From assembly GCA_902766955.1 (NCBI GenBank), contig CACXFM010000208.1:1-49405 (forward strand): a stretch of 49,405 nucleotides of DNA, in the 5' to 3' direction. Of this stretch, positions 1 through 49,405 are shown piece by piece. The first letter of the stretch is position 1. Every line of letters begins with the position of its first letter. The position numbers and the translations under genes are program-made. The notes under the pieces were generated by a model. The model did no database searches, was not told the DNA's origin, and saw only the letters and a list, made by a program, of their open reading frames with translations. This DNA is from an uncultured Lachnospiraceae bacterium. GTDB taxonomy: Bacteria > Bacillota > Clostridia > Lachnospirales > Lachnospiraceae.

Positions 1-106
1 CGGGGTATTCGGAGACGCGGTTTTTCTCAAGCCTCATAGGGAAAAGTGGGAGTTATACTTCCACACCTATGCCAGAAGAGCCAGAAAAGATGGGGTTTTT
101 ATTGAA

Positions 107-1453
107 ATGAATCTGCAGAAGGAAGTATACGAAGCTTATAAAAAGCATATCGAAGATCACATGGAGGAGAACAAAAGGGGCGCGGCTGCCGCAAAGTACG
201 CAATCGAGCATTCCCCTCTCAACTGGAACGGCATCGTGGAGAAGACCGTCCAGATTCCGAAGATCTATGATGAAGAGACGATAAGTTTCTTCCGGGAGAC
301 GGCCCGTATGTCTTACGGGATTTTTACCAAAGTGATACGGGAGTACCTGGATCATGAGGATTACAGAAAACTGTTTCCGTTTACACCGGAAATGGAAGAG
401 CTGATTCTTCTCCCGCCGCAGTGCAAAAGCCTCCTGCCGATCGCGAGATTTGACCTGTTCTATAATGAAGAGACGGGAGACTTCAAGTTCTGTGAGATCA
501 ACACGGACGGCACGGCTGCCATGATCCGGGATCTTGAACTCCGGAGAGCGCTGATCAGTAACCCGGCCCATCAGGCCGTGATCAGGCAGTACGATCTGCA
601 GCCGTTTGAGCTGTTTGACACATGGGTCAGAACCTTCCTTGCTCTCTATGAGACATATCCGCGCAGAAAAGCGAATCCGAACGTCGCGATTGTCGATTTC
701 CTTGAAAACGCCACGCTGCGGGATTTTGAGGAATATGCCAGACGTTTCCAGAGCGCGGGCGTCAACTGCGAGATCTGCGACATCCGGTCGCTCAGCTACA
801 GGGACGGAGTGCTTTACTCCCCGGCCGGAAACAGGATCGACGCCATATACAGGAGAGCTGTCACGGCGGATGTGATGGCGCATTACGATGAAGTCACCCC
901 GCTGCTTGACTGTGTGAGGGATGACAATGTATTTATGGCGGGCTCCTTCTGCACGCAGGTCATTCACTCCAAATGGCTCTTCTACGCGCTGCACCATCCG
1001 AGGACAAAGCAGATCATGACGGATGACGAGCGGGCGTTTATTGAGGCGCACGTTCCGCTGACAGTGGGCTTTTCTTCGGAATTCATCAGCCTCGACGAGG
1101 TCAGAAACAACAAGGACAGATATATGATCAAACCGGCCGATGCCTATGCGTCAAAGGGGATCTACGCGGCGGGCCGCGAGCATACGGATGAAGAATGGAA
1201 GAAAATCACGGAAGATCTCTGGTGCAAGGGGTATATCTGCCAGGAATTCTGCCGGCAGTACACGACGCCCAATATTGACTTCTCCTGGGGAGACGGCCAG
1301 TGGCATCCCTATCTCAATATGCCCGGGCTCTATACTTATGACGGCGAATTTGCCGGCTTCCTGATGCGCATGGCACAGGGCGACGGAATCATCGTGGCGC
1401 ACGATAATGAACGCACGGCCCCCGTGTTTATGGTGAAAGGCCGCCGGGGCTGA
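107..1453 (+). CDS. Glutathionylspermidine synthase-like ATP-grasp protein
   Basis: The 448-residue product resembles the glutathionylspermidine synthase family of ATP-grasp C-N ligases. Seen: an early-middle segment with R-F-D-L-F and F-C-E-I-N-T-D-G, a glycine/alanine-rich stretch (M-I-K-P-A-D-A-Y-A-S-K-G, about residue 343) typical of ATP-grasp nucleotide binding, and the downstream Y-I-C-Q-E-F strand. The family joins an amine to a carboxylate using ATP; the substrate here is unknown. There is no amidase domain, so it is the synthetase half only. The ATG at 107 overlaps the stop of another open frame (ATGA, 107-110), which would fit coupling to an upstream gene. However, this gene's own frame is also open back to base 2, so it could start before the window. 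It lies 36 bases before cobT, probably in one transcript. Family call fairly sure; function unknown. Confidence 0.72.
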   Translation: MNLQKEVYEAYKKHIEDHMEENKRGAAAAKYAIEHSPLNWNGIVEKTVQIPKIYDEETISFFRETARMSYGIFTKVIREYLDHEDYRKLFPFTPEMEELILLPPQCKSLLPIARFDLFYNEETGDFKFCEINTDGTAAMIRDLELRRALISNPAHQAVIRQYDLQPFELFDTWVRTFLALYETYPRRKANPNVAIVDFLENATLRDFEEYARRFQSAGVNCEICDIRSLSYRDGVLYSPAGNRIDAIYRRAVTADVMAHYDEVTPLLDCVRDDNVFMAGSFCTQVIHSKWLFYALHHPRTKQIMTDDERAFIEAHVPLTVGFSSEFISLDEVRNNKDRYMIKPADAYASKGIYAAGREHTDEEWKKITEDLWCKGYICQEFCRQYTTPNIDFSWGDGQWHPYLNMPGLYTYDGEFAGFLMRMAQGDGIIVAHDNERTAPVFMVKGRRG

Positions 1454-1489
1454 CGGCAGCTGCGGAAACTGGATGAAAGCGGTGAGAAC

Positions 1490-2554
1490 GTGACAAGAGA
1501 GAAAATTGCTGAAATGAAAGCCGCACAGGGTTTTTTTGATGAAGCTTCATACCGTGCGGTCCGGTATCACTGGGATACGATCGCCAAGCCTCTGGACGGA
1601 CTTGGCTTATTTGAGAACATGACAGCTCTGATCGGGGGGATTCAGCATACCGACCGCCCCTCCGTGAGGAAACGGACGCTGATCGTCTTTCTGTCAGACA
1701 ACGGGATTGTCGGGGAGGGTGTGAGCCAGAGTGATTCTTCCGTGACACACAGCGTGGCCGAGGCGATGAGCAGAAACTGCGCGACGGTCTGTATGATGGC
1801 CGGGAGAGCCGGGACGGATGTATATCCTGTGGACATCGGCATGGAAGGAAGTCCGGTCGAGGGCATTTCATACTGCCGCATCAGGAACGGAACCAGAAAT
1901 TTCCGGAAAGAATCCGCCATGACGGAGAGTGAGACACTTGCTGCCATGGGACACGGGTACCGGATATTGAAAAACCTTGCGGGCGGGGGAAATGATGCCG
2001 TTCTCCTGGGAGAAATGGGCATCGGCAATACATCCACCGCAACAGCCGTCGGCTGCGCCCTTCTGGGAGAAGATCCCCTGGAGTTGACAGGACGGGGAGC
2101 CGGCCTGTCTGATGAGAAACTGACGCACAAGGTCCGTGTCATCCGGGATGCGCTCTCAGCGGGGCGGTGTGACTGCAGTGATCCTCTGGATGTGCTGCAA
2201 AACTTCGGCGGATATGACATCGCGGGGATGACCGGCGCCATTCTGGCCGGAGCGGACCTTCATGTGCCGGTCATTCTCGACGGGCTGATTACGCTGAGTG
2301 CGGCTCTGCTGGCGGAACGGCTGGTTCCGGGCAGCAGGAGAGTCTGTATCCCCTCCCATATTCCCATGGAAAAAATGGGACAGAGAATCCTGCGGGAACT
2401 GGAACTGGAAGCTCCTATCGACGCGGGACTCGCACTCGGGGAAGGAACGGGGGCGGTACTTCTGATGCCGCTTCTGGATGTCTGTATGGAGCTGTACGAC
2501 AGGGGAGCCCTTTTTGAGGACATCGGCGTGGAGGCCTATACGCGGTTCCGTTAA
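1490..2554 (+). CDS. cobT: Nicotinate-nucleotide--dimethylbenzimidazole phosphoribosyltransferase (CobT)
   Basis: CobT moves phosphoribose from nicotinate mononucleotide to a lower-ligand base such as dimethylbenzimidazole, the activation step for the cobalamin nucleotide loop, in the cytoplasm. The 354-residue length is normal. Seen: an early K-P-L-D-G-L-G-L-F segment, the L-S-D-N-G-I-V-G-E-G-V-S-Q block, the G-E-M-G-I-G-N-T-S-T loop that holds the base and phosphate, and near residue 320 the L-G-E-G-T-G-A motif with the catalytic glutamate. The start is a GTG at 1490, the first start giving the full N-terminus. No other cobalamin gene and no cobalamin riboswitch is visible, so it may serve salvage or lower-ligand remodelling. 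Its stop overlaps by 4 bases the stop of the convergent dipeptidase gene. Confidence 0.95.
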   Translation: MTREKIAEMKAAQGFFDEASYRAVRYHWDTIAKPLDGLGLFENMTALIGGIQHTDRPSVRKRTLIVFLSDNGIVGEGVSQSDSSVTHSVAEAMSRNCATVCMMAGRAGTDVYPVDIGMEGSPVEGISYCRIRNGTRNFRKESAMTESETLAAMGHGYRILKNLAGGGNDAVLLGEMGIGNTSTATAVGCALLGEDPLELTGRGAGLSDEKLTHKVRVIRDALSAGRCDCSDPLDVLQNFGGYDIAGMTGAILAGADLHVPVILDGLITLSAALLAERLVPGSRRVCIPSHIPMEKMGQRILRELELEAPIDAGLALGEGTGAVLLMPLLDVCMELYDRGALFEDIGVEAYTRFR

Positions 2555-3561
2555 CCGAGAACCTGCGTATAGACGCGGAGCGCATTTGCATAGAAGATTT
2601 TCTCGATTTCCCCGGTCGTGAAGCCGGCCCCGGAGAGGGCGTCGGCGAGTGTCTGCATGGCGCCTGCTCCGTTCAGCTCAAGGCGGCAGGCGATGCCGTC
2701 AAAGTCGGTTCCGATTCCGACGGCGTCGATGCCGGCCGTGTTCACCATATAACGGATATGGGTGATGATATCGCTGATTCTGCTGACCTCTGTCTGTGTG
2801 TCCGACAGGAAATCCGCGGCGAAGGCGATGCCGGCCAGTCCGCCGTGTTCCGCAATGCCCCGCAGCATCGGATCCGTGAGGTTTCTGCAATTGCCGGTGA
2901 CGCTTCTGGCATTGGAGTGGCTGGCGATCACGGGGGTGTCCGGCCTGACTGTCTCCAGCACCTGGCAGATGCCGGCATCTCCCAGATGGCTGACGTCGAT
3001 CAGCATGCCCAGCTCTTCCATCAGAAGAACGGCCTGCCGGCCCGCTTCTTTCAGACCGTGCTCCGTCTCGGGCTCGAAGGAGGAATGGGCGATCCCGTCT
3101 CCCGAAAGCAGACGGTTGGGCCAGGCGAGTTCATTTTCGAAGTTCCAGGTGAGTGTGGATTTGCGCACGCCCATCCGGTAGAATTCCCTGATCAGCTCGG
3201 GATTTCCTTTATAAATGCCTCCTTCTTCCACCGCTTTCAGGGCTGACAGAAAGCCTTCACGGTAATTCCGCCGGATATCCGAGGCGGACAGAGCGGGGCG
3301 GATCAGATCCGCATTGGCGCGGAGCTCCCCGTCCAGAGTGTCCGAGAGCGCTTTCGCGTAATCATAAGGGTCAATGCCGGCCTTTCTGACTTCGGACATG
3401 TGGGTGAAGAGAGCGAAAGACTGGCACATATAACCGGCTTCCTTCATGCGGAGAAGGTCCAGATGCAGAGAATTGCAGCGGAGAGAAACAGTTTCTCCCC
3501 GCTGCCTTTTTTCGTACAGCTGCCAGATTGTATCACAATGCATATCAATGACAGGTATCAC
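2551..3561 (-). CDS. Membrane dipeptidase (peptidase M19, renal dipeptidase family)
   Basis: This 336-residue protein is a zinc-dependent M19 dipeptidase with a TIM-barrel fold. Seen: the N-terminal metal motif D-M-H-C-D-T (His8, Asp10), the E-E-G-G segment with the bridging glutamate, D-V-S-H-L-G-D and A-S-H-S-N-A-R-S with the metal histidines, and G-I-G-T-D-F-D-G near the C-terminus. There is no signal peptide, so it probably acts in the cytoplasm on dipeptides, possibly including D-amino acid dipeptides. The start is a GTG at 3559-3561 with AAGGAG six bases upstream. It is the last gene of the psuK-psuG transcript, 25 bases after psuG, and converges on cobT. The link with pseudouridine breakdown is positional only. 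Confidence 0.92.
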   Translation of the reverse strand: MIPVIDMHCDTIWQLYEKRQRGETVSLRCNSLHLDLLRMKEAGYMCQSFALFTHMSEVRKAGIDPYDYAKALSDTLDGELRANADLIRPALSASDIRRNYREGFLSALKAVEEGGIYKGNPELIREFYRMGVRKSTLTWNFENELAWPNRLLSGDGIAHSSFEPETEHGLKEAGRQAVLLMEELGMLIDVSHLGDAGICQVLETVRPDTPVIASHSNARSVTGNCRNLTDPMLRGIAEHGGLAGIAFAADFLSDTQTEVSRISDIITHIRYMVNTAGIDAVGIGTDFDGIACRLELNGAGAMQTLADALSGAGFTTGEIEKIFYANALRVYTQVLG

Positions 3562-3586
3562 GGTTTTCTCCTTTTTGACAGGTCAG

Positions 3587-4522
3587 TCATGATTTCGAAG
3601 TCTTTCTCCCGGCGTAACAGACGGCGGTTCTGGCCGCCAGGGCGGCATTGTTGAAAACAAGCCGGATATTGGATTCAAGGCTGTCGCCTCCCGTCAGCTC
3701 CGCGACGCGCGCGAGCAGGAAGGGGGTGATGTTCTTTCCGCGGATATTCTGTTCTTCGGCTTCGGCCACGGCGCGGTCAATGGCCTGGTTGATGATTTCG
3801 GGGGGCATGGAGTATTCTTCCGGAATGGGATTTGTGACCAGCATGCCGCCGCCTAAGCCCAGGTCGTTCTGCGCGCCGAATACGGCCGCCAGTTCTTCAG
3901 GACTGTCAATTCTGTAATCAACGCGGAAGCCCGACGAGCGCGTATAGAACGCGGGCAGTTCTTCCGTGCCGTAGCCGATGACCGGCACACCGTGGGTTTC
4001 CAGATACTCGAGTGTCAGTCCCAGATCGAGTATGCTCTTTGCTCCGGCACAGACGACCATGACCGGTGTGTGCGCCAGCTCTTCCAGGTCGGCCGAGATG
4101 TCCATCGTCCGCTCCGCACCGCGGTGGACGCCGCCGATCCCGCCCGTCGCGAAGATCCTGATCCCGGCCATGTGGGCGATGATCATGGTTGTGGTCACGG
4201 TCGTGGCGCCGTCAAGGCCTTTTGCGCACAGGACGGCCAGGTCTCGGCGGGACGCCTTTGTGATTTCCGTACCCTTTTTGCCGAAGTATTCGATCTCTTC
4301 GGGGGTCAGTCCCGCCTTCAGGCGTCCGCCGATGATGGCGATGGTCGCGGGACAGGCGCCGTTTTCGCGGATGATCCGTTCGACTGCCAGCGCCGTTTCG
4401 ACATTCTGCGGATAGGGCATGCCGTGGGAGATGATCGTGGATTCCAGAGCGACGACCGGTTTTCCGGCCTGAACGGCAGCGGCGACTTCCGGGTTGACAT
4501 CAAGATACTGATTCATGTTCAT
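3587..4522 (-). CDS. psuG: Pseudouridine-5'-phosphate glycosidase (PsuG)
   Basis: PsuG cleaves the C-C glycosidic bond of pseudouridine 5'-phosphate to uracil and ribose 5-phosphate; it needs a divalent metal. The start chosen at 4522 gives 311 residues, the family size, and follows an AGGCAGGA ribosome binding site. The open frame runs on upstream, but that extra part overlaps psuK and looks unlike the family. Seen: V-A-L-E-S-T-I-I-S-H-G-M-P-Y-P with the catalytic Glu27, I-T-K-A-S-R-R-D-L with the lysine (Lys89) expected to form the imine with ribose, the G-V-H-R-G-A-E-R-T-M-D metal-binding segment, and V-C-A-G-A-K-S-I-L-D. It lies 35 bases after psuK, so kinase and glycosidase form one catabolic unit, as in other bacteria. 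Confidence 0.96.
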   Translation of the reverse strand: MNMNQYLDVNPEVAAAVQAGKPVVALESTIISHGMPYPQNVETALAVERIIRENGACPATIAIIGGRLKAGLTPEEIEYFGKKGTEITKASRRDLAVLCAKGLDGATTVTTTMIIAHMAGIRIFATGGIGGVHRGAERTMDISADLEELAHTPVMVVCAGAKSILDLGLTLEYLETHGVPVIGYGTEELPAFYTRSSGFRVDYRIDSPEELAAVFGAQNDLGLGGGMLVTNPIPEEYSMPPEIINQAIDRAVAEAEEQNIRGKNITPFLLARVAELTGGDSLESNIRLVFNNAALAARTAVCYAGRKTSKS

Positions 4523-4557
4523 ACTTTTATTCCTGCCTTTTCTTCTTAAGTCTTTTA

Positions 4558-5487
4558 TCATACTGCATTCATTCTTGATTTTAAAGTGTCTTCGCTGAGA
4601 TCCGGGCTCACGGTTTCGGTGCTCTCCATGGTGACGGAGGCTGCCGCGAGGCCGGCCCGCGCGCTTTCTTTCAGGGAAGCTCCCTGCCTGAAAGACCAGA
4701 CGAGGGCAGCCATAAACGCATCGCCGCATCCGGTCGTCCGGACCATTCTGCCCGGTACAGGGGGCATCCACAGGATTTCTTCCTGCGAGGCCGCGCAGAC
4801 GCCTTCCTCGCCCATGGATAGAAACACTCTCCTGATTCCCATGGACAGAAGCTCCTGGGCCGCTTTCTCCGCTCCCGTCCGCGTGCGGATGCGGATCCCC
4901 GTCAGGAGCTCCGCCTCGAGGCGGTTGGGTTTCAGCGTGTGAATATGCTCCGCGACAGGAAGGATCTTTGACGCCTTCGCACCTGACACCGGATCACAGA
5001 AGAGGGGACAGGTGCAGCGGGAGGCAAGATCACAGAGTGTTTCCTGCGGGATATTCGTGTCGGCCACCACGATGGAGGCGCTTTCGATCACGTCTCCGCA
5101 AGCTTCCAGCCAGGCCGGTGTCATCTGCCGGCAGATTTCCATGTCCGAGACGGCCAGCGCCATTTCGCCGTCAGGTCCCGTCAGGTAGAGATAGGTGGAG
5201 GTCCTGCCGCCGGGTACGCACAGCGAGCGGCTGCAGTCGACTCCCGCGGCGCGGAGAGAATCGGCTGCCCTGAGTCCGTAAGGGTCGTCCCCGTAAGAGG
5301 TCAGCAGGTGTACGTCGATTCCGAGAAGGCTCATGTTGTGGGCGACATTTCTCCCGACGCCGCCGGAGCTTACCAGCACCTGCCCCGGGTTGGAGTCTCC
5401 GGCACTCAGCGGACCGAATGAACGGCCTCCTATATCGATATTCATCCCTCCGACCACGACGGCACGGAAGCCGCTGTCCTGTGTCAT
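4558..5487 (-). CDS. psuK: PfkB-family pseudouridine kinase (PsuK)
   Basis: This 309-residue ribokinase-like (PfkB) sugar kinase most likely phosphorylates pseudouridine at the 5' hydroxyl, feeding PsuG. Seen: the N-terminal G-G-M-N-I-D-I-G strand, the S-S-G-G-V-G-R-N-V-A-H-N sugar-binding motif (PfkB signature 1), and near residue 265 the T-T-G-C-G-D-A-F motif with the anion hole and catalytic aspartate (signature 2; the usual G-A-G-D is G-C-G-D). The start at 5487 has AGGGAGGAG seven bases upstream. PfkB kinases are hard to assign by sequence alone; the substrate rests on the neighbouring psuG. Transcription likely starts at the promoter at 5554-5582, giving a leader of about 60 bases. Confidence 0.88.
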   Translation of the reverse strand: MTQDSGFRAVVVGGMNIDIGGRSFGPLSAGDSNPGQVLVSSGGVGRNVAHNMSLLGIDVHLLTSYGDDPYGLRAADSLRAAGVDCSRSLCVPGGRTSTYLYLTGPDGEMALAVSDMEICRQMTPAWLEACGDVIESASIVVADTNIPQETLCDLASRCTCPLFCDPVSGAKASKILPVAEHIHTLKPNRLEAELLTGIRIRTRTGAEKAAQELLSMGIRRVFLSMGEEGVCAASQEEILWMPPVPGRMVRTTGCGDAFMAALVWSFRQGASLKESARAGLAAASVTMESTETVSPDLSEDTLKSRMNAV

Positions 5488-5517
5488 AACGCTCCTCCCT
5501 GATCCAAGGCGTGATTT

Positions 5518-5539
5518 GAAAAAGCGCCCGGGAAGGCGC
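5518..5539 (-). terminator. Terminator-like hairpin in the psuK leader
   Basis: Reading the minus strand, GCGCC (5539-5535), a six-base loop and GGCGC (5528-5524) are followed at once by TTTTT (5523-5519). It lies between the predicted psuK promoter and its ribosome binding site, so it could act as an attenuator. The stem is only five pairs, so function is uncertain. Confidence 0.35.
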
Positions 5540-5553
5540 GGTGTCTTCCCTAA

Positions 5554-5582
5554 ATCTTATGACGGATGGGTCCGCTTGTCAA
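5554..5582 (-). promoter_or_regulatory. Probable psuK-psuG promoter
   Basis: On the minus strand a perfect TTGACA (5582-5577) is followed by a 17-base spacer and TAAGAT (5559-5554, four of six matches to TATAAT). It points into psuK. The predicted start near 5547 leaves a leader of about 60 bases that holds the hairpin at 5518-5539. Confidence 0.6.
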
Positions 5583-5652
5583 ATCATGGGCTGGCGGAGG
5601 CCGTTTTTTCCGGCTTTTTCGGATGACTGAGCGGTTGTTTTTTTTCCGGTTC

Positions 5653-5658
5653 TATAAT
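5653..5658 (+). promoter_or_regulatory. Possible -10 box for the MATE transporter gene
   Basis: A perfect TATAAT at 5653-5658 lies about 55 bases before the preferred start codon of the transporter. No convincing -35 box is seen at 16-18 bases upstream (the nearest TTG is only 12 bases away), so this is a weak call. Confidence 0.35.
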
Positions 5659-5711
5659 ACCATTAATGGAATTGGCTTGTTATGTACTGGAACAAAAGAA
5701 GAGGTGTATTC

Positions 5712-7094
5712 TTGAAACTTCATTTCGACAGAAAATTTGTCCGCCACACACTGGCGATTGCGCTGCCCATCATGCTGCAGAACGGTATTACAAACTTTGT
5801 CAACATGCTGGACAATATCATGGTCGGCAGAGTCGGGACGGATCCCATGACGGGCGTATCGATTGTCAATTCCCTGCTGTTTGTGTGGAATCTCTGCATA
5901 TTCGGAGGACTGTCCGGGATCGGTATTTTTACCGCGCAGTACTGCGGCAAGGGCGACGACAGGGGCGTCCGCTATACATTCAGGCTGCAGATGGTCACGG
6001 CACTGCTGCTGACCGGCGCGGGTCTTGCGGTGTTTCTGAGCGGGGGCGGGAGACTGATCACGCTCTATCTCCATGAGGACGGAGGAGGAGGAAACGCGGC
6101 CGCGACGATGCAGTATGCGCTCTCGTATCTGCGGGTCATGTGCATCGGTTTTCTGCCGTTCGCATTCACACAGGCGTATGATACGACGATCCGCTCACAC
6201 GGGGAGACCGTCGCTCCGATGACGGCTTCCATCCTGGCCGTGGCCGTCAATCTGGCCGGAAATTATATTCTGATTTACGGGAAATTCGGTGCGCCTGCCC
6301 TGGGCGTGACGGGTGCCGCCATTGCGACGGTGATATCGAGATTCGTGGAGCTTGCCTACATAGCGGTCTGGGCCCATACACATGCGGAGCGGGTGCCCTT
6401 CGTGAGGGGCGCGTATTCGTCTCTGTATGTGCCGCGGGTTCTTGTCATAAGCTGTGTGGAGAAAGGATTCCCGCTTCTGCTCAACGAAGCCCTGTGGTCG
6501 GGAGGGCAGGCGGTGCTCACGCAGATTTACAGTCTGCGCGGGCTCTCCGTGGTGTCCGCCTTTAATATTTCACAGACGATTTCAAATGTGTTTAATGTCG
6601 CCTTTATCGCCATGGGGTCCGCGACGGCCATTATTATCGGACAAAAACTCGGGGAACTCGGGGAGGATCATCCGGATGAACTGAAGGCGGAGGCGGGGAG
6701 ACTGATCCTCTTCTCTGTGCTTCTGAGCATCATATCGGGATTCTTCCTCTATCTGATCGCGGGATTGTTTCCCGGCATTTATAATACGTCGGCTGAGATC
6801 AGGGGGCTCGCGGCGAGTTTCATCCGCGTCTCCGCGGTTTTCATGGCGGTCTATGCGGTGGCCAATGCCTCTTATTTCGTGATCCGCTCCGGGGGAAAAA
6901 CATTTATCACGTTCCTGTTTGACTCGGGATTCTGCTGGGCCGTGTCGATCCCGATCGCCTGGTGGCTGGCGCATTATACATCCATGCCGATTCTGGAGAT
7001 GTATGTGATCGTACAGTGTGCCGAGATCCTGAAGATGGGGGCAGGACTGACGCTTGTACGCAAAGGGATCTGGATCAGGGATATTACGGTCTGA
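5712..7094 (+). CDS. MATE family efflux transporter
   Basis: The protein has about 12 hydrophobic membrane segments in two MATE-like halves and the family-typical opening (F-V-R-H-T-L-A-I-A-L-P-I-M-L-Q-N, then N-M-L-D-N-I-M-V-G-R-V-G, about residues 7-45). MATE proteins of the NorM/DinF type export drugs or metabolites by exchange with sodium or protons across the cell membrane; substrate unknown. I chose the TTG at 5712 because GAGGTG stands five bases upstream. An in-frame ATG at 5682 has no ribosome binding site and would add ten residues. From 5712 the product is 460 residues, normal for the family. mntP follows after 30 bases and is probably cotranscribed. Confidence 0.9.
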   Translation: MKLHFDRKFVRHTLAIALPIMLQNGITNFVNMLDNIMVGRVGTDPMTGVSIVNSLLFVWNLCIFGGLSGIGIFTAQYCGKGDDRGVRYTFRLQMVTALLLTGAGLAVFLSGGGRLITLYLHEDGGGGNAAATMQYALSYLRVMCIGFLPFAFTQAYDTTIRSHGETVAPMTASILAVAVNLAGNYILIYGKFGAPALGVTGAAIATVISRFVELAYIAVWAHTHAERVPFVRGAYSSLYVPRVLVISCVEKGFPLLLNEALWSGGQAVLTQIYSLRGLSVVSAFNISQTISNVFNVAFIAMGSATAIIIGQKLGELGEDHPDELKAEAGRLILFSVLLSIISGFFLYLIAGLFPGIYNTSAEIRGLAASFIRVSAVFMAVYAVANASYFVIRSGGKTFITFLFDSGFCWAVSIPIAWWLAHYTSMPILEMYVIVQCAEILKMGAGLTLVRKGIWIRDITV

Positions 7095-7124
7095 GCCCGT
7101 CTGTATAAAAGGAGGGAATGAAAA

Positions 7125-7718
7125 GTGAAGGAAGCTGTCCTGTTTGCCGCAAACAGTCTGCTGCTGGGGGCGGGGCTGGCCATGGATGCGTTTTCCGTAT
7201 CGGTGGCGGACGGCCTCGCATGTCCCGGGATGAAATGGCGGCAGAAGGTTTCGATTGCCGGAACGTTTGCATTTTTTCAGTTCCTGATGCCTTTAAGCGG
7301 ATGGATCTGCGTGCATTTTCTCGCTGAGCGGTTTGCTCTTTTTCAGAGAGCGGTCCCTTATATCGCACTGATTCTTCTGTTCTGGATCGGCGGAAATATG
7401 ATCCGCGAAGGGATGACCGGAAGCGGTGCGGCGGAGGAGGCAGAGAGCACGCGCTTCCTGACATGGGACCGTCTTCTCATGCAGGGGGTGGCCACCTCCA
7501 TTGATGCCCTTTCTGCCGGCTTTACCATGGCCGGATACAATTTTGTCCGGGCGGCTGCCGCTTCGCTGATCATCGCCGCGGTCACGTTTCTGATCTGCAT
7601 GACCGGGATTCGGATCGGGCGGTTTTTCGGTCTGCGCCTGGCCGGGAAGGCTTCTGTTCTGGGCGGGTGCATTCTTCTTCTGATCGGTCTCAATGTTTTT
7701 ATAAAGAATGTTCTGTGA
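7125..7718 (+). CDS. mntP: Manganese efflux pump MntP
   Basis: MntP (DUF204) exports manganese across the cell membrane. The 197-residue protein has six hydrophobic segments. Both halves carry the family's acidic membrane motif: M-D-A-F-S-V-S-V-A-D-G near residue 20, and S-I-D-A-L-S-A-G-F near residue 125. The start is a GTG at 7125 with GGAGGG eight bases upstream; an ATG at 7118 is in another frame. Many mntP genes follow a yybP-ykoY manganese riboswitch, but here the gene is only 30 bases after the MATE gene and there is no room for one. A terminator follows the stop codon. Confidence 0.93.
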   Translation: MKEAVLFAANSLLLGAGLAMDAFSVSVADGLACPGMKWRQKVSIAGTFAFFQFLMPLSGWICVHFLAERFALFQRAVPYIALILLFWIGGNMIREGMTGSGAAEEAESTRFLTWDRLLMQGVATSIDALSAGFTMAGYNFVRAAAASLIIAAVTFLICMTGIRIGRFFGLRLAGKASVLGGCILLLIGLNVFIKNVL

Positions 7719-7724
7719 CGGGCT

Positions 7725-7751
7725 TTCCGGCCGGGCCGGAATCTGATTTTT
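7725..7751 (+). terminator. Rho-independent terminator after mntP
   Basis: TTCCGGCC (7725-7732) pairs perfectly with GGCCGGAA (7734-7741). A run of five T (7747-7751) follows after a five-base gap. It begins six bases after the mntP stop and closes the MATE-mntP unit. Confidence 0.65.
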
Positions 7752-7798
7752 CCTTGAAATTGTGGGACAAATTCAATTGAGCCTTGCACTTTCAACAG

Positions 7799-7843
7799 TT
7801 TACAGCTACGATATTGGTAGTAAATTGGAGAGAATACCCAATT
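7799..7843 (+). promoter_or_regulatory. Possible promoter with adjoining inverted repeat upstream of the FHA-ABC operon
   Basis: TTTACA (7799-7804), a 16-base spacer and TAAATT (7821-7826) form a moderate promoter. The -10 box overlaps the left arm of an inverted repeat, AATTGG (7823-7828) and CCAATT (7838-7843), which could be an operator or a 5' hairpin. The leader to the start codon at 7904 would be about 70 bases. Confidence 0.4.
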
Positions 7844-7903
7844 GCGGTGAAATGTGAAGGAACTGTAGCAAAAAAGTGACAGGTGGCGAAAGGAGACAGA
7901 CAA

Positions 7904-8536
7904 ATGCTGAAACGGGTATGGGCCTTTCTGATCGTTTTGACACTGGCTTTTGGCTGCGTGTGTGTCGTTCCTGCCGCATCCGACGCGCCGGACGAGGGTA
8001 CGGAGGAGATGATCCGGCTGCTGAGGGCACTGACATCCGATGAATCGATCGCAATTGCTGCCATGCTGGGTGAAAAAATGTACGGACTTGACCGGACGGA
8101 GACAGAGGAAAACCTGGGGACGGTTAAAAAGGTGGTTGAATCGGAAGAGTTTGCAGAGCTTTGTTCTCATCAGGAATTCTGCGATCTGATTGCATACTTC
8201 ATTAAGAATACGGGGAGCTTTGTCGACCGGGATCCGGAACTGGCAGAAAAGATCCTGGTTGCCGCGGGAATGACCGAAGAGCGGGCCGGAGCCGCCGTCA
8301 GCCTTCTCAGGAGCGGCATTCTCTCGGCGGATCTTCTCAATGAAAAAGTGCAGGAAGTGACGGGAATGAATCTGTTCGAATACGGACAGAACGTCGCGTC
8401 CACCGAGGAGTTTAAGATCTTTGTCGATACACTGGAAAAACTGAAAACACTGACAGAAGATGCGGCCGAAAGCGGTGCCGAAAGCATGGCGGAAGCAGCA
8501 GACAGCCTGAGATCTGATGTGGAACCGGGGGTGTGA
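7904..8536 (+). CDS. Secreted small protein of unknown function
   Basis: I do not recognise a family. The 210-residue product starts at the ATG at 7904, preceded by AAAGGAGACAGACAA, an excellent ribosome binding site; the frame also opens at a GTG 21 bases earlier without one. Residues 1-27 form a clear signal peptide (basic MLKR, a hydrophobic core, then a likely cut near A-A-S/D). The mature part is acidic and helical, with repeated short segments such as E-S-E-E-F-A-E-L and S-T-E-E-F-K-I-F, ending in an alanine/glutamate-rich tail. It has no cysteines suited to a lipobox. Its stop lies two bases before the start of the FHA-ABC exporter gene, so the two are almost certainly cotranslated. 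It could be a partner or substrate of that exporter. Confidence 0.8.
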   Translation: MLKRVWAFLIVLTLAFGCVCVVPAASDAPDEGTEEMIRLLRALTSDESIAIAAMLGEKMYGLDRTETEENLGTVKKVVESEEFAELCSHQEFCDLIAYFIKNTGSFVDRDPELAEKILVAAGMTEERAGAAVSLLRSGILSADLLNEKVQEVTGMNLFEYGQNVASTEEFKIFVDTLEKLKTLTEDAAESGAESMAEAADSLRSDVEPGV

Positions 8537-8538
8537 AA

Positions 8539-11001
8539 ATGCAGGGGTACGGAGGAAAAAGAAGACCGGCGGGTCTTGTGTTTTTTGAAGGACAGGAGAA
8601 ACCGCGCCAGTACGTCATTTTCAATGAGGCCAGAATACGGGGACAGTGCGGGATGGAGGTTTTCACGACATCCAGCCTGCAGCTGGAATACCCGTTTATC
8701 GATAAAGAACAGTGCGACATCTATTTCGACGGCGGGAAATGGATTTACAAAAATCTGTCGAAGGATGTCTACACGTTTGTCGGAGGAAAGCATCTGTCCG
8801 CCGGTGAGGAGACGGAGCTGAAGGACTGCACGGTGATCCGCCTCTCGAATGACCGGATGCTGACAGCCATTTTCTTTACCGAATTCGCGAGCTGTACCGA
8901 CTGGCAGATCATCAACATGGACGACGGCAGACACGACGTCCGGATCGCGGATATGGAAGGCGACGACGAAAAGGTCGCGGTCTCGCTGCAGTATCAGGAC
9001 AGCAGGTGGAGCATCAGTGAGATCGACACGGAAAATGTCCTCTTAAACGGCAGCGAAATCACCGAAACGGTTCCGGTTCAGTTTGACGACTGCATCCAGA
9101 TCGGCGAGACAAAATTCATCTTCGAAGGATCCGGTCTGGTTTACGGATATTCGACGCAGACAAGCGGGCTGTCGATCCGGATCGACGAGCGGTCCGTTCA
9201 CAAGGCGCTCAAAAAGGTGACGCTCTTAAAAGACATCAATCTGTCGATCGAACCGGGAAATATGGTTCTCATTCTGGGCGGATCGGGAGCCGGCAAGAGT
9301 ACATTTGTCAATGCCGTGACCGGATATGAGAAAGCCAAGGCCTCCATTAAGGAAGGCGGATATGATTACTACCGGCAGTACGACCAGGTGAAATACCGGA
9401 TCGGCTTCGTGCCGCAGGAGAATCTGATGCGCGAGGAGGATACGGTCGGCAGTACGGTGGCCAATGCAGCGGAGATGAGGCTTCCCAATTCAATGCCGGA
9501 AGCAGAGAAGGCGAAGCGGGTTTCCGCCGTGCTCGAGACCTTTGGTCTCTCGGGCCGCGAGAACGAACTGGTGTCCAAGCTGTCGGGCGGACAGAAGAAG
9601 CGTCTTTCCATCTGCATGGAGTTTGTGGCGTCCCCGTCCCTGTTTATTCTGGACGAGCCGGACTCGGGCCTTGACGGAATCATGGCGACCGAACTGATGG
9701 AAAACCTCCGGCTGATCGCGTGCCAGGGGAAAATCGTGATGGTGATCACGCATTCGCCTGACCGTGTGGCGCATCTGTTTGATAAGGTGATCGTTCTGGC
9801 CAAGAGCTCGGAAGACAAAGTCGGACAGCTTGCGTTCTACGGAGGGATTGAGGAGGCCAGGAATTTCTTCGGGGTTCCGACCATGGAAGAAATCGTCAAG
9901 CTGATCAACGCACCGAATGAAGGCGGTGCCGGCAGATCTGACGAGTTTATCGAGAAGTACCATGTCTATTCGGAAACCAGGGAGAAGACGGCTTCCCATA
10001 TTTCCTATTTTGATGCGGACCGCAGGGAGGCGGACTCCGGGAAGGACAACCGGAAAAAGGCAGCGGGGGGAACCGAACAGAACTATAAAGGCAGGTTCCA
10101 GCAGATCCCGGTTTATCTCGGAAAACAGTTCCGGCTTTTCTTCTATGAGAAGAACTGGAAGGTGCTTCCGATGTCGATGATCATTGCCTATCTGGTTGTC
10201 TACGTCATCGGGAGCAAAATGTTCCGGAACATGGAGTACACAAAGTACGGTTCGCTTGCGATTGTCTGTGTCTGTATCTGGAACGGCATGTTTAACTCGA
10301 TCCAGGTTGTCTGCAAGGAGCGGAGTATTATCAAGCGCGAGCACAGATCCGGACTGCATATCAGCGCCTATCTGGCTTCGCATATGATATATCAGGCGGT
10401 GATCTGCCTCCTGCAGGTCGTGATCACGATTGTGATTTTCCGGGTGGGCCACGTATATTTCCCGGAAAAGGGCCTGCTGACGGGGAGCTTTACCCTTGAT
10501 CTCGCGATTTCCATGTTCCTGGCCACCTATGCGTCGGACATGCTGGCCCTGATGGTTTCCTGCATCGTCCGCACGACCACGACGGCGATGACCGTGATGC
10601 CGTTCCTGCTGATCATACAGCTGGTATTTGCGGGGTCTGTCTTCCCGCTGCAGAGACCGATGGCGAAACGGCTGGCCAAACTGACAATCAGCACATGGGG
10701 AATCAATGCGGTAAATATCGCCGGCGACTATAACGGACAGCAGTCAGACGCCCTCTATGCGGCGGTGTCCATGATGGACGGGACGGGAGACGAGTTCCTC
10801 GAGAAGCTGCATGCGGTGATGAGCCTGCCGGAGGTGAAGGACAAAGTGCAGACGTATACGGCGTCAAAGCTTCAGGAGAAAGCGTATGAGTATACGAAAC
10901 CGAATCTGCTGAAGGCGTGGGCGACTCTTCTTTCGTTTTCTGCGGTCTATGCGCTGATCGGGCTTATCGCCCTGGAACAGGTTGACAGAGACAGGAGATA
11001 G
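8539..11001 (+). CDS. FHA-like/ABCG-type ABC transporter fusion
   Basis: The 820-residue protein joins three parts. Residues 1-215 are all-beta and look like two degenerate forkhead-associated (FHA) modules; the second has the typical W-S-I-S...N-V-L-L-N-G-S-E-I and D-D-C-I-Q-I-G-E segments. Residues about 220-450 are an ABC ATPase: G-G-S-G-A-G-K-S-T (Walker A), L-S-G-G-Q-K-K-R (signature) and L-F-I-L-D-E-P-D-S-G-L-D (Walker B). Residues about 540-815 form an ABC2-type membrane domain with about six segments. This order matches ABCG half-transporters and the FHA-ABC protein Rv1747 of Mycobacterium tuberculosis. FHA domains bind phosphothreonine, so export could be controlled by a Ser/Thr kinase; none is in the window. 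Start: ATG at 8539 (GGGGG seven bases upstream) rather than GTG at 8533. Confidence 0.88.
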   Translation: MQGYGGKRRPAGLVFFEGQEKPRQYVIFNEARIRGQCGMEVFTTSSLQLEYPFIDKEQCDIYFDGGKWIYKNLSKDVYTFVGGKHLSAGEETELKDCTVIRLSNDRMLTAIFFTEFASCTDWQIINMDDGRHDVRIADMEGDDEKVAVSLQYQDSRWSISEIDTENVLLNGSEITETVPVQFDDCIQIGETKFIFEGSGLVYGYSTQTSGLSIRIDERSVHKALKKVTLLKDINLSIEPGNMVLILGGSGAGKSTFVNAVTGYEKAKASIKEGGYDYYRQYDQVKYRIGFVPQENLMREEDTVGSTVANAAEMRLPNSMPEAEKAKRVSAVLETFGLSGRENELVSKLSGGQKKRLSICMEFVASPSLFILDEPDSGLDGIMATELMENLRLIACQGKIVMVITHSPDRVAHLFDKVIVLAKSSEDKVGQLAFYGGIEEARNFFGVPTMEEIVKLINAPNEGGAGRSDEFIEKYHVYSETREKTASHISYFDADRREADSGKDNRKKAAGGTEQNYKGRFQQIPVYLGKQFRLFFYEKNWKVLPMSMIIAYLVVYVIGSKMFRNMEYTKYGSLAIVCVCIWNGMFNSIQVVCKERSIIKREHRSGLHISAYLASHMIYQAVICLLQVVITIVIFRVGHVYFPEKGLLTGSFTLDLAISMFLATYASDMLALMVSCIVRTTTTAMTVMPFLLIIQLVFAGSVFPLQRPMAKRLAKLTISTWGINAVNIAGDYNGQQSDALYAAVSMMDGTGDEFLEKLHAVMSLPEVKDKVQTYTASKLQEKAYEYTKPNLLKAWATLLSFSAVYALIGLIALEQVDRDRR

Positions 11002-11028
11002 CCGGAGCCGGAAATTGAAAAAATGACC

Positions 11029-11065
11029 AAAAAACAAAGAGCTGCATCGCGGCTCTTTGTTTTTT
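11029..11065. terminator. Bidirectional Rho-independent terminator
   Basis: AAAAAACAAAGAGC (11029-11042) and GCTCTTTGTTTTTT (11052-11065) are perfect inverted repeats around a nine-base loop. With T-runs on both strands it ends both the rightward FHA-ABC operon and leftward holA, whose stop is at 11093. Confidence 0.92.
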
Positions 11066-11092
11066 CACGGTACGCCCGCCAGGCGCACGTTT

Positions 11093-12091
11093 CTAACGGA
11101 TTCGTTTCTGTACCGTCAGGATCAGCTCCACCGCGAGGCGGTCGTTCATCCGTCCCGTCTTGACGGATTCTTCGGCTTCGGCACAGTCGGCCAGACGTTC
11201 TTTCAGAAAACCCGCGTCGCAGGCACGGGCGAGGCGCAGGCTTTTCCGCACGGCAAAGGGCGGCATCCGGGCGGCGGTCGCGATCTCGTTTACGGATGTG
11301 CCCGCTAAGTCCATTTCCTTTATGATCAGAAGCCTGCCGTATTCCTGGGCGATCAGAAAGAGAATCCGCATGGGCGGTTCTTTGAGTGCGAGCAGGTCCG
11401 CGTAGAGGGACAGCGCGTCGCGGATGCGTCTCTCCGTGACGGCCGACACCATCTCGAAGATTCTGTTTTCGGTCCGCTCGGTGATGACGGCATCGATGTC
11501 TTCTCTTGTGACTTCATTGTGGGTTCTTTCCGGATCAGCCGCGCAGTAGTGAACCAGCTTGTCCGTCTCCAGCCGGATGTGCGTCATATCCGGCCCGGTG
11601 CGGGAGAGCAGGTATTCCATGCTGCTTTTGCGGATATTAAGCCCGTTCTCCTTCAGGATCCGGAGGACCCAGGCGGACAGGACGGATTCCGGCTGTTCCC
11701 CGAATTCGATCACGGCGCCGTATTTGCGGACGGCTTTGTACATGCGGCCGCGCTTGTCCGCCTCGTCTTCCGTGAAAATCATATACAGGTAGTCAGGGAT
11801 GGATTTCAGGTAGTCCGGCAGCAGGTCTGCCGTGCGCTTGAAGAGGCCGCTTCCGTCCAGACGGATGACTCTTCTGTCGGAGAAAAACGGAAGCGTCTCG
11901 GCCATACTGATGATCTCCGCCTCATCCGGCTGCCCGTCCGCATAGACCGTCAGATTCATGGAGTTTTCGTCCGGCATGAGAGCCTTGACGAGACGGTCGC
12001 GGTACTGCAGCTTCAGATAAGTTTCTTCTCCCGTCAGAAGATAGACATGTTTGAAATTTCCTGTTTTAAGATCGCTGATCAGTGTTTTCAT
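11093..12091 (-). CDS. holA: DNA polymerase III subunit delta (HolA)
   Basis: HolA is the delta subunit of the clamp loader and opens the beta sliding clamp during replication. The ATG at 12091 gives 332 residues, normal for Gram-positive HolA. The longer open frame upstream overlaps glpK and its residues do not fit. Seen: the N-terminal [14 protein letters not shown] segment, the [10 protein letters not shown] strand near residue 72, and the C-terminal helical collar region with [13 protein letters not shown] and [10 protein letters not shown]. There is almost no space between a possible -10 box (TATACT on the minus strand, 12104-12099) and the ATG, so the mRNA may be nearly leaderless. It is divergent from glpK; rpsT, a common neighbour of holA, is not here. 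Confidence 0.93.
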
Positions 12092-12113
12092 GCCCTTCAG
12101 TATACCATATAAT
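12085..12113 (+). promoter_or_regulatory. Probable glpK promoter, overlapping the holA start
   Basis: TTTTCA (12085-12090), a 17-base spacer and a perfect TATAAT (12108-12113) point to glpK, whose start lies 28 bases beyond the -10 box. The -35 box overlaps the first codons of divergent holA, and a minus-strand TATACT (12104-12099) lies inside the spacer, so the two promoters may interfere. Confidence 0.55.
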
Positions 12114-12140
12114 GGAATATATTTGTCGGAGGTGACTGTT

Positions 12141-13637
12141 ATGTCAAAATATATTATGGCTTTTGATGCCGGCACCACATCCAACCGCTGCATTCTCTTT
12201 GACCACGACGGGAGGATCGTCAGCGTGGCGCAGAAGGAGTTCACCCAGTTTTTCCCCAAGCCGGGCTGGGTGGAACACGATGCGGATGAAATCTGGCAGA
12301 CACAGATCGAGACTGCCCGCGAGGCGATGGCCAATGCGGGTGCATCCGCCGGAGATATTGCCGCGATCGGCATCACCAACCAGCGGGAAACCGTCATTGT
12401 CTGGGAGAAGGAAACCGGCCGGCCTGTCACAAAAGCAATCGTCTGGCAGTGCCGCAGGACGTCCGAATATGCGGATTCCCTGAAGGAGGCGGGGTGCACG
12501 GAGATGATCCGGGAGAAGACGGGGCTCGTGATCGACGCTTACTTTTCGGCGACCAAGCTCCGCTGGATTCTGGAGAATATACCGGGGGCCAGAGAAAAGG
12601 CGGAAAGAGGAGAGCTTCTGTTCGGGACCGTGGATACCTGGCTGATCTGGAAGCTGACGGGCGGAGCGGTTCACGCGACGGATTATTCCAATGCATCAAG
12701 AACCATGCTCTACAATATCAGAACGCTTTCCTGGGATGAAGACATTCTGAAGCTGCTCGATATCCCCCGCTGCATGCTCCCGGAGGTGAAACCCTCTTCG
12801 GGCGTGTTCGGCTATACGGATCCCCAGGTCCTGGGAGCCGCGATTCCGATCGCCGGAGCGGCCGGAGACCAGCAGGCGGCCCTCTTCGGGCAGACCTGTT
12901 TTGAGCCGGGCGAAGCCAAGAATACCTACGGGACGGGCTGCTTTATGCTGATGAACACCGGATCCGAACCGGTCTTTTCCGGAAACGGCCTGGTCACTAC
13001 GATCGCGTGGGGGATCGGCGGAAAGGTGACATACGCCCTCGAGGGATCCATTTTTGTCGCAGGCGCGGCGCTTCAGTGGCTGCGGGATGAGATGCGTCTG
13101 ATCGAATCCGCGCCGGATTCGGAATATATGGCCATGAAGGTCGCGGATACGAACGGCTGCTATGTTGTGCCCGCTTTTACGGGACTGGGCGCCCCTTACT
13201 GGGACCAGTATGCCAGAGGAGCGATCGTCGGCCTGACCAGGGGCTGCAACAAGTACCATATCATCCGGGCGACCCTGGATTCGCTGGCTTACCAGACTTA
13301 CGACGTGCTCCGCTCCATGCGCGCCGATTCCGGAATCGAGATCTCTTCCCTCAAGGTCGACGGCGGGGCGTCCGCCAATAATTATCTGATGCAGACGCAG
13401 GCGGATATCATCGATGCCCCCGTCCTCCGCCCGAAAACCGTGGAGACAACCGCCATGGGTGCCGCTTATCTGGCGGGGCTCGCCGTCGGCTACTGGAACA
13501 GCACGGAAGAGGTGAAAAAAAGCTGGGAGATCATGAGGACGTTTGTCCCCTCCATCGCGCCGGAGAAGCGGGAGAAGATGATCCGCGGCTGGAACCGGGC
13601 CGTCAGATGCGCGTTTGACTGGGCAAAAGAGGAGTGA
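12141..13637 (+). CDS. glpK: Glycerol kinase (GlpK)
   Basis: GlpK phosphorylates glycerol to sn-glycerol 3-phosphate in the cytoplasm, for catabolism and for phospholipid and teichoic acid precursors. The ATG at 12141 follows GGAGGTGACTGTT and gives 498 residues, the family length; the open frame upstream of it is not used. Seen: the FGGY-family phosphate loop [10 protein letters not shown] at residues 7-16, G-I-T-N-Q-R-E-T near residue 80, [13 protein letters not shown], and near residue 240-265 [11 protein letters not shown] and G-T-G-C-F. It stands alone, with no glpF, glpD or glpP nearby, and has its own promoter. Confidence 0.97.
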
Positions 13638-13655
13638 CGGAAGCGCTCGTTATGC

Positions 13656-13733
13656 GGCCCCGCTGTCATTTTTCAATCATCTTTTGTGATTCTTTTTGAA
13701 TCCGATCCAAAGAGGTTTGAAAATCGCGGGGCC
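13656..13733 (+). repeat. Long-range inverted repeat between glpK and lepA
   Basis: GGCCCCGC (13656-13663) and GCGGGGCC (13726-13733) are perfect inverted repeats 62 bases apart. Just inside, ATTTTTCAA and TTGAAAAT can extend the pairing, and AATCA/TGATT can form a small inner hairpin. The right arm covers the spacer of the likely lepA promoter. No T-run follows, so it is not a standard terminator. It may be a folded 3' end of the glpK mRNA or a cruciform site. Confidence 0.45.
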
Positions 13734-13745
13734 ATCTGATACTAT
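13717..13745 (+). promoter_or_regulatory. Probable lepA promoter
   Basis: TTGAAA (13717-13722, five of six matches), a 17-base spacer and TACTAT (13740-13745) preceded by TGA form an extended -10 promoter. The predicted start near 13752 gives a lepA leader of about 70 bases that contains the hairpin at 13761-13786. Confidence 0.55.
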
Positions 13746-13760
13746 AGACATTGCATTCCC

Positions 13761-13786
13761 GGACCCGCTTAAAAGTGCGGGCCTTT
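13761..13786 (+). terminator. Terminator-like hairpin in the lepA leader
   Basis: GGaCCCGC (13761-13768, one bulged A) pairs with GCGGGCC (13776-13782), followed by TTTT (13783-13786). It either ends glpK transcription 124 bases after its stop, or, because a promoter lies just upstream, attenuates lepA transcription. Confidence 0.5.
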
Positions 13787-13824
13787 TCGTAAGGCGACTT
13801 TGACGATTGATGACGAGGTGTTGA

Positions 13825-15630
13825 ATGGATCAGAGTAAAATCCGTAATTTCTGTATTATCGCCCATATTGACCACGGCAAAAGCACGCTTGCCGACCGCA
13901 TTCTCGAGATGACCGGCCTTCTGACGGAGCGGGAGATGCAGGACCAGGTGCTGGACAATATGGAACTGGAGCGCGAGCGCGGCATTACGATCAAGGCGCA
14001 GACCGTGCGGACCGTCTACAGGGCTGATGACGGGGAGGAATACGTCTTTAATCTGATCGATACACCCGGACATGTCGATTTTAATTATGAAGTATCCCGT
14101 AGTCTGGCCGCGTGCGACGGGGCCGTTCTCGTGGTTGATTCGACCCAGGGAGTCGAGGCCCAGACGCTCGGAAATGTGTATCTCGCACTGGATAATGATC
14201 TGGAAGTGATCCCCGTGATCAACAAGATCGATCTGCCCAGCGCCCAGCCGGAGGAGACGATCCGGGAGATTGAGGATGTCATCGGTCTGGAGGCGGAGAA
14301 CGCGCCGCTGATCTCGGCCAAGACGGGGCTCAATGTGCATGAGGTGCTGGAGGCGATCGTGCACCGTCTGCCCGCTCCGACGGGCGACCCCGAAAAGCCG
14401 CTCAAGGCGCTGATTTTCGATTCCCTCTATGACAGCTACCGCGGAGTCATCGTCTTTATGCGCGTCTTCGACGGCAGCGTGCGGAAGGGCACAAAGGTCA
14501 GGATGATGGCGACGGGCGCCGAGTTTGACGTGACCGAAGTCGGCGTGTTCGGGGCCGGCAAGTTTATCCCTGCCGAAGAACTGACGGTTGGTACGGTCGG
14601 CTATCTGGAAGCCAGTATCAAGGATATGAAGCAGACGCGCGTGGGCGACACGGTGACGGATGCCCTGAACCCGTGTGAGGAAGCGCTGCCCGGCTATAAG
14701 GAACCGCTGCCGATGGTCTACTGCGGCATTTATCCGGCTGAGACCCCCAGATATCCGGATCTCAGGGACGCCCTGGAGAAGCTGCAGTTAAACGACGCGG
14801 CCCTGCAGTACGAACCGGAGACGTCACAGGCACTGGGCTTCGGTTTCCGCTGCGGATTCCTGGGACTTCTGCATCTGGATGTCGTGCAGCAGCGTCTGGA
14901 ACGCGAATACGATCTCGACCTGATCACCACGGCGCCCAGCGTCATCTATAAGATTCATAAGACGAACGGGGAGGTGATCGACCTTACGAATCCCTCCAAT
15001 ATGCCGGACGCGTCCGAGATCGATTACATGGAAGAGCCGATGGTGAAGGCGGAGATTATGCTGACCACCGAATACATCGGCCCGATCATGAAGCTGTGCC
15101 AGGAGCGCAGGGGCATTTATGAGCAGACGGATTATCTGGAGACGACGAGAGCCGTCCTCAAGTACAGAATGCCCTTAAACGAGATCATCTACGACTTTTT
15201 CGATGCCCTGAAGAGCCGCTCCAGGGGCTATGCCTCTTTCGATTATGAGTTTGACGGATATGAGAGGAGCGAACTGACGAGACTGGACATCCTGGTCAAC
15301 CACGAACCGGTCGACGCGCTCTCCTTTATCGTCTATGCGCCTAATGCGTACGCGCGGGGCTCCCAGATGTGCGAGCGGCTGAAGAAGGAAATCCCGAGGC
15401 AGCTCTTTGACATTCCCATTCAGGCCGCCATCGGTTCCAAGATCATTGCCAGGGAGACGGTCCGCCAGGTCAGGAAGGACGTGCTGGCCAAGTGCTACGG
15501 CGGTGATATTTCGAGAAAGAGAAAGCTCCTCGAGAAGCAGAAAGAGGGCAAGAAGAAGATGAGAGAGATCGGCAATGTATCCGTGCCGAAGGAAGCATTT
15601 CTGAATGTGCTGAAGCTGGACGAGGAGTAA
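13825..15630 (+). CDS. lepA: Elongation factor 4 (LepA)
   Basis: LepA is a ribosome-associated GTPase that can back-translocate the ribosome and aids initiation and ribosome maturation. The 601-residue length is standard. Seen: the GTPase motifs A-H-I-D-H-G-K-S-T (G1, residues 13-21), D-T-P-G-H-V-D-F (G3), N-K-I-D-L-P (G4) and S-A-K-T-G (G5), then beta-barrel and EF-G-like domains. The LepA-specific C-terminal region ends with basic [19 protein letters not shown] and the tail [10 protein letters not shown]. The start at 13825 has GAGGTG seven bases upstream. hemW follows after 15 bases, the usual lepA-hemW order. Confidence 0.98.
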
Positions 15631-15645
15631 AGTGGGCTGACGGAT

Positions 15646-16785
15646 ATGAATGAGACCGGTCTGTACCTGCATTTTCCCTTCTGTGTGAGGAAATGCGGTT
15701 ATTGTGATTTTCTGTCCTTTCCCGCGGAGGAAGAGACAAGAAAGATTTATGCGGCTGCGCTGATCCGCGAAATACGGGGCAATGCGGGCGTGCTCCGGGA
15801 CAGGAAGGTGACCAGCATCTTCCTGGGAGGAGGGACTCCCTCCGTGATGCCCGTGCAGCAGCTGCGCCGGATCTTCAGCGTTCTCTACGAGTGCTTCGAT
15901 ATCGCGGATGACTGCGAGATTACAATGGAGATCAACCCGGGGACCCTGAATGAGAAGGTCCTGTCGTTTGTCTTTGATCATATTACCCGTGTGAGCCTCG
16001 GCGTCCAGTCGTTCAATGATGAGGAACTCCGGGGACTTTCGCGCATTCATACGGCGGAGGAAGCGGAAGAGAGCTTCCGTCTGCTCCGGGAGAGCGGTGT
16101 CAGAAACATCAATCTTGACCTGATGTCCGCTATACCGGGACAGAGTGCGGAATCCTGGGAGCAGACACTTGTAAAAGCGGTGTCTCTCCGTCCCGATCAT
16201 ATCAGCGCCTACAGTCTGATCGTGGAAGAGAACACGCCCTTTGGCCGCATGCGGGACGAGGGCGTACTTGTGCTCCCCGATGAAGAGACCGAGCGGTTCA
16301 TGTATGCGGAGACGGCGCGGATTCTTGCGGAAGCCGGATATGAGCGCTATGAGATTTCAAATTATGCAAAACCGGGCTTCCGGTGCAGACATAATATCAA
16401 ATACTGGCGGCGGGAAGACTGCCTGGGGCTGGGACTGGGCGCAGCGTCAAAGCTGGGAGCGGTCAGATGGAAGAATACGGACAGCTTCGAACACTACCTG
16501 AAGCACAGTGCGGATCCCGGCATGCTTGTCTGCGAGATGGAAGACATGACGCGGAGCGCCGAAGCGGAAGAGTTTATGTTCCTGGGACTGCGCATGACGG
16601 AGGGTGTCAGTGCGCAGGAGTTTGAACAGACCTTCGGGAGCAGTATGAGGGTCGTCTACGGAGACGTCCTGGACAGGCTGTGCGGACAGGGACTCCTCTA
16701 TATGCCGGCCGAAGGGCGGTATGCCCTGACGGACCGGGGAATTGATGTCAGCAACATGGTATTGTCTGAGTTTCTGCTCGGATGA
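15646..16785 (+). CDS. hemW: Heme chaperone HemW (radical SAM, HemN-like)
   Basis: HemW is a radical-SAM protein related to coproporphyrinogen III dehydrogenase that binds heme and helps insert it into proteins; it lacks true HemN activity. Seen: L-Y-L-H-F-P-F-C-V-R-K-C-G-Y-C-D-F at residues 6-22, with the C-x3-C-x2-C motif of the 4Fe-4S cluster. HemN has an extra cysteine after this motif; here it is Asp-Phe, which supports HemW. Also seen: F-L-G-G-G-T-P-S, the N-P-G-T SAM-binding segment, and Y-E-I-S-N-Y-A-K-P-G-F-R-C-R-H-N near residue 240. The length of 379 is typical. In many Clostridia the next genes are hrcA-grpE-dnaK; here an epimerase gene follows. Confidence 0.95.
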   Translation: MNETGLYLHFPFCVRKCGYCDFLSFPAEEETRKIYAAALIREIRGNAGVLRDRKVTSIFLGGGTPSVMPVQQLRRIFSVLYECFDIADDCEITMEINPGTLNEKVLSFVFDHITRVSLGVQSFNDEELRGLSRIHTAEEAEESFRLLRESGVRNINLDLMSAIPGQSAESWEQTLVKAVSLRPDHISAYSLIVEENTPFGRMRDEGVLVLPDEETERFMYAETARILAEAGYERYEISNYAKPGFRCRHNIKYWRREDCLGLGLGAASKLGAVRWKNTDSFEHYLKHSADPGMLVCEMEDMTRSAEAEEFMFLGLRMTEGVSAQEFEQTFGSSMRVVYGDVLDRLCGQGLLYMPAEGRYALTDRGIDVSNMVLSEFLLG

Positions 16786-16853
16786 ATCATTCCGGCAGCG
16801 GAACAGCAGGCTGTCAGTTTTTAACACCGGGATTTTGAATGCGGAGGGTCGGC

Positions 16854-17783
16854 ATGGAGTTTGACAGAGCGGTGGTAAGCGGAGCGACGGGCGTGGTGGG
16901 AACCGCGCTCGTAAGTGAGCTGCTTAAAAGTGGCAGAGACGTCCTGGCACTTGTGCGGGAGGGGTCTCCCCGGAATACAAGGCTTCCGTCGGATCCGCAT
17001 CTGACGGTCTGCGAGTGTTCGCTGGAGCATCTGGGAGAGTTCCGGAATCCCTCCGATAAACCCTGGGACGTCTTCTTTCATCTCGGATGGACGGGCACAA
17101 AGGGACAGGACAGGTATAACCCCTATATCCATATGCGGAATGTGGAGTATGCGCTGGATGCCTGCGCGCTTGCAAAGCGGCTTGGATGCGGCCAGTTTAT
17201 CGGCACGGGATCCCAGGCCGAGTACGGGCGCTCGAATGAGAAACTCACGCCGGATACAAAAGAAAACCCGGAGAACGCGTACGGGATCGCCAAGCTCTGC
17301 GCCGGGCAGATGACGAGAGAATACTGCAGACAGATCGGCCTGCAGCATATCTGGACAAGAATCCTCAGCGTGTACGGGCCCAATGACGGTGAGAAAACGC
17401 TGGTCACGTCTCTTGTGAGAGCGCTCCTGCGCGGGGAACGGCCGCGCACCACGCCCGGGGAACAGATCTGGGACCTGCTTTACAGCGCTGATGCCGCGGA
17501 AGCGCTCATGCTTGCCGCGGGGAACGGCCGCGACGGGCGCATCTACATGATTGCGTCGGGGCAGGAGAGGACTCTGCGGGATCAGATCGGGGAGATCCGG
17601 GATGCGGTGGCTCCCGGGCGGGAGATCGGGTTCGGCGAGATGGAGTATGCGGAGAGGCAGGTCATGTATCTGGCCGCGGATATATCCCGGACGGAAGAAG
17701 AGCTGGGATGGCACCCCCGGACATCGCTCGCACAGGGAGCGGCTCTCGTTGCGGAAGCGATGAAGCGGTCCGGAGAAGTATAA
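16854..17783 (+). CDS. NAD(P)-dependent sugar-nucleotide epimerase/reductase (extended SDR)
   Basis: The 309-residue protein is an extended short-chain dehydrogenase/reductase of the NAD-epimerase type. Seen: the N-terminal S-G-A-T-G-V-V-G dinucleotide motif (residues 9-16), [16 protein letters not shown] carrying the Ser/Thr of the active site, and the Y-G-I-A-K pair (Tyr143, Lys147). Such proteins act on nucleotide-activated sugars (4-epimerases, 4-ketoreductases, RmlD-like enzymes). The substrate cannot be read from the sequence. It could supply the 4-keto-reduction missing from the rml genes at 39.6-42.2 kb, but that is a guess. The start at 16854 has GGAGG six bases upstream; an ATG at 16839 would add five residues. 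Confidence 0.82.
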
Positions 17784-17827
17784 GGAAGAATACGCGCGCG
17801 GCAGAGCCTGCCGTGCAGACAGACTAT

Positions 17828-20662
17828 ATGGAACAGACGAAATTTATAAAAATCAGAGGCGCGGGAGAAAACAATCTCAAACATATTGACGTGGATATTC
17901 CGAGAGGACAGATGGTCGTCTTTACGGGCCTTTCCGGCTCCGGAAAAAGCTCGCTGGCATTTGATACGATTTACGCGGAGGGACAGAGGCGCTACATGGA
18001 ATCCCTGTCTTCTTATGCCAGGCAGTTCCTGGGCCAGATGGAAAAGCCGGAAGTGGACAGCATAGAGGGTCTGCCTCCCGCGATCTCCATCGACCAGAAG
18101 ACGACAAACCGGAACCCCAGGTCTACCGTGGGGACGGTGACGGAGATTTATGATTATCTGCGCCTGCTCTACGCCAGAATCGGCATTCCGCACTGCCCGA
18201 ACTGCGGCAGGGAGATCCACAGACAGAGCGTCGACCAGATGACCGACCAGATCATGCGGCTGCCTCCGCGCACGAAGATCCAGCTGCTGGCCCCCGTGGT
18301 GAGGGGGAGAAAGGGACGTCACGAGAAAATCTTTGAACAGGCCAGGAAAAGCGGCTATGTGCGCGTGATGGTGGACGGCAGCCAGTATGAACTGACCGAG
18401 ACGATCACGCTGGATAAAAACATCAAGCACAGCATCGAAATCATCGTGGACCGGCTGGTGATTAAGCCGGGGATCGAGAAGCGCCTCACGGATTCCATCG
18501 AGACGGTTCTCGCACTGACTAACGGTCTTCTGCTTGTTGACACGATGGACGGCAATATCCTGTCTTTAAGTTCGAGCTTCGCGTGCCCGGACTGCGGCAT
18601 CAGCATCGAGGAGATCGAACCGAGGAGCTTTTCCTTCAACAACCCATTCGGAGCCTGTCCGGAATGCACGGGCCTCGGCATCAAGATGGAATTTGACAGT
18701 GAGCTGATGATTCCGGATCCCGGCCTCTCCCTGAACGGCGGCTGTATCGTCGTGCCGGGATGGCAGTCCTCGACCGATCAGAAGAGCTTTACCCACGCCA
18801 TTCTCACGGCACTGTCGGAAGAGTACGGATTCAGCCTGGACACGCCTTTTAAGGACCTGGCTCCCGATGTCAGGAAGATACTGATTTACGGCACCGGTGG
18901 CCATGAGGTCAAGGTGCATTATCATGGGCAGAGAGGCGTCGGCGTCTATGACGTGGCCTTTGAAGGACTCCTGAAGAACGTGGAGCGGAGATACCGGGAG
19001 ACATTTTCGGAATCAAGCAAGGCGGAATATGAGAAGTTTATGCAGATCAGCGCCTGCCCGGCCTGCCGGGGAGAGCGCCTGAAGCCGTCGTCGCGGGCCG
19101 TGACGGTGGGCGATATGAACATTATCCGGATGACGGAACTCTCCGTGACGGAACTGCTCGCCCATCTGGACAGCCTGACTCTGAGCGAGATGCAGGAGAC
19201 CATCGGCAGACAGATTCTGAAAGAGATCCGCGCCAGAGTGCAGTTCCTGAAGGACGTGGGACTGGACTATCTGACGCTGTCCAGAGCGACGGCCACCCTG
19301 TCGGGCGGGGAAGCGCAGCGGATCCGGCTGGCGACCCAGATCGGCTCGGGGCTGGTCGGCGTGGCCTATATTCTGGACGAGCCGAGTATCGGCCTGCACC
19401 AGAGAGATAACGACAAGCTGCTTGCCACCCTGCGGAACCTGCGGGATCTCGGCAATTCGCTGATCGTCGTGGAGCACGACGAGGACACGATCCGCGAGGC
19501 GGACTATATCATCGATATCGGTCCCGGCGCGGGCGAGCACGGCGGGGAGCTGGTTGCCGCCGGCAGCGTAGAGGATATCATGGCCTGCCCGGAATCCATA
19601 ACGGGACAGTACTTAAGCGGCAGGCGCTCGGTCCCTCTTCCCGAAGAGCGGAGGAAGCCGGCGGACTGGCTTAAGATCCGGGGAGCGGCCGTACATAATC
19701 TGAAGAACCTGAACGTGGATATCCCGCTCGGCGTGTTTACCTGCGTGACCGGCGTCTCGGGATCGGGCAAAAGCTCTCTCATCAACGAGATTCTCTACAA
19801 GCGGCTGGCCAGAGAGCTGAACAGGGCCCTTGAGGTTCCCGGTAAACACAGAGAGATGAAGGGCATAGACAAGCTGGACAAGGTGATCAACATCGACCAG
19901 AGCCCGATCGGCAGGACGCCCCGGTCGAATCCCGCCACCTATACGGGAGTATTCGACCTGATCCGGGATCTGTTTGCGGCCACGACGGATGCCAAAATGC
20001 GGGGCTATAAAAAGGGCCGGTTTTCCTTCAACATAAAGGGCGGCAGATGCGAGGCCTGCCAGGGAGACGGAATCCTGAAGATCGAGATGAACTTCCTGCC
20101 GGACGTCTATGTCCCCTGTGAGGTCTGCCACGGAAAGCGGTACAACCGGGAGACACTGGAGATCCGCTACAGAGGGAAGAGCATTTATGATGTTCTTGAC
20201 ATGACGGTTGAAGAAGCGCTGCGCTTCTTCGACAAGGTGCCGCGGATCCGGAATAAAATCAGGACACTGTATGATGTGGGGCTCGGATACATCCGCCTCG
20301 GGCAGCCTTCCACGCAGCTGTCGGGCGGAGAAGCCCAGCGGATCAAGCTGGCCGCCGAACTGTCGAAGAGGGCGACGGGCAGGACGATCTATATACTTGA
20401 CGAGCCGACTACGGGGCTGCATTTTGAGGATGTGCGGAAGCTGATCGAGATCCTGATGCGGCTCAGGGACCAGGGCAATACGGTCGTGGTCATCGAGCAT
20501 AATCTGGATGTCATCAAGTCGGCGGATTATCTGATTGATCTCGGGCCGGAAGGCGGAGACAGGGGAGGCACGCTCGTGGCGTGCGGGACTCCGGAGGAAG
20601 TGGCCGGGAACAAGGATTCCTGGACCGGCCGGTATGTAAAGAAATATCTGAAAGCCCGCTGA
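17828..20662 (+). CDS. uvrA: Excinuclease ABC subunit A (UvrA)
   Basis: UvrA recognises DNA damage and loads UvrB in nucleotide excision repair. The 944-residue length is standard. Seen: two ABC ATPase halves, with G-L-S-G-S-G-K-S-S near residue 35 and G-V-S-G-S-G-K-S-S near residue 645, and two L-S-G-G-E-A-Q-R signatures. Zinc modules are C-P-D-C...C-P-E-C (about residue 255) and C-E-A-C...C-E-V-C (about residue 745), with the UvrA-specific glycine-rich segments around them. The ATG at 17828 has only a weak ribosome binding site; an in-frame GTG at 17813 is an alternative. The longer upstream frame overlaps the epimerase gene and is not family-like. uvrB is not in the window. Confidence 0.97.
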
Positions 20663-20696
20663 AAAAGGATCTGCAGCGGGGAAAAGGGGAGCGGCT

Positions 20697-21695
20697 ATGG
20701 CATTTACGGATATCGGAATTGATATGGGGACGACGGATATCGTGATCTGGCACAGGGGCAAAGGGGTGATCATCCATGAGCCGTCGATCGTGGCCTATGA
20801 CAAGGAGCGGGACAAGATCGTGGCATTCGGGGAGGAAGCCCGCCAGCTTGCCGACAGAAACCAGGGGAGCGTCGTGGCGATCAGGCCGTTCAAGGCCGGC
20901 GGCATCTCTGATTACCAGGTGACGGAGAAGATGCTGCGGTATTATATCCAGGCCGCGATCGGCAGGCATATGATCCGCAAGCCGTATATCAGCCTCTGTA
21001 TCCCGAGTGGCGTGACGGCCGTGGAGAGACGGGCCGTGGAAGAAGCGACATACCAGGCCGGCGCCAGGGATGTCGTGATTGTCGAGGAGACCGTGGCGGC
21101 CGCGATCGGCGCGGGCATCGACATCACCAAGCCCGTCGGCAACCTGGTCGTGGATATCGGCGGAGGAACCACCGATATCGCGGTGATTTCGCTCGGGTCT
21201 CCCGTGATCAGGACTTCCCTGAAGTCGGCGGGCGCCGAGATGAATGAACAGATCACGCGGGCGATCAGAAGAGACCACAACCTGTTTATGAACCAGGCCC
21301 AGGTGGAGGACATCAAAATCCGGGTGGGGACCGCCTTCAAGAGACCGCGCATGGAGACCATGCAGGTGAGCGGCAGAAACGTGCTGACGGGTCTGACCAA
21401 GACCGTCACGGTCACGTCGGAGGAGATCCGGGAGGCGATCCAGGACAGCACGTCCCGCATTGCCGATGCGGTGCACGGCGTTCTCGAAAAGACCCCGCCG
21501 GAACTCGCGGCGGATATCACGACGAGAGGCATCGTGCTGACGGGCGGCGGAGCGCTGCTGGACGGTCTCACGGAGCTGCTCGAGGAGAGAACGGGCATCA
21601 ACACGATGGTGGCCGAAAATCCGTCGGAATGTGTGGCCGTGGGATGCGGCCTGTACTGCGAACTGATGGACAGTCTCGGACGCATGGAGTATTGA
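20697..21695 (+). CDS. mreB: Rod-shape determining protein MreB/Mbl
   Basis: This actin-like ATPase forms membrane-bound filaments that guide side-wall peptidoglycan synthesis. The 332-residue length fits. Seen: G-I-D-M-G-T-T (phosphate 1 loop, residues 7-13), G-A-G-I-D-I-T-K-P-V-G (connect 1 region), V-V-D-I-G-G-G-T-T-D-I-A-V-I (phosphate 2) and L-T-G-G-G-A-L-L-D-G-L (adenosine loop). MreB, Mbl and MreBH cannot be told apart here. No mreC/mreD follow, so it may be an additional paralog like Mbl. The ribosome binding site is AGGGGAGCGGCT before the ATG. Its stop overlaps the recD2 start by one base. Confidence 0.93.
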   Translation: MAFTDIGIDMGTTDIVIWHRGKGVIIHEPSIVAYDKERDKIVAFGEEARQLADRNQGSVVAIRPFKAGGISDYQVTEKMLRYYIQAAIGRHMIRKPYISLCIPSGVTAVERRAVEEATYQAGARDVVIVEETVAAAIGAGIDITKPVGNLVVDIGGGTTDIAVISLGSPVIRTSLKSAGAEMNEQITRAIRRDHNLFMNQAQVEDIKIRVGTAFKRPRMETMQVSGRNVLTGLTKTVTVTSEEIREAIQDSTSRIADAVHGVLEKTPPELAADITTRGIVLTGGGALLDGLTELLEERTGINTMVAENPSECVAVGCGLYCELMDSLGRMEY

Positions 21696-23929
21696 TGGAA
21701 GAACAGTTAAGCGGTGTCGTAACACATATCGTATATCACAATGCGGAAAACGGGTACACGGTGCTCACGCTTGCCGGGGACAATGAAGAGACCACCTGCG
21801 TGGGCTATCTGGCCGACGCGCAGGAAGGGATCAGCCTGGAACTGAAAGGCGGCTACACGGAGCATGCCGCTTACGGGCGGCAGTTCAGCTTCCGCGAATA
21901 TACCTATGTCGCGCCCGACAGCGCCGCCTCGATCGAGCTCTATCTGGGATCGGGGGCGGTGAAAGGAATCGGAAAGACGCTGGCCGGCCGGATCGTGAAG
22001 AAGTTCGGCGCGGACTCCCTGCGGATTTTAAGCGAAGAGCCGGAGCGGCTGGCCGAAGTCAAGGGCATCAGCCTGAAGAAAGCCAGGGAAATCGGGACAT
22101 ACGCGGCGGAGCAGGCAGGCATGCGGCATGCCATGGTGTTTCTCGCGGAATACGGGATTTCCCTCCGGCTGTCACTGAAGATCTACAGGGAATACGGCGA
22201 GGATCTGTATGAGATTCTCCGCACGAACCCGTACCGCCTGGCTGCGGACATTGACGGGGTCGGATTCCTGACGGCTGACAAGATCGCGGCCGGAGCGGGC
22301 GTGGCGCGCGATTCGGAGTACAGGATCAGAAGCGGGATTCTCTATGTGCTGACGGGGATTCTCGGGGAAGGCAGCATCTATCTGCCGGAGCCGGAGCTCC
22401 TCCGCAAAGCGCGGGAGCTTCTTCTGGTGGAGGAGGAGCAGATCCGGCATGAACTGGACTATCTTGCCATGGACGGCAGCGTCGTCATCCGCACAAGAGA
22501 CGGCGTCAGAATCGTATATGCCGGTACTTACTATCATCTGGAGCTGCGCACGGCCCGGATGCTGCTGGATCTGAACATGCCCACGGGCATCTCCGCAGAA
22601 GAAGCGGAGGAGATGTTCGCGAGGAACGGGAATGAAAGCGGCATTCTCCTGGAGGAGGAGCAGCGCCTCGCGGCCGTGACCGCCGTGACCAACAGTCTGC
22701 TGATCCTGACGGGCGGCCCGGGCACGGGCAAAACAACAACCGTCAACGAACTGATCCGCTTTTTCCGGAAGATGAAGAAGACGGTCCTTCTCGCTGCGCC
22801 TACAGGACGGGCCGCCAAGCGCATGCAGGAGACGACCGGCTACGAGGCTTCCACGATCCACAGGCTTCTGGAGATGAGTTCGCCCGCCGAAGATACGCCG
22901 GAGGCGGTCCGCTTTGAGCGGAACGCGTCCAATCCGCTCGAGGCGGACGTCATCATCATCGACGAGATGTCCATGGTCGATATTTTTCTGATGCACTCCC
23001 TGCTCAGCGCGGTTTCCTGCGGGACCAGGCTGATCCTGATCGGCGACGTGGACCAGCTCCCCTCTGTGGGGCCGGGGAGCGTCCTGCGGGATATCATCGC
23101 GTCGGGAGCGTTTCCCTGCGTGAGGCTGACCAGGATCTTCCGGCAGGCGGAGAGCTCCGATATCGTCATGAACGCCCACAGGATCAACCGGGGCGAGCAG
23201 ATCCGCCTGGATAACAGGAGCAGGGATTTCTTCTTCCTCGAGCGGAGCGATCCGAATGTGATCATCAGCGGCATCATCGAACTGGTGCGGGATAAGCTGC
23301 CCGGGTATGTCCATGCCGATCCCTATGAGATCCAGGTGCTTGCTCCCATGAAGAAGGGCGCGCTCGGGGTGGAGCGCCTGAACACCATCCTGCAGAGATA
23401 CCTGAATCCCCCGTCGCCGGACAAAGCGGAAAAGGAGCACGGCGAGCGGCTCTTCCGCGTGGGCGACAAGGTGATGCAGACCAGAAACAACTATCAGATA
23501 GAATGGGAGATCAGGGGCAGGTACGGGATCGCCTCCGACAGCGGAAACGGCATCTTTAACGGCGACATGGGCATCGTCAGGGGAATTGACGAATTTGCCA
23601 GCGTGCTGGAAATCGAGTTTGATGAGGGGCGGATGGTGGATTATCCGTTTTCGGAGCTTCAGGATCTCGAGCACGCCTATGCGGTCACCATTCACAAGTC
23701 CCAGGGCAGTGAATATCCGGCGGTCGTCCTTCCGATTCTGGGAGGCCCGTCGCTTCTGATGACGAGAAACCTGCTCTATACCGCCGTCACACGCGCCAAA
23801 TCCTGTGTCATCATACTCGGTTCCGGCAGAATGATCGCCGGCATGATCGCAAATGAAACAGAACAGTCCAGATATACATCGCTTGATGAAAGGATCTGTG
23901 AATTATGCGGGGATGGGGGCGCTGTCTGA
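21695..23929 (+). CDS. recD2: ATP-dependent RecD2-like DNA helicase
   Basis: RecD2 is a 5'-3' superfamily 1B helicase found in bacteria lacking RecBC, used in DNA repair and fork restart. The start at 21695 overlaps the mreB stop (TGATG) with GGAG five bases upstream, giving 744 residues, typical of RecD2. Seen: an N-terminal OB-like part, helix-hairpin-helix segments (G-I-G-K-T-L-A-G-R-I near residue 92, G-I-S-L-K-K-A near residue 125), G-G-P-G-T-G-K-T-T-T Walker A near residue 340, V-I-I-I-D-E-M-S-M-V-D Walker B, G-D-V-D-Q-L-P-S-V-G-P-G motif III, and the C-terminal V-T-I-H-K-S-Q-G-S-E motif V and Y-T-A-V-T-R-A motif VI. Confidence 0.96.
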   Translation: MEEQLSGVVTHIVYHNAENGYTVLTLAGDNEETTCVGYLADAQEGISLELKGGYTEHAAYGRQFSFREYTYVAPDSAASIELYLGSGAVKGIGKTLAGRIVKKFGADSLRILSEEPERLAEVKGISLKKAREIGTYAAEQAGMRHAMVFLAEYGISLRLSLKIYREYGEDLYEILRTNPYRLAADIDGVGFLTADKIAAGAGVARDSEYRIRSGILYVLTGILGEGSIYLPEPELLRKARELLLVEEEQIRHELDYLAMDGSVVIRTRDGVRIVYAGTYYHLELRTARMLLDLNMPTGISAEEAEEMFARNGNESGILLEEEQRLAAVTAVTNSLLILTGGPGTGKTTTVNELIRFFRKMKKTVLLAAPTGRAAKRMQETTGYEASTIHRLLEMSSPAEDTPEAVRFERNASNPLEADVIIIDEMSMVDIFLMHSLLSAVSCGTRLILIGDVDQLPSVGPGSVLRDIIASGAFPCVRLTRIFRQAESSDIVMNAHRINRGEQIRLDNRSRDFFFLERSDPNVIISGIIELVRDKLPGYVHADPYEIQVLAPMKKGALGVERLNTILQRYLNPPSPDKAEKEHGERLFRVGDKVMQTRNNYQIEWEIRGRYGIASDSGNGIFNGDMGIVRGIDEFASVLEIEFDEGRMVDYPFSELQDLEHAYAVTIHKSQGSEYPAVVLPILGGPSLLMTRNLLYTAVTRAKSCVIILGSGRMIAGMIANETEQSRYTSLDERICELCGDGGAV

Positions 23930-24630
23930 TCAGCGGAATGACGGATCTGCTTTATCCGCGCAGGTGCCCCGTGTGTCACGGGCTGACGCCGCGCGGCCGG
24001 ATGATCTGTCCGGAGTGCCTGGGACGGCTTCCGGTCATCGAGGGCAGGCGGTGTGCAAAATGCGGCAAGCCGGCAGCGGCCCGCCAGGTCCTGTGCGATG
24101 ACTGTGTCAGCACGAGACATCTGTTTGCGCAGGGCGCGGGCGTCTTTCTCTATGACGACGTGATGAGGGAAACGGTTTCCTGTTTCAAATACAGAGGAAG
24201 AAGAGAGTACGGACCCGTGCTGGGCAGCCTCATGCTGCAGAGCACCCGCGGTCTGATCGCTGCCTGGAAGCCTGACATCATTATGCCCGTCCCGCTTCAT
24301 CCGAAAAGACTGGCCGGGAGGGGGTTCAATCAGGCGGAACTGCTGGCGGAGCCTCTGGCCCGCGGCTGCGGCATCCCGCTCGAGAGCGGGATTCTGTTCA
24401 GACGCACGGACACGGCCGCGCAGAAAACACTGGGCAGACAGGAGCGCAGGAGAAATCTGGAGGGCGCCTTCGCGTGCCGTGATGTGCCGCTCCCGGAACG
24501 GATCCTTCTGGTGGATGATATCTACACGACGGGCAGCACGGTCGATGCGTGCGCCGCCGTTCTGCTTGCGAAAGGTGCGTCGAGGATCTTTTTTCTGACC
24601 CTGTGTACCGGAGGCGCGCTGCCGTCCTGA
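23905..24630 (+). CDS. comF: ComF family protein (phosphoribosyltransferase-like)
   Basis: ComF proteins take part in DNA uptake by competent cells; in bacteria with no obvious competence their role is less clear. The 241-residue product has an N-terminal zinc module of four C-x2-C pairs (C-P-V-C, C-P-E-C, C-A-K-C, C-D-D-C, residues about 21-68). It then has a type I phosphoribosyltransferase fold with I-M-P-V-P-L-H-P-K-R, the R-G-F-N-Q-A-E-L loop and I-L-L-V-D-D-I-Y-T-T-G-S-T near residue 200, the PRPP-binding motif. The ATG at 23905 overlaps recD2 by 25 bases; another ATG at 23938 would remove 11 residues and has a poor binding site. Coupling to recD2 is likely. Confidence 0.92.
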   Translation: MRGWGRCLISGMTDLLYPRRCPVCHGLTPRGRMICPECLGRLPVIEGRRCAKCGKPAAARQVLCDDCVSTRHLFAQGAGVFLYDDVMRETVSCFKYRGRREYGPVLGSLMLQSTRGLIAAWKPDIIMPVPLHPKRLAGRGFNQAELLAEPLARGCGIPLESGILFRRTDTAAQKTLGRQERRRNLEGAFACRDVPLPERILLVDDIYTTGSTVDACAAVLLAKGASRIFFLTLCTGGALPS

Positions 24631-24656
24631 AGTCTTCTGAATCGCTTTTGTTGCGG

Positions 24657-24685
24657 TTTACTTAATTCGGTGTTTATGGTAAAAT
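24657..24685 (+). promoter_or_regulatory. Probable cdaA operon promoter
   Basis: TTTACT (24657-24662), a 17-base spacer and TAAAAT (24680-24685, five of six) preceded by TGG form an extended -10 promoter. The start would be near 24692, about 30 bases before the GTG of cdaA, with GGAGG between. Confidence 0.6.
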
Positions 24686-24720
24686 TTCCGTAAGTGCGCG
24701 ATATAGGAGGCAGAGTTTAA

Positions 24721-25599
24721 GTGTCAACCATCCTGAATCAGATAAGAGCATATCTTTCCAGCCTGTATTTCCCGAGAATACAGGTGATTGATATTGTCGA
24801 AATCCTGATTATCGCCGGGCTCATCTACTTCTTTATGGCCTGGATTCAGCGCACACGTGCCTATACGCTGCTGAAGGGAATCCTGATCGTTGTCATCTTT
24901 ATCGTCGTGGCATCCATTTTCCAGATGTCCGCGATTCTGTGGATTACTTCGCGCCTGGCATCGATCGCTCTTCTGGCTCTGGTTATCATCTTTCAGCCGG
25001 AGCTCCGGAAAGCGCTGGAATCACTGGGGAACAGATCCTATCTGTCAAACCTGTTTCCGTTTGACGCTTCGGCAGACCGCGGAGAGCGCTTCTCCGACCG
25101 CACGATTTCCGAAATCGTCAGGGCGGTCAACGAGATGAGCGAGGTCCGGACGGGAGCGCTGATCGTGATCGAGCAGAATATTCTCCTCACGGATTATGTG
25201 AATACCGGCATCGAACTGGATGCGGAGGTTTCGAGCCAGCTCCTGGTCAATATTTTCGAGCATAATACGCCGCTGCATGACGGCGCGGTGATCATGCGCG
25301 GCGACCGTGTCGCCTCCGCGACCTGTTACCTGCCGCTTTCCAACAACGCCAAAATCAGCAAGAAATACGGCACGAGACACCGCGCCGGACTCGGCATCAG
25401 CGAGGAGAGCGATGCGTTTACGATCGTCGTTTCGGAAGAGACGGGGAGGGTGTCCTACGCGTATATGGGAGTTCTGACGACTGGAGTGACGGCCAGCGGA
25501 CTGAGAGAGCAGCTGCATCAGATTCAGAAGACGGTTGCCCACTCCAGAGATGAAAAAAAGAGGCGAATCCGGAAAGGACAGAAGAAAGATGAAGAATAA
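24721..25599 (+). CDS. cdaA: Diadenylate cyclase CdaA
   Basis: CdaA makes the second messenger c-di-AMP from two ATP, which controls potassium and osmolyte transport and cell-wall balance. The 292-residue membrane protein has three N-terminal membrane segments (about residues 24-41, 50-68 and 75-91) and a cytoplasmic DAC domain. The catalytic motifs D-G-A (187-189) and R-H-R (219-221) are both intact. The GTG start at 24721 has GGAGG ten bases upstream, a slightly long spacing. The gene overlaps its regulator cdaR by 11 bases. Confidence 0.97.
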   Translation: MSTILNQIRAYLSSLYFPRIQVIDIVEILIIAGLIYFFMAWIQRTRAYTLLKGILIVVIFIVVASIFQMSAILWITSRLASIALLALVIIFQPELRKALESLGNRSYLSNLFPFDASADRGERFSDRTISEIVRAVNEMSEVRTGALIVIEQNILLTDYVNTGIELDAEVSSQLLVNIFEHNTPLHDGAVIMRGDRVASATCYLPLSNNAKISKKYGTRHRAGLGISEESDAFTIVVSEETGRVSYAYMGVLTTGVTASGLREQLHQIQKTVAHSRDEKKRRIRKGQKKDEE

Positions 25600-26896
25600 C
25601 AGGCTTCTGGCAAATCCGGGTCTTCGGATCGCATCTCTGATTATTGCCTTCGCGATCTGGCTGGTGATCATGAATGTAAGTGACCCGGTAAAAACAAAGA
25701 CTTTTTCGGGAATCAGCGTTAATGTGACAAATGCTTCCTATCTGGAAGGACAGGGGCTTTCCTATAAGCTCGGGAACGGCGCGCAGACCGTGAGCATCAC
25801 CGTAAACGCGAACCGCTCGATGCTGGAGCGTCTGACGCCGTCCAGCATCACGGTGAATGCGGATCTGACGCAGATCATCGATTTCACCACGGACCCGGTC
25901 ATGGTGCCCGTGACGGTGCAGGTGCCGGGCGTTTCACAGGACAGTATTACGACCAATCCCAGAAATATCGAGATCACCCTGGAGGATCTCATCAGCCAGG
26001 AATTTGTCATCAATACAAGTTCCGGCGACACGACGCCCGCCAGGGGATATGAGATCGGCACGACATCGGCGTCTCCGGAAAAACTGACGCTGAGAGGCCC
26101 CAAATCGATGATCGAAAAGATCGACAAGGTGGTCGCCTCCGTGGATGTGAGCGGTCTCAGGGAGGACACGGTGCTGGGAGCGGCTGTCCGGATCTATGAC
26201 AAAAACGGCGACATCCTGGACGATTCACAGATGAAATACCTGACGCCGGCGACGGCGTATGATGATATCCAGATCAGCGTGAGGCTCTACAGAGTCCTTA
26301 CGGATGTGCCGATTACCGCGGAAACCTACGGTTCTCCGGGTACCGGCTATACGGTGGGAGAAGTCTCCGTGACGCCGTCCACGATCAGCCTGGTCGGCGA
26401 CGAGGATGCGCTGGCCGTGTTCAGGTCACAGGGGGGCAGAATACTGATCGACGAGGCGTCGAAGGCCGTGGATATATCGGGAGCCGTGGAAGATCAGGAT
26501 ATCAACGTCAAAATTACGGATTATATTCCGGCTGACATGCGGCTCGCCGCCGACCTGAATGACAAGGTCGTCGTCAGCGTCAAGATTCTGGAGCAGAACA
26601 GTGAATCCTTCAATATCGAGACCAGGGACATCAGGCAGGATCATCTGCCCGATAATATGAACGCGGTATTCAAGGAATCGACGCTGGATATCCGGATCAA
26701 GGCGACTGACGAGATGCTGGATTCACTCAGCATCAGTGATATACATGCCTCCGTCGACTTTACCGGAGTGTCCGCCGGGGATGTGACGCTTCCGGTGACG
26801 GTGGAGCTGCCCGACGGGTATACGCTTGCATCGGATGTTCTCGCGGATATCACCGTTGCGGAACAGGAGGTGACCGATGCCGGAAAGAAAGAGTGA
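25589..26896 (+). CDS. cdaR: CdaA regulatory protein CdaR (YbbR repeats)
   Basis: CdaR is a single-pass membrane protein that binds CdaA and adjusts its activity. The 435-residue product has one N-terminal membrane segment (about residues 11-28, ending near V-M-N-V-S-D), then an extracytoplasmic part of YbbR-type beta repeats with recurring V-x-V-x-V strands and P-x-x-I-x-L-x-G turns. The ATG at 25589 overlaps cdaA by 11 bases; earlier in-frame starts (ATG 25550, TTG 25535) lack family similarity. glmM usually follows cdaA-cdaR in Firmicutes. Here an HPr gene follows instead. Confidence 0.93.
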   Translation: MKNNRLLANPGLRIASLIIAFAIWLVIMNVSDPVKTKTFSGISVNVTNASYLEGQGLSYKLGNGAQTVSITVNANRSMLERLTPSSITVNADLTQIIDFTTDPVMVPVTVQVPGVSQDSITTNPRNIEITLEDLISQEFVINTSSGDTTPARGYEIGTTSASPEKLTLRGPKSMIEKIDKVVASVDVSGLREDTVLGAAVRIYDKNGDILDDSQMKYLTPATAYDDIQISVRLYRVLTDVPITAETYGSPGTGYTVGEVSVTPSTISLVGDEDALAVFRSQGGRILIDEASKAVDISGAVEDQDINVKITDYIPADMRLAADLNDKVVVSVKILEQNSESFNIETRDIRQDHLPDNMNAVFKESTLDIRIKATDEMLDSLSISDIHASVDFTGVSAGDVTLPVTVELPDGYTLASDVLADITVAEQEVTDAGKKE

Positions 26897-26939
26897 GGCA
26901 TGTCCCTGACATGCCGCTGGAAATGCAGGAGGATGCAAA

Positions 26940-27212
26940 ATGGTAAGCGGAACCGCTGTTGTAAGGAATGAATCGGGACTTCACTTAAAGCCGGCCGCAC
27001 GTTTCTGTGACGAGGCGCTGAAGTACAGCTCCACGATCACGTTTACATTTGCCAATACGACGGCCAATGCAAAAAGCGTACTTTCTATTCTGGGGGCCTG
27101 CGTCAAATGCGGGGATGAAATAGAAATTGTCTGTAACGGGGAAGATGAACAGGAAGCATTGGAGAACCTTTGCAGAATTATTGAAGAGGGGTTAGGGGAT
27201 GAAATCAGGTAA
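26940..27212 (+). CDS. HPr-family phosphocarrier protein
   Basis: The 90-residue protein has the size and motif order of HPr, which passes phosphate from Enzyme I to sugar-specific PTS enzymes and, when phosphorylated on Ser46, acts in catabolite control. Seen: S-G-L-H-L-K-P-A-A-R-F with His15 in place, and N-A-K-S-V-L-S with Ser46 exactly at position 46. Two oddities: position 17, normally Arg next to the active His, is Lys, and position 49, normally Gly, is Ser. It could be a second, HPr-like copy instead of the main ptsH. No ptsI follows. AGGAGG stands seven bases before the ATG, and the end overlaps the next gene by 14 bases. Confidence 0.88.
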   Translation: MVSGTAVVRNESGLHLKPAARFCDEALKYSSTITFTFANTTANAKSVLSILGACVKCGDEIEIVCNGEDEQEALENLCRIIEEGLGDEIR

Positions 27213-28698
27213 AAAGAAGGGTGTTTCAGCACGTATTACTCGGACACTGGCTTTGCTGACAGCAGTCGGCATGCTTGCCGTATCCGTGCCGGCCGCGGAA
27301 AATGAGGGAGCTGCCTCCGCACCGGCCGCGGCGCAGAGTACTGCCTCAGAGGCAGCCGCTTCCGGACAGGAGTCCGCGGCTGCCGTCACATATGCGATGG
27401 ACCACAAGTCCAATCCGAATCCGTTTGCCGAGAACAATGTCGTGCAGACAAATGCCTACGAAGGGTGGCCCAAGGGCAGGGAGATCAACGCAGATTTTGC
27501 CTGCCTGCTTGACGCGAATACAGGCGCCGTCCTCTACGGAAAATCAAAAGATACGGCGACTCCGCCGGCATCCATCACCAAGATCATGACCTGCCTGCTC
27601 GCACTCGAGCACGGCAATCTCGACGATCAGGTGACGATGACGGAGACCGGCGTCGCGTTTGCCGTTGACGGAAGCTCCAACCTCTACACCCAGGTGGGAG
27701 AGGTGTTCACGCTCCGTGACATGCTCTACGGCATGATGCTGAAGTCCGCCAATGATATCGCCACCCAGGTAGGAGAATATATCGGAGGAGGCTCCATCGA
27801 CCGTTTCATCGAGATGATGAATGAAAAGGCAAAGGAGCTCGGCTGCCGGAATACGCATTTTGCGAATGCCTGCGGCATGCCCAATGACGAGCATCTGACG
27901 ACGGCATATGACATGTGTCTGATCACACAGGCAGCCCTTCAGTATCCGCTGTTCCGTGAACTGATCGGAACCTACCAGTATACGATTCCCGCCACCAATA
28001 TGACGGAAGCGCGTTCTTTCACCAACCACCACCACTGGCTGGAGACGCCTTCCGACGGAGTGAGCGGATTCGTCGGAGGAAAAACCGGTTATACAGATGC
28101 CGCACTGAACACGCTTGTCTCTGTTGCAGAGCGCGACGGGATGACGCTGATTGCGGTGACCATGCACGCAAACGGAAGCGAGCTCTGCCTGGAGGACACC
28201 GGCTATCTGTTCCGCTACGGATTCAAATTCTTTAAGAACAAAGTCATGGATGACGCGCAGGATCTCGAGAGGAAGGGGATCGTCTCCATCCCGAATGATG
28301 CGGATGAGTCGAAAATCACATCCACGACGACAGAACAGAAGATGAGCGGATACGGGGATGTCCTGTTTACGCAGTACATGTTCGGCGAGAAGAAGATCGG
28401 CAGTTCGATCCTGACCAAGGCGGCCCAGGAGGCAAGGGAGAAAGCCGCGGCAGAATCCGCTGCAGCCGCAAGCCGGGCCGAGGCCCTGGCAGCCGCGAGT
28501 TCCGCGGCGGCCGAATCCGTGGTCGAGGAAGCCTACGAGATTTTGACGCCGGCACCGACGAGGACAGCCGAGAGAGTCGTCCTGCCGCTTGGCATCACGA
28601 TGGACAGGACCCTCTTCCTGGTTATCGCCGCCCTGTCCGGCATGATCCTTCTCGGAGTGATTTCCATTATTATTACAATGATCGTCAGAAGACGGTGA
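27199..28698 (+). CDS. D-alanyl-D-alanine carboxypeptidase (PBP5/DacF type)
   Basis: This class C-type low-molecular-weight penicillin-binding protein trims the terminal D-Ala of peptidoglycan stem peptides outside the membrane. The 499-residue product has a signal peptide (residues about 10-33), an Ala/Ser/Glu-rich spacer (34-65) and the peptidase S11 domain with S-I-T-K (Ser125, Lys128), S-A-N (183-185) and K-T-G (295-297), all intact. A second low-complexity Ala/Ser/Glu stretch (about 410-445) leads to a C-terminal membrane segment (about 473-496) followed by R-R-R. A true C-terminal membrane span replaces the usual amphipathic anchor. AGGGG lies just before the ATG, and a strong hairpin terminator follows. 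Confidence 0.94.
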   Translation: MKSGKKKGVSARITRTLALLTAVGMLAVSVPAAENEGAASAPAAAQSTASEAAASGQESAAAVTYAMDHKSNPNPFAENNVVQTNAYEGWPKGREINADFACLLDANTGAVLYGKSKDTATPPASITKIMTCLLALEHGNLDDQVTMTETGVAFAVDGSSNLYTQVGEVFTLRDMLYGMMLKSANDIATQVGEYIGGGSIDRFIEMMNEKAKELGCRNTHFANACGMPNDEHLTTAYDMCLITQAALQYPLFRELIGTYQYTIPATNMTEARSFTNHHHWLETPSDGVSGFVGGKTGYTDAALNTLVSVAERDGMTLIAVTMHANGSELCLEDTGYLFRYGFKFFKNKVMDDAQDLERKGIVSIPNDADESKITSTTTEQKMSGYGDVLFTQYMFGEKKIGSSILTKAAQEAREKAAAESAAAASRAEALAAASSAAAESVVEEAYEILTPAPTRTAERVVLPLGITMDRTLFLVIAALSGMILLGVISIIITMIVRRR

Positions 28699-28700
28699 CA

Positions 28701-28729
28701 AACAGCCGGCGCATCTGCGCCGGACTGTT
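28701..28729 (+). terminator. Strong hairpin terminator after the DD-carboxypeptidase gene
   Basis: AACAGCCGGCGCA (28701-28713) pairs with TGCGCCGGaCTGTT (28716-28729), 13 pairs with one unpaired A. The tail ATTTATCTT is T-rich but broken. It closes the cdaA operon before the glycan region. Confidence 0.75.
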
Positions 28730-28774
28730 ATTTATCTTACAGGAAATTGCTTTCTGTCTGCTTCGGTGATAGGT

Positions 28775-30136
28775 ATGAGAAGAGTTGAGAATATCGGGGG
28801 CTTCCCCGCACATGATACATTTGGTGAAAAGGCGCGTTTCAGCGCCTATTTTGCATTGGACGCACTCCGCGGAGGTCCGGTGGCGGAGAGAGTGTTCAGC
28901 GACCTTGAGGCGTACAAGCACGGGACGTCTGTACAGAAAACCCGGGAGCGGATCGGGAATCTGATCGCACATGCGGCCGGGACGACGGCCTTCTATGCGG
29001 GATTCTCACCGGATACGCCGCTGACAGAGCTGCCGGTCGTCAATAAGGATACGTTCAGGGAGCATTATGACGAGTTTCTTTCTTCGGCTTACAGGGACGC
29101 GAAAAACAACCGTGTGATGACGACCAGCGGTTCGACGGGGACGCCGTTTGCCATGGTGCAGGACAGGCGCAAAGCGCTGTGCAACACCGCGGACAGCATT
29201 TTCCTGAGCATGCTGGGCGGGTACCGGATCGGCGAAAAGACAGCCTTTATCCGCGTCTGGGTGAAGAATGTCAGGAAGAGCCCGCTGCAGCAGTTTGCCG
29301 AGAACTCGCTGATGATGGAGAGCTCCTCTCTGTCTGATGAGTCTATCGCCGGCATGCTGAAAACGATCCGGGATGAGAAGGTCAAGTGTCTGACCGGCTA
29401 TGCGTCCGCTCTCGGCGAGATCAGCCGCTATATCGACCGCACCGGTTATGATATGAGCGGGTTCTGCGTGCATTCGATCCTGCCGATTTCGGAATCCATG
29501 CCGGATCCCGTGCGGGAGAGGCTGCGTGAACAGTTCGGGTGTCCGGTCCGCTCTTACTATTCCAATGAAGAGAACGGCATCATGGGCCTGGAGTTCGAAC
29601 ATACGGATTCCTACTATATCAATTCGGAGAGTTATTACTACGAGATTCTGAAAATGGATTCGGATGAACCTGCCGGGGAGGGAGAGCCGGGCAGGATCGT
29701 CATCACGGATCTGACAAACTATGCGTTTCCCGTGATCCGCTATGACAACGGGGACACTGCCGTTGCAAAGAAGACCATGAGGGACGGCCGCTTCCGCCTC
29801 ACGCTGACCTCTCTCTACGGCAGACGCAGCGATATGCTGTACGATACCCGGGGAAGAGCGGTCACGCCTTATGTCATTACCAACAATTTCTGGGATGTAC
29901 AGGGTGTCAGGCAGTACAAATTCATCCAGACCGGCCCCAGAACCTACATTCTCCGCCTGAACGGCGATCCTTCGGAGATCGATACCGCAGGCATGCTGTC
30001 CAGAATCAGGCCCGCCCTGGGTGAGGACGCGGATATCCGCGTGGAATTTACGGACGAGATACCGGTCCTTGCGTCCGGAAAAAGAAAATATATTGAAAAT
30101 CTGATGACCCGTCCGGGGCAGGGGACGGGGGCTTAA
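28775..30136 (+). CDS. PaaK/CapK-family adenylate-forming enzyme, copy 1
   Basis: The 453-residue protein belongs to the phenylacetate-CoA ligase/CapK branch of ANL adenylate-forming enzymes, which activate a carboxylate with ATP. Seen: T-T-S-G-S-T-G-T-P-F near residue 113 (phosphate loop A3), Y-Y-S-N-E-E-N-G-I-M-G near residue 268 (A5), V-I-R-Y-D-N-G-D (A7), G-R-R-S-D-M-L (A8) and A-S-G-K-R-K near the end (A10, with the catalytic lysine). The acid is unknown. It is a clear paralog of the enzyme at 31359, sharing for example I-L-K-M-D-S-D-E-P-A. It opens the flippase/ThDP/glycosyltransferase operon. Start: ATG at 28775; a GTG at 28766 is possible, both with weak binding sites. Confidence 0.86.
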   Translation: MRRVENIGGFPAHDTFGEKARFSAYFALDALRGGPVAERVFSDLEAYKHGTSVQKTRERIGNLIAHAAGTTAFYAGFSPDTPLTELPVVNKDTFREHYDEFLSSAYRDAKNNRVMTTSGSTGTPFAMVQDRRKALCNTADSIFLSMLGGYRIGEKTAFIRVWVKNVRKSPLQQFAENSLMMESSSLSDESIAGMLKTIRDEKVKCLTGYASALGEISRYIDRTGYDMSGFCVHSILPISESMPDPVRERLREQFGCPVRSYYSNEENGIMGLEFEHTDSYYINSESYYYEILKMDSDEPAGEGEPGRIVITDLTNYAFPVIRYDNGDTAVAKKTMRDGRFRLTLTSLYGRRSDMLYDTRGRAVTPYVITNNFWDVQGVRQYKFIQTGPRTYILRLNGDPSEIDTAGMLSRIRPALGEDADIRVEFTDEIPVLASGKRKYIENLMTRPGQGTGA

Positions 30137-30146
30137 ACGGTAAGAA

Positions 30147-31346
30147 ATGGAAAAAGCCGCAAACAAAGGAAAAATAGCAGCCAATACGGTTTACACGATC
30201 GCGGGAGCACTCGTACTCAACGGAGTGCTCCAGATTCTTGTCTACCCGCGTCTGGCATCGGAACTGGGGGCGGAGGCAAACGGCACCGTCCTCTATCTGA
30301 TGGCGTTTGTGAACATCCTGGGACCTTCCATCGGGCAGGCCCTGAATAACAGCCGGCTTGTGCTCCGCAGAGACATGGATGTCTCAAACGGCGATTTCAA
30401 TGTGGAGATTCTCCTCTATACCGCGCTTGGCGCCGCCGTTACGCTGATCGCGGCCCGGAACGCCCTTCCGGGTGGTGCTGCCGCCGCTGCTGCTGCTGTC
30501 CTGATTCTGCTTACGAATTTCCGCTATTACGGTGACGTCGAGTACAGGCTGTCGCTCAATTACAGAGGGTTTTTCATCTACTACGCCATCTGCGGGGCAG
30601 GTTATGCGGCGGGCTGTCTGCTGTACCGCCTGACGGGAGCCTGGTATGTGATTTTCCTGACCGGTGAGGCGTGTGCCCTGCTGTATCTCGCCGCAACGGG
30701 ATCCGTATTCAGGAATTTTTTTGCCAGGTCACCCTTCTTCCGGACGGTGATCCGCAAGGGGTCGGCGCTGGTTCTTTCCTATTTCGTGACCAATCTGACA
30801 CTGAACATTGACAGGCTGTATCTGAAGCACGCCCTGGGAGGGGAAGCGGTCACGGTATATTACGTGGCGTCGCTCATCGGAAAGACGCTGGTGCTCTTCA
30901 TCGCGCCGGTGAATGTGATCGTCATTTCCTATCTGACCAAATCCGGCGAGCGGCTGGACAGACGCCGCTTCGCCCGCTTTGCGGGAATCGGATGCGCTGC
31001 GGCGGCGGTCTTCTTTCTGATCTGCGAGATCGGAACGCCGATTTTTATCCGGATCTTTTATCCGGGGCTTCAGGAGGCCGTGAAGCCGATTCTGACGGTG
31101 GTGACGCTGACACAGATTCTGGCCATGCTGTCGGCCTATCTGTTTATCATCGTGTTGACATTTACCAGTGAAAAATGGCAGCTGCTGCTGCAGGGATGCC
31201 ATCTGGGACTGGTTCTGGTTCTGATATTCCTGATGACCGGAAAAGGCGGACTCGGAGGGTTTTCAGCCGCGGTCCTGATCGCGGGTGTCGCGAGAGTTGC
31301 TGCCGTTCTGGTACTCGGATTTGCCAAGTCCGCAAAAGAAAGCTGA
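30147..31346 (+). CDS. Wzx-like polysaccharide flippase (MOP superfamily)
   Basis: The 399-residue product is almost entirely hydrophobic, with roughly 11-12 membrane segments. Its opening (I-A-A-N-T-V-Y-T-I-A-G-A-L-V-L-N-G-V-L-Q, then P-R-L-A-S-E-L-G-A-E-A-N-G) resembles lipid-linked oligosaccharide flippases of the Wzx/RfbX group. Such proteins move undecaprenyl-linked sugars to the outer face of the membrane. It is shorter than many Wzx proteins (about 420-480). It sits ten bases after PaaK copy 1 and 12 bases before copy 2, so it is in the same transcript and may flip the product of the GtrB-type enzyme at 34550. Residues near 105-117 are an alanine run. Confidence 0.85.
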   Translation: MEKAANKGKIAANTVYTIAGALVLNGVLQILVYPRLASELGAEANGTVLYLMAFVNILGPSIGQALNNSRLVLRRDMDVSNGDFNVEILLYTALGAAVTLIAARNALPGGAAAAAAAVLILLTNFRYYGDVEYRLSLNYRGFFIYYAICGAGYAAGCLLYRLTGAWYVIFLTGEACALLYLAATGSVFRNFFARSPFFRTVIRKGSALVLSYFVTNLTLNIDRLYLKHALGGEAVTVYYVASLIGKTLVLFIAPVNVIVISYLTKSGERLDRRRFARFAGIGCAAAAVFFLICEIGTPIFIRIFYPGLQEAVKPILTVVTLTQILAMLSAYLFIIVLTFTSEKWQLLLQGCHLGLVLVLIFLMTGKGGLGGFSAAVLIAGVARVAAVLVLGFAKSAKES

Positions 31347-31358
31347 GGATTGATAACT

Positions 31359-32687
31359 ATGCAGGCAGGAGAAATCATCAGGCGCACGGCCTGGAAAGCC
31401 CTTGACGGAATGAAGGGCGGAAGACTTCAGAAACTGAAGATGGTGAATATGCGGGAAATCGAGGAAGGCGTGACGCCGGAATATATACAGCGCAGGCTTA
31501 ATGCGATTATGCGGTATGCCTCCTCCCGGTGTCCGTTCTACAGGAATCTTCCCGCAAACGGCAGGCTGTCTGATTTTCCCGTACAGACCAAGCGGGATTT
31601 TATAGCGCATTACGAAGATATTATCAGTGATGAATACAGGGACCGCAGGAATCACCTCCACCGCTTTACGACGAGCGGCTCGACCGGAACGCCCTTTACC
31701 GTCCTCGCGGACGACGGCAAACAGGACCGCGTCAACATGAATTTCATGTCCGTGATGGAACTGAACGGCTTCCGTTTAGGCATGAAGCGGGGCGAGTTCC
31801 GCGCCTGGATCAAGGGAAAGAACACGATCTCGAAGCTCCGCTCCTTTACCAATAATCTGCTGATGATTGATATCTCGAATATGGGCGACAGCCAGCTCCG
31901 CAAAATATTCGACACCATCTTTGAGGAGCGCATTCAGGTGCTGGTCGCGTATTCCGGGGCCATCGCCGCTCTCTGTGACTATGCCGAGCGGACGTCCCTG
32001 GATGTCTCCGGCTGGAGCGTGGAGATGATTTTCACCATGGGAGAGGCTCTGCCGGACGGAGTCCGGGACAAGGCGGAGGAGCTGTTCGGCATAAGGCCGG
32101 TTCTCTCATACGGCAATAACGAGAACGGATTTATCGCCGTGAGCCTTCCGGGGGAAGACGGATACATACTGGATCTCTATAACTTTTATGTGGAGATCCT
32201 CAAGATGGATTCTGACGAGCCGGCGGAGGAAGGCGAGCTGGGCCGGATCGTCGTGACGGATTATTATAACCGGGCTTTCCCCATGATCCGGTATGATACG
32301 GGAGACACGGGGATCAAGGTCAGGATCCCGGATCCGGACGGGCGCGTCAGGGAGAAGTTTACCGAGATTTACGGAAGACGGGGATCCCTGATCCGGAATA
32401 CCAAAGGAGAGCCGCTTTCGATCCACGTATTCATGAATAATCTGCTCAATTTCGAGGGCGTTCTGAGGCAGGCAAAATGTATCCAGCTGACGGAGAAGAA
32501 GTATCTGCTGCAGCTGAATGCCGAGATCGGAGCAAAGGTCAAAGAGAAAGAAATCGTCGACTCCTACCGGAAATATCTGGGCGAAGACGCGGAAATTGAG
32601 ACCGAGTATGTGGATTCCCTGCCCATAGAACAGTCCGGCAAGACGATGGTCTGCGAGCAGCGGTGTGAAGCCTATATTAACAGCTGA
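31359..32687 (+). CDS. PaaK/CapK-family adenylate-forming enzyme, copy 2
   Basis: The 442-residue paralog of the enzyme at 28775. Seen: T-T-S-G-S-T-G-T-P-F near residue 103 (A3), Y-G-N-N-E-N-G-F-I near residue 251 (A5), M-I-R-Y-D-T-G-D (A7), then G-R-R-G-S-L-I at the A8 position where copy 1 has the more standard G-R-R-S-D-M-L, and E-Q-S-G-K-T (A10 lysine kept). The different hinge suggests a different second step or acceptor. The ATG at 31359 has GAGGA nine bases upstream; a TTG at 31350 lies right behind that site and is unlikely. Two adenylate-forming enzymes in one glycan operon suggest two different acyl groups, or activation and transfer split between them; this is inference. Confidence 0.85.
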   Translation: MQAGEIIRRTAWKALDGMKGGRLQKLKMVNMREIEEGVTPEYIQRRLNAIMRYASSRCPFYRNLPANGRLSDFPVQTKRDFIAHYEDIISDEYRDRRNHLHRFTTSGSTGTPFTVLADDGKQDRVNMNFMSVMELNGFRLGMKRGEFRAWIKGKNTISKLRSFTNNLLMIDISNMGDSQLRKIFDTIFEERIQVLVAYSGAIAALCDYAERTSLDVSGWSVEMIFTMGEALPDGVRDKAEELFGIRPVLSYGNNENGFIAVSLPGEDGYILDLYNFYVEILKMDSDEPAEEGELGRIVVTDYYNRAFPMIRYDTGDTGIKVRIPDPDGRVREKFTEIYGRRGSLIRNTKGEPLSIHVFMNNLLNFEGVLRQAKCIQLTEKKYLLQLNAEIGAKVKEKEIVDSYRKYLGEDAEIETEYVDSLPIEQSGKTMVCEQRCEAYINS

Positions 32688-32703
32688 CATAAAGAGGACA
32701 GGT

Positions 32704-34548
32704 ATGAAAGTCTCTGATTATATCGTGAAAATGGCGACCGGAGCCGGAATCCGGGACGTATTTCTTGTGACGGGCGGCGGGGCCATGCATCTGGATGACT
32801 CCTTCGGGCATTGTCCGGATCTGCACTGCACGTTTCACCATCATGAGCAGGCGTGTTCCATGGCCGCGGAAGCATATGCGAGAGTGGAGAACCGCCCCGC
32901 ATGCGTGGTGGTCACGACCGGCCCCGGGGCTTCCAATGCACTGACCGGTGTGCTGTGCGCTTATATGGAATCGATCCCGATGCTCGTGATCTCCGGCCAG
33001 GCGAGATACGCGACGACGGTGAGAAGCACCGGCCTCGCCCTCCGGACCATGGGAATCCAGGAGTTTGATATCGTCAGATCGGCGGAGCCCATGACCAAGT
33101 ATGCGGTCATGATCACCAGGCCGGAGGATGTCCGGTACGCCGTCGAAAAAGCGCTGTCTCTGATGATGAGCGGCCGGAGAGGTCCTGTCTGGCTGGATGT
33201 GCCGCTGGATGTACAGGCCGCCGAGATTGATCCCGGGTCACTCCGGGCATATGATCCGGACGAGAACCCGGAGGAGAAAATCCCCTGTCCCGGGGAGGGC
33301 ATTGCGGACGTCATCCTTGAGAAGCTCAGGAGTGCGGAGAGACCGGTCCTCTTCGGAGGGTACGGTGTGCGTGCCGCCGGCGGGACGGAAGAGTTCAGGA
33401 AGCTGGCGGAACTTCTGGGGATCCCCGTGCTGACCGGCATGTCCAGCCAGGATCTTGTGGAAGAGGACTATCCGCTGTTTGCGGGCAGAACCGGCATGAC
33501 GGGCCAGCGGTCAGGCAATCTGGCCATGGCCGGCTGTGATCTCTTTCTGTCACTCGGAAGCCGGCTGAGCTTTCTGCAGACGGGGTTTGATTATGAGGAG
33601 TGGGCGAGAGAAGCGTTCGTCATCATGAATGATATCGATCCGCTGGAGTTCCGCAAGCCGAATATCAGGGCGGATCTCCCGGTCATCTGCGACGCGCTGG
33701 CCCTGATGCGGGAGCTGAATGCGCGTCTTCTGGCGGCGGGAGCCTCGAAAGAGCATCCTTTCTGCACGAAGGCGGCGGGATGGCTGCAGAGGTGCCTTGA
33801 GAGGAAGCATGCATTTCCTCCCGTGACGGATGCCATGAAGGGCCCCCAGAAAGACGGCAGGGCCAATCTGTACGCATTTGTCGATGCGCTTTCGGATGAA
33901 CTGCAGGACGGGGACCAGGTGATCTTCTCGTGCGGACAGTCCCGCTTCGCGGGGACCCAGGCTTACCGGCTGGGGAAGGAGCAGAGATTCTATACCAATT
34001 CCGCGACCGCGTCCATGGGATATGATCTGCCCGCATCCATCGGCATCGCCAGAGCTTCCGGAAAGCCCGTGAATCTGGTCACCGGCGACGGAAGTCTGAT
34101 GATGAATCTCCAGGAGATGCAGACCATCCGGACGAACAGGCTGCCCGTGAGGGTCTTCCTGATCTGCAATGACGGCTATCACTCGATCCGGCAGACCCAG
34201 AATGCCTACTTCGGGAAACCGCTTGTCGGCATCGGGCCGGAGAGCGGCGACCTTGACTTCCCCGAGCCGGAGGGGATCGCGCAGCTGTTCGGTTTTACCT
34301 ATGCGAAATGCGGAAGCAATGAGACGCTGAAGCGGGATCTGCGGGAGGCCATGAAGCTGCCGCTGCCCGCCCTGATCGAAATCAGTGCCACCCCGCTGCA
34401 GGGATCGGAGCCCAAGGCATCTTCCAGAAGGCTCCCGGACGGAACGATGGTTTCGGTGCCGCTCGAAGACATGGCGCCGTTCCTGCCGAGAGACGTGCTG
34501 GCGGCGAATCTGGAAATCCCGCTGACCATAAATGAGGCGAAGCGATAA
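32704..34548 (+). CDS. ThDP-dependent enzyme (acetolactate synthase-like)
   Basis: The 614-residue protein has the three-domain layout of ThDP enzymes such as acetolactate synthase. Seen: an N-terminal pyrimidine domain with F-H-H-H-E-Q-A-C (Glu48, which activates the cofactor), V-T-T-G-P-G-A-S-N-A, a central domain, and a pyrophosphate domain with G-D-G-S near residue 461 followed 26-29 residues later by C-N-D-G-Y. It makes or transfers an acyl anion from a 2-keto acid. A housekeeping IlvB is unlikely in this operon. Relatives in polysaccharide loci, such as YerE of Yersinia, add a two-carbon branch to a 4-keto sugar nucleotide, which is possible here since RmlB is encoded nearby. The start at 32704 follows AGAGGACAGGT. 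Confidence 0.86.
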   Translation: MKVSDYIVKMATGAGIRDVFLVTGGGAMHLDDSFGHCPDLHCTFHHHEQACSMAAEAYARVENRPACVVVTTGPGASNALTGVLCAYMESIPMLVISGQARYATTVRSTGLALRTMGIQEFDIVRSAEPMTKYAVMITRPEDVRYAVEKALSLMMSGRRGPVWLDVPLDVQAAEIDPGSLRAYDPDENPEEKIPCPGEGIADVILEKLRSAERPVLFGGYGVRAAGGTEEFRKLAELLGIPVLTGMSSQDLVEEDYPLFAGRTGMTGQRSGNLAMAGCDLFLSLGSRLSFLQTGFDYEEWAREAFVIMNDIDPLEFRKPNIRADLPVICDALALMRELNARLLAAGASKEHPFCTKAAGWLQRCLERKHAFPPVTDAMKGPQKDGRANLYAFVDALSDELQDGDQVIFSCGQSRFAGTQAYRLGKEQRFYTNSATASMGYDLPASIGIARASGKPVNLVTGDGSLMMNLQEMQTIRTNRLPVRVFLICNDGYHSIRQTQNAYFGKPLVGIGPESGDLDFPEPEGIAQLFGFTYAKCGSNETLKRDLREAMKLPLPALIEISATPLQGSEPKASSRRLPDGTMVSVPLEDMAPFLPRDVLAANLEIPLTINEAKR

Positions 34549-34549
34549 G

Positions 34550-35521
34550 ATGGAAGAAGCGAAGAGAAAACTGATATCGGTAGTCATACCGACTTATAAT
34601 GAAGAAGACAATGTGATTCCCATGACGGAAACTCTGACGGAGATTTTCGAAAAAGAGCTTGCCCGGTACGATTATGAGATTATCTATATCGATAATCACT
34701 CCAAGGACCGGACCAGAATCCTTCTGCGCAATATCTGCAGCCGGAATAAGCATGTGAAGGCGATCTTCAATGCCAGGAACTTCGGCCAGATGCGCTCCCC
34801 GGTCCACGGACTGAAGCAGGCTTACGGAGACTGCGTCATCCGCCTGACCGCCGACTTCCAGGATCCTCCCGCGATGATCCCGGTCTTAGTCAGAGAGTGG
34901 GAAGCGGGCAGCAAAATCGTGATCGGCATCAAGAACAAGACCGAGGAAGGCGCAGTGATGGCCTGGGTTCGCCGGCAGTACTATAAGCTTCTGCGGAAGA
35001 TCACGGACATCGGCCATATTGAAAACTTTACGGGCTTCGGCCTCTACGACAAAGCTTTCGTCGATGTGATCCGGAACGTGCACGACCCCATGCCTTACCT
35101 GCGCGGCATGATCGCCGAACTGGGATTTGATTACAAGACAATCCTGTACGACAGGCCCAACAGGCGGGCGGGAAAGAGCAAAAACAATTTTTATACGCTC
35201 TATGACTACGCCATGGTGGGAATCACTTCTTATTCGAAAGTGGTCTTAAGAATTGCGACCTTCATCGGCTTCTTTATCGGCCTCACCAGTATCATCGTGG
35301 CGCTGGTCTACCTGATCCTGAAGCTGATTCACTGGGACTGGTTCCATGCGGGCATCGCGCCGCTCGTGATCGGGCAGTTCTTCCTGGGCGGCGTCCAGCT
35401 GTTCTTTATCGGTCTGATGGGAGAATATATTCTCTCGATCAATACGAGAGTGCTGGGCAGGCCGTTGGTTGTGGAAGAAGAGCGCCTCAATTTTGACGAC
35501 GATACGCCCGTCGCCTCGTAG
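34550..35521 (+). CDS. GtrB/CsbB-type polyprenyl-phosphate glycosyltransferase (GT2)
   Basis: The 323-residue protein has a DPM1-like GT2 domain and two C-terminal membrane segments (about residues 233-262 and 268-300), the layout of GtrB, ArnC and CsbB. Seen: I-S-V-V-I-P-T-Y-N-E-E-D-N at residues 9-21, R-L-T-A-D-F-Q-D-P-P near residue 105 (the family's D-x-D-x-Q-D-P-P), and R-x-x-G-x-S-K before the membrane part. Such enzymes load a sugar from a nucleotide donor onto undecaprenyl phosphate inside the cell. The flippase and YfhO protein nearby could then move and transfer it. The start at 34550 lies two bases after the ThDP gene stop; an ATG at 34532 overlaps that gene. Its 3' end overlaps the convergent yfhO gene by 35 bases. 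Confidence 0.92.
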   Translation: MEEAKRKLISVVIPTYNEEDNVIPMTETLTEIFEKELARYDYEIIYIDNHSKDRTRILLRNICSRNKHVKAIFNARNFGQMRSPVHGLKQAYGDCVIRLTADFQDPPAMIPVLVREWEAGSKIVIGIKNKTEEGAVMAWVRRQYYKLLRKITDIGHIENFTGFGLYDKAFVDVIRNVHDPMPYLRGMIAELGFDYKTILYDRPNRRAGKSKNNFYTLYDYAMVGITSYSKVVLRIATFIGFFIGLTSIIVALVYLILKLIHWDWFHAGIAPLVIGQFFLGGVQLFFIGLMGEYILSINTRVLGRPLVVEEERLNFDDDTPVAS

Positions 35522-38225
35522 AAGCGCCGCGTCCGTCCGGGCGCAGCATGAGGAAAATCCACACGGCGGCGGACAGAATTGAAACGGCAAGGCCGGGCAG
35601 AGCGCCCGGTCTTTTCCATGTCATGGAAACGGAAACCGTGCCGGACGGCACGCGGATGCCGCAGAGACCCCCGTTGATGTTTTCGACCGCGGCCGCGCTC
35701 CCGTCCACGGAAGCGGACCAGCAACCTGACCAGAGGACGGGGACACAGAGCATGCCGCCTTCCGAGGAGACCGTGCCGCTCCATGTATCCCTCTCAAAGC
35801 GGATGTCCGATGCTCCGGAAGTCAGAAGCGGTTCTCCGATCTTTTCTTTCCCCGCATATACGTAGAGGGACACAGCCTCCAGATCCGTGCGGGACGCGCC
35901 TTTGGGCGGATCCAGGCGGACCTGGGCGGTGTCTTCCGGCAGAAGAATGCACCCTTCCGGACAGTCGCCGTTCAGATAGATAGAGAGTCTGCAGGCGGGA
36001 TCCGGTCCCTCACCTTCGCGGCAGGGGTAAACCGAAAAGAGACTCCGTCTGCTTTTAAGCCCCCGGCACCGGATGTAGAGGAAACGCGGAGATGAGCCGC
36101 CGCCTCTGCCGATATCGAAGAACAGATAGGGGTCGCCGCCCGTTTTGCTGAGACGGAGCACACCGTCTGTTTCCTCCGCTTTCAGGTCTGAGGGCGAGGA
36201 GGCCCTGTCCCGGAGGTCCGTCACGGTGAAATCCTCTTCCCCGACGGGAGGGGCGGCTGCATCTGCGGCAGAGCCGCTGTCCGCGGGATCCGTCAGGAAA
36301 TATGCGCGCGTCATGGCGAGGAGGCGCTCCGGAGCCGGCAGGGCGGAAGCGGCTCCGGAATCCATCTCATCGGTATAGACATATCCGAAGTCCGGGGCAT
36401 TCCGCAGACGCCAGACGGCTTTGCCGCCGTCGGCCGTCACGCTGATTTTTTCGAAAAGAGAAGAAGGGGGCTGATTGACGGACAGCCCGTCGTTATTCAG
36501 AATGCAGTACCTGCCGCCCATGAGGAGCATCGGAATGCAGCTGTTCCAGCCGATGTCCATGTGATTCTGCGAGGGACTTCCGACCGCCGCGCATCTGGCC
36601 AGACTCTCGAGGGAAGCGGGATTGGCGTTCAGGTAGACCGAGAGGGCGGGGCGGTCCAGCAGCATGCCGGCATTTGCACCGAACGTGTCGGCGGACGCCC
36701 AAATGCGGTACAGGGAATCATCCTGTTCCTTTGTACTTTCCGCCGCTTCTTCCGTGCCGTAGAGGGAAGCTGCGCCGGCGTAGGCCTCCTTCGTGAGATA
36801 GGACCGGAAGAAAAGCGTGTCATAATTCATCACGGTCAGCTCCGCGGCGATGAGAAGCAGTAATGCGGGCATAAGGATCTTCTTTCCGGCCCGGAGAAAG
36901 AGAGCCGAACAGATCAGGGCCGCGTAGAGAAGCGCAAACAGAAGGGCCTCTTTAAATGCCCGGGTATAGACCTGGATGCCGTATCTGGATCCGAAGGTTT
37001 TAAGCAGAAACGGAGCCGCCGCCGTCAGGGCGGGAGCGAGAACGGCGGAAATGAGGAGCGGGCGCCGTTCCGGCTCACCGGAGAGATCCTTCAGAAAGAA
37101 GGCCAGCCCGGCGACGCCTGCAAATGTGATCATGAAAGAAAACCGCTGGACATCCCCGTTGAACTGCAGCAGCTGTCCGGCTTTGCGGAAGGTGAGCATG
37201 AGAACGGAGACGGCAATGACTGCCGCCGACGCGGCCCGCGTGCGCTTTTTGGCGAGAAGGTAGAAAACCGCGAACAGAACGAGAATACTGGAGGAGAGGA
37301 CTGCCGCCTCATAGTAGTTGGCACCCCCCGTATAGGAGGAACCGACTCCGGCGGCGTTGACGGAGAACAGGCGCCCGAACGAAGTGAGCAGCGTTTTCGG
37401 GGACTGCATGGGTGCACTTTTTACCCGGGCCGTCAGGTCGGCGGACCGGACGGAGCCCACAAGACCGGTATAAATCTGGACGGCCGCAAAGCAGGACAGA
37501 AGCAGTGCCCCGCAGGCGCAGGCGGCGGTCAGCGCGGTATCTCTGAAAAATTCCCTACCGGGATTCCGCGCGGCAAGCTGCCGGACGAGAAGAAACATAA
37601 ATATAAAAGCGCCGGTCATCCAGGTGAAGTAATAGTTGGTGACGACGAAGAGGGCCAGGCCGCCCGCAAGCAGGAGAAAGGAGCGGACCGTCCGCAGCTT
37701 CAGCGCGCGGGCGAACAGGTACATGCAAAGCGCGAAGACCGCCATGCAGCTTCCGATCGTGAGATTCTGGCTCCAGAGCGTGACATATCCGGAGAAGGAG
37801 AAGCAGAGCGCGGCGGCGCAGGCGGGAGCCTGCTGTCCCGTCAGAATGTGAAAGAAGCCGTAAGAAAAGACGGCCGTGGCGGCAGTCTCCAGAAAACGCG
37901 CCAGCATGAGCCCCGCGGGAAGTGTGTCCTTCGTGAAAAAGAGCAGGGGGAGTTTAAGCGGATTCAGGTATTTGAGCATGAGCTGGGTGATGTCAGCGCC
38001 GAGGCCGGCCTGCAGATGGAAGGCCGAAAAATCCCGGGTCCGGAAGAGCTTCTGCAGAAAGACCAGGATGGGGAAGCTGGAGGAGACCGAGTCGGATCCG
38101 ATGTCCGTATAGAGGTACACGGCGTCCCCCGTCAGAAACCGTCCGTAGAGGACGATGAATATCAGAGCAACAGAAAAGAGAAGGAGCAGAGGCCATGAAG
38201 GCCTCCGCCTGAAAGAGTTTTTCAT
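35487..38225 (-). CDS. YfhO family membrane glycosyltransferase-like protein
   Basis: The 912-residue protein matches the YfhO family: about 12-14 membrane segments in the N-terminal 520 residues, a large outside domain rich in beta strands (about 530-880), and a last membrane segment near the C-terminus. Seen: the opening L-Y-T-D-I-G-S-D-S, F-S-F-S-G-Y-V-T-L-W-S-Q-N and the N-Y-Y-F-T-W segment. YfhO proteins have a GT-C-like fold. In Bacillus and Listeria they work with a CsbB-type enzyme and a flippase to add sugars to lipoteichoic acid outside the cell. The start at 38225 has GGCGGGAT upstream; the longer frame adds 13 residues without a ribosome site. It follows wecE by 62 bases in the same direction. 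Confidence 0.87.
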   Translation of the reverse strand: MKNSFRRRPSWPLLLLFSVALIFIVLYGRFLTGDAVYLYTDIGSDSVSSSFPILVFLQKLFRTRDFSAFHLQAGLGADITQLMLKYLNPLKLPLLFFTKDTLPAGLMLARFLETAATAVFSYGFFHILTGQQAPACAAALCFSFSGYVTLWSQNLTIGSCMAVFALCMYLFARALKLRTVRSFLLLAGGLALFVVTNYYFTWMTGAFIFMFLLVRQLAARNPGREFFRDTALTAACACGALLLSCFAAVQIYTGLVGSVRSADLTARVKSAPMQSPKTLLTSFGRLFSVNAAGVGSSYTGGANYYEAAVLSSSILVLFAVFYLLAKKRTRAASAAVIAVSVLMLTFRKAGQLLQFNGDVQRFSFMITFAGVAGLAFFLKDLSGEPERRPLLISAVLAPALTAAAPFLLKTFGSRYGIQVYTRAFKEALLFALLYAALICSALFLRAGKKILMPALLLLIAAELTVMNYDTLFFRSYLTKEAYAGAASLYGTEEAAESTKEQDDSLYRIWASADTFGANAGMLLDRPALSVYLNANPASLESLARCAAVGSPSQNHMDIGWNSCIPMLLMGGRYCILNNDGLSVNQPPSSLFEKISVTADGGKAVWRLRNAPDFGYVYTDEMDSGAASALPAPERLLAMTRAYFLTDPADSGSAADAAAPPVGEEDFTVTDLRDRASSPSDLKAEETDGVLRLSKTGGDPYLFFDIGRGGGSSPRFLYIRCRGLKSRRSLFSVYPCREGEGPDPACRLSIYLNGDCPEGCILLPEDTAQVRLDPPKGASRTDLEAVSLYVYAGKEKIGEPLLTSGASDIRFERDTWSGTVSSEGGMLCVPVLWSGCWSASVDGSAAAVENINGGLCGIRVPSGTVSVSMTWKRPGALPGLAVSILSAAVWIFLMLRPDGRGASTRRRAYRRQN
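35593..35615 (+). terminator. Terminator of the rightward glycan operon, inside antisense yfhO
   Basis: CCGGGC (35593-35598), a five-base loop and GCCCGG (35604-35609) are followed by TCTTTT (35610-35615). It lies 72 bases after the GtrB-type gene stop, inside the coding part of yfhO on the other strand. Confidence 0.55.
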
Positions 38226-38287
38226 ATGATCGATCCCGCCTTTATGGACTGATAGAAGGTGCAAAAGGAATCGGTGATAAGGAAGTA

Positions 38288-39415
38288 TCAGCGGTAAAAC
38301 GCAGTGACGGCATCGATGACCTTCCGGCGGTCTTCGACGGAGAGTCCGTAATAGAGCGGCAGACGGAGCAGCCGTTCACTCTCTTTCGTCGTATATCTGT
38401 CTTCGCCGTCAAAGCGGCCGTATTTCCTGCCGGCAGGAGCCGAATGAAGCGGAATATAATGGAATACAGCCATGATGTCCCGGGACTTCAGATAATCGAT
38501 CAGAGCCGTGCGCTCTGCGAGATCCGCGGCTTTGATGTAGTACATATGGGCGTTATGTTCACAGCCCTCCGGAATGCAGGGCTGTTCGATCCGGCCCTCT
38601 GCGGCCAGGGGGCGGAGCGCCTCGTCATAGGCCTTCCATGTCTGCATGCGGTCTTCGTAGATCCGGTCGTACTGCTCCAGCTGCGCCCAGAGGTAGGCCG
38701 CGTTGATGTCACTCGGGAGATAGGAGGAGCCGTAGTCCTGCCAGGTATACTTATCGATCTGGCCGCGGTAGAAGCGGCTTCTGTCGGTTCCCTTCTCGCG
38801 GTAGATCTCCGCCTGGTCGCGGTAAGCGAGGTCCGGCAGAAGGATGGCGCCGCCTTCTCCCATGGACAGATTTTTGGTCTCGTGGAAGGAGAGACAGTTG
38901 AAGTCTCCGATGGTGCCCAGCATTCTCCCTCTGTAGGAGGAGCCGAAAGCCTGTGCGGCGTCCTCCACGACTTTGAGACCGTGCCGCGCGGCGATGGCGC
39001 AGATCGTGTCCATTTCACACGCGACGCCGGCATAATGCACCGCCACGATGACCCTGGTTTTATCTGTAATGGCTTCCTCGATCCTCGTCTCGTCAATGTT
39101 CATGGTGTCGGGCCGTATGTCCGTAAAGACGAGGGAGGCTCCCCTCTGCACGAAGGCATCGGCGGTGGAGCAGAAGGTATAGGACGGCAGGATCACTTCG
39201 TCGCCGGGCTTCAGATCACACAAAAGCGCCGCCATCTCGAGGGCGGCCGTCCCGGATGTGGTCAGATAGGTGGCGGGTACGCGGAAGAAGCTGTTCATCC
39301 ATTCCTGGCAGCGTTTCGTAAAGGGGCCGTCGCCGCAGATTTTGCCGTTCCGGCAGGCTTCTGCCATGTATTCCGTTTCGGTGCCGACGAAGGGGCGTAT
39401 GTTGAAATTTACCAT
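38288..39415 (-). CDS. wecE: dTDP-4-amino-4,6-dideoxygalactose transaminase (WecE/RffA)
   Basis: WecE is a PLP-dependent DegT/DnrJ/EryC1/StrS aminotransferase that converts dTDP-4-keto-6-deoxyglucose to dTDP-4-amino-4,6-dideoxygalactose (dTDP-Fuc4N). The 375-residue length fits. Seen: T-S-G-T-A-A-L-E-M-A near residue 53 (phosphate binding), V-V-E-D-A-A-Q-A-F-G, and S-F-H-E-T-K-N near residue 182, where the lysine carries PLP; the F-H-E-T-K-N form is typical of WecE. Its substrate is made by RmlB, encoded divergently 197 bases away. The acetyltransferase WecD is absent from the window, so the amino sugar may stay free or be modified by other acyl donors. Ribosome binding site is weak. Confidence 0.93.
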   Translation of the reverse strand: MVNFNIRPFVGTETEYMAEACRNGKICGDGPFTKRCQEWMNSFFRVPATYLTTSGTAALEMAALLCDLKPGDEVILPSYTFCSTADAFVQRGASLVFTDIRPDTMNIDETRIEEAITDKTRVIVAVHYAGVACEMDTICAIAARHGLKVVEDAAQAFGSSYRGRMLGTIGDFNCLSFHETKNLSMGEGGAILLPDLAYRDQAEIYREKGTDRSRFYRGQIDKYTWQDYGSSYLPSDINAAYLWAQLEQYDRIYEDRMQTWKAYDEALRPLAAEGRIEQPCIPEGCEHNAHMYYIKAADLAERTALIDYLKSRDIMAVFHYIPLHSAPAGRKYGRFDGEDRYTTKESERLLRLPLYYGLSVEDRRKVIDAVTAFYR

Positions 39416-39509
39416 GACTTATTATTCCGTATCCTTTCGGTACTTTTTATAGAAATGCAGTGTATTTCATTTTACATCTTTTAGGGCGGGAAGTCCAGTT
39501 TGCGCAAAG

Positions 39510-39538
39510 TTGCAAAGATCCTGCCTGAATGATATAAT
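39510..39538 (+). promoter_or_regulatory. Promoter of the rmlB glycan-export operon
   Basis: TTGCAA (39510-39515), a 17-base spacer and a perfect TATAAT (39533-39538) preceded by TGA (extended -10). It is the best promoter in the window. The predicted start near 39545 leaves a leader of about 68 bases before rmlB. The rest of the 197-base gap toward wecE is AT-rich; a TATAAA (39452-39447, minus strand) could serve wecE but lacks a -35 box. Confidence 0.78.
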
Positions 39539-39612
39539 AGCACGGATTCACTTTTTTTGTGGAAAGACATTTTAGACAGCCCGGCAGGCTGATGCATCAG
39601 GAGGTTACACGG

Positions 39613-40695
39613 ATGAGAACATATCTCGTAACAGGCGGAGCCGGTTTTATCGGTTCAAACTATATTCATTATATATTCAAAAAATACGGCGATGAAATCC
39701 GCGTGATCAACGTCGACAAGCTGACCTATGCGGGGAATCTGGAGAATCTGAAGGATATCGAAGACAAAGAAGGGTATACATTCGTAAAGGCAGATATCTG
39801 TGATGCGGAGACGATTGACCGGATCTTCCGCGAGAATGATATCAACAGGGTCGTGCATTTTGCGGCCGAGAGCCATGTGGACCGCAGCATCAAGGATCCC
39901 GGAGTCTTTGTCAGGACAAACGTGCTGGGGACGCTGACCATGCTGAATGCAGCCAGAAATGCCTGGGAGCAGGAGGACGGCAGCTATCTGCCGGATCACA
40001 AATTCCTGCATGTCTCCACGGACGAGGTATACGGCTCGCTCTCCAATCCGGAAGACTACTTCTATGAGACCACCAAGTATGATCCGCACAGCCCGTATTC
40101 CGCATCAAAAGCATCTTCCGATTTCATGGTGAAGGCTTTCATGGATACATACGGTTTCCCGGCCAATATCACAAACTGCAGCAACAATTACGGGCCGTAC
40201 CAGTTCCCGGAGAAGCTGATCCCGCTTATGATCCACAACGCGCTGCACGGGAAGAGCCTCCCGGTATACGGAGACGGCATGAATATCAGGGACTGGCTCT
40301 ATGTGGAGGACCACTGCAAGGGCATCGACCTGGTTCAGGAGAAGGGCCGGCTTTACGAGACGTATAATATCGGCGGCCATAACGAGAGGGAGAATATCAC
40401 CATCGTCAAGACGATCATCAGTACCCTGAGGGACATGCTTCCGGAGGACGATGAGAGACGGGCCCACATCACGGAAGACCTGATCACCTACGTGACGGAC
40501 CGCAAAGGACATGACAGACGGTATGCCATCGCGCCCGATAAAATCAAGAAGGAAGTCGGCTGGTATCCGGAGACATGCTTCGAAGACGGAATCAGAAAGA
40601 CCATCGCGTGGTATTTCGATCACCAGGAATGGATGGAGCGTGTGACCTCCGGGGCTTATCAGGATTATTACGAGTCCATGTATTCAAACCGCTGA
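39613..40695 (+). CDS. rmlB: dTDP-glucose 4,6-dehydratase (RmlB)
   Basis: RmlB turns dTDP-glucose into dTDP-4-keto-6-deoxyglucose, the branch point for dTDP-rhamnose and dTDP-Fuc4N. The start at 39613 has AGGAGG eight bases upstream and gives 360 residues; the longer frame is not needed. Seen: [11 protein letters not shown] (NAD binding, residues 6-16), [19 protein letters not shown] with the catalytic Thr-Asp-Glu, Y-S-A-S-K (Tyr/Lys pair) and [11 protein letters not shown]. First gene of the operon, 46 bases before rmlA. Confidence 0.97.
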
Positions 40696-40741
40696 ATTTC
40701 ATTTTGTTATCAGACATCGTGAAGAAAGGAACAAAAGACGT

Positions 40742-41626
40742 ATGAAAGGAATCATACTGGCCGGCGGAAGCGGCACGCGCCTGTACCCGCTGACAAAAGC
40801 AGTCAGCAAACAGATGATGCCGGTTTATGACAAGCCGATGATTTATTATCCGCTTTCCACGCTGATGCTGGCCGGAATCAGGGAGATCCTGATTATCTCG
40901 ACCAGAAGGGACCTGCCCATGTTCGAGGAACTGTTCGGCGACGGCAGCCAGCTCGGCATGCATTTCAGCTATGCGGTGCAGGAGCATCCCAACGGACTTG
41001 CAGAGGCATTTCTGATCGGCGAACAGTTTATCGGAAATGACCGGGTGGCGCTGGTCCTGGGCGACAATATTTTCTACGGGCAGAGCTTCTCCAGAGTCCT
41101 GCGGGAGGCCGCCTCAAGGGAGAAGGGCGCCACGATCTTCGGCTATTACGTGAGGGATCCGAGGGAATACGGCGTCGTCGAGTTTGACCGCGACGGAAAG
41201 GCTCTCTCGATTGAAGAGAAGCCCGAGCATCCAAAGTCCAATTATGCGGTTCCCGGCCTCTATTTCTATGACAACGACGTGATCGACATCGCCAAAAACG
41301 TCAGGCCTTCGGCCAGAGGCGAACTGGAAATCACTTCTGTCAACAACGCCTATCTGGAACGCGGGGATCTCTTCGTGGAGACTCTCGGCAGAGGGTTTGC
41401 ATGGCTTGATACCGGAAATCACGACATGCTGCTGGATGCGGCCGATTTCGTTTCCGCCTTCCAGAAGAGACAGGGCCTCTACATTTCCTGTATCGAAGAG
41501 ATCGCGTATAAGAGAGGATTTATTGACAGAGAACAGCTGGAGAAGCTGGCGCAGCCCCTGATGAAGACCGCTTACGGGCAGTATCTGATGGAGATTGCGA
41601 AAGGACTTGGATCAGGCGAAAGGTGA
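40742..41626 (+). CDS. rmlA: Glucose-1-phosphate thymidylyltransferase (RmlA)
   Basis: RmlA joins glucose 1-phosphate and dTTP to dTDP-glucose. The 294-residue length is that of the short RmlA form. Seen: [15 protein letters not shown] at residues 4-18 (nucleotide binding), [23 protein letters not shown] near residue 110 (metal-binding Asp), and I-E-E-K-P near residue 160. AAAGGAAC precedes the start. It comes second in the operon; rmlC follows after 12 bases. Confidence 0.97.
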
Positions 41627-41638
41627 AGGCGGATATTG

Positions 41639-42208
41639 ATGGGTAAAATCAAAGTCGAAGAGTGTGGAATTGAGGGACTGAAAGTAGTGACGCCGTCCGT
41701 GTTCGGCGACCCGCGCGGCTATTTTATGGAGACATACCAGTATCTGGATTTTAAAGAAGCGGGTATTGACCAGGTCTTCGTGCAGGACAACCAGTCTTCT
41801 TCCGTAAAAGGTGTTCTCCGGGGACTTCATTTCCAGATCCGGTATCCCCAGGACAAGCTTGTCCGCGTCGTGAGAGGAGAAGTGTTCGACGTGGCCGTGG
41901 ACCTGCGCGAAGGATCCGCCACATACGGCAAATGGTTCGGCGTCGTCCTGTCCGCGGAGAATAAGAAACAGTTCTTCATCCCCAAGAATTTCGCGCACGG
42001 CTTCTATGTGCTGTCGGATGAAGCGGAATTCTGCTATAAATGCTCGGATTATTATCATCCGAACGACGAGGGAGGAATCGCCTGGAATGATCCCGACCTG
42101 GCGATTGAATGGCCCCTCATTCCCGGAACGGACCCGATTCTCTCCGAGAAAGACCGTAAATGGGGCTCTTTTTCCGCGTACCGCTTAGCGGCGCATGATC
42201 AGACATGA
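41639..42208 (+). CDS. rmlC: dTDP-4-dehydrorhamnose 3,5-epimerase (RmlC)
   Basis: RmlC epimerises C3 and C5 of dTDP-4-keto-6-deoxyglucose on the way to dTDP-L-rhamnose. The 189-residue cupin has F-G-D-P-R-G-Y-F-M-E-T near residue 22, V-L-R-G-L-H-F-Q with the catalytic His near residue 61, and P-K-N-F-A-H-G-F-Y-V-L. Start: ATG at 41639 (GGCGGA about six bases upstream); a TTG just before it is less likely. The final reductase RmlD is not seen next to it. The stop overlaps the exporter permease start (ATGA). Confidence 0.95.
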   Translation: MGKIKVEECGIEGLKVVTPSVFGDPRGYFMETYQYLDFKEAGIDQVFVQDNQSSSVKGVLRGLHFQIRYPQDKLVRVVRGEVFDVAVDLREGSATYGKWFGVVLSAENKKQFFIPKNFAHGFYVLSDEAEFCYKCSDYYHPNDEGGIAWNDPDLAIEWPLIPGTDPILSEKDRKWGSFSAYRLAAHDQT

Positions 42209-43023
42209 AGAAACAATCAAGGAACTTTCTTTTGAGCCTCCCTTCCGACATCGTGCGGAACAGGCGGCTGATTCTAAAACTTGCGAAAAATGATTTCAGG
42301 ACCAGATATGCCGGGTCTTATCTCGGTATTATCTGGGCTTTTGTTCAGCCTGTCGTGACGGTGCTGGTTTACTGGCTCGTATTCGGCCTCGGCTTTAAGA
42401 GTGCGACGACGACGGATGTGCCTTTTGTCCTGTATCTCACCTGCGGCATCGTCCCCTGGTTCTACTGTCAGGAACTCCTGATTTCCGGGACGAACGTACT
42501 TCTTGAATACAGTTATCTGGTCAAGAAGGTCGTGTTTGAGATCGGCGTTCTGCCCATGGTCAAGGCGGTATCCGCTTTCTTCGTGCACGCTTTTTTTATT
42601 CTGGTGGCGATCGTGATCGGGATGCTCTACGGGATCATGCCGTCGGTCTATCTGCTGCAGCTGGTATACTATTTTGCCGCGCTGTTTCTGTTTGTGCTCG
42701 GGATTGTGTACGGCAGCTGCGCGGTCGTGATTTTCTTCCGGGATCTGAGCCAGATCATCAGCATTATTCTGCAGGTGGGCATCTGGTCCGTTCCGATCAT
42801 GTTTAATCTGCAGACCTTCGAGACGCGTTCCTTCGCCTTTATCTTCAGGATCAATCCGATGTATTATATCGTGACCGGCTACAGGGACGCGATCTACGGA
42901 CATGTCTGGTTCTGGGAGAGAGGCTGGTATACGCTGTATTTCTGGGGCTGGACGGTCTTCCTTCTTCTGTTCGGGACTGCTGTTTTCCGGAAGCTGCGGG
43001 TTCATTTCGCCGATGTGCTGTGA
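42205..43023 (+). CDS. ABC-2 type polysaccharide export permease (Wzm/TagG)
   Basis: The 272-residue membrane protein has six membrane segments and the ABC2 opening R-R-L-I-L-K-L-A-K-N-D-F-R-T-R-Y-A-G-S-Y-L-G-I-I-W near residues 20-44, with the R-x-R-Y-x-x-S-x-L-G motif of Wzm/TagG/KpsM-type permeases. It forms the channel through which undecaprenyl-linked polysaccharide or teichoic acid crosses the membrane. It overlaps rmlC by four bases and precedes its ATPase by 14 bases. Whether it carries rhamnan-like glycan or teichoic acid cannot be read from the permease alone; the dTDP-sugar genes favour the former. Confidence 0.94.
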   Translation: MKKQSRNFLLSLPSDIVRNRRLILKLAKNDFRTRYAGSYLGIIWAFVQPVVTVLVYWLVFGLGFKSATTTDVPFVLYLTCGIVPWFYCQELLISGTNVLLEYSYLVKKVVFEIGVLPMVKAVSAFFVHAFFILVAIVIGMLYGIMPSVYLLQLVYYFAALFLFVLGIVYGSCAVVIFFRDLSQIISIILQVGIWSVPIMFNLQTFETRSFAFIFRINPMYYIVTGYRDAIYGHVWFWERGWYTLYFWGWTVFLLLFGTAVFRKLRVHFADVL

Positions 43024-43037
43024 TGTGAGGAGTTTAC

Positions 43038-44315
43038 ATGTCAGAGAATGCAATTGAGATCAGTCACCTCACCAAGACCTATAAATTATATAAGAAGCCT
43101 TCGGACAGGCTGAAAGAGGCACTGGGGCTGTCCCGGAAGAAGCGGTATACGGAGCTGAACGCACTGGATGACGTCAGTTTCTCCGTCAGAAAAGGAGAGA
43201 CGGTCGGGATCATCGGCACCAACGGATCGGGCAAATCCACCATACTGAAGATCATTACCGGCGTTCTGAGCGAGACTTCGGGGGAGGTGAAGGTCGACGG
43301 CCGTATTTCCGCCCTTCTAGAGCTGGGAGCCGGGTTCAATATGGAGTACACCGGGATCGAGAATGTATATCTCAACGGCACGATGATCGGCTTCACCAGG
43401 GAGGAGATCGACGCAAAGCTTGCGGATATTCTTGATTTTGCGGATATAGGGGATTTTGTCAACCAGCCCTGCAAGACCTATTCGAGCGGTATGTTCGTGC
43501 GCCTGGCCTTTGCGGTGGCGATCAATATTGATCCGGAGATTCTGATCGTGGATGAAGCGCTGTCGGTCGGCGACGTGTTCTTCCAGGCCAAGTGCTACCA
43601 TAAATTTGACGAGTTCAAGCGGCAGGGCAAAACCATCCTGTTCGTGAGCCACGATCTGGGATCCGTCTCCAAATACTGCGACCGCGTCGTCCTTCTGAAC
43701 AAGGGCGTCAAAATGGCGGAGGGAAGCCCGAAGGAGATGGTGGACCTCTACAAGCGCCTGCTCGTCCATCTGGAGAGCGGGGAAGAGGAAGTGAAGGAGG
43801 AGGAGACCGCCGACAGCGGCGTGAAGCAGCCTCTGACCGGTCCGCTGCCCATGAATCCCCATACCCTGGAGTACGGGGAGGGGCAGGCCGAGATCATCCA
43901 GGTCGTGACGATGGATGATTCGGGACAGATCACGAACGCGCTGGAAAAGTTCCGGCCGTTTGCAATCCGGATGAGGGTGCGCTTCCTGGCCGACGTGGAG
44001 AGTCCCATCTATGCGTTTACGGTCAAGAACCTGCAGGGGACGGAGCTGACAGGCACCAACACCATGTTTGAGAAAATTGACACGGAGAACCGCAGGGCGG
44101 GGGACGTGACGGAAGTGACCTTCCGGCAGAACCTGAATCTGCAGGGCGGAGAATATCTCCTGTCCTTCGGATGTACCGGGTACCAGGCCGGGGATTTTCA
44201 CGTATTTCACAGACTGTATGACGTGCTGAACTTCACATGCATCTCGACCAAAAATACGGTCGGCTTTTATGATATGGACTCCGAGATCGGAGTGCGGACA
44301 ATCAGCCCCAGGTGA
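43038..44315 (+). CDS. Polysaccharide export ABC ATPase with C-terminal glycan-binding domain (Wzt type)
   Basis: The 425-residue protein has an ATPase part and a carbohydrate-binding tail. Seen: I-G-T-N-G-S-G-K-S-T (Walker A, residues 59-68), the L-L-E-L-G-A-G-F loop, Y-S-S-G-M (signature, 148-152), and I-L-I-V-D-E-A-L-S-V-G-D (Walker B, 168-179). After an acidic linker (about 245-265) residues 275-425 form a beta-sandwich resembling the Wzt C-terminal domain (for example N-x-x-G and the final Y-D-M-D-S-E-I). In E. coli O9a and similar systems that domain reads the modified chain end before export. TagH and simple capsule ATPases lack it, so the exported chain here probably carries a cap. 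Confidence 0.93.
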   Translation: MSENAIEISHLTKTYKLYKKPSDRLKEALGLSRKKRYTELNALDDVSFSVRKGETVGIIGTNGSGKSTILKIITGVLSETSGEVKVDGRISALLELGAGFNMEYTGIENVYLNGTMIGFTREEIDAKLADILDFADIGDFVNQPCKTYSSGMFVRLAFAVAINIDPEILIVDEALSVGDVFFQAKCYHKFDEFKRQGKTILFVSHDLGSVSKYCDRVVLLNKGVKMAEGSPKEMVDLYKRLLVHLESGEEEVKEEETADSGVKQPLTGPLPMNPHTLEYGEGQAEIIQVVTMDDSGQITNALEKFRPFAIRMRVRFLADVESPIYAFTVKNLQGTELTGTNTMFEKIDTENRRAGDVTEVTFRQNLNLQGGEYLLSFGCTGYQAGDFHVFHRLYDVLNFTCISTKNTVGFYDMDSEIGVRTISPR

Positions 44316-44342
44316 GTGACGGGGCGGGGAGGTGTTCGGAAT

Positions 44343-45260
44343 ATGACGGAGACGATAGGCGGCGTTCTGCTGATTGATGATGATTATCCGGGCACGGATC
44401 TGTACAGCGACGGTGCCGTGGAGGATGAACTGCTGGAAATCGCGAAAAATGAAGAGCCGGAGAATTTTGACCGGGTGGCCGCGCAAAGAAAGAGCTGGCC
44501 CGTTCTCTATCATTTTTCGGGGATCAGACAGAATATCCTGAATTGGTATCCGATCGGCGGATCGGACAGGGTGCTTGAGATCGGCTCCGGCTGCGGCGCC
44601 GTCACGCCGGCCCTGGCGGAGCGGGCGGGCCATGTGGACTGCGTGGAGCTGTCCAGAAAGCGGAGCCTGGTCAACGCCTGGAGAAACAGGCGGTGTGACA
44701 ATATCGCGATCCGGCTGGGCAATTTTGAGGACGTGGAGAAAAAGCTGCCCCGGGACTACACGCGTGTGACCATGATCGGCGTCTTCGAGTACGGCGTGAG
44801 CTATATTTCCTCGCAGACTCCCTACGTGGATTTCCTTAGGAAGGCAGCCTCCCATCTGTGCCAGGGAGGCAGGCTTCTGATCGCCATCGAAAACCGGCTG
44901 GGCATGAAATACTTTGCCGGCTGTGCGGAAGACCACACGGGCCGTTTTTTTGACGGCATCGAGGGGTACCCGAAGTCGGATTACGCCCGCACGTTTTCCC
45001 GGAAGGAGCTGGAGGAGCTTCTTAAGGAGGCCGGCTTTACGAACTGGAACTTCTATTACCCCTACCCGGATTACAAGTTCCCGATGACGGTCTTTTCGGA
45101 CAGGAGACTGCCCGGGCCCGGCGAGCTCCGGATGAACATGATGAATTTTGACAGGAAGCGGATGGTGCTGTTTGACGAGGCGGCTGCTTTCGACGCGCTG
45201 GCCGGAAGCGGAGAGTTTCCCGTGTTCTCGAATTCCTTTTTGATTGAGGCGTATGTCTGA
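44343..45260 (+). CDS. Class I SAM-dependent methyltransferase, probable chain-terminating type
   Basis: The 305-residue protein is a Rossmann-fold methyltransferase. Seen: V-L-E-I-G-S-G-C-G-A-V-T near residue 77 (SAM motif I), V-E-L-S-R-K-R acidic strand end near residue 98, and I-A-I-E-N-R-L-G-M-K-Y-F-A-G near residue 180. The C-terminal part (F-D-R-K-R-M-V-L-F-D-E-A, then F-S-N-S-F-L-I-E) resembles methyltransferases that sit before a kinase domain in glycan loci. The stop overlaps the start of the kinase-glycosyltransferase gene by one base (TGATG), so production is coupled. By position beside a Wzt-type ATPase, it may methylate the growing end of the glycan, like the WbdD methyltransferase; that is inference. 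GGGGAGGTG precedes the ATG at 44343. Confidence 0.85.
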   Translation: MTETIGGVLLIDDDYPGTDLYSDGAVEDELLEIAKNEEPENFDRVAAQRKSWPVLYHFSGIRQNILNWYPIGGSDRVLEIGSGCGAVTPALAERAGHVDCVELSRKRSLVNAWRNRRCDNIAIRLGNFEDVEKKLPRDYTRVTMIGVFEYGVSYISSQTPYVDFLRKAASHLCQGGRLLIAIENRLGMKYFAGCAEDHTGRFFDGIEGYPKSDYARTFSRKELEELLKEAGFTNWNFYYPYPDYKFPMTVFSDRRLPGPGELRMNMMNFDRKRMVLFDEAAAFDALAGSGEFPVFSNSFLIEAYV

Positions 45261-48200
45261 TGAACGAACAGATTATCTATGTCAAGTTTTCCAATGACAG
45301 AAAGCGCGATTTCAGGATCCGGACGGAGATCGCGGAATGCGGAGGGCAGAAGACAGTGCGGAAGATTGCCGCCTGCAAAGAGGCGGTGCCGCATGTCAGA
45401 CGCATGTATGCGGAATACAGGCTGCTCACGGAAGTGTACGGGGAAACCCGGTTTGTGCCCAACCGCTGCGAACTGAAAGGGGACACGGCGGAATTTGAGT
45501 ATCTGGACGGCCGCACGATGGAAGAGATCCTGGACCGTCTGTATGACACGGACAGGGATGCCTTCCGGAGCCTCCTGAAAAGCTGTCTGGACGAGATCGG
45601 CAAAACCGCGGCGGGCAAACTGTTTTCGCTGACGGAAGAGTATCTGGCCGTCTTCGGACAGGAGATCCCCGAAGACGTCTGTGAAGCGGCGCCCGCTTCC
45701 GACGTGGACCTCCTCTTCTCCAATATCATTGTCACGGACGGCGGGCAGGGAGAAGAAACCTGGCATGTGATTGACTATGAGTGGACGCTTCCCTTCCCGG
45801 TCCCGGTGCTGTTTATCAAATGGAGGGCCCTTCATTACTATCTGGCCGGCAGGGAAGAGAGAAATGCCGCCGATACGGCGGAGCTCTATGAGATGGCGGG
45901 ATTCTCCCCTAAGGATATCAGGCGCTTTGCGGCCATGGAGGAGCATTTCCAGAAATGGATCGCCGGCGATACGGAGGCGGTCCGCGAGCTGTATCCCGCC
46001 ATGACGCCCGGCGCGGTCTATCCGGCCGAGCTCATGGGGAAGGCGGAGTTTACCGGCGCCGCAGACCGGACCGTGATCTATTTTGACCGGGGAGACGGTT
46101 ATTCGGAAGCGGACGCTCTGCGGATACCGATTGGAGAGGACGGCCGGGTCGAGGCTGAATTTGCTCCGGAAGGGGCTGTCTCCGTGCGGATTGATCCGGC
46201 GGAAATGCCGGCGGCCTGTGTCGTGAGGGAGATCACCGCGGACGGAAAGCCGTTTGACAGGGCCGTTTTCGGGACAAACGGCAGGTGGGCGGACCAGCGG
46301 ACTCTGGTATTCGGAGACAATGACCCCATGATCATCGTTCCCGGACTGTCCCCGGACATATCCCGCATGAAGGTCTCGCTGGAGGTGAAGACCGGACGCG
46401 ATGATTATACGGCCGCAGTGAACAAGGCGCTGAAGGCGGATGCCGAAGAGCTGCAGTTTCTGAAGGAGAGGCTGGCCTGTGAAGAGGAGACCTGCAGGGA
46501 GATTCTGCGCAGGGTCGAATCCGTCAAGGGGACAAAAGCGATCCGGGCCTACCGCTATGGCAGGAAGCGGCTCGGCAAAACGGATCCCTTTGATTCGATC
46601 CGTCCGAAGCTGCAAAACCACCAGGGCATTCATCTGCATCTGGACCACAGATATTTCGACGGCCCGGGGATCGTCATCCAGGGCTGGATCTATGATGCGG
46701 ATTACTGCGGAGAGAGCCTGCGTGTCGTCAACTGTCTGGGACTGGATGCGGAAGCTGAGATCGAGCGGGTTGTCCGCGACGATGTCAATGCGACCTTCCA
46801 TATCGATACGGCCAGGAAATCCGGCTTTAATATCAGGATTCCCTACGAATCCATCGGGAATCTGCCGTATGTGCTCCGGATCGAGAACCCGAGAGGCGTT
46901 CTCTCTTATGACCTTCATATCGAGCTGGATCCGGAGAAGAGACGGGAGCGCAGGGAGCTGATCCGGCAAGGTGCGATCGCTGCGCCCGACGAGCCTCCCA
47001 TGGAATACGATGACTGGATGCGGGAGCGCGCGGTATCTGAAGAAGAGCGGGAGCGGCAGAGACAGGAGCATTTCCCGTATGAGCCGAAGATCAGCGTGGT
47101 GATCCCTCTTTTCAACACGCCGGCTGTCTATCTGACGGAGATCTGCGATTCTATTCTGAACCAGACGTATGCCAACGTGGAACTGTGTCTGGCCGACGGC
47201 AGTACGGAGGACGGACCGGAGAAACTGATCTCATCCAGGTATGCCGGGGACGGACGCGTCAGATACAGAAGACTTGCGGAGAACAGGGGTATCTCCGAGA
47301 ATACGAATGAGGCCATCCGCATGGCGGAGGGCGATATCATCATGCTGGCCGACCATGACGACACGGTCGACCCGTCCGCATGCTATGAGATCGTGAAGGC
47401 CTTTAATTCGGACATCGATGTCGATATTGTCTATACGGATGAGGACAAGATCACCCAGACGGGGAATATCTATTACGATCCGAATTTCAAACCCGACTAT
47501 AACCTCGATCTGCTCAGGAGCAATAACTATATCTGCCACATCTTCGCGGTCCGCCGCATGGTGGTGCAGATGGCGGGACTTCTGCGGAGCGAGTTTGACG
47601 GCGCGCAGGACTACGATTTTATCCTGCGCTGCTGCGAGAAGGCGCGCGGAATCAGACATGTTCCGAAGGCGCTCTACCACTGGCGCGCACATATGGATTC
47701 GACGGCCGGCAACCCGGAGAGCAAGCTGTACGCCTATGAAAACGGCAGGCGCGCCGTGGCCGCCCACTATGAGCGGCTCGGGATCAGTGCCCAGGTTGAG
47801 ATGACGCAGTACTGGGGCCGCTACCGCACGATTTTCGCGGTACAGGGCAGGCCGCTTGTCTCCATCATCATTCCGAACCGCGACCATGCGGCGGATCTCC
47901 GGCGCTGCCTGGATTCCGTTTTCGCGAAATCCACTTATCAGAACTATGAGATTCTGATCCTGGAGAACGGTTCGCAGGAGCCGGAGACAAAGGCATATTA
48001 CGGCGAACTGACGGCGGCGCACGCAAACGTGCGGATTCTCGAGTGGAAGGAAGACTTCAACTACTCGGCTATCAATAATTTCGGAGCGAAGGAAGCAGCG
48101 GGAGAATATCTGCTCTTCCTCAATAATGACACGGAAGTCCTGACGCCGTCCTGGATCGAGGAACTGCTGGGACACGCGCAGCGTCCCGACGTCGGGTGCG

Positions 48201-48718
48201 TGGGAGCCAAGCTCCTCTTCCCGGACGGGACGATTCAGCATGCCGGCGTGGTTCTCGGGATGGGAGGCGCGGCGGGCCACATGTTCGCCGGCCTGTCTGC
48301 AAAGGTGTTCTCCTACGGCGGCCGGGCGAATTCCACCCAGGACTTAAGCGCGGTCACGGCCGCGTGCATGATGACGCGCAGGAGCGTTTTCCTTGAGGCG
48401 GGCGGATTTGATCCGGAGTTCAGGGTGGCCTTCAATGATGTGGACTACTGCCTGAAGCTGCGCGAAAAGAACCTGCTGGTCGTGGAAAATGTCTTTGCCG
48501 AGCTGGTTCACTATGAATCGGCGACCAGGGGCAGCGACATGGCCGCTTCCGACAGCGAAAAACACAGGCGCTTCCTCTCCGAGGCCAACCGCCTGCGGGC
48601 AAAATGGCCCGCTTATTATGAGGGGGGAGATCCTTACTTTAATCCGAATCTGGAGCCGAACCGTTCGGACTTTGCCCTGAAGGGACAGTATCCGACGGGG
48701 AATCCGGAAGAACTGTGA
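45260..48718 (+). CDS. Kinase-like domain / helical segment / double GT2 glycosyltransferase fusion
   Basis: The 1152-residue protein has several parts. Residues 1-250 look like a divergent small-molecule or sugar kinase: V-R-K (Lys35), A-E-Y-R (Glu52), a hinge-like F-E-Y-L-D-G-R-T-M-E-E-I (79-90), D-L-L-F-S-N (Asp150, Asn155) and I-D-Y-E-W (Asp172). Residues 260-375 are a beta-rich module. Residues 384-425 are a charged helix, possibly a coiled coil. Residues 455-555 form a second beta module with I-V-I-Q-G-W-I-Y. Residues 610-855 are a GT2 domain (I-S-V-V-I-P-L-F-N; A-D-H-D-D at 697-701). Residues 866-1135 are a second GT2 domain (V-S-I-I-I-P-N; L-N-N-D-T-E near 954; F-N-D-V-D-Y near 1058). 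It overlaps the methyltransferase gene by one base. It probably phosphorylates and elongates the exported glycan on the inner membrane face. Confidence 0.82.
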   Translation: MNEQIIYVKFSNDRKRDFRIRTEIAECGGQKTVRKIAACKEAVPHVRRMYAEYRLLTEVYGETRFVPNRCELKGDTAEFEYLDGRTMEEILDRLYDTDRDAFRSLLKSCLDEIGKTAAGKLFSLTEEYLAVFGQEIPEDVCEAAPASDVDLLFSNIIVTDGGQGEETWHVIDYEWTLPFPVPVLFIKWRALHYYLAGREERNAADTAELYEMAGFSPKDIRRFAAMEEHFQKWIAGDTEAVRELYPAMTPGAVYPAELMGKAEFTGAADRTVIYFDRGDGYSEADALRIPIGEDGRVEAEFAPEGAVSVRIDPAEMPAACVVREITADGKPFDRAVFGTNGRWADQRTLVFGDNDPMIIVPGLSPDISRMKVSLEVKTGRDDYTAAVNKALKADAEELQFLKERLACEEETCREILRRVESVKGTKAIRAYRYGRKRLGKTDPFDSIRPKLQNHQGIHLHLDHRYFDGPGIVIQGWIYDADYCGESLRVVNCLGLDAEAEIERVVRDDVNATFHIDTARKSGFNIRIPYESIGNLPYVLRIENPRGVLSYDLHIELDPEKRRERRELIRQGAIAAPDEPPMEYDDWMRERAVSEEERERQRQEHFPYEPKISVVIPLFNTPAVYLTEICDSILNQTYANVELCLADGSTEDGPEKLISSRYAGDGRVRYRRLAENRGISENTNEAIRMAEGDIIMLADHDDTVDPSACYEIVKAFNSDIDVDIVYTDEDKITQTGNIYYDPNFKPDYNLDLLRSNNYICHIFAVRRMVVQMAGLLRSEFDGAQDYDFILRCCEKARGIRHVPKALYHWRAHMDSTAGNPESKLYAYENGRRAVAAHYERLGISAQVEMTQYWGRYRTIFAVQGRPLVSIIIPNRDHAADLRRCLDSVFAKSTYQNYEILILENGSQEPETKAYYGELTAAHANVRILEWKEDFNYSAINNFGAKEAAGEYLLFLNNDTEVLTPSWIEELLGHAQRPDVGCVGAKLLFPDGTIQHAGVVLGMGGAAGHMFAGLSAKVFSYGGRANSTQDLSAVTAACMMTRRSVFLEAGGFDPEFRVAFNDVDYCLKLREKNLLVVENVFAELVHYESATRGSDMAASDSEKHRRFLSEANRLRAKWPAYYEGGDPYFNPNLEPNRSDFALKGQYPTGNPEEL

Positions 48719-48745
48719 GATCTGTGCGATAAGGAGTAACGGGAT

Positions 48746-49405
48746 ATGGTAGTAAACCGGGGATTTCTGGTGAAGAATGACCGCTTTTCCCTGACCGACG
48801 ACAACATGTATTTTCTGACAGGCTGGCTGGCCCCCGGATACAGGCTGCGCGCCGAATTCGGAGGACGGCCGCTGCCGGCCGAGGTTCAGCAGCTGACCGA
48901 CAACGTCGACGAGCGGTACGGCGGCTGTGAGACAAAGCTTGTGTTTCACTTTGAGGAAGCGCTCGAGGGCCGGAAGAAGCTGAAGGTGTTTTCAGAAGGG
49001 GACGGGGGGACTCGGCTCTGCTTTGCCATCCCGGCTGATGAACTGCGCGCAAAAAGGCGGGGTGTCAGGTACTTCATCGATGAGTATACCGTCAACCGCA
49101 AAGACGGATTCTTCCGGGTCCAGGGATGGGCGGTGGCCAGGGAGAAGGTGCGGGTCGATGTGTTCGGTCCGGACGGCAAAAAGCTGGCAGAGACGGTCGA
49201 GCGCTATAAGCGCTATGATACGGTGGAGCTGTTCGACGAGTACCCCGTGGATCCGGACAACGGATTCAATGTGGAGCTGAGACCGGTCCCGGAAGGACCC
49301 GTGCGGGTGCGCCTGCGCACGTCCTCCGATACGGTCGTGCTCACATATCCGACGGATTCCGTCCGCGTGTCGGCGGACAGGGCGCGGCACCTGTTCAGGA
49401 AAGGA
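48746..49405 (+). CDS. N-terminal part of a large glycan-operon protein (cut by window end)
   Basis: An open frame of 220 codons runs from the ATG at 48746, with AAGGAG nine bases upstream, to the end of the window without a stop. It is all beta-rich. Two segments share a pattern: Y-F-L-T-G-W-L-A-P-G near residue 22 and F-R-V-Q-G-W-A-V-A near residue 125, which also recalls I-V-I-Q-G-W-I-Y in the second beta module of the preceding kinase-glycosyltransferase. Such modules often precede GT2 domains in large glycosyltransferases of Clostridia, so the missing part may be another glycosyltransferase. That is a guess from context. It is the last visible gene of the rmlB operon, 27 bases after the previous stop. 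Confidence 0.8.
   Translation, partial: MVVNRGFLVKNDRFSLTDDNMYFLTGWLAPGYRLRAEFGGRPLPAEVQQLTDNVDERYGGCETKLVFHFEEALEGRKKLKVFSEGDGGTRLCFAIPADELRAKRRGVRYFIDEYTVNRKDGFFRVQGWAVAREKVRVDVFGPDGKKLAETVERYKRYDTVELFDEYPVDPDNGFNVELRPVPEGPVRVRLRTSSDTVVLTYPTDSVRVSADRARHLFRKG

What the first reader, a model, noticed from the sequence alone, without database searches (positions are those of the whole stretch)
43038..48718. Possible Gram-positive WbdD/Wzt-type chain termination and export system
Three adjacent, tightly coupled genes encode a Wzt-type ATPase with a C-terminal glycan-binding domain, a methyltransferase, and a protein with an N-terminal kinase-like domain. Established knowledge: in E. coli O8/O9a-type systems WbdD methylates or phosphorylates the non-reducing end of the O-antigen, which stops growth, and the Wzt C-terminal domain reads that cap for export. 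The same three functions in the same order beside a Wzm-type permease, in an organism without an outer membrane, suggest a capped, length-controlled wall glycan exported by the same logic.
Basis: partly seen in the sequence, partly recalled or inferred. Interest (0 to 1): 0.82.

Follow-up and report, generated by a model that had tools for sequence, protein, structure and literature searches.

The report
Gram-positive sugar-chain capping and export
A Gram-positive gut bacterium carries neighbouring genes that probably stop a growing surface sugar chain by putting a phosphate cap on its end, and an exporter whose sensor domain probably checks for that cap, a control logic best known from Gram-negative O-antigens.

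Summary
Wzm, Wzt with a Wzt_C domain (PF14524, 1.2e-38), a methyltransferase (MT) and a 1152-aa protein lie in one tight run; the last two overlap in TGATG. Residues 1-250 of the large protein model confidently (pLDDT 94.5) as an APH-type kinase; Lys, catalytic Asp, Asn and metal Asp are kept in the window and all 80 related loci. The same protein carries two GT2 domains, which the finding does not mention. The closest characterised system is not WbdD but Klebsiella pneumoniae O7 ORF6 (2024): MT, APH-like kinase, Ig-like domain, coiled coil, two GT2 modules, capping rhamnose with methyl phosphate. Here the MT is a separate gene. In all 80 loci kept (of 345 found) MT and kinase are fused (58) or adjacent (22); 79 have Wzt_C. 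The Wzt pocket points to a phosphate cap: where methyl-reading A. aeolicus Wzt has Trp, this family has Arg (79 of 80 frames), as does E. coli O9. Of 20 further Wzt loci, the 3 with a kinase have Arg; the 17 without have an aromatic residue there. I infer a phosphate-capped, export-licensed rhamnan. Gram-positive precedents exist (WsaE; C. difficile SLCT-11), so this is a new variant of a known kind.

The parts
39559..40695 (+). rmlB-like, dTDP-glucose 4,6-dehydratase (sugar donor supply)
   Evidence: Matches the annotated rffG of C. braakii (411 bits); an rml gene is seen in 70 of 80 related loci (rmlB in 51)
40742..41626 (+). rmlA-like, glucose-1-phosphate thymidylyltransferase
   Evidence: Matches annotated rfbA of C. 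braakii (419 bits); in 60 of 80 related loci
41636..42208 (+). rmlC-like, dTDP-4-dehydrorhamnose 3,5-epimerase
   Evidence: Matches annotated rfbC of C. braakii (218 bits); in 68 of 80 related loci
42205..43023 (+). Wzm, ABC permease
   Evidence: No Pfam match at E 1; NF050109 galactan Wzm 9e-14, below its cut-off; Wzm in 74 of 80 related loci
43038..44315 (+). Wzt, ABC ATPase with C-terminal cap-reading domain
   Evidence: PF00005 1.9e-23 and PF14524 1.2e-38; 37% identity to E. coli O9 Wzt over the whole length
43866..44276 (+). Wzt_C carbohydrate-binding domain; N341 and R392-x-Y394-D395 (R392 codon 44211-44213)
   Evidence: coordinates; best solved matches 2r5o (3.3e-12; its printed letters equal the E. 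coli O9 Wzt tail) and A. aeolicus Wzt (2.9e-09); signature
44343..45260 (+). SAM methyltransferase (open frame from GTG 44316)
   Evidence: PF13489 2e-07; the six SAM-contact residues of K. pneumoniae O7 ORF6 have counterparts Y30, Y65, G90, G92, E111, Y159 in ORF numbering from 44316
45260..48718 (+). ORF3, 1152 aa: kinase - segment strand-rich in a relative - short possible coiled coil - GT2 - GT2
45260..46009 (+). kinase domain, residues 1-250; K35, D150, N155, D172 invariant
46034..46432 (+). residues 259-391, segment matching the strand-rich domain of the modelled relative
   Evidence: 63.9 bits to a profile of that part of A4; in the L076 model a run of strands at 572-677
46445..46528 (+). 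residues 396-423, best heptad segment, possible short coiled coil (weak)
   Evidence: crude heptad score 0.60; whole-protein 95% null 0.68, local null 0.50
47093..47566 (+). GT2 domain 1 (residues 612-769)
   Evidence: PF00535
47861..48508 (+). GT2 domain 2 (residues 868-1083)
   Evidence: PF10111 best stretch; the pair is 40% identical over 537 aa to the GT pair of P. asturiensis
48746..49405 (+). next gene, cut by the contig end; its relatives in several loci continue into GT2-GT2
   Evidence: no Pfam match for the piece

Best explanation
The genes make, end-cap and export a rhamnose-type surface glycan. The two GT2 domains of ORF3 extend a lipid-linked chain from dTDP-rhamnose. The kinase domain of the same protein phosphorylates the non-reducing terminal sugar; the adjacent MT then methylates that phosphate (the methyl acceptor is the less certain step). 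The cap stops elongation and is read by the Wzt C-terminal domain, where R392 sits in the position of the Trp that lids the methyl pocket in A. aeolicus Wzt, so that only finished chains leave through Wzm/Wzt. Shown here by computation: domain content, APH-type kinase fold with an intact catalytic set, MT-kinase fusion or adjacency, the Wzt_C domain, and co-variation of the Arg signature with the kinase. Inferred: substrates, the phosphate cap, its methylation, chain-length control, and attachment to wall or S-layer.
For: Kinase fold and residues. MT and kinase in 80 of 80 kept loci: 58 fused, 22 adjacent on the same strand with open frames -118 to +31 bases apart. Wzt_C in 79 of 80. Among 200 genomes of the window's family, Wzt_C in 97 of 99 with a match to the MT-kinase profile and in 16 of 101 without (from 74 and 75). 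Closest experimental relative: K. pneumoniae O7 ORF6, whose MT and kinase put methyl phosphate on O-3 of terminal rhamnose in vitro; D441A abolishes it (PMC11231755). A P. asturiensis protein has all six ORF6 SAM residues at the same numbers and an Asp at 443 (O7: 441); the window MT is 35% identical to it over 294 aa, the GT pair 40% over 537 aa, and the kinase profile scores it 34.2 bits (best single stretch 30.0, catalytic loop onward) against 4.4 for the best of 1000 shuffles. Wzt pocket: Arg with kinases (O9, O99, P. asturiensis, C. braakii, L178, L179, L183, 79 of 80 frames), Trp in O8, O60 and A. aeolicus; further test: Arg in 3 of 3 loci with a kinase, aromatic (10 Tyr, 6 Phe, 1 Trp) in 17 of 17 without.
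Against: No chemistry of a glycan from any of these loci was found. The kinase profile does not reach WbdD. Pairwise BLAST of ORF3 with P. asturiensis finds only the GT pair; the kinase link needs the profile. C. braakii scores only 5.2 bits, with Glu where the metal Asp should be, judged by spacing. The coiled coil of ORF3 is short and weak, so the molecular-ruler part is unproven. The helix-C position tested (57) is not a conserved Glu; H45 is near-invariant instead. L117 has MT-kinase but no Wzt_C in 20.9 kb; 2 genomes with a profile match have no Wzt_C; kinase-like ORFs without an MT match in the stretch read exist (L069, L072); MT-kinase ORFs beside GT2 genes occur without Wzm/Wzt in the stretch read (L052, L185). 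The Arg/Trp reference set with known caps is small, the loci are related, and the loop before the Arg column has gaps in 16 of the 17 controls, so that column is approximate there.
Confidence: 0.72

Rival explanations
1. The kinase makes the cap alone (phosphate, or a cyclic phosphate as in C. difficile SLCT-11), and the MT methylates a sugar hydroxyl elsewhere in the chain.
For: C. difficile SLCT-11 ends in 2,3-cyclophospho-rhamnose with rml genes and an ABC transporter (PMC6254364); kinase ORFs without an MT match in the stretch read exist.
Against: MT is fused to or directly beside the kinase in 80 of 80 kept loci, and the O7 homologue methylates the phosphate.
Confidence: 0.13
2. A methyl-only cap as in E. 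coli O8 or WsaE; the kinase-like domain is a catalytically dead scaffold.
For: WsaE shows MT plus two GT domains with a methyl cap in a Gram-positive (PMC2943079).
Against: Lys, Asp, Asn and Asp are kept in the window and all 80 kept loci; the Wzt pocket has Arg, not the Trp seen in O8 and A. aeolicus.
Confidence: 0.06
3. MT and kinase decorate internal sugars or the lipid-linked primer; Wzt_C reads some other feature and there is no length control by capping.
For: The ORF3 coiled coil is weak, and similar MT-kinase ORFs lie beside GT2 genes without Wzm/Wzt in view.
Against: Co-occurrence with Wzt_C 97 of 99 against 16 of 101, and the Arg signature tracks the kinase.
Confidence: 0.09

Closest known systems
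Klebsiella pneumoniae O7 ORF6 (JBC 2024, PMC11231755)
   Same: MT, APH-like kinase domain not recognised by family libraries, a further domain after the kinase (strand-rich in the modelled relative; Ig-like in O7), dual GT2 module, beside wzm/wzt and rml genes; SAM-contact residues have counterparts
   Different: Here the MT is a separate, overlapping gene; the coiled coil is short and weak; the host is Gram-positive. The sequence of ORF6 itself was not compared: the link runs through the paper's residue numbers and P. asturiensis
WbdD with Wzt/Wzm of E. coli O9/O9a
   Same: MT plus kinase beside wzm-wzt in the same gene order; Wzt 37% identical, with the same R-x-Y-D and Asn in the cap domain
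   Different: Kinase profile does not match WbdD; WbdD has no GT domain; polymannose instead of a predicted rhamnan; outer-membrane host
WsaE with Wzm/Wzt of Geobacillus stearothermophilus (S-layer glycan)
   Same: Gram-positive; MT and two rhamnosyltransferase domains beside wzm/wzt; cap proposed to be read by Wzt
   Different: No kinase reported; 2-O-methyl cap. The sequence was not compared here
C. difficile SLCT-11 (Ox247) S-layer glycan cluster
   Same: Gram-positive, rml genes, two-gene ABC transporter, phosphate-type cap on terminal rhamnose found by NMR and MS
   Different: Cyclic phosphate; no capping enzyme named in the passages I saw; gene content not compared here (sequence not held)

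Membership tests
K. pneumoniae O7 ORF6-type terminator-polymerase | MT domain with the six SAM-contact residues | tested here: met
   O7 Y28, Y66, G91, G93, E112, Y158; window Y30, Y65, G90, G92, E111, Y159. In A2 the E111 position is E in 23 and D in 11 of 34
K. pneumoniae O7 ORF6-type terminator-polymerase | APH-like kinase domain with catalytic Asp | tested here: met
   homology to the P. asturiensis kinase 34.2 bits (best stretch 30.0) against a best of 4.4 in 1000 shuffles
K. pneumoniae O7 ORF6-type terminator-polymerase | Ig-like domain after the kinase | tested here: inconclusive
   Strand-rich domain 572-677 in the L076 model, its fold not searched; window residues 259-391 match that segment at 63.9 bits, P. 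asturiensis only 5.8 against shuffle best 5.0
K. pneumoniae O7 ORF6-type terminator-polymerase | Coiled coil between terminator and polymerase | tested here: inconclusive
   Long helix 680-713 in the L076 model; weak heptads in ORF3
K. pneumoniae O7 ORF6-type terminator-polymerase | Two C-terminal GT2 modules | tested here: met
   40% identity over 537 aa to P. asturiensis
K. pneumoniae O7 ORF6-type terminator-polymerase | All modules in one chain (O7 layout; the paper calls module distribution flexible) | tested here: not met
   MT is separate here; full fusion occurs in same-genus relatives L033 and L034. Hence filed as a variant
K. pneumoniae O7 ORF6-type terminator-polymerase | Methyl phosphate on terminal rhamnose | not testable with these tools
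   needs chemistry
WbdD family | WbdD-type kinase | tested here: inconclusive
   Sequence profiles do not match; WbdD is not in the 50 rows, which proves nothing
Cap-reading Wzt | C-terminal carbohydrate-binding domain on the ATPase | tested here: met
Cap-reading Wzt | Cap-pocket residues | tested here: met
   Asn313 of A. aeolicus = N341; the Trp362 position is Arg as in O9
Cap-reading Wzt | Binding of capped glycan | not testable with these tools
   needs binding assay
WsaE type | MT and GTs without kinase, methyl cap | tested here: not met
   A kinase domain is present

The most novel reading that the evidence does not exclude
About half of sampled genomes of this family (99 of 200 match the MT-kinase profile, some by one domain only) may build phosphate-capped, length-controlled rhamnan-type wall glycans licensed for export by Wzt, through a Gram-positive branch of the O7-type terminator; and one Wzt position (Arg against an aromatic residue) may predict the cap chemistry of ABC-exported glycans from sequence alone.
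Probability: 0.45. Interest if true: 0.75.

Novelty: new variant of a known kind. Interest (0 to 1): 0.62.

Why it matters
Chain ends of wall glycans in gut Firmicutes are rarely examined (my judgement, not a search result). If half of a large gut family caps its glycans with phosphate, their size, charge, immune recognition and phage receptors may depend on an enzyme pair that sequence annotation misses: in 76 kinase members the kinase-type Pfam matches were isolated and weak (APH 0.002 and ABC1 0.0027 in one member each, Pkinase 0.016 in two; first 25 of 52 families shown). The Wzt signature would turn cap type into something that can be read from genomes, and cultured carriers in the list make it testable.

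Tried and rejected
Direct WbdD homology of the kinase: hhalign probability 0.2 and HMM -1.0 bits, so WbdD descent is not claimed; only the MT core aligned (84 columns, probability 51). WbdD (4azs, named in PMC3482155) is not in the 50 rows; this proves nothing. A PDB search with the kinase profile gave no convincing hit (best 0.019 to a protein not called a kinase, then JAK1 at 0.24). P. asturiensis match to the strand-rich segment: 5.8 bits against shuffle best 5.0, rejected as evidence. Coiled coil as molecular ruler in ORF3: not supported well enough. Phage-borne copies: 23 pattern matches in viral contigs, none confirmed. Foldseek search of the L076 model: machine busy, not obtained; the VIA list covered only the MT domain, and its many class I methyltransferases do not tell the acceptor. 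The sequences of C. difficile SLCT-11, R. gnavus, WsaE and O7 ORF6 were not obtained, so they were not compared. A first script for the Wzt column had an indexing error; its counts were discarded and redone.

Rows left out before counts: A1 used 36 of 39 kinase matches (L048 second copy, L066, L072 left out); A2 33 of 37 MT matches (L048, L052, L066, L070 left out); A3 75 of 80 kinase rows (L096, L131, L145, L146, L151 left out for odd length; all five keep the four residues); A4 55 of 58 fused loci (L081, L119, L131 left out, over 800 aa); A5 29 of 34 Wzt_C matches. In one search the O8 row has a gap at the Arg column; its Trp is from the MAFFT alignments.

Papers: seen by passages: PMC6254364, PMC2943079, PMC3482155, PMC9445017, PMC12413058, PMC11127046; passages plus part 1 of 2 of sections 11 and 13: PMC11231755; other search hits by listing and start of abstract only. 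PMC6791312 (E. coli O9a Wzt module) is not held, so whether it already describes the arginine is unknown to me. Searches for Gram-positive WbdD-like or MT-kinase systems: (and 30 on glucorhamnan); by their listings none showed one beyond those cited.
Full report
WHAT IS THERE. The window is one whole contig (G000:C208) of a genome 86% complete. Two same-genus genomes have contigs of the same length as public records: G030:C141 and SVDL01000052.1 (Lachnospiraceae bacterium SIG279), G016:C32 and OMYS01000004.1 (uncultured Clostridiales RUG094); from this I infer Lachnospiraceae, a Gram-positive family. From 39559 the + strand carries rmlB, rmlA, rmlC, Wzm, Wzt, a methyltransferase and ORF3; the contig ends inside the next gene. 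Wzt_C is clear (PF14524 1.2e-38), and the full Wzt is 37% identical to E. coli HS O9 Wzt. MT and ORF3 overlap by TGATG. ORF3 has GT2 twice and an N-terminal 250 residues without a convincing Pfam family: in 76 members no family matches more than 5 even at E 1; among these weak hits are Pkinase (2), OspG kinase (2), APH (1, E 0.002), ABC1 (1, E 0.0027) and RIO1 (1); 25 of 52 families were shown.

THE PARTNERSHIP. All 80 hold the kinase: 58 fused with MT, 22 directly beside it. 55 of the 58 are MT-kinase proteins of 655-769 aa without GT domains; WbdD has 708. 79 of 80 have Wzt_C, 74 Wzm, 70 an rml gene. A tree of 115 MTs needs at least 11 changes between fused and split, 4 of them forced by well supported branches. 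In 200 genomes of the window's family, its own included, 99 match the MT-kinase profile at 1e-30, some by one domain only; 113 have Wzt_C; overlap 97 of 99 against 16 of 101, Fisher 5e-37 without correction for kinship. On inspection 3 of those 16 have the kinase (L196, L203, L207), with a clear MT match in two and a fragmentary one (8 and 16 bits) in L207. In 398 Bacillota genomes, the window's own included, 15 match at 1e-15, among them a 1557-aa frame with MT, kinase (13 bits only), GT2 and GT2 beside wzm-wzt (L178).

THE FUSED RELATIVE. The 727-aa Blautia protein (L076) models as MT, kinase, a strand-rich domain (572-677) and a long helix (680-713), pLDDT 90.9, pTM 0.78; only its MT was matched to known folds. 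The layout resembles the N-terminal half of K. pneumoniae O7 ORF6: MT, unannotated 223-aa kinase domain nearest to AmiN, Ig-like domain, coiled coil, followed by two GT2 modules (PMC11231755). There, phosphate and then methyl on O-3 of terminal rhamnose were shown in vitro, and D441A abolished the activity. The sequence of ORF6 was not obtained. A P. asturiensis plasmid protein of 1457 aa next to the ABC transporter genes has the same six SAM residues at the same numbers, and Asp 443, so it stands in for the O7 type. The window MT is 35% identical to it, the GT pair 40%. Pairwise BLAST does not find the kinase, but the window-family kinase profile does: 34.2 bits, best stretch 30.0 over profile positions 147-233, best of 1000 shuffles 4.4. 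A C. braakii plasmid shows rmlBACD-permease-ATPase-MT-GT, but its kinase match is weak (5.2 bits).

THE READER DOMAIN. The closest solved relative of the Wzt C-terminal domain is 2r5o (3.3e-12), whose printed letters equal the E. coli O9 Wzt tail, then A. aeolicus Wzt (2.9e-09). In A. aeolicus, Trp362 lids the 3-O-methyl pocket and Asn313 holds the ring oxygen (PMC9445017). By the printed alignment these are R392 and N341 here (numbered by hand, offset one). R-x-Y-D is present in O9, O99 (terminator 44% identical to WbdD), P. asturiensis, C. braakii, L178, L179 and L183; the Arg is in 79 of 80 Wzt_C frames (one frame is a fragment of L082), the Asp in 72 (Glu 4, Asn 2, Gln 1). O8 and O60 have Trp. 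As a test I took 20 further Wzt_C loci: all 16 family genomes with Wzt_C but no profile match, and 4 of the 8 second Wzt genes. The 3 with a kinase have R-x-Y-D. The 17 without a kinase match have an aromatic residue in that column: Tyr 10, Phe 6, Trp 1; the loop before it is shorter in 16 of them, so the column is approximate. L202 and L213 of these 17 show weak MT matches.

READING. I conclude that ORF2 and ORF3 together are most likely a split O7-type terminator-polymerase and that Wzt is its reader. Phosphate at the chain end is supported by the kinase and by the pocket; methyl on that phosphate rests on the O7 homologue. Length control by a coiled coil is not shown. The sugar is inferred from the rml genes. 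How the chain is fixed to wall or S-layer is unknown; I recognised no ligase among the 25 proteins scanned in Pfam, which do not cover every ORF of the window.

KNOWN AND NEW. Capping in Gram-positives is known from WsaE and, as a phosphate, from C. difficile SLCT-11, where the authors proposed an O9a-like role. The O7 paper names orthologues in alpha- and gammaproteobacteria and cyanobacteria, and a homologue in the archaeon Methanoculleus (supplements not seen). Not found in print by my searches (listings only apart from the papers named): the Lachnospiraceae branch, its split and fused forms, and the Arg/aromatic switch. Only open-licence papers were searched.

Noticed in passing
L052 (G000:C49) 4378-6345: A second, divergent fused MT-kinase ORF (656 aa; MT 91 bits, kinase 20 and 16) in the same genome, beside a GT2 gene, with no Wzm/Wzt match in the 14-kb contig. 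Similar 755-761 aa MT ORFs lie beside GT2 genes in L185 and L186 (kinase match in L185 only).
   Followed up: partly
L047:4876-6009 and L048:4880-6013: Stand-alone kinase-like ORFs (378 aa) upstream of Wzm, in addition to the kinase of the large protein.
   Followed up: no
L069:463-3711 and L072:4593-5891: Kinase-like domains without an MT match in the stretch read; possible phosphate-only caps.
   Followed up: no
28766-32687: Three consecutive ORFs (456, 399, 445 aa) without a Pfam match at 1e-4, ahead of a thiamine-pyrophosphate enzyme at 32665-34548.
   Followed up: no
35487-39415, - strand: A YfhO-type membrane protein and a DegT-type aminotransferase lie on the opposite strand just before the rml genes.
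   Followed up: no
8533-11001: One ORF joins an FHA domain to an ABC ATPase and an ABC-2 membrane domain.
   Followed up: no
L213 (G000:C182), frame from 862: A second Wzt_C-bearing ATPase of the same genome, with Trp instead of Arg in the cap column and no kinase match in its 3.7-kb contig.
   Followed up: partly
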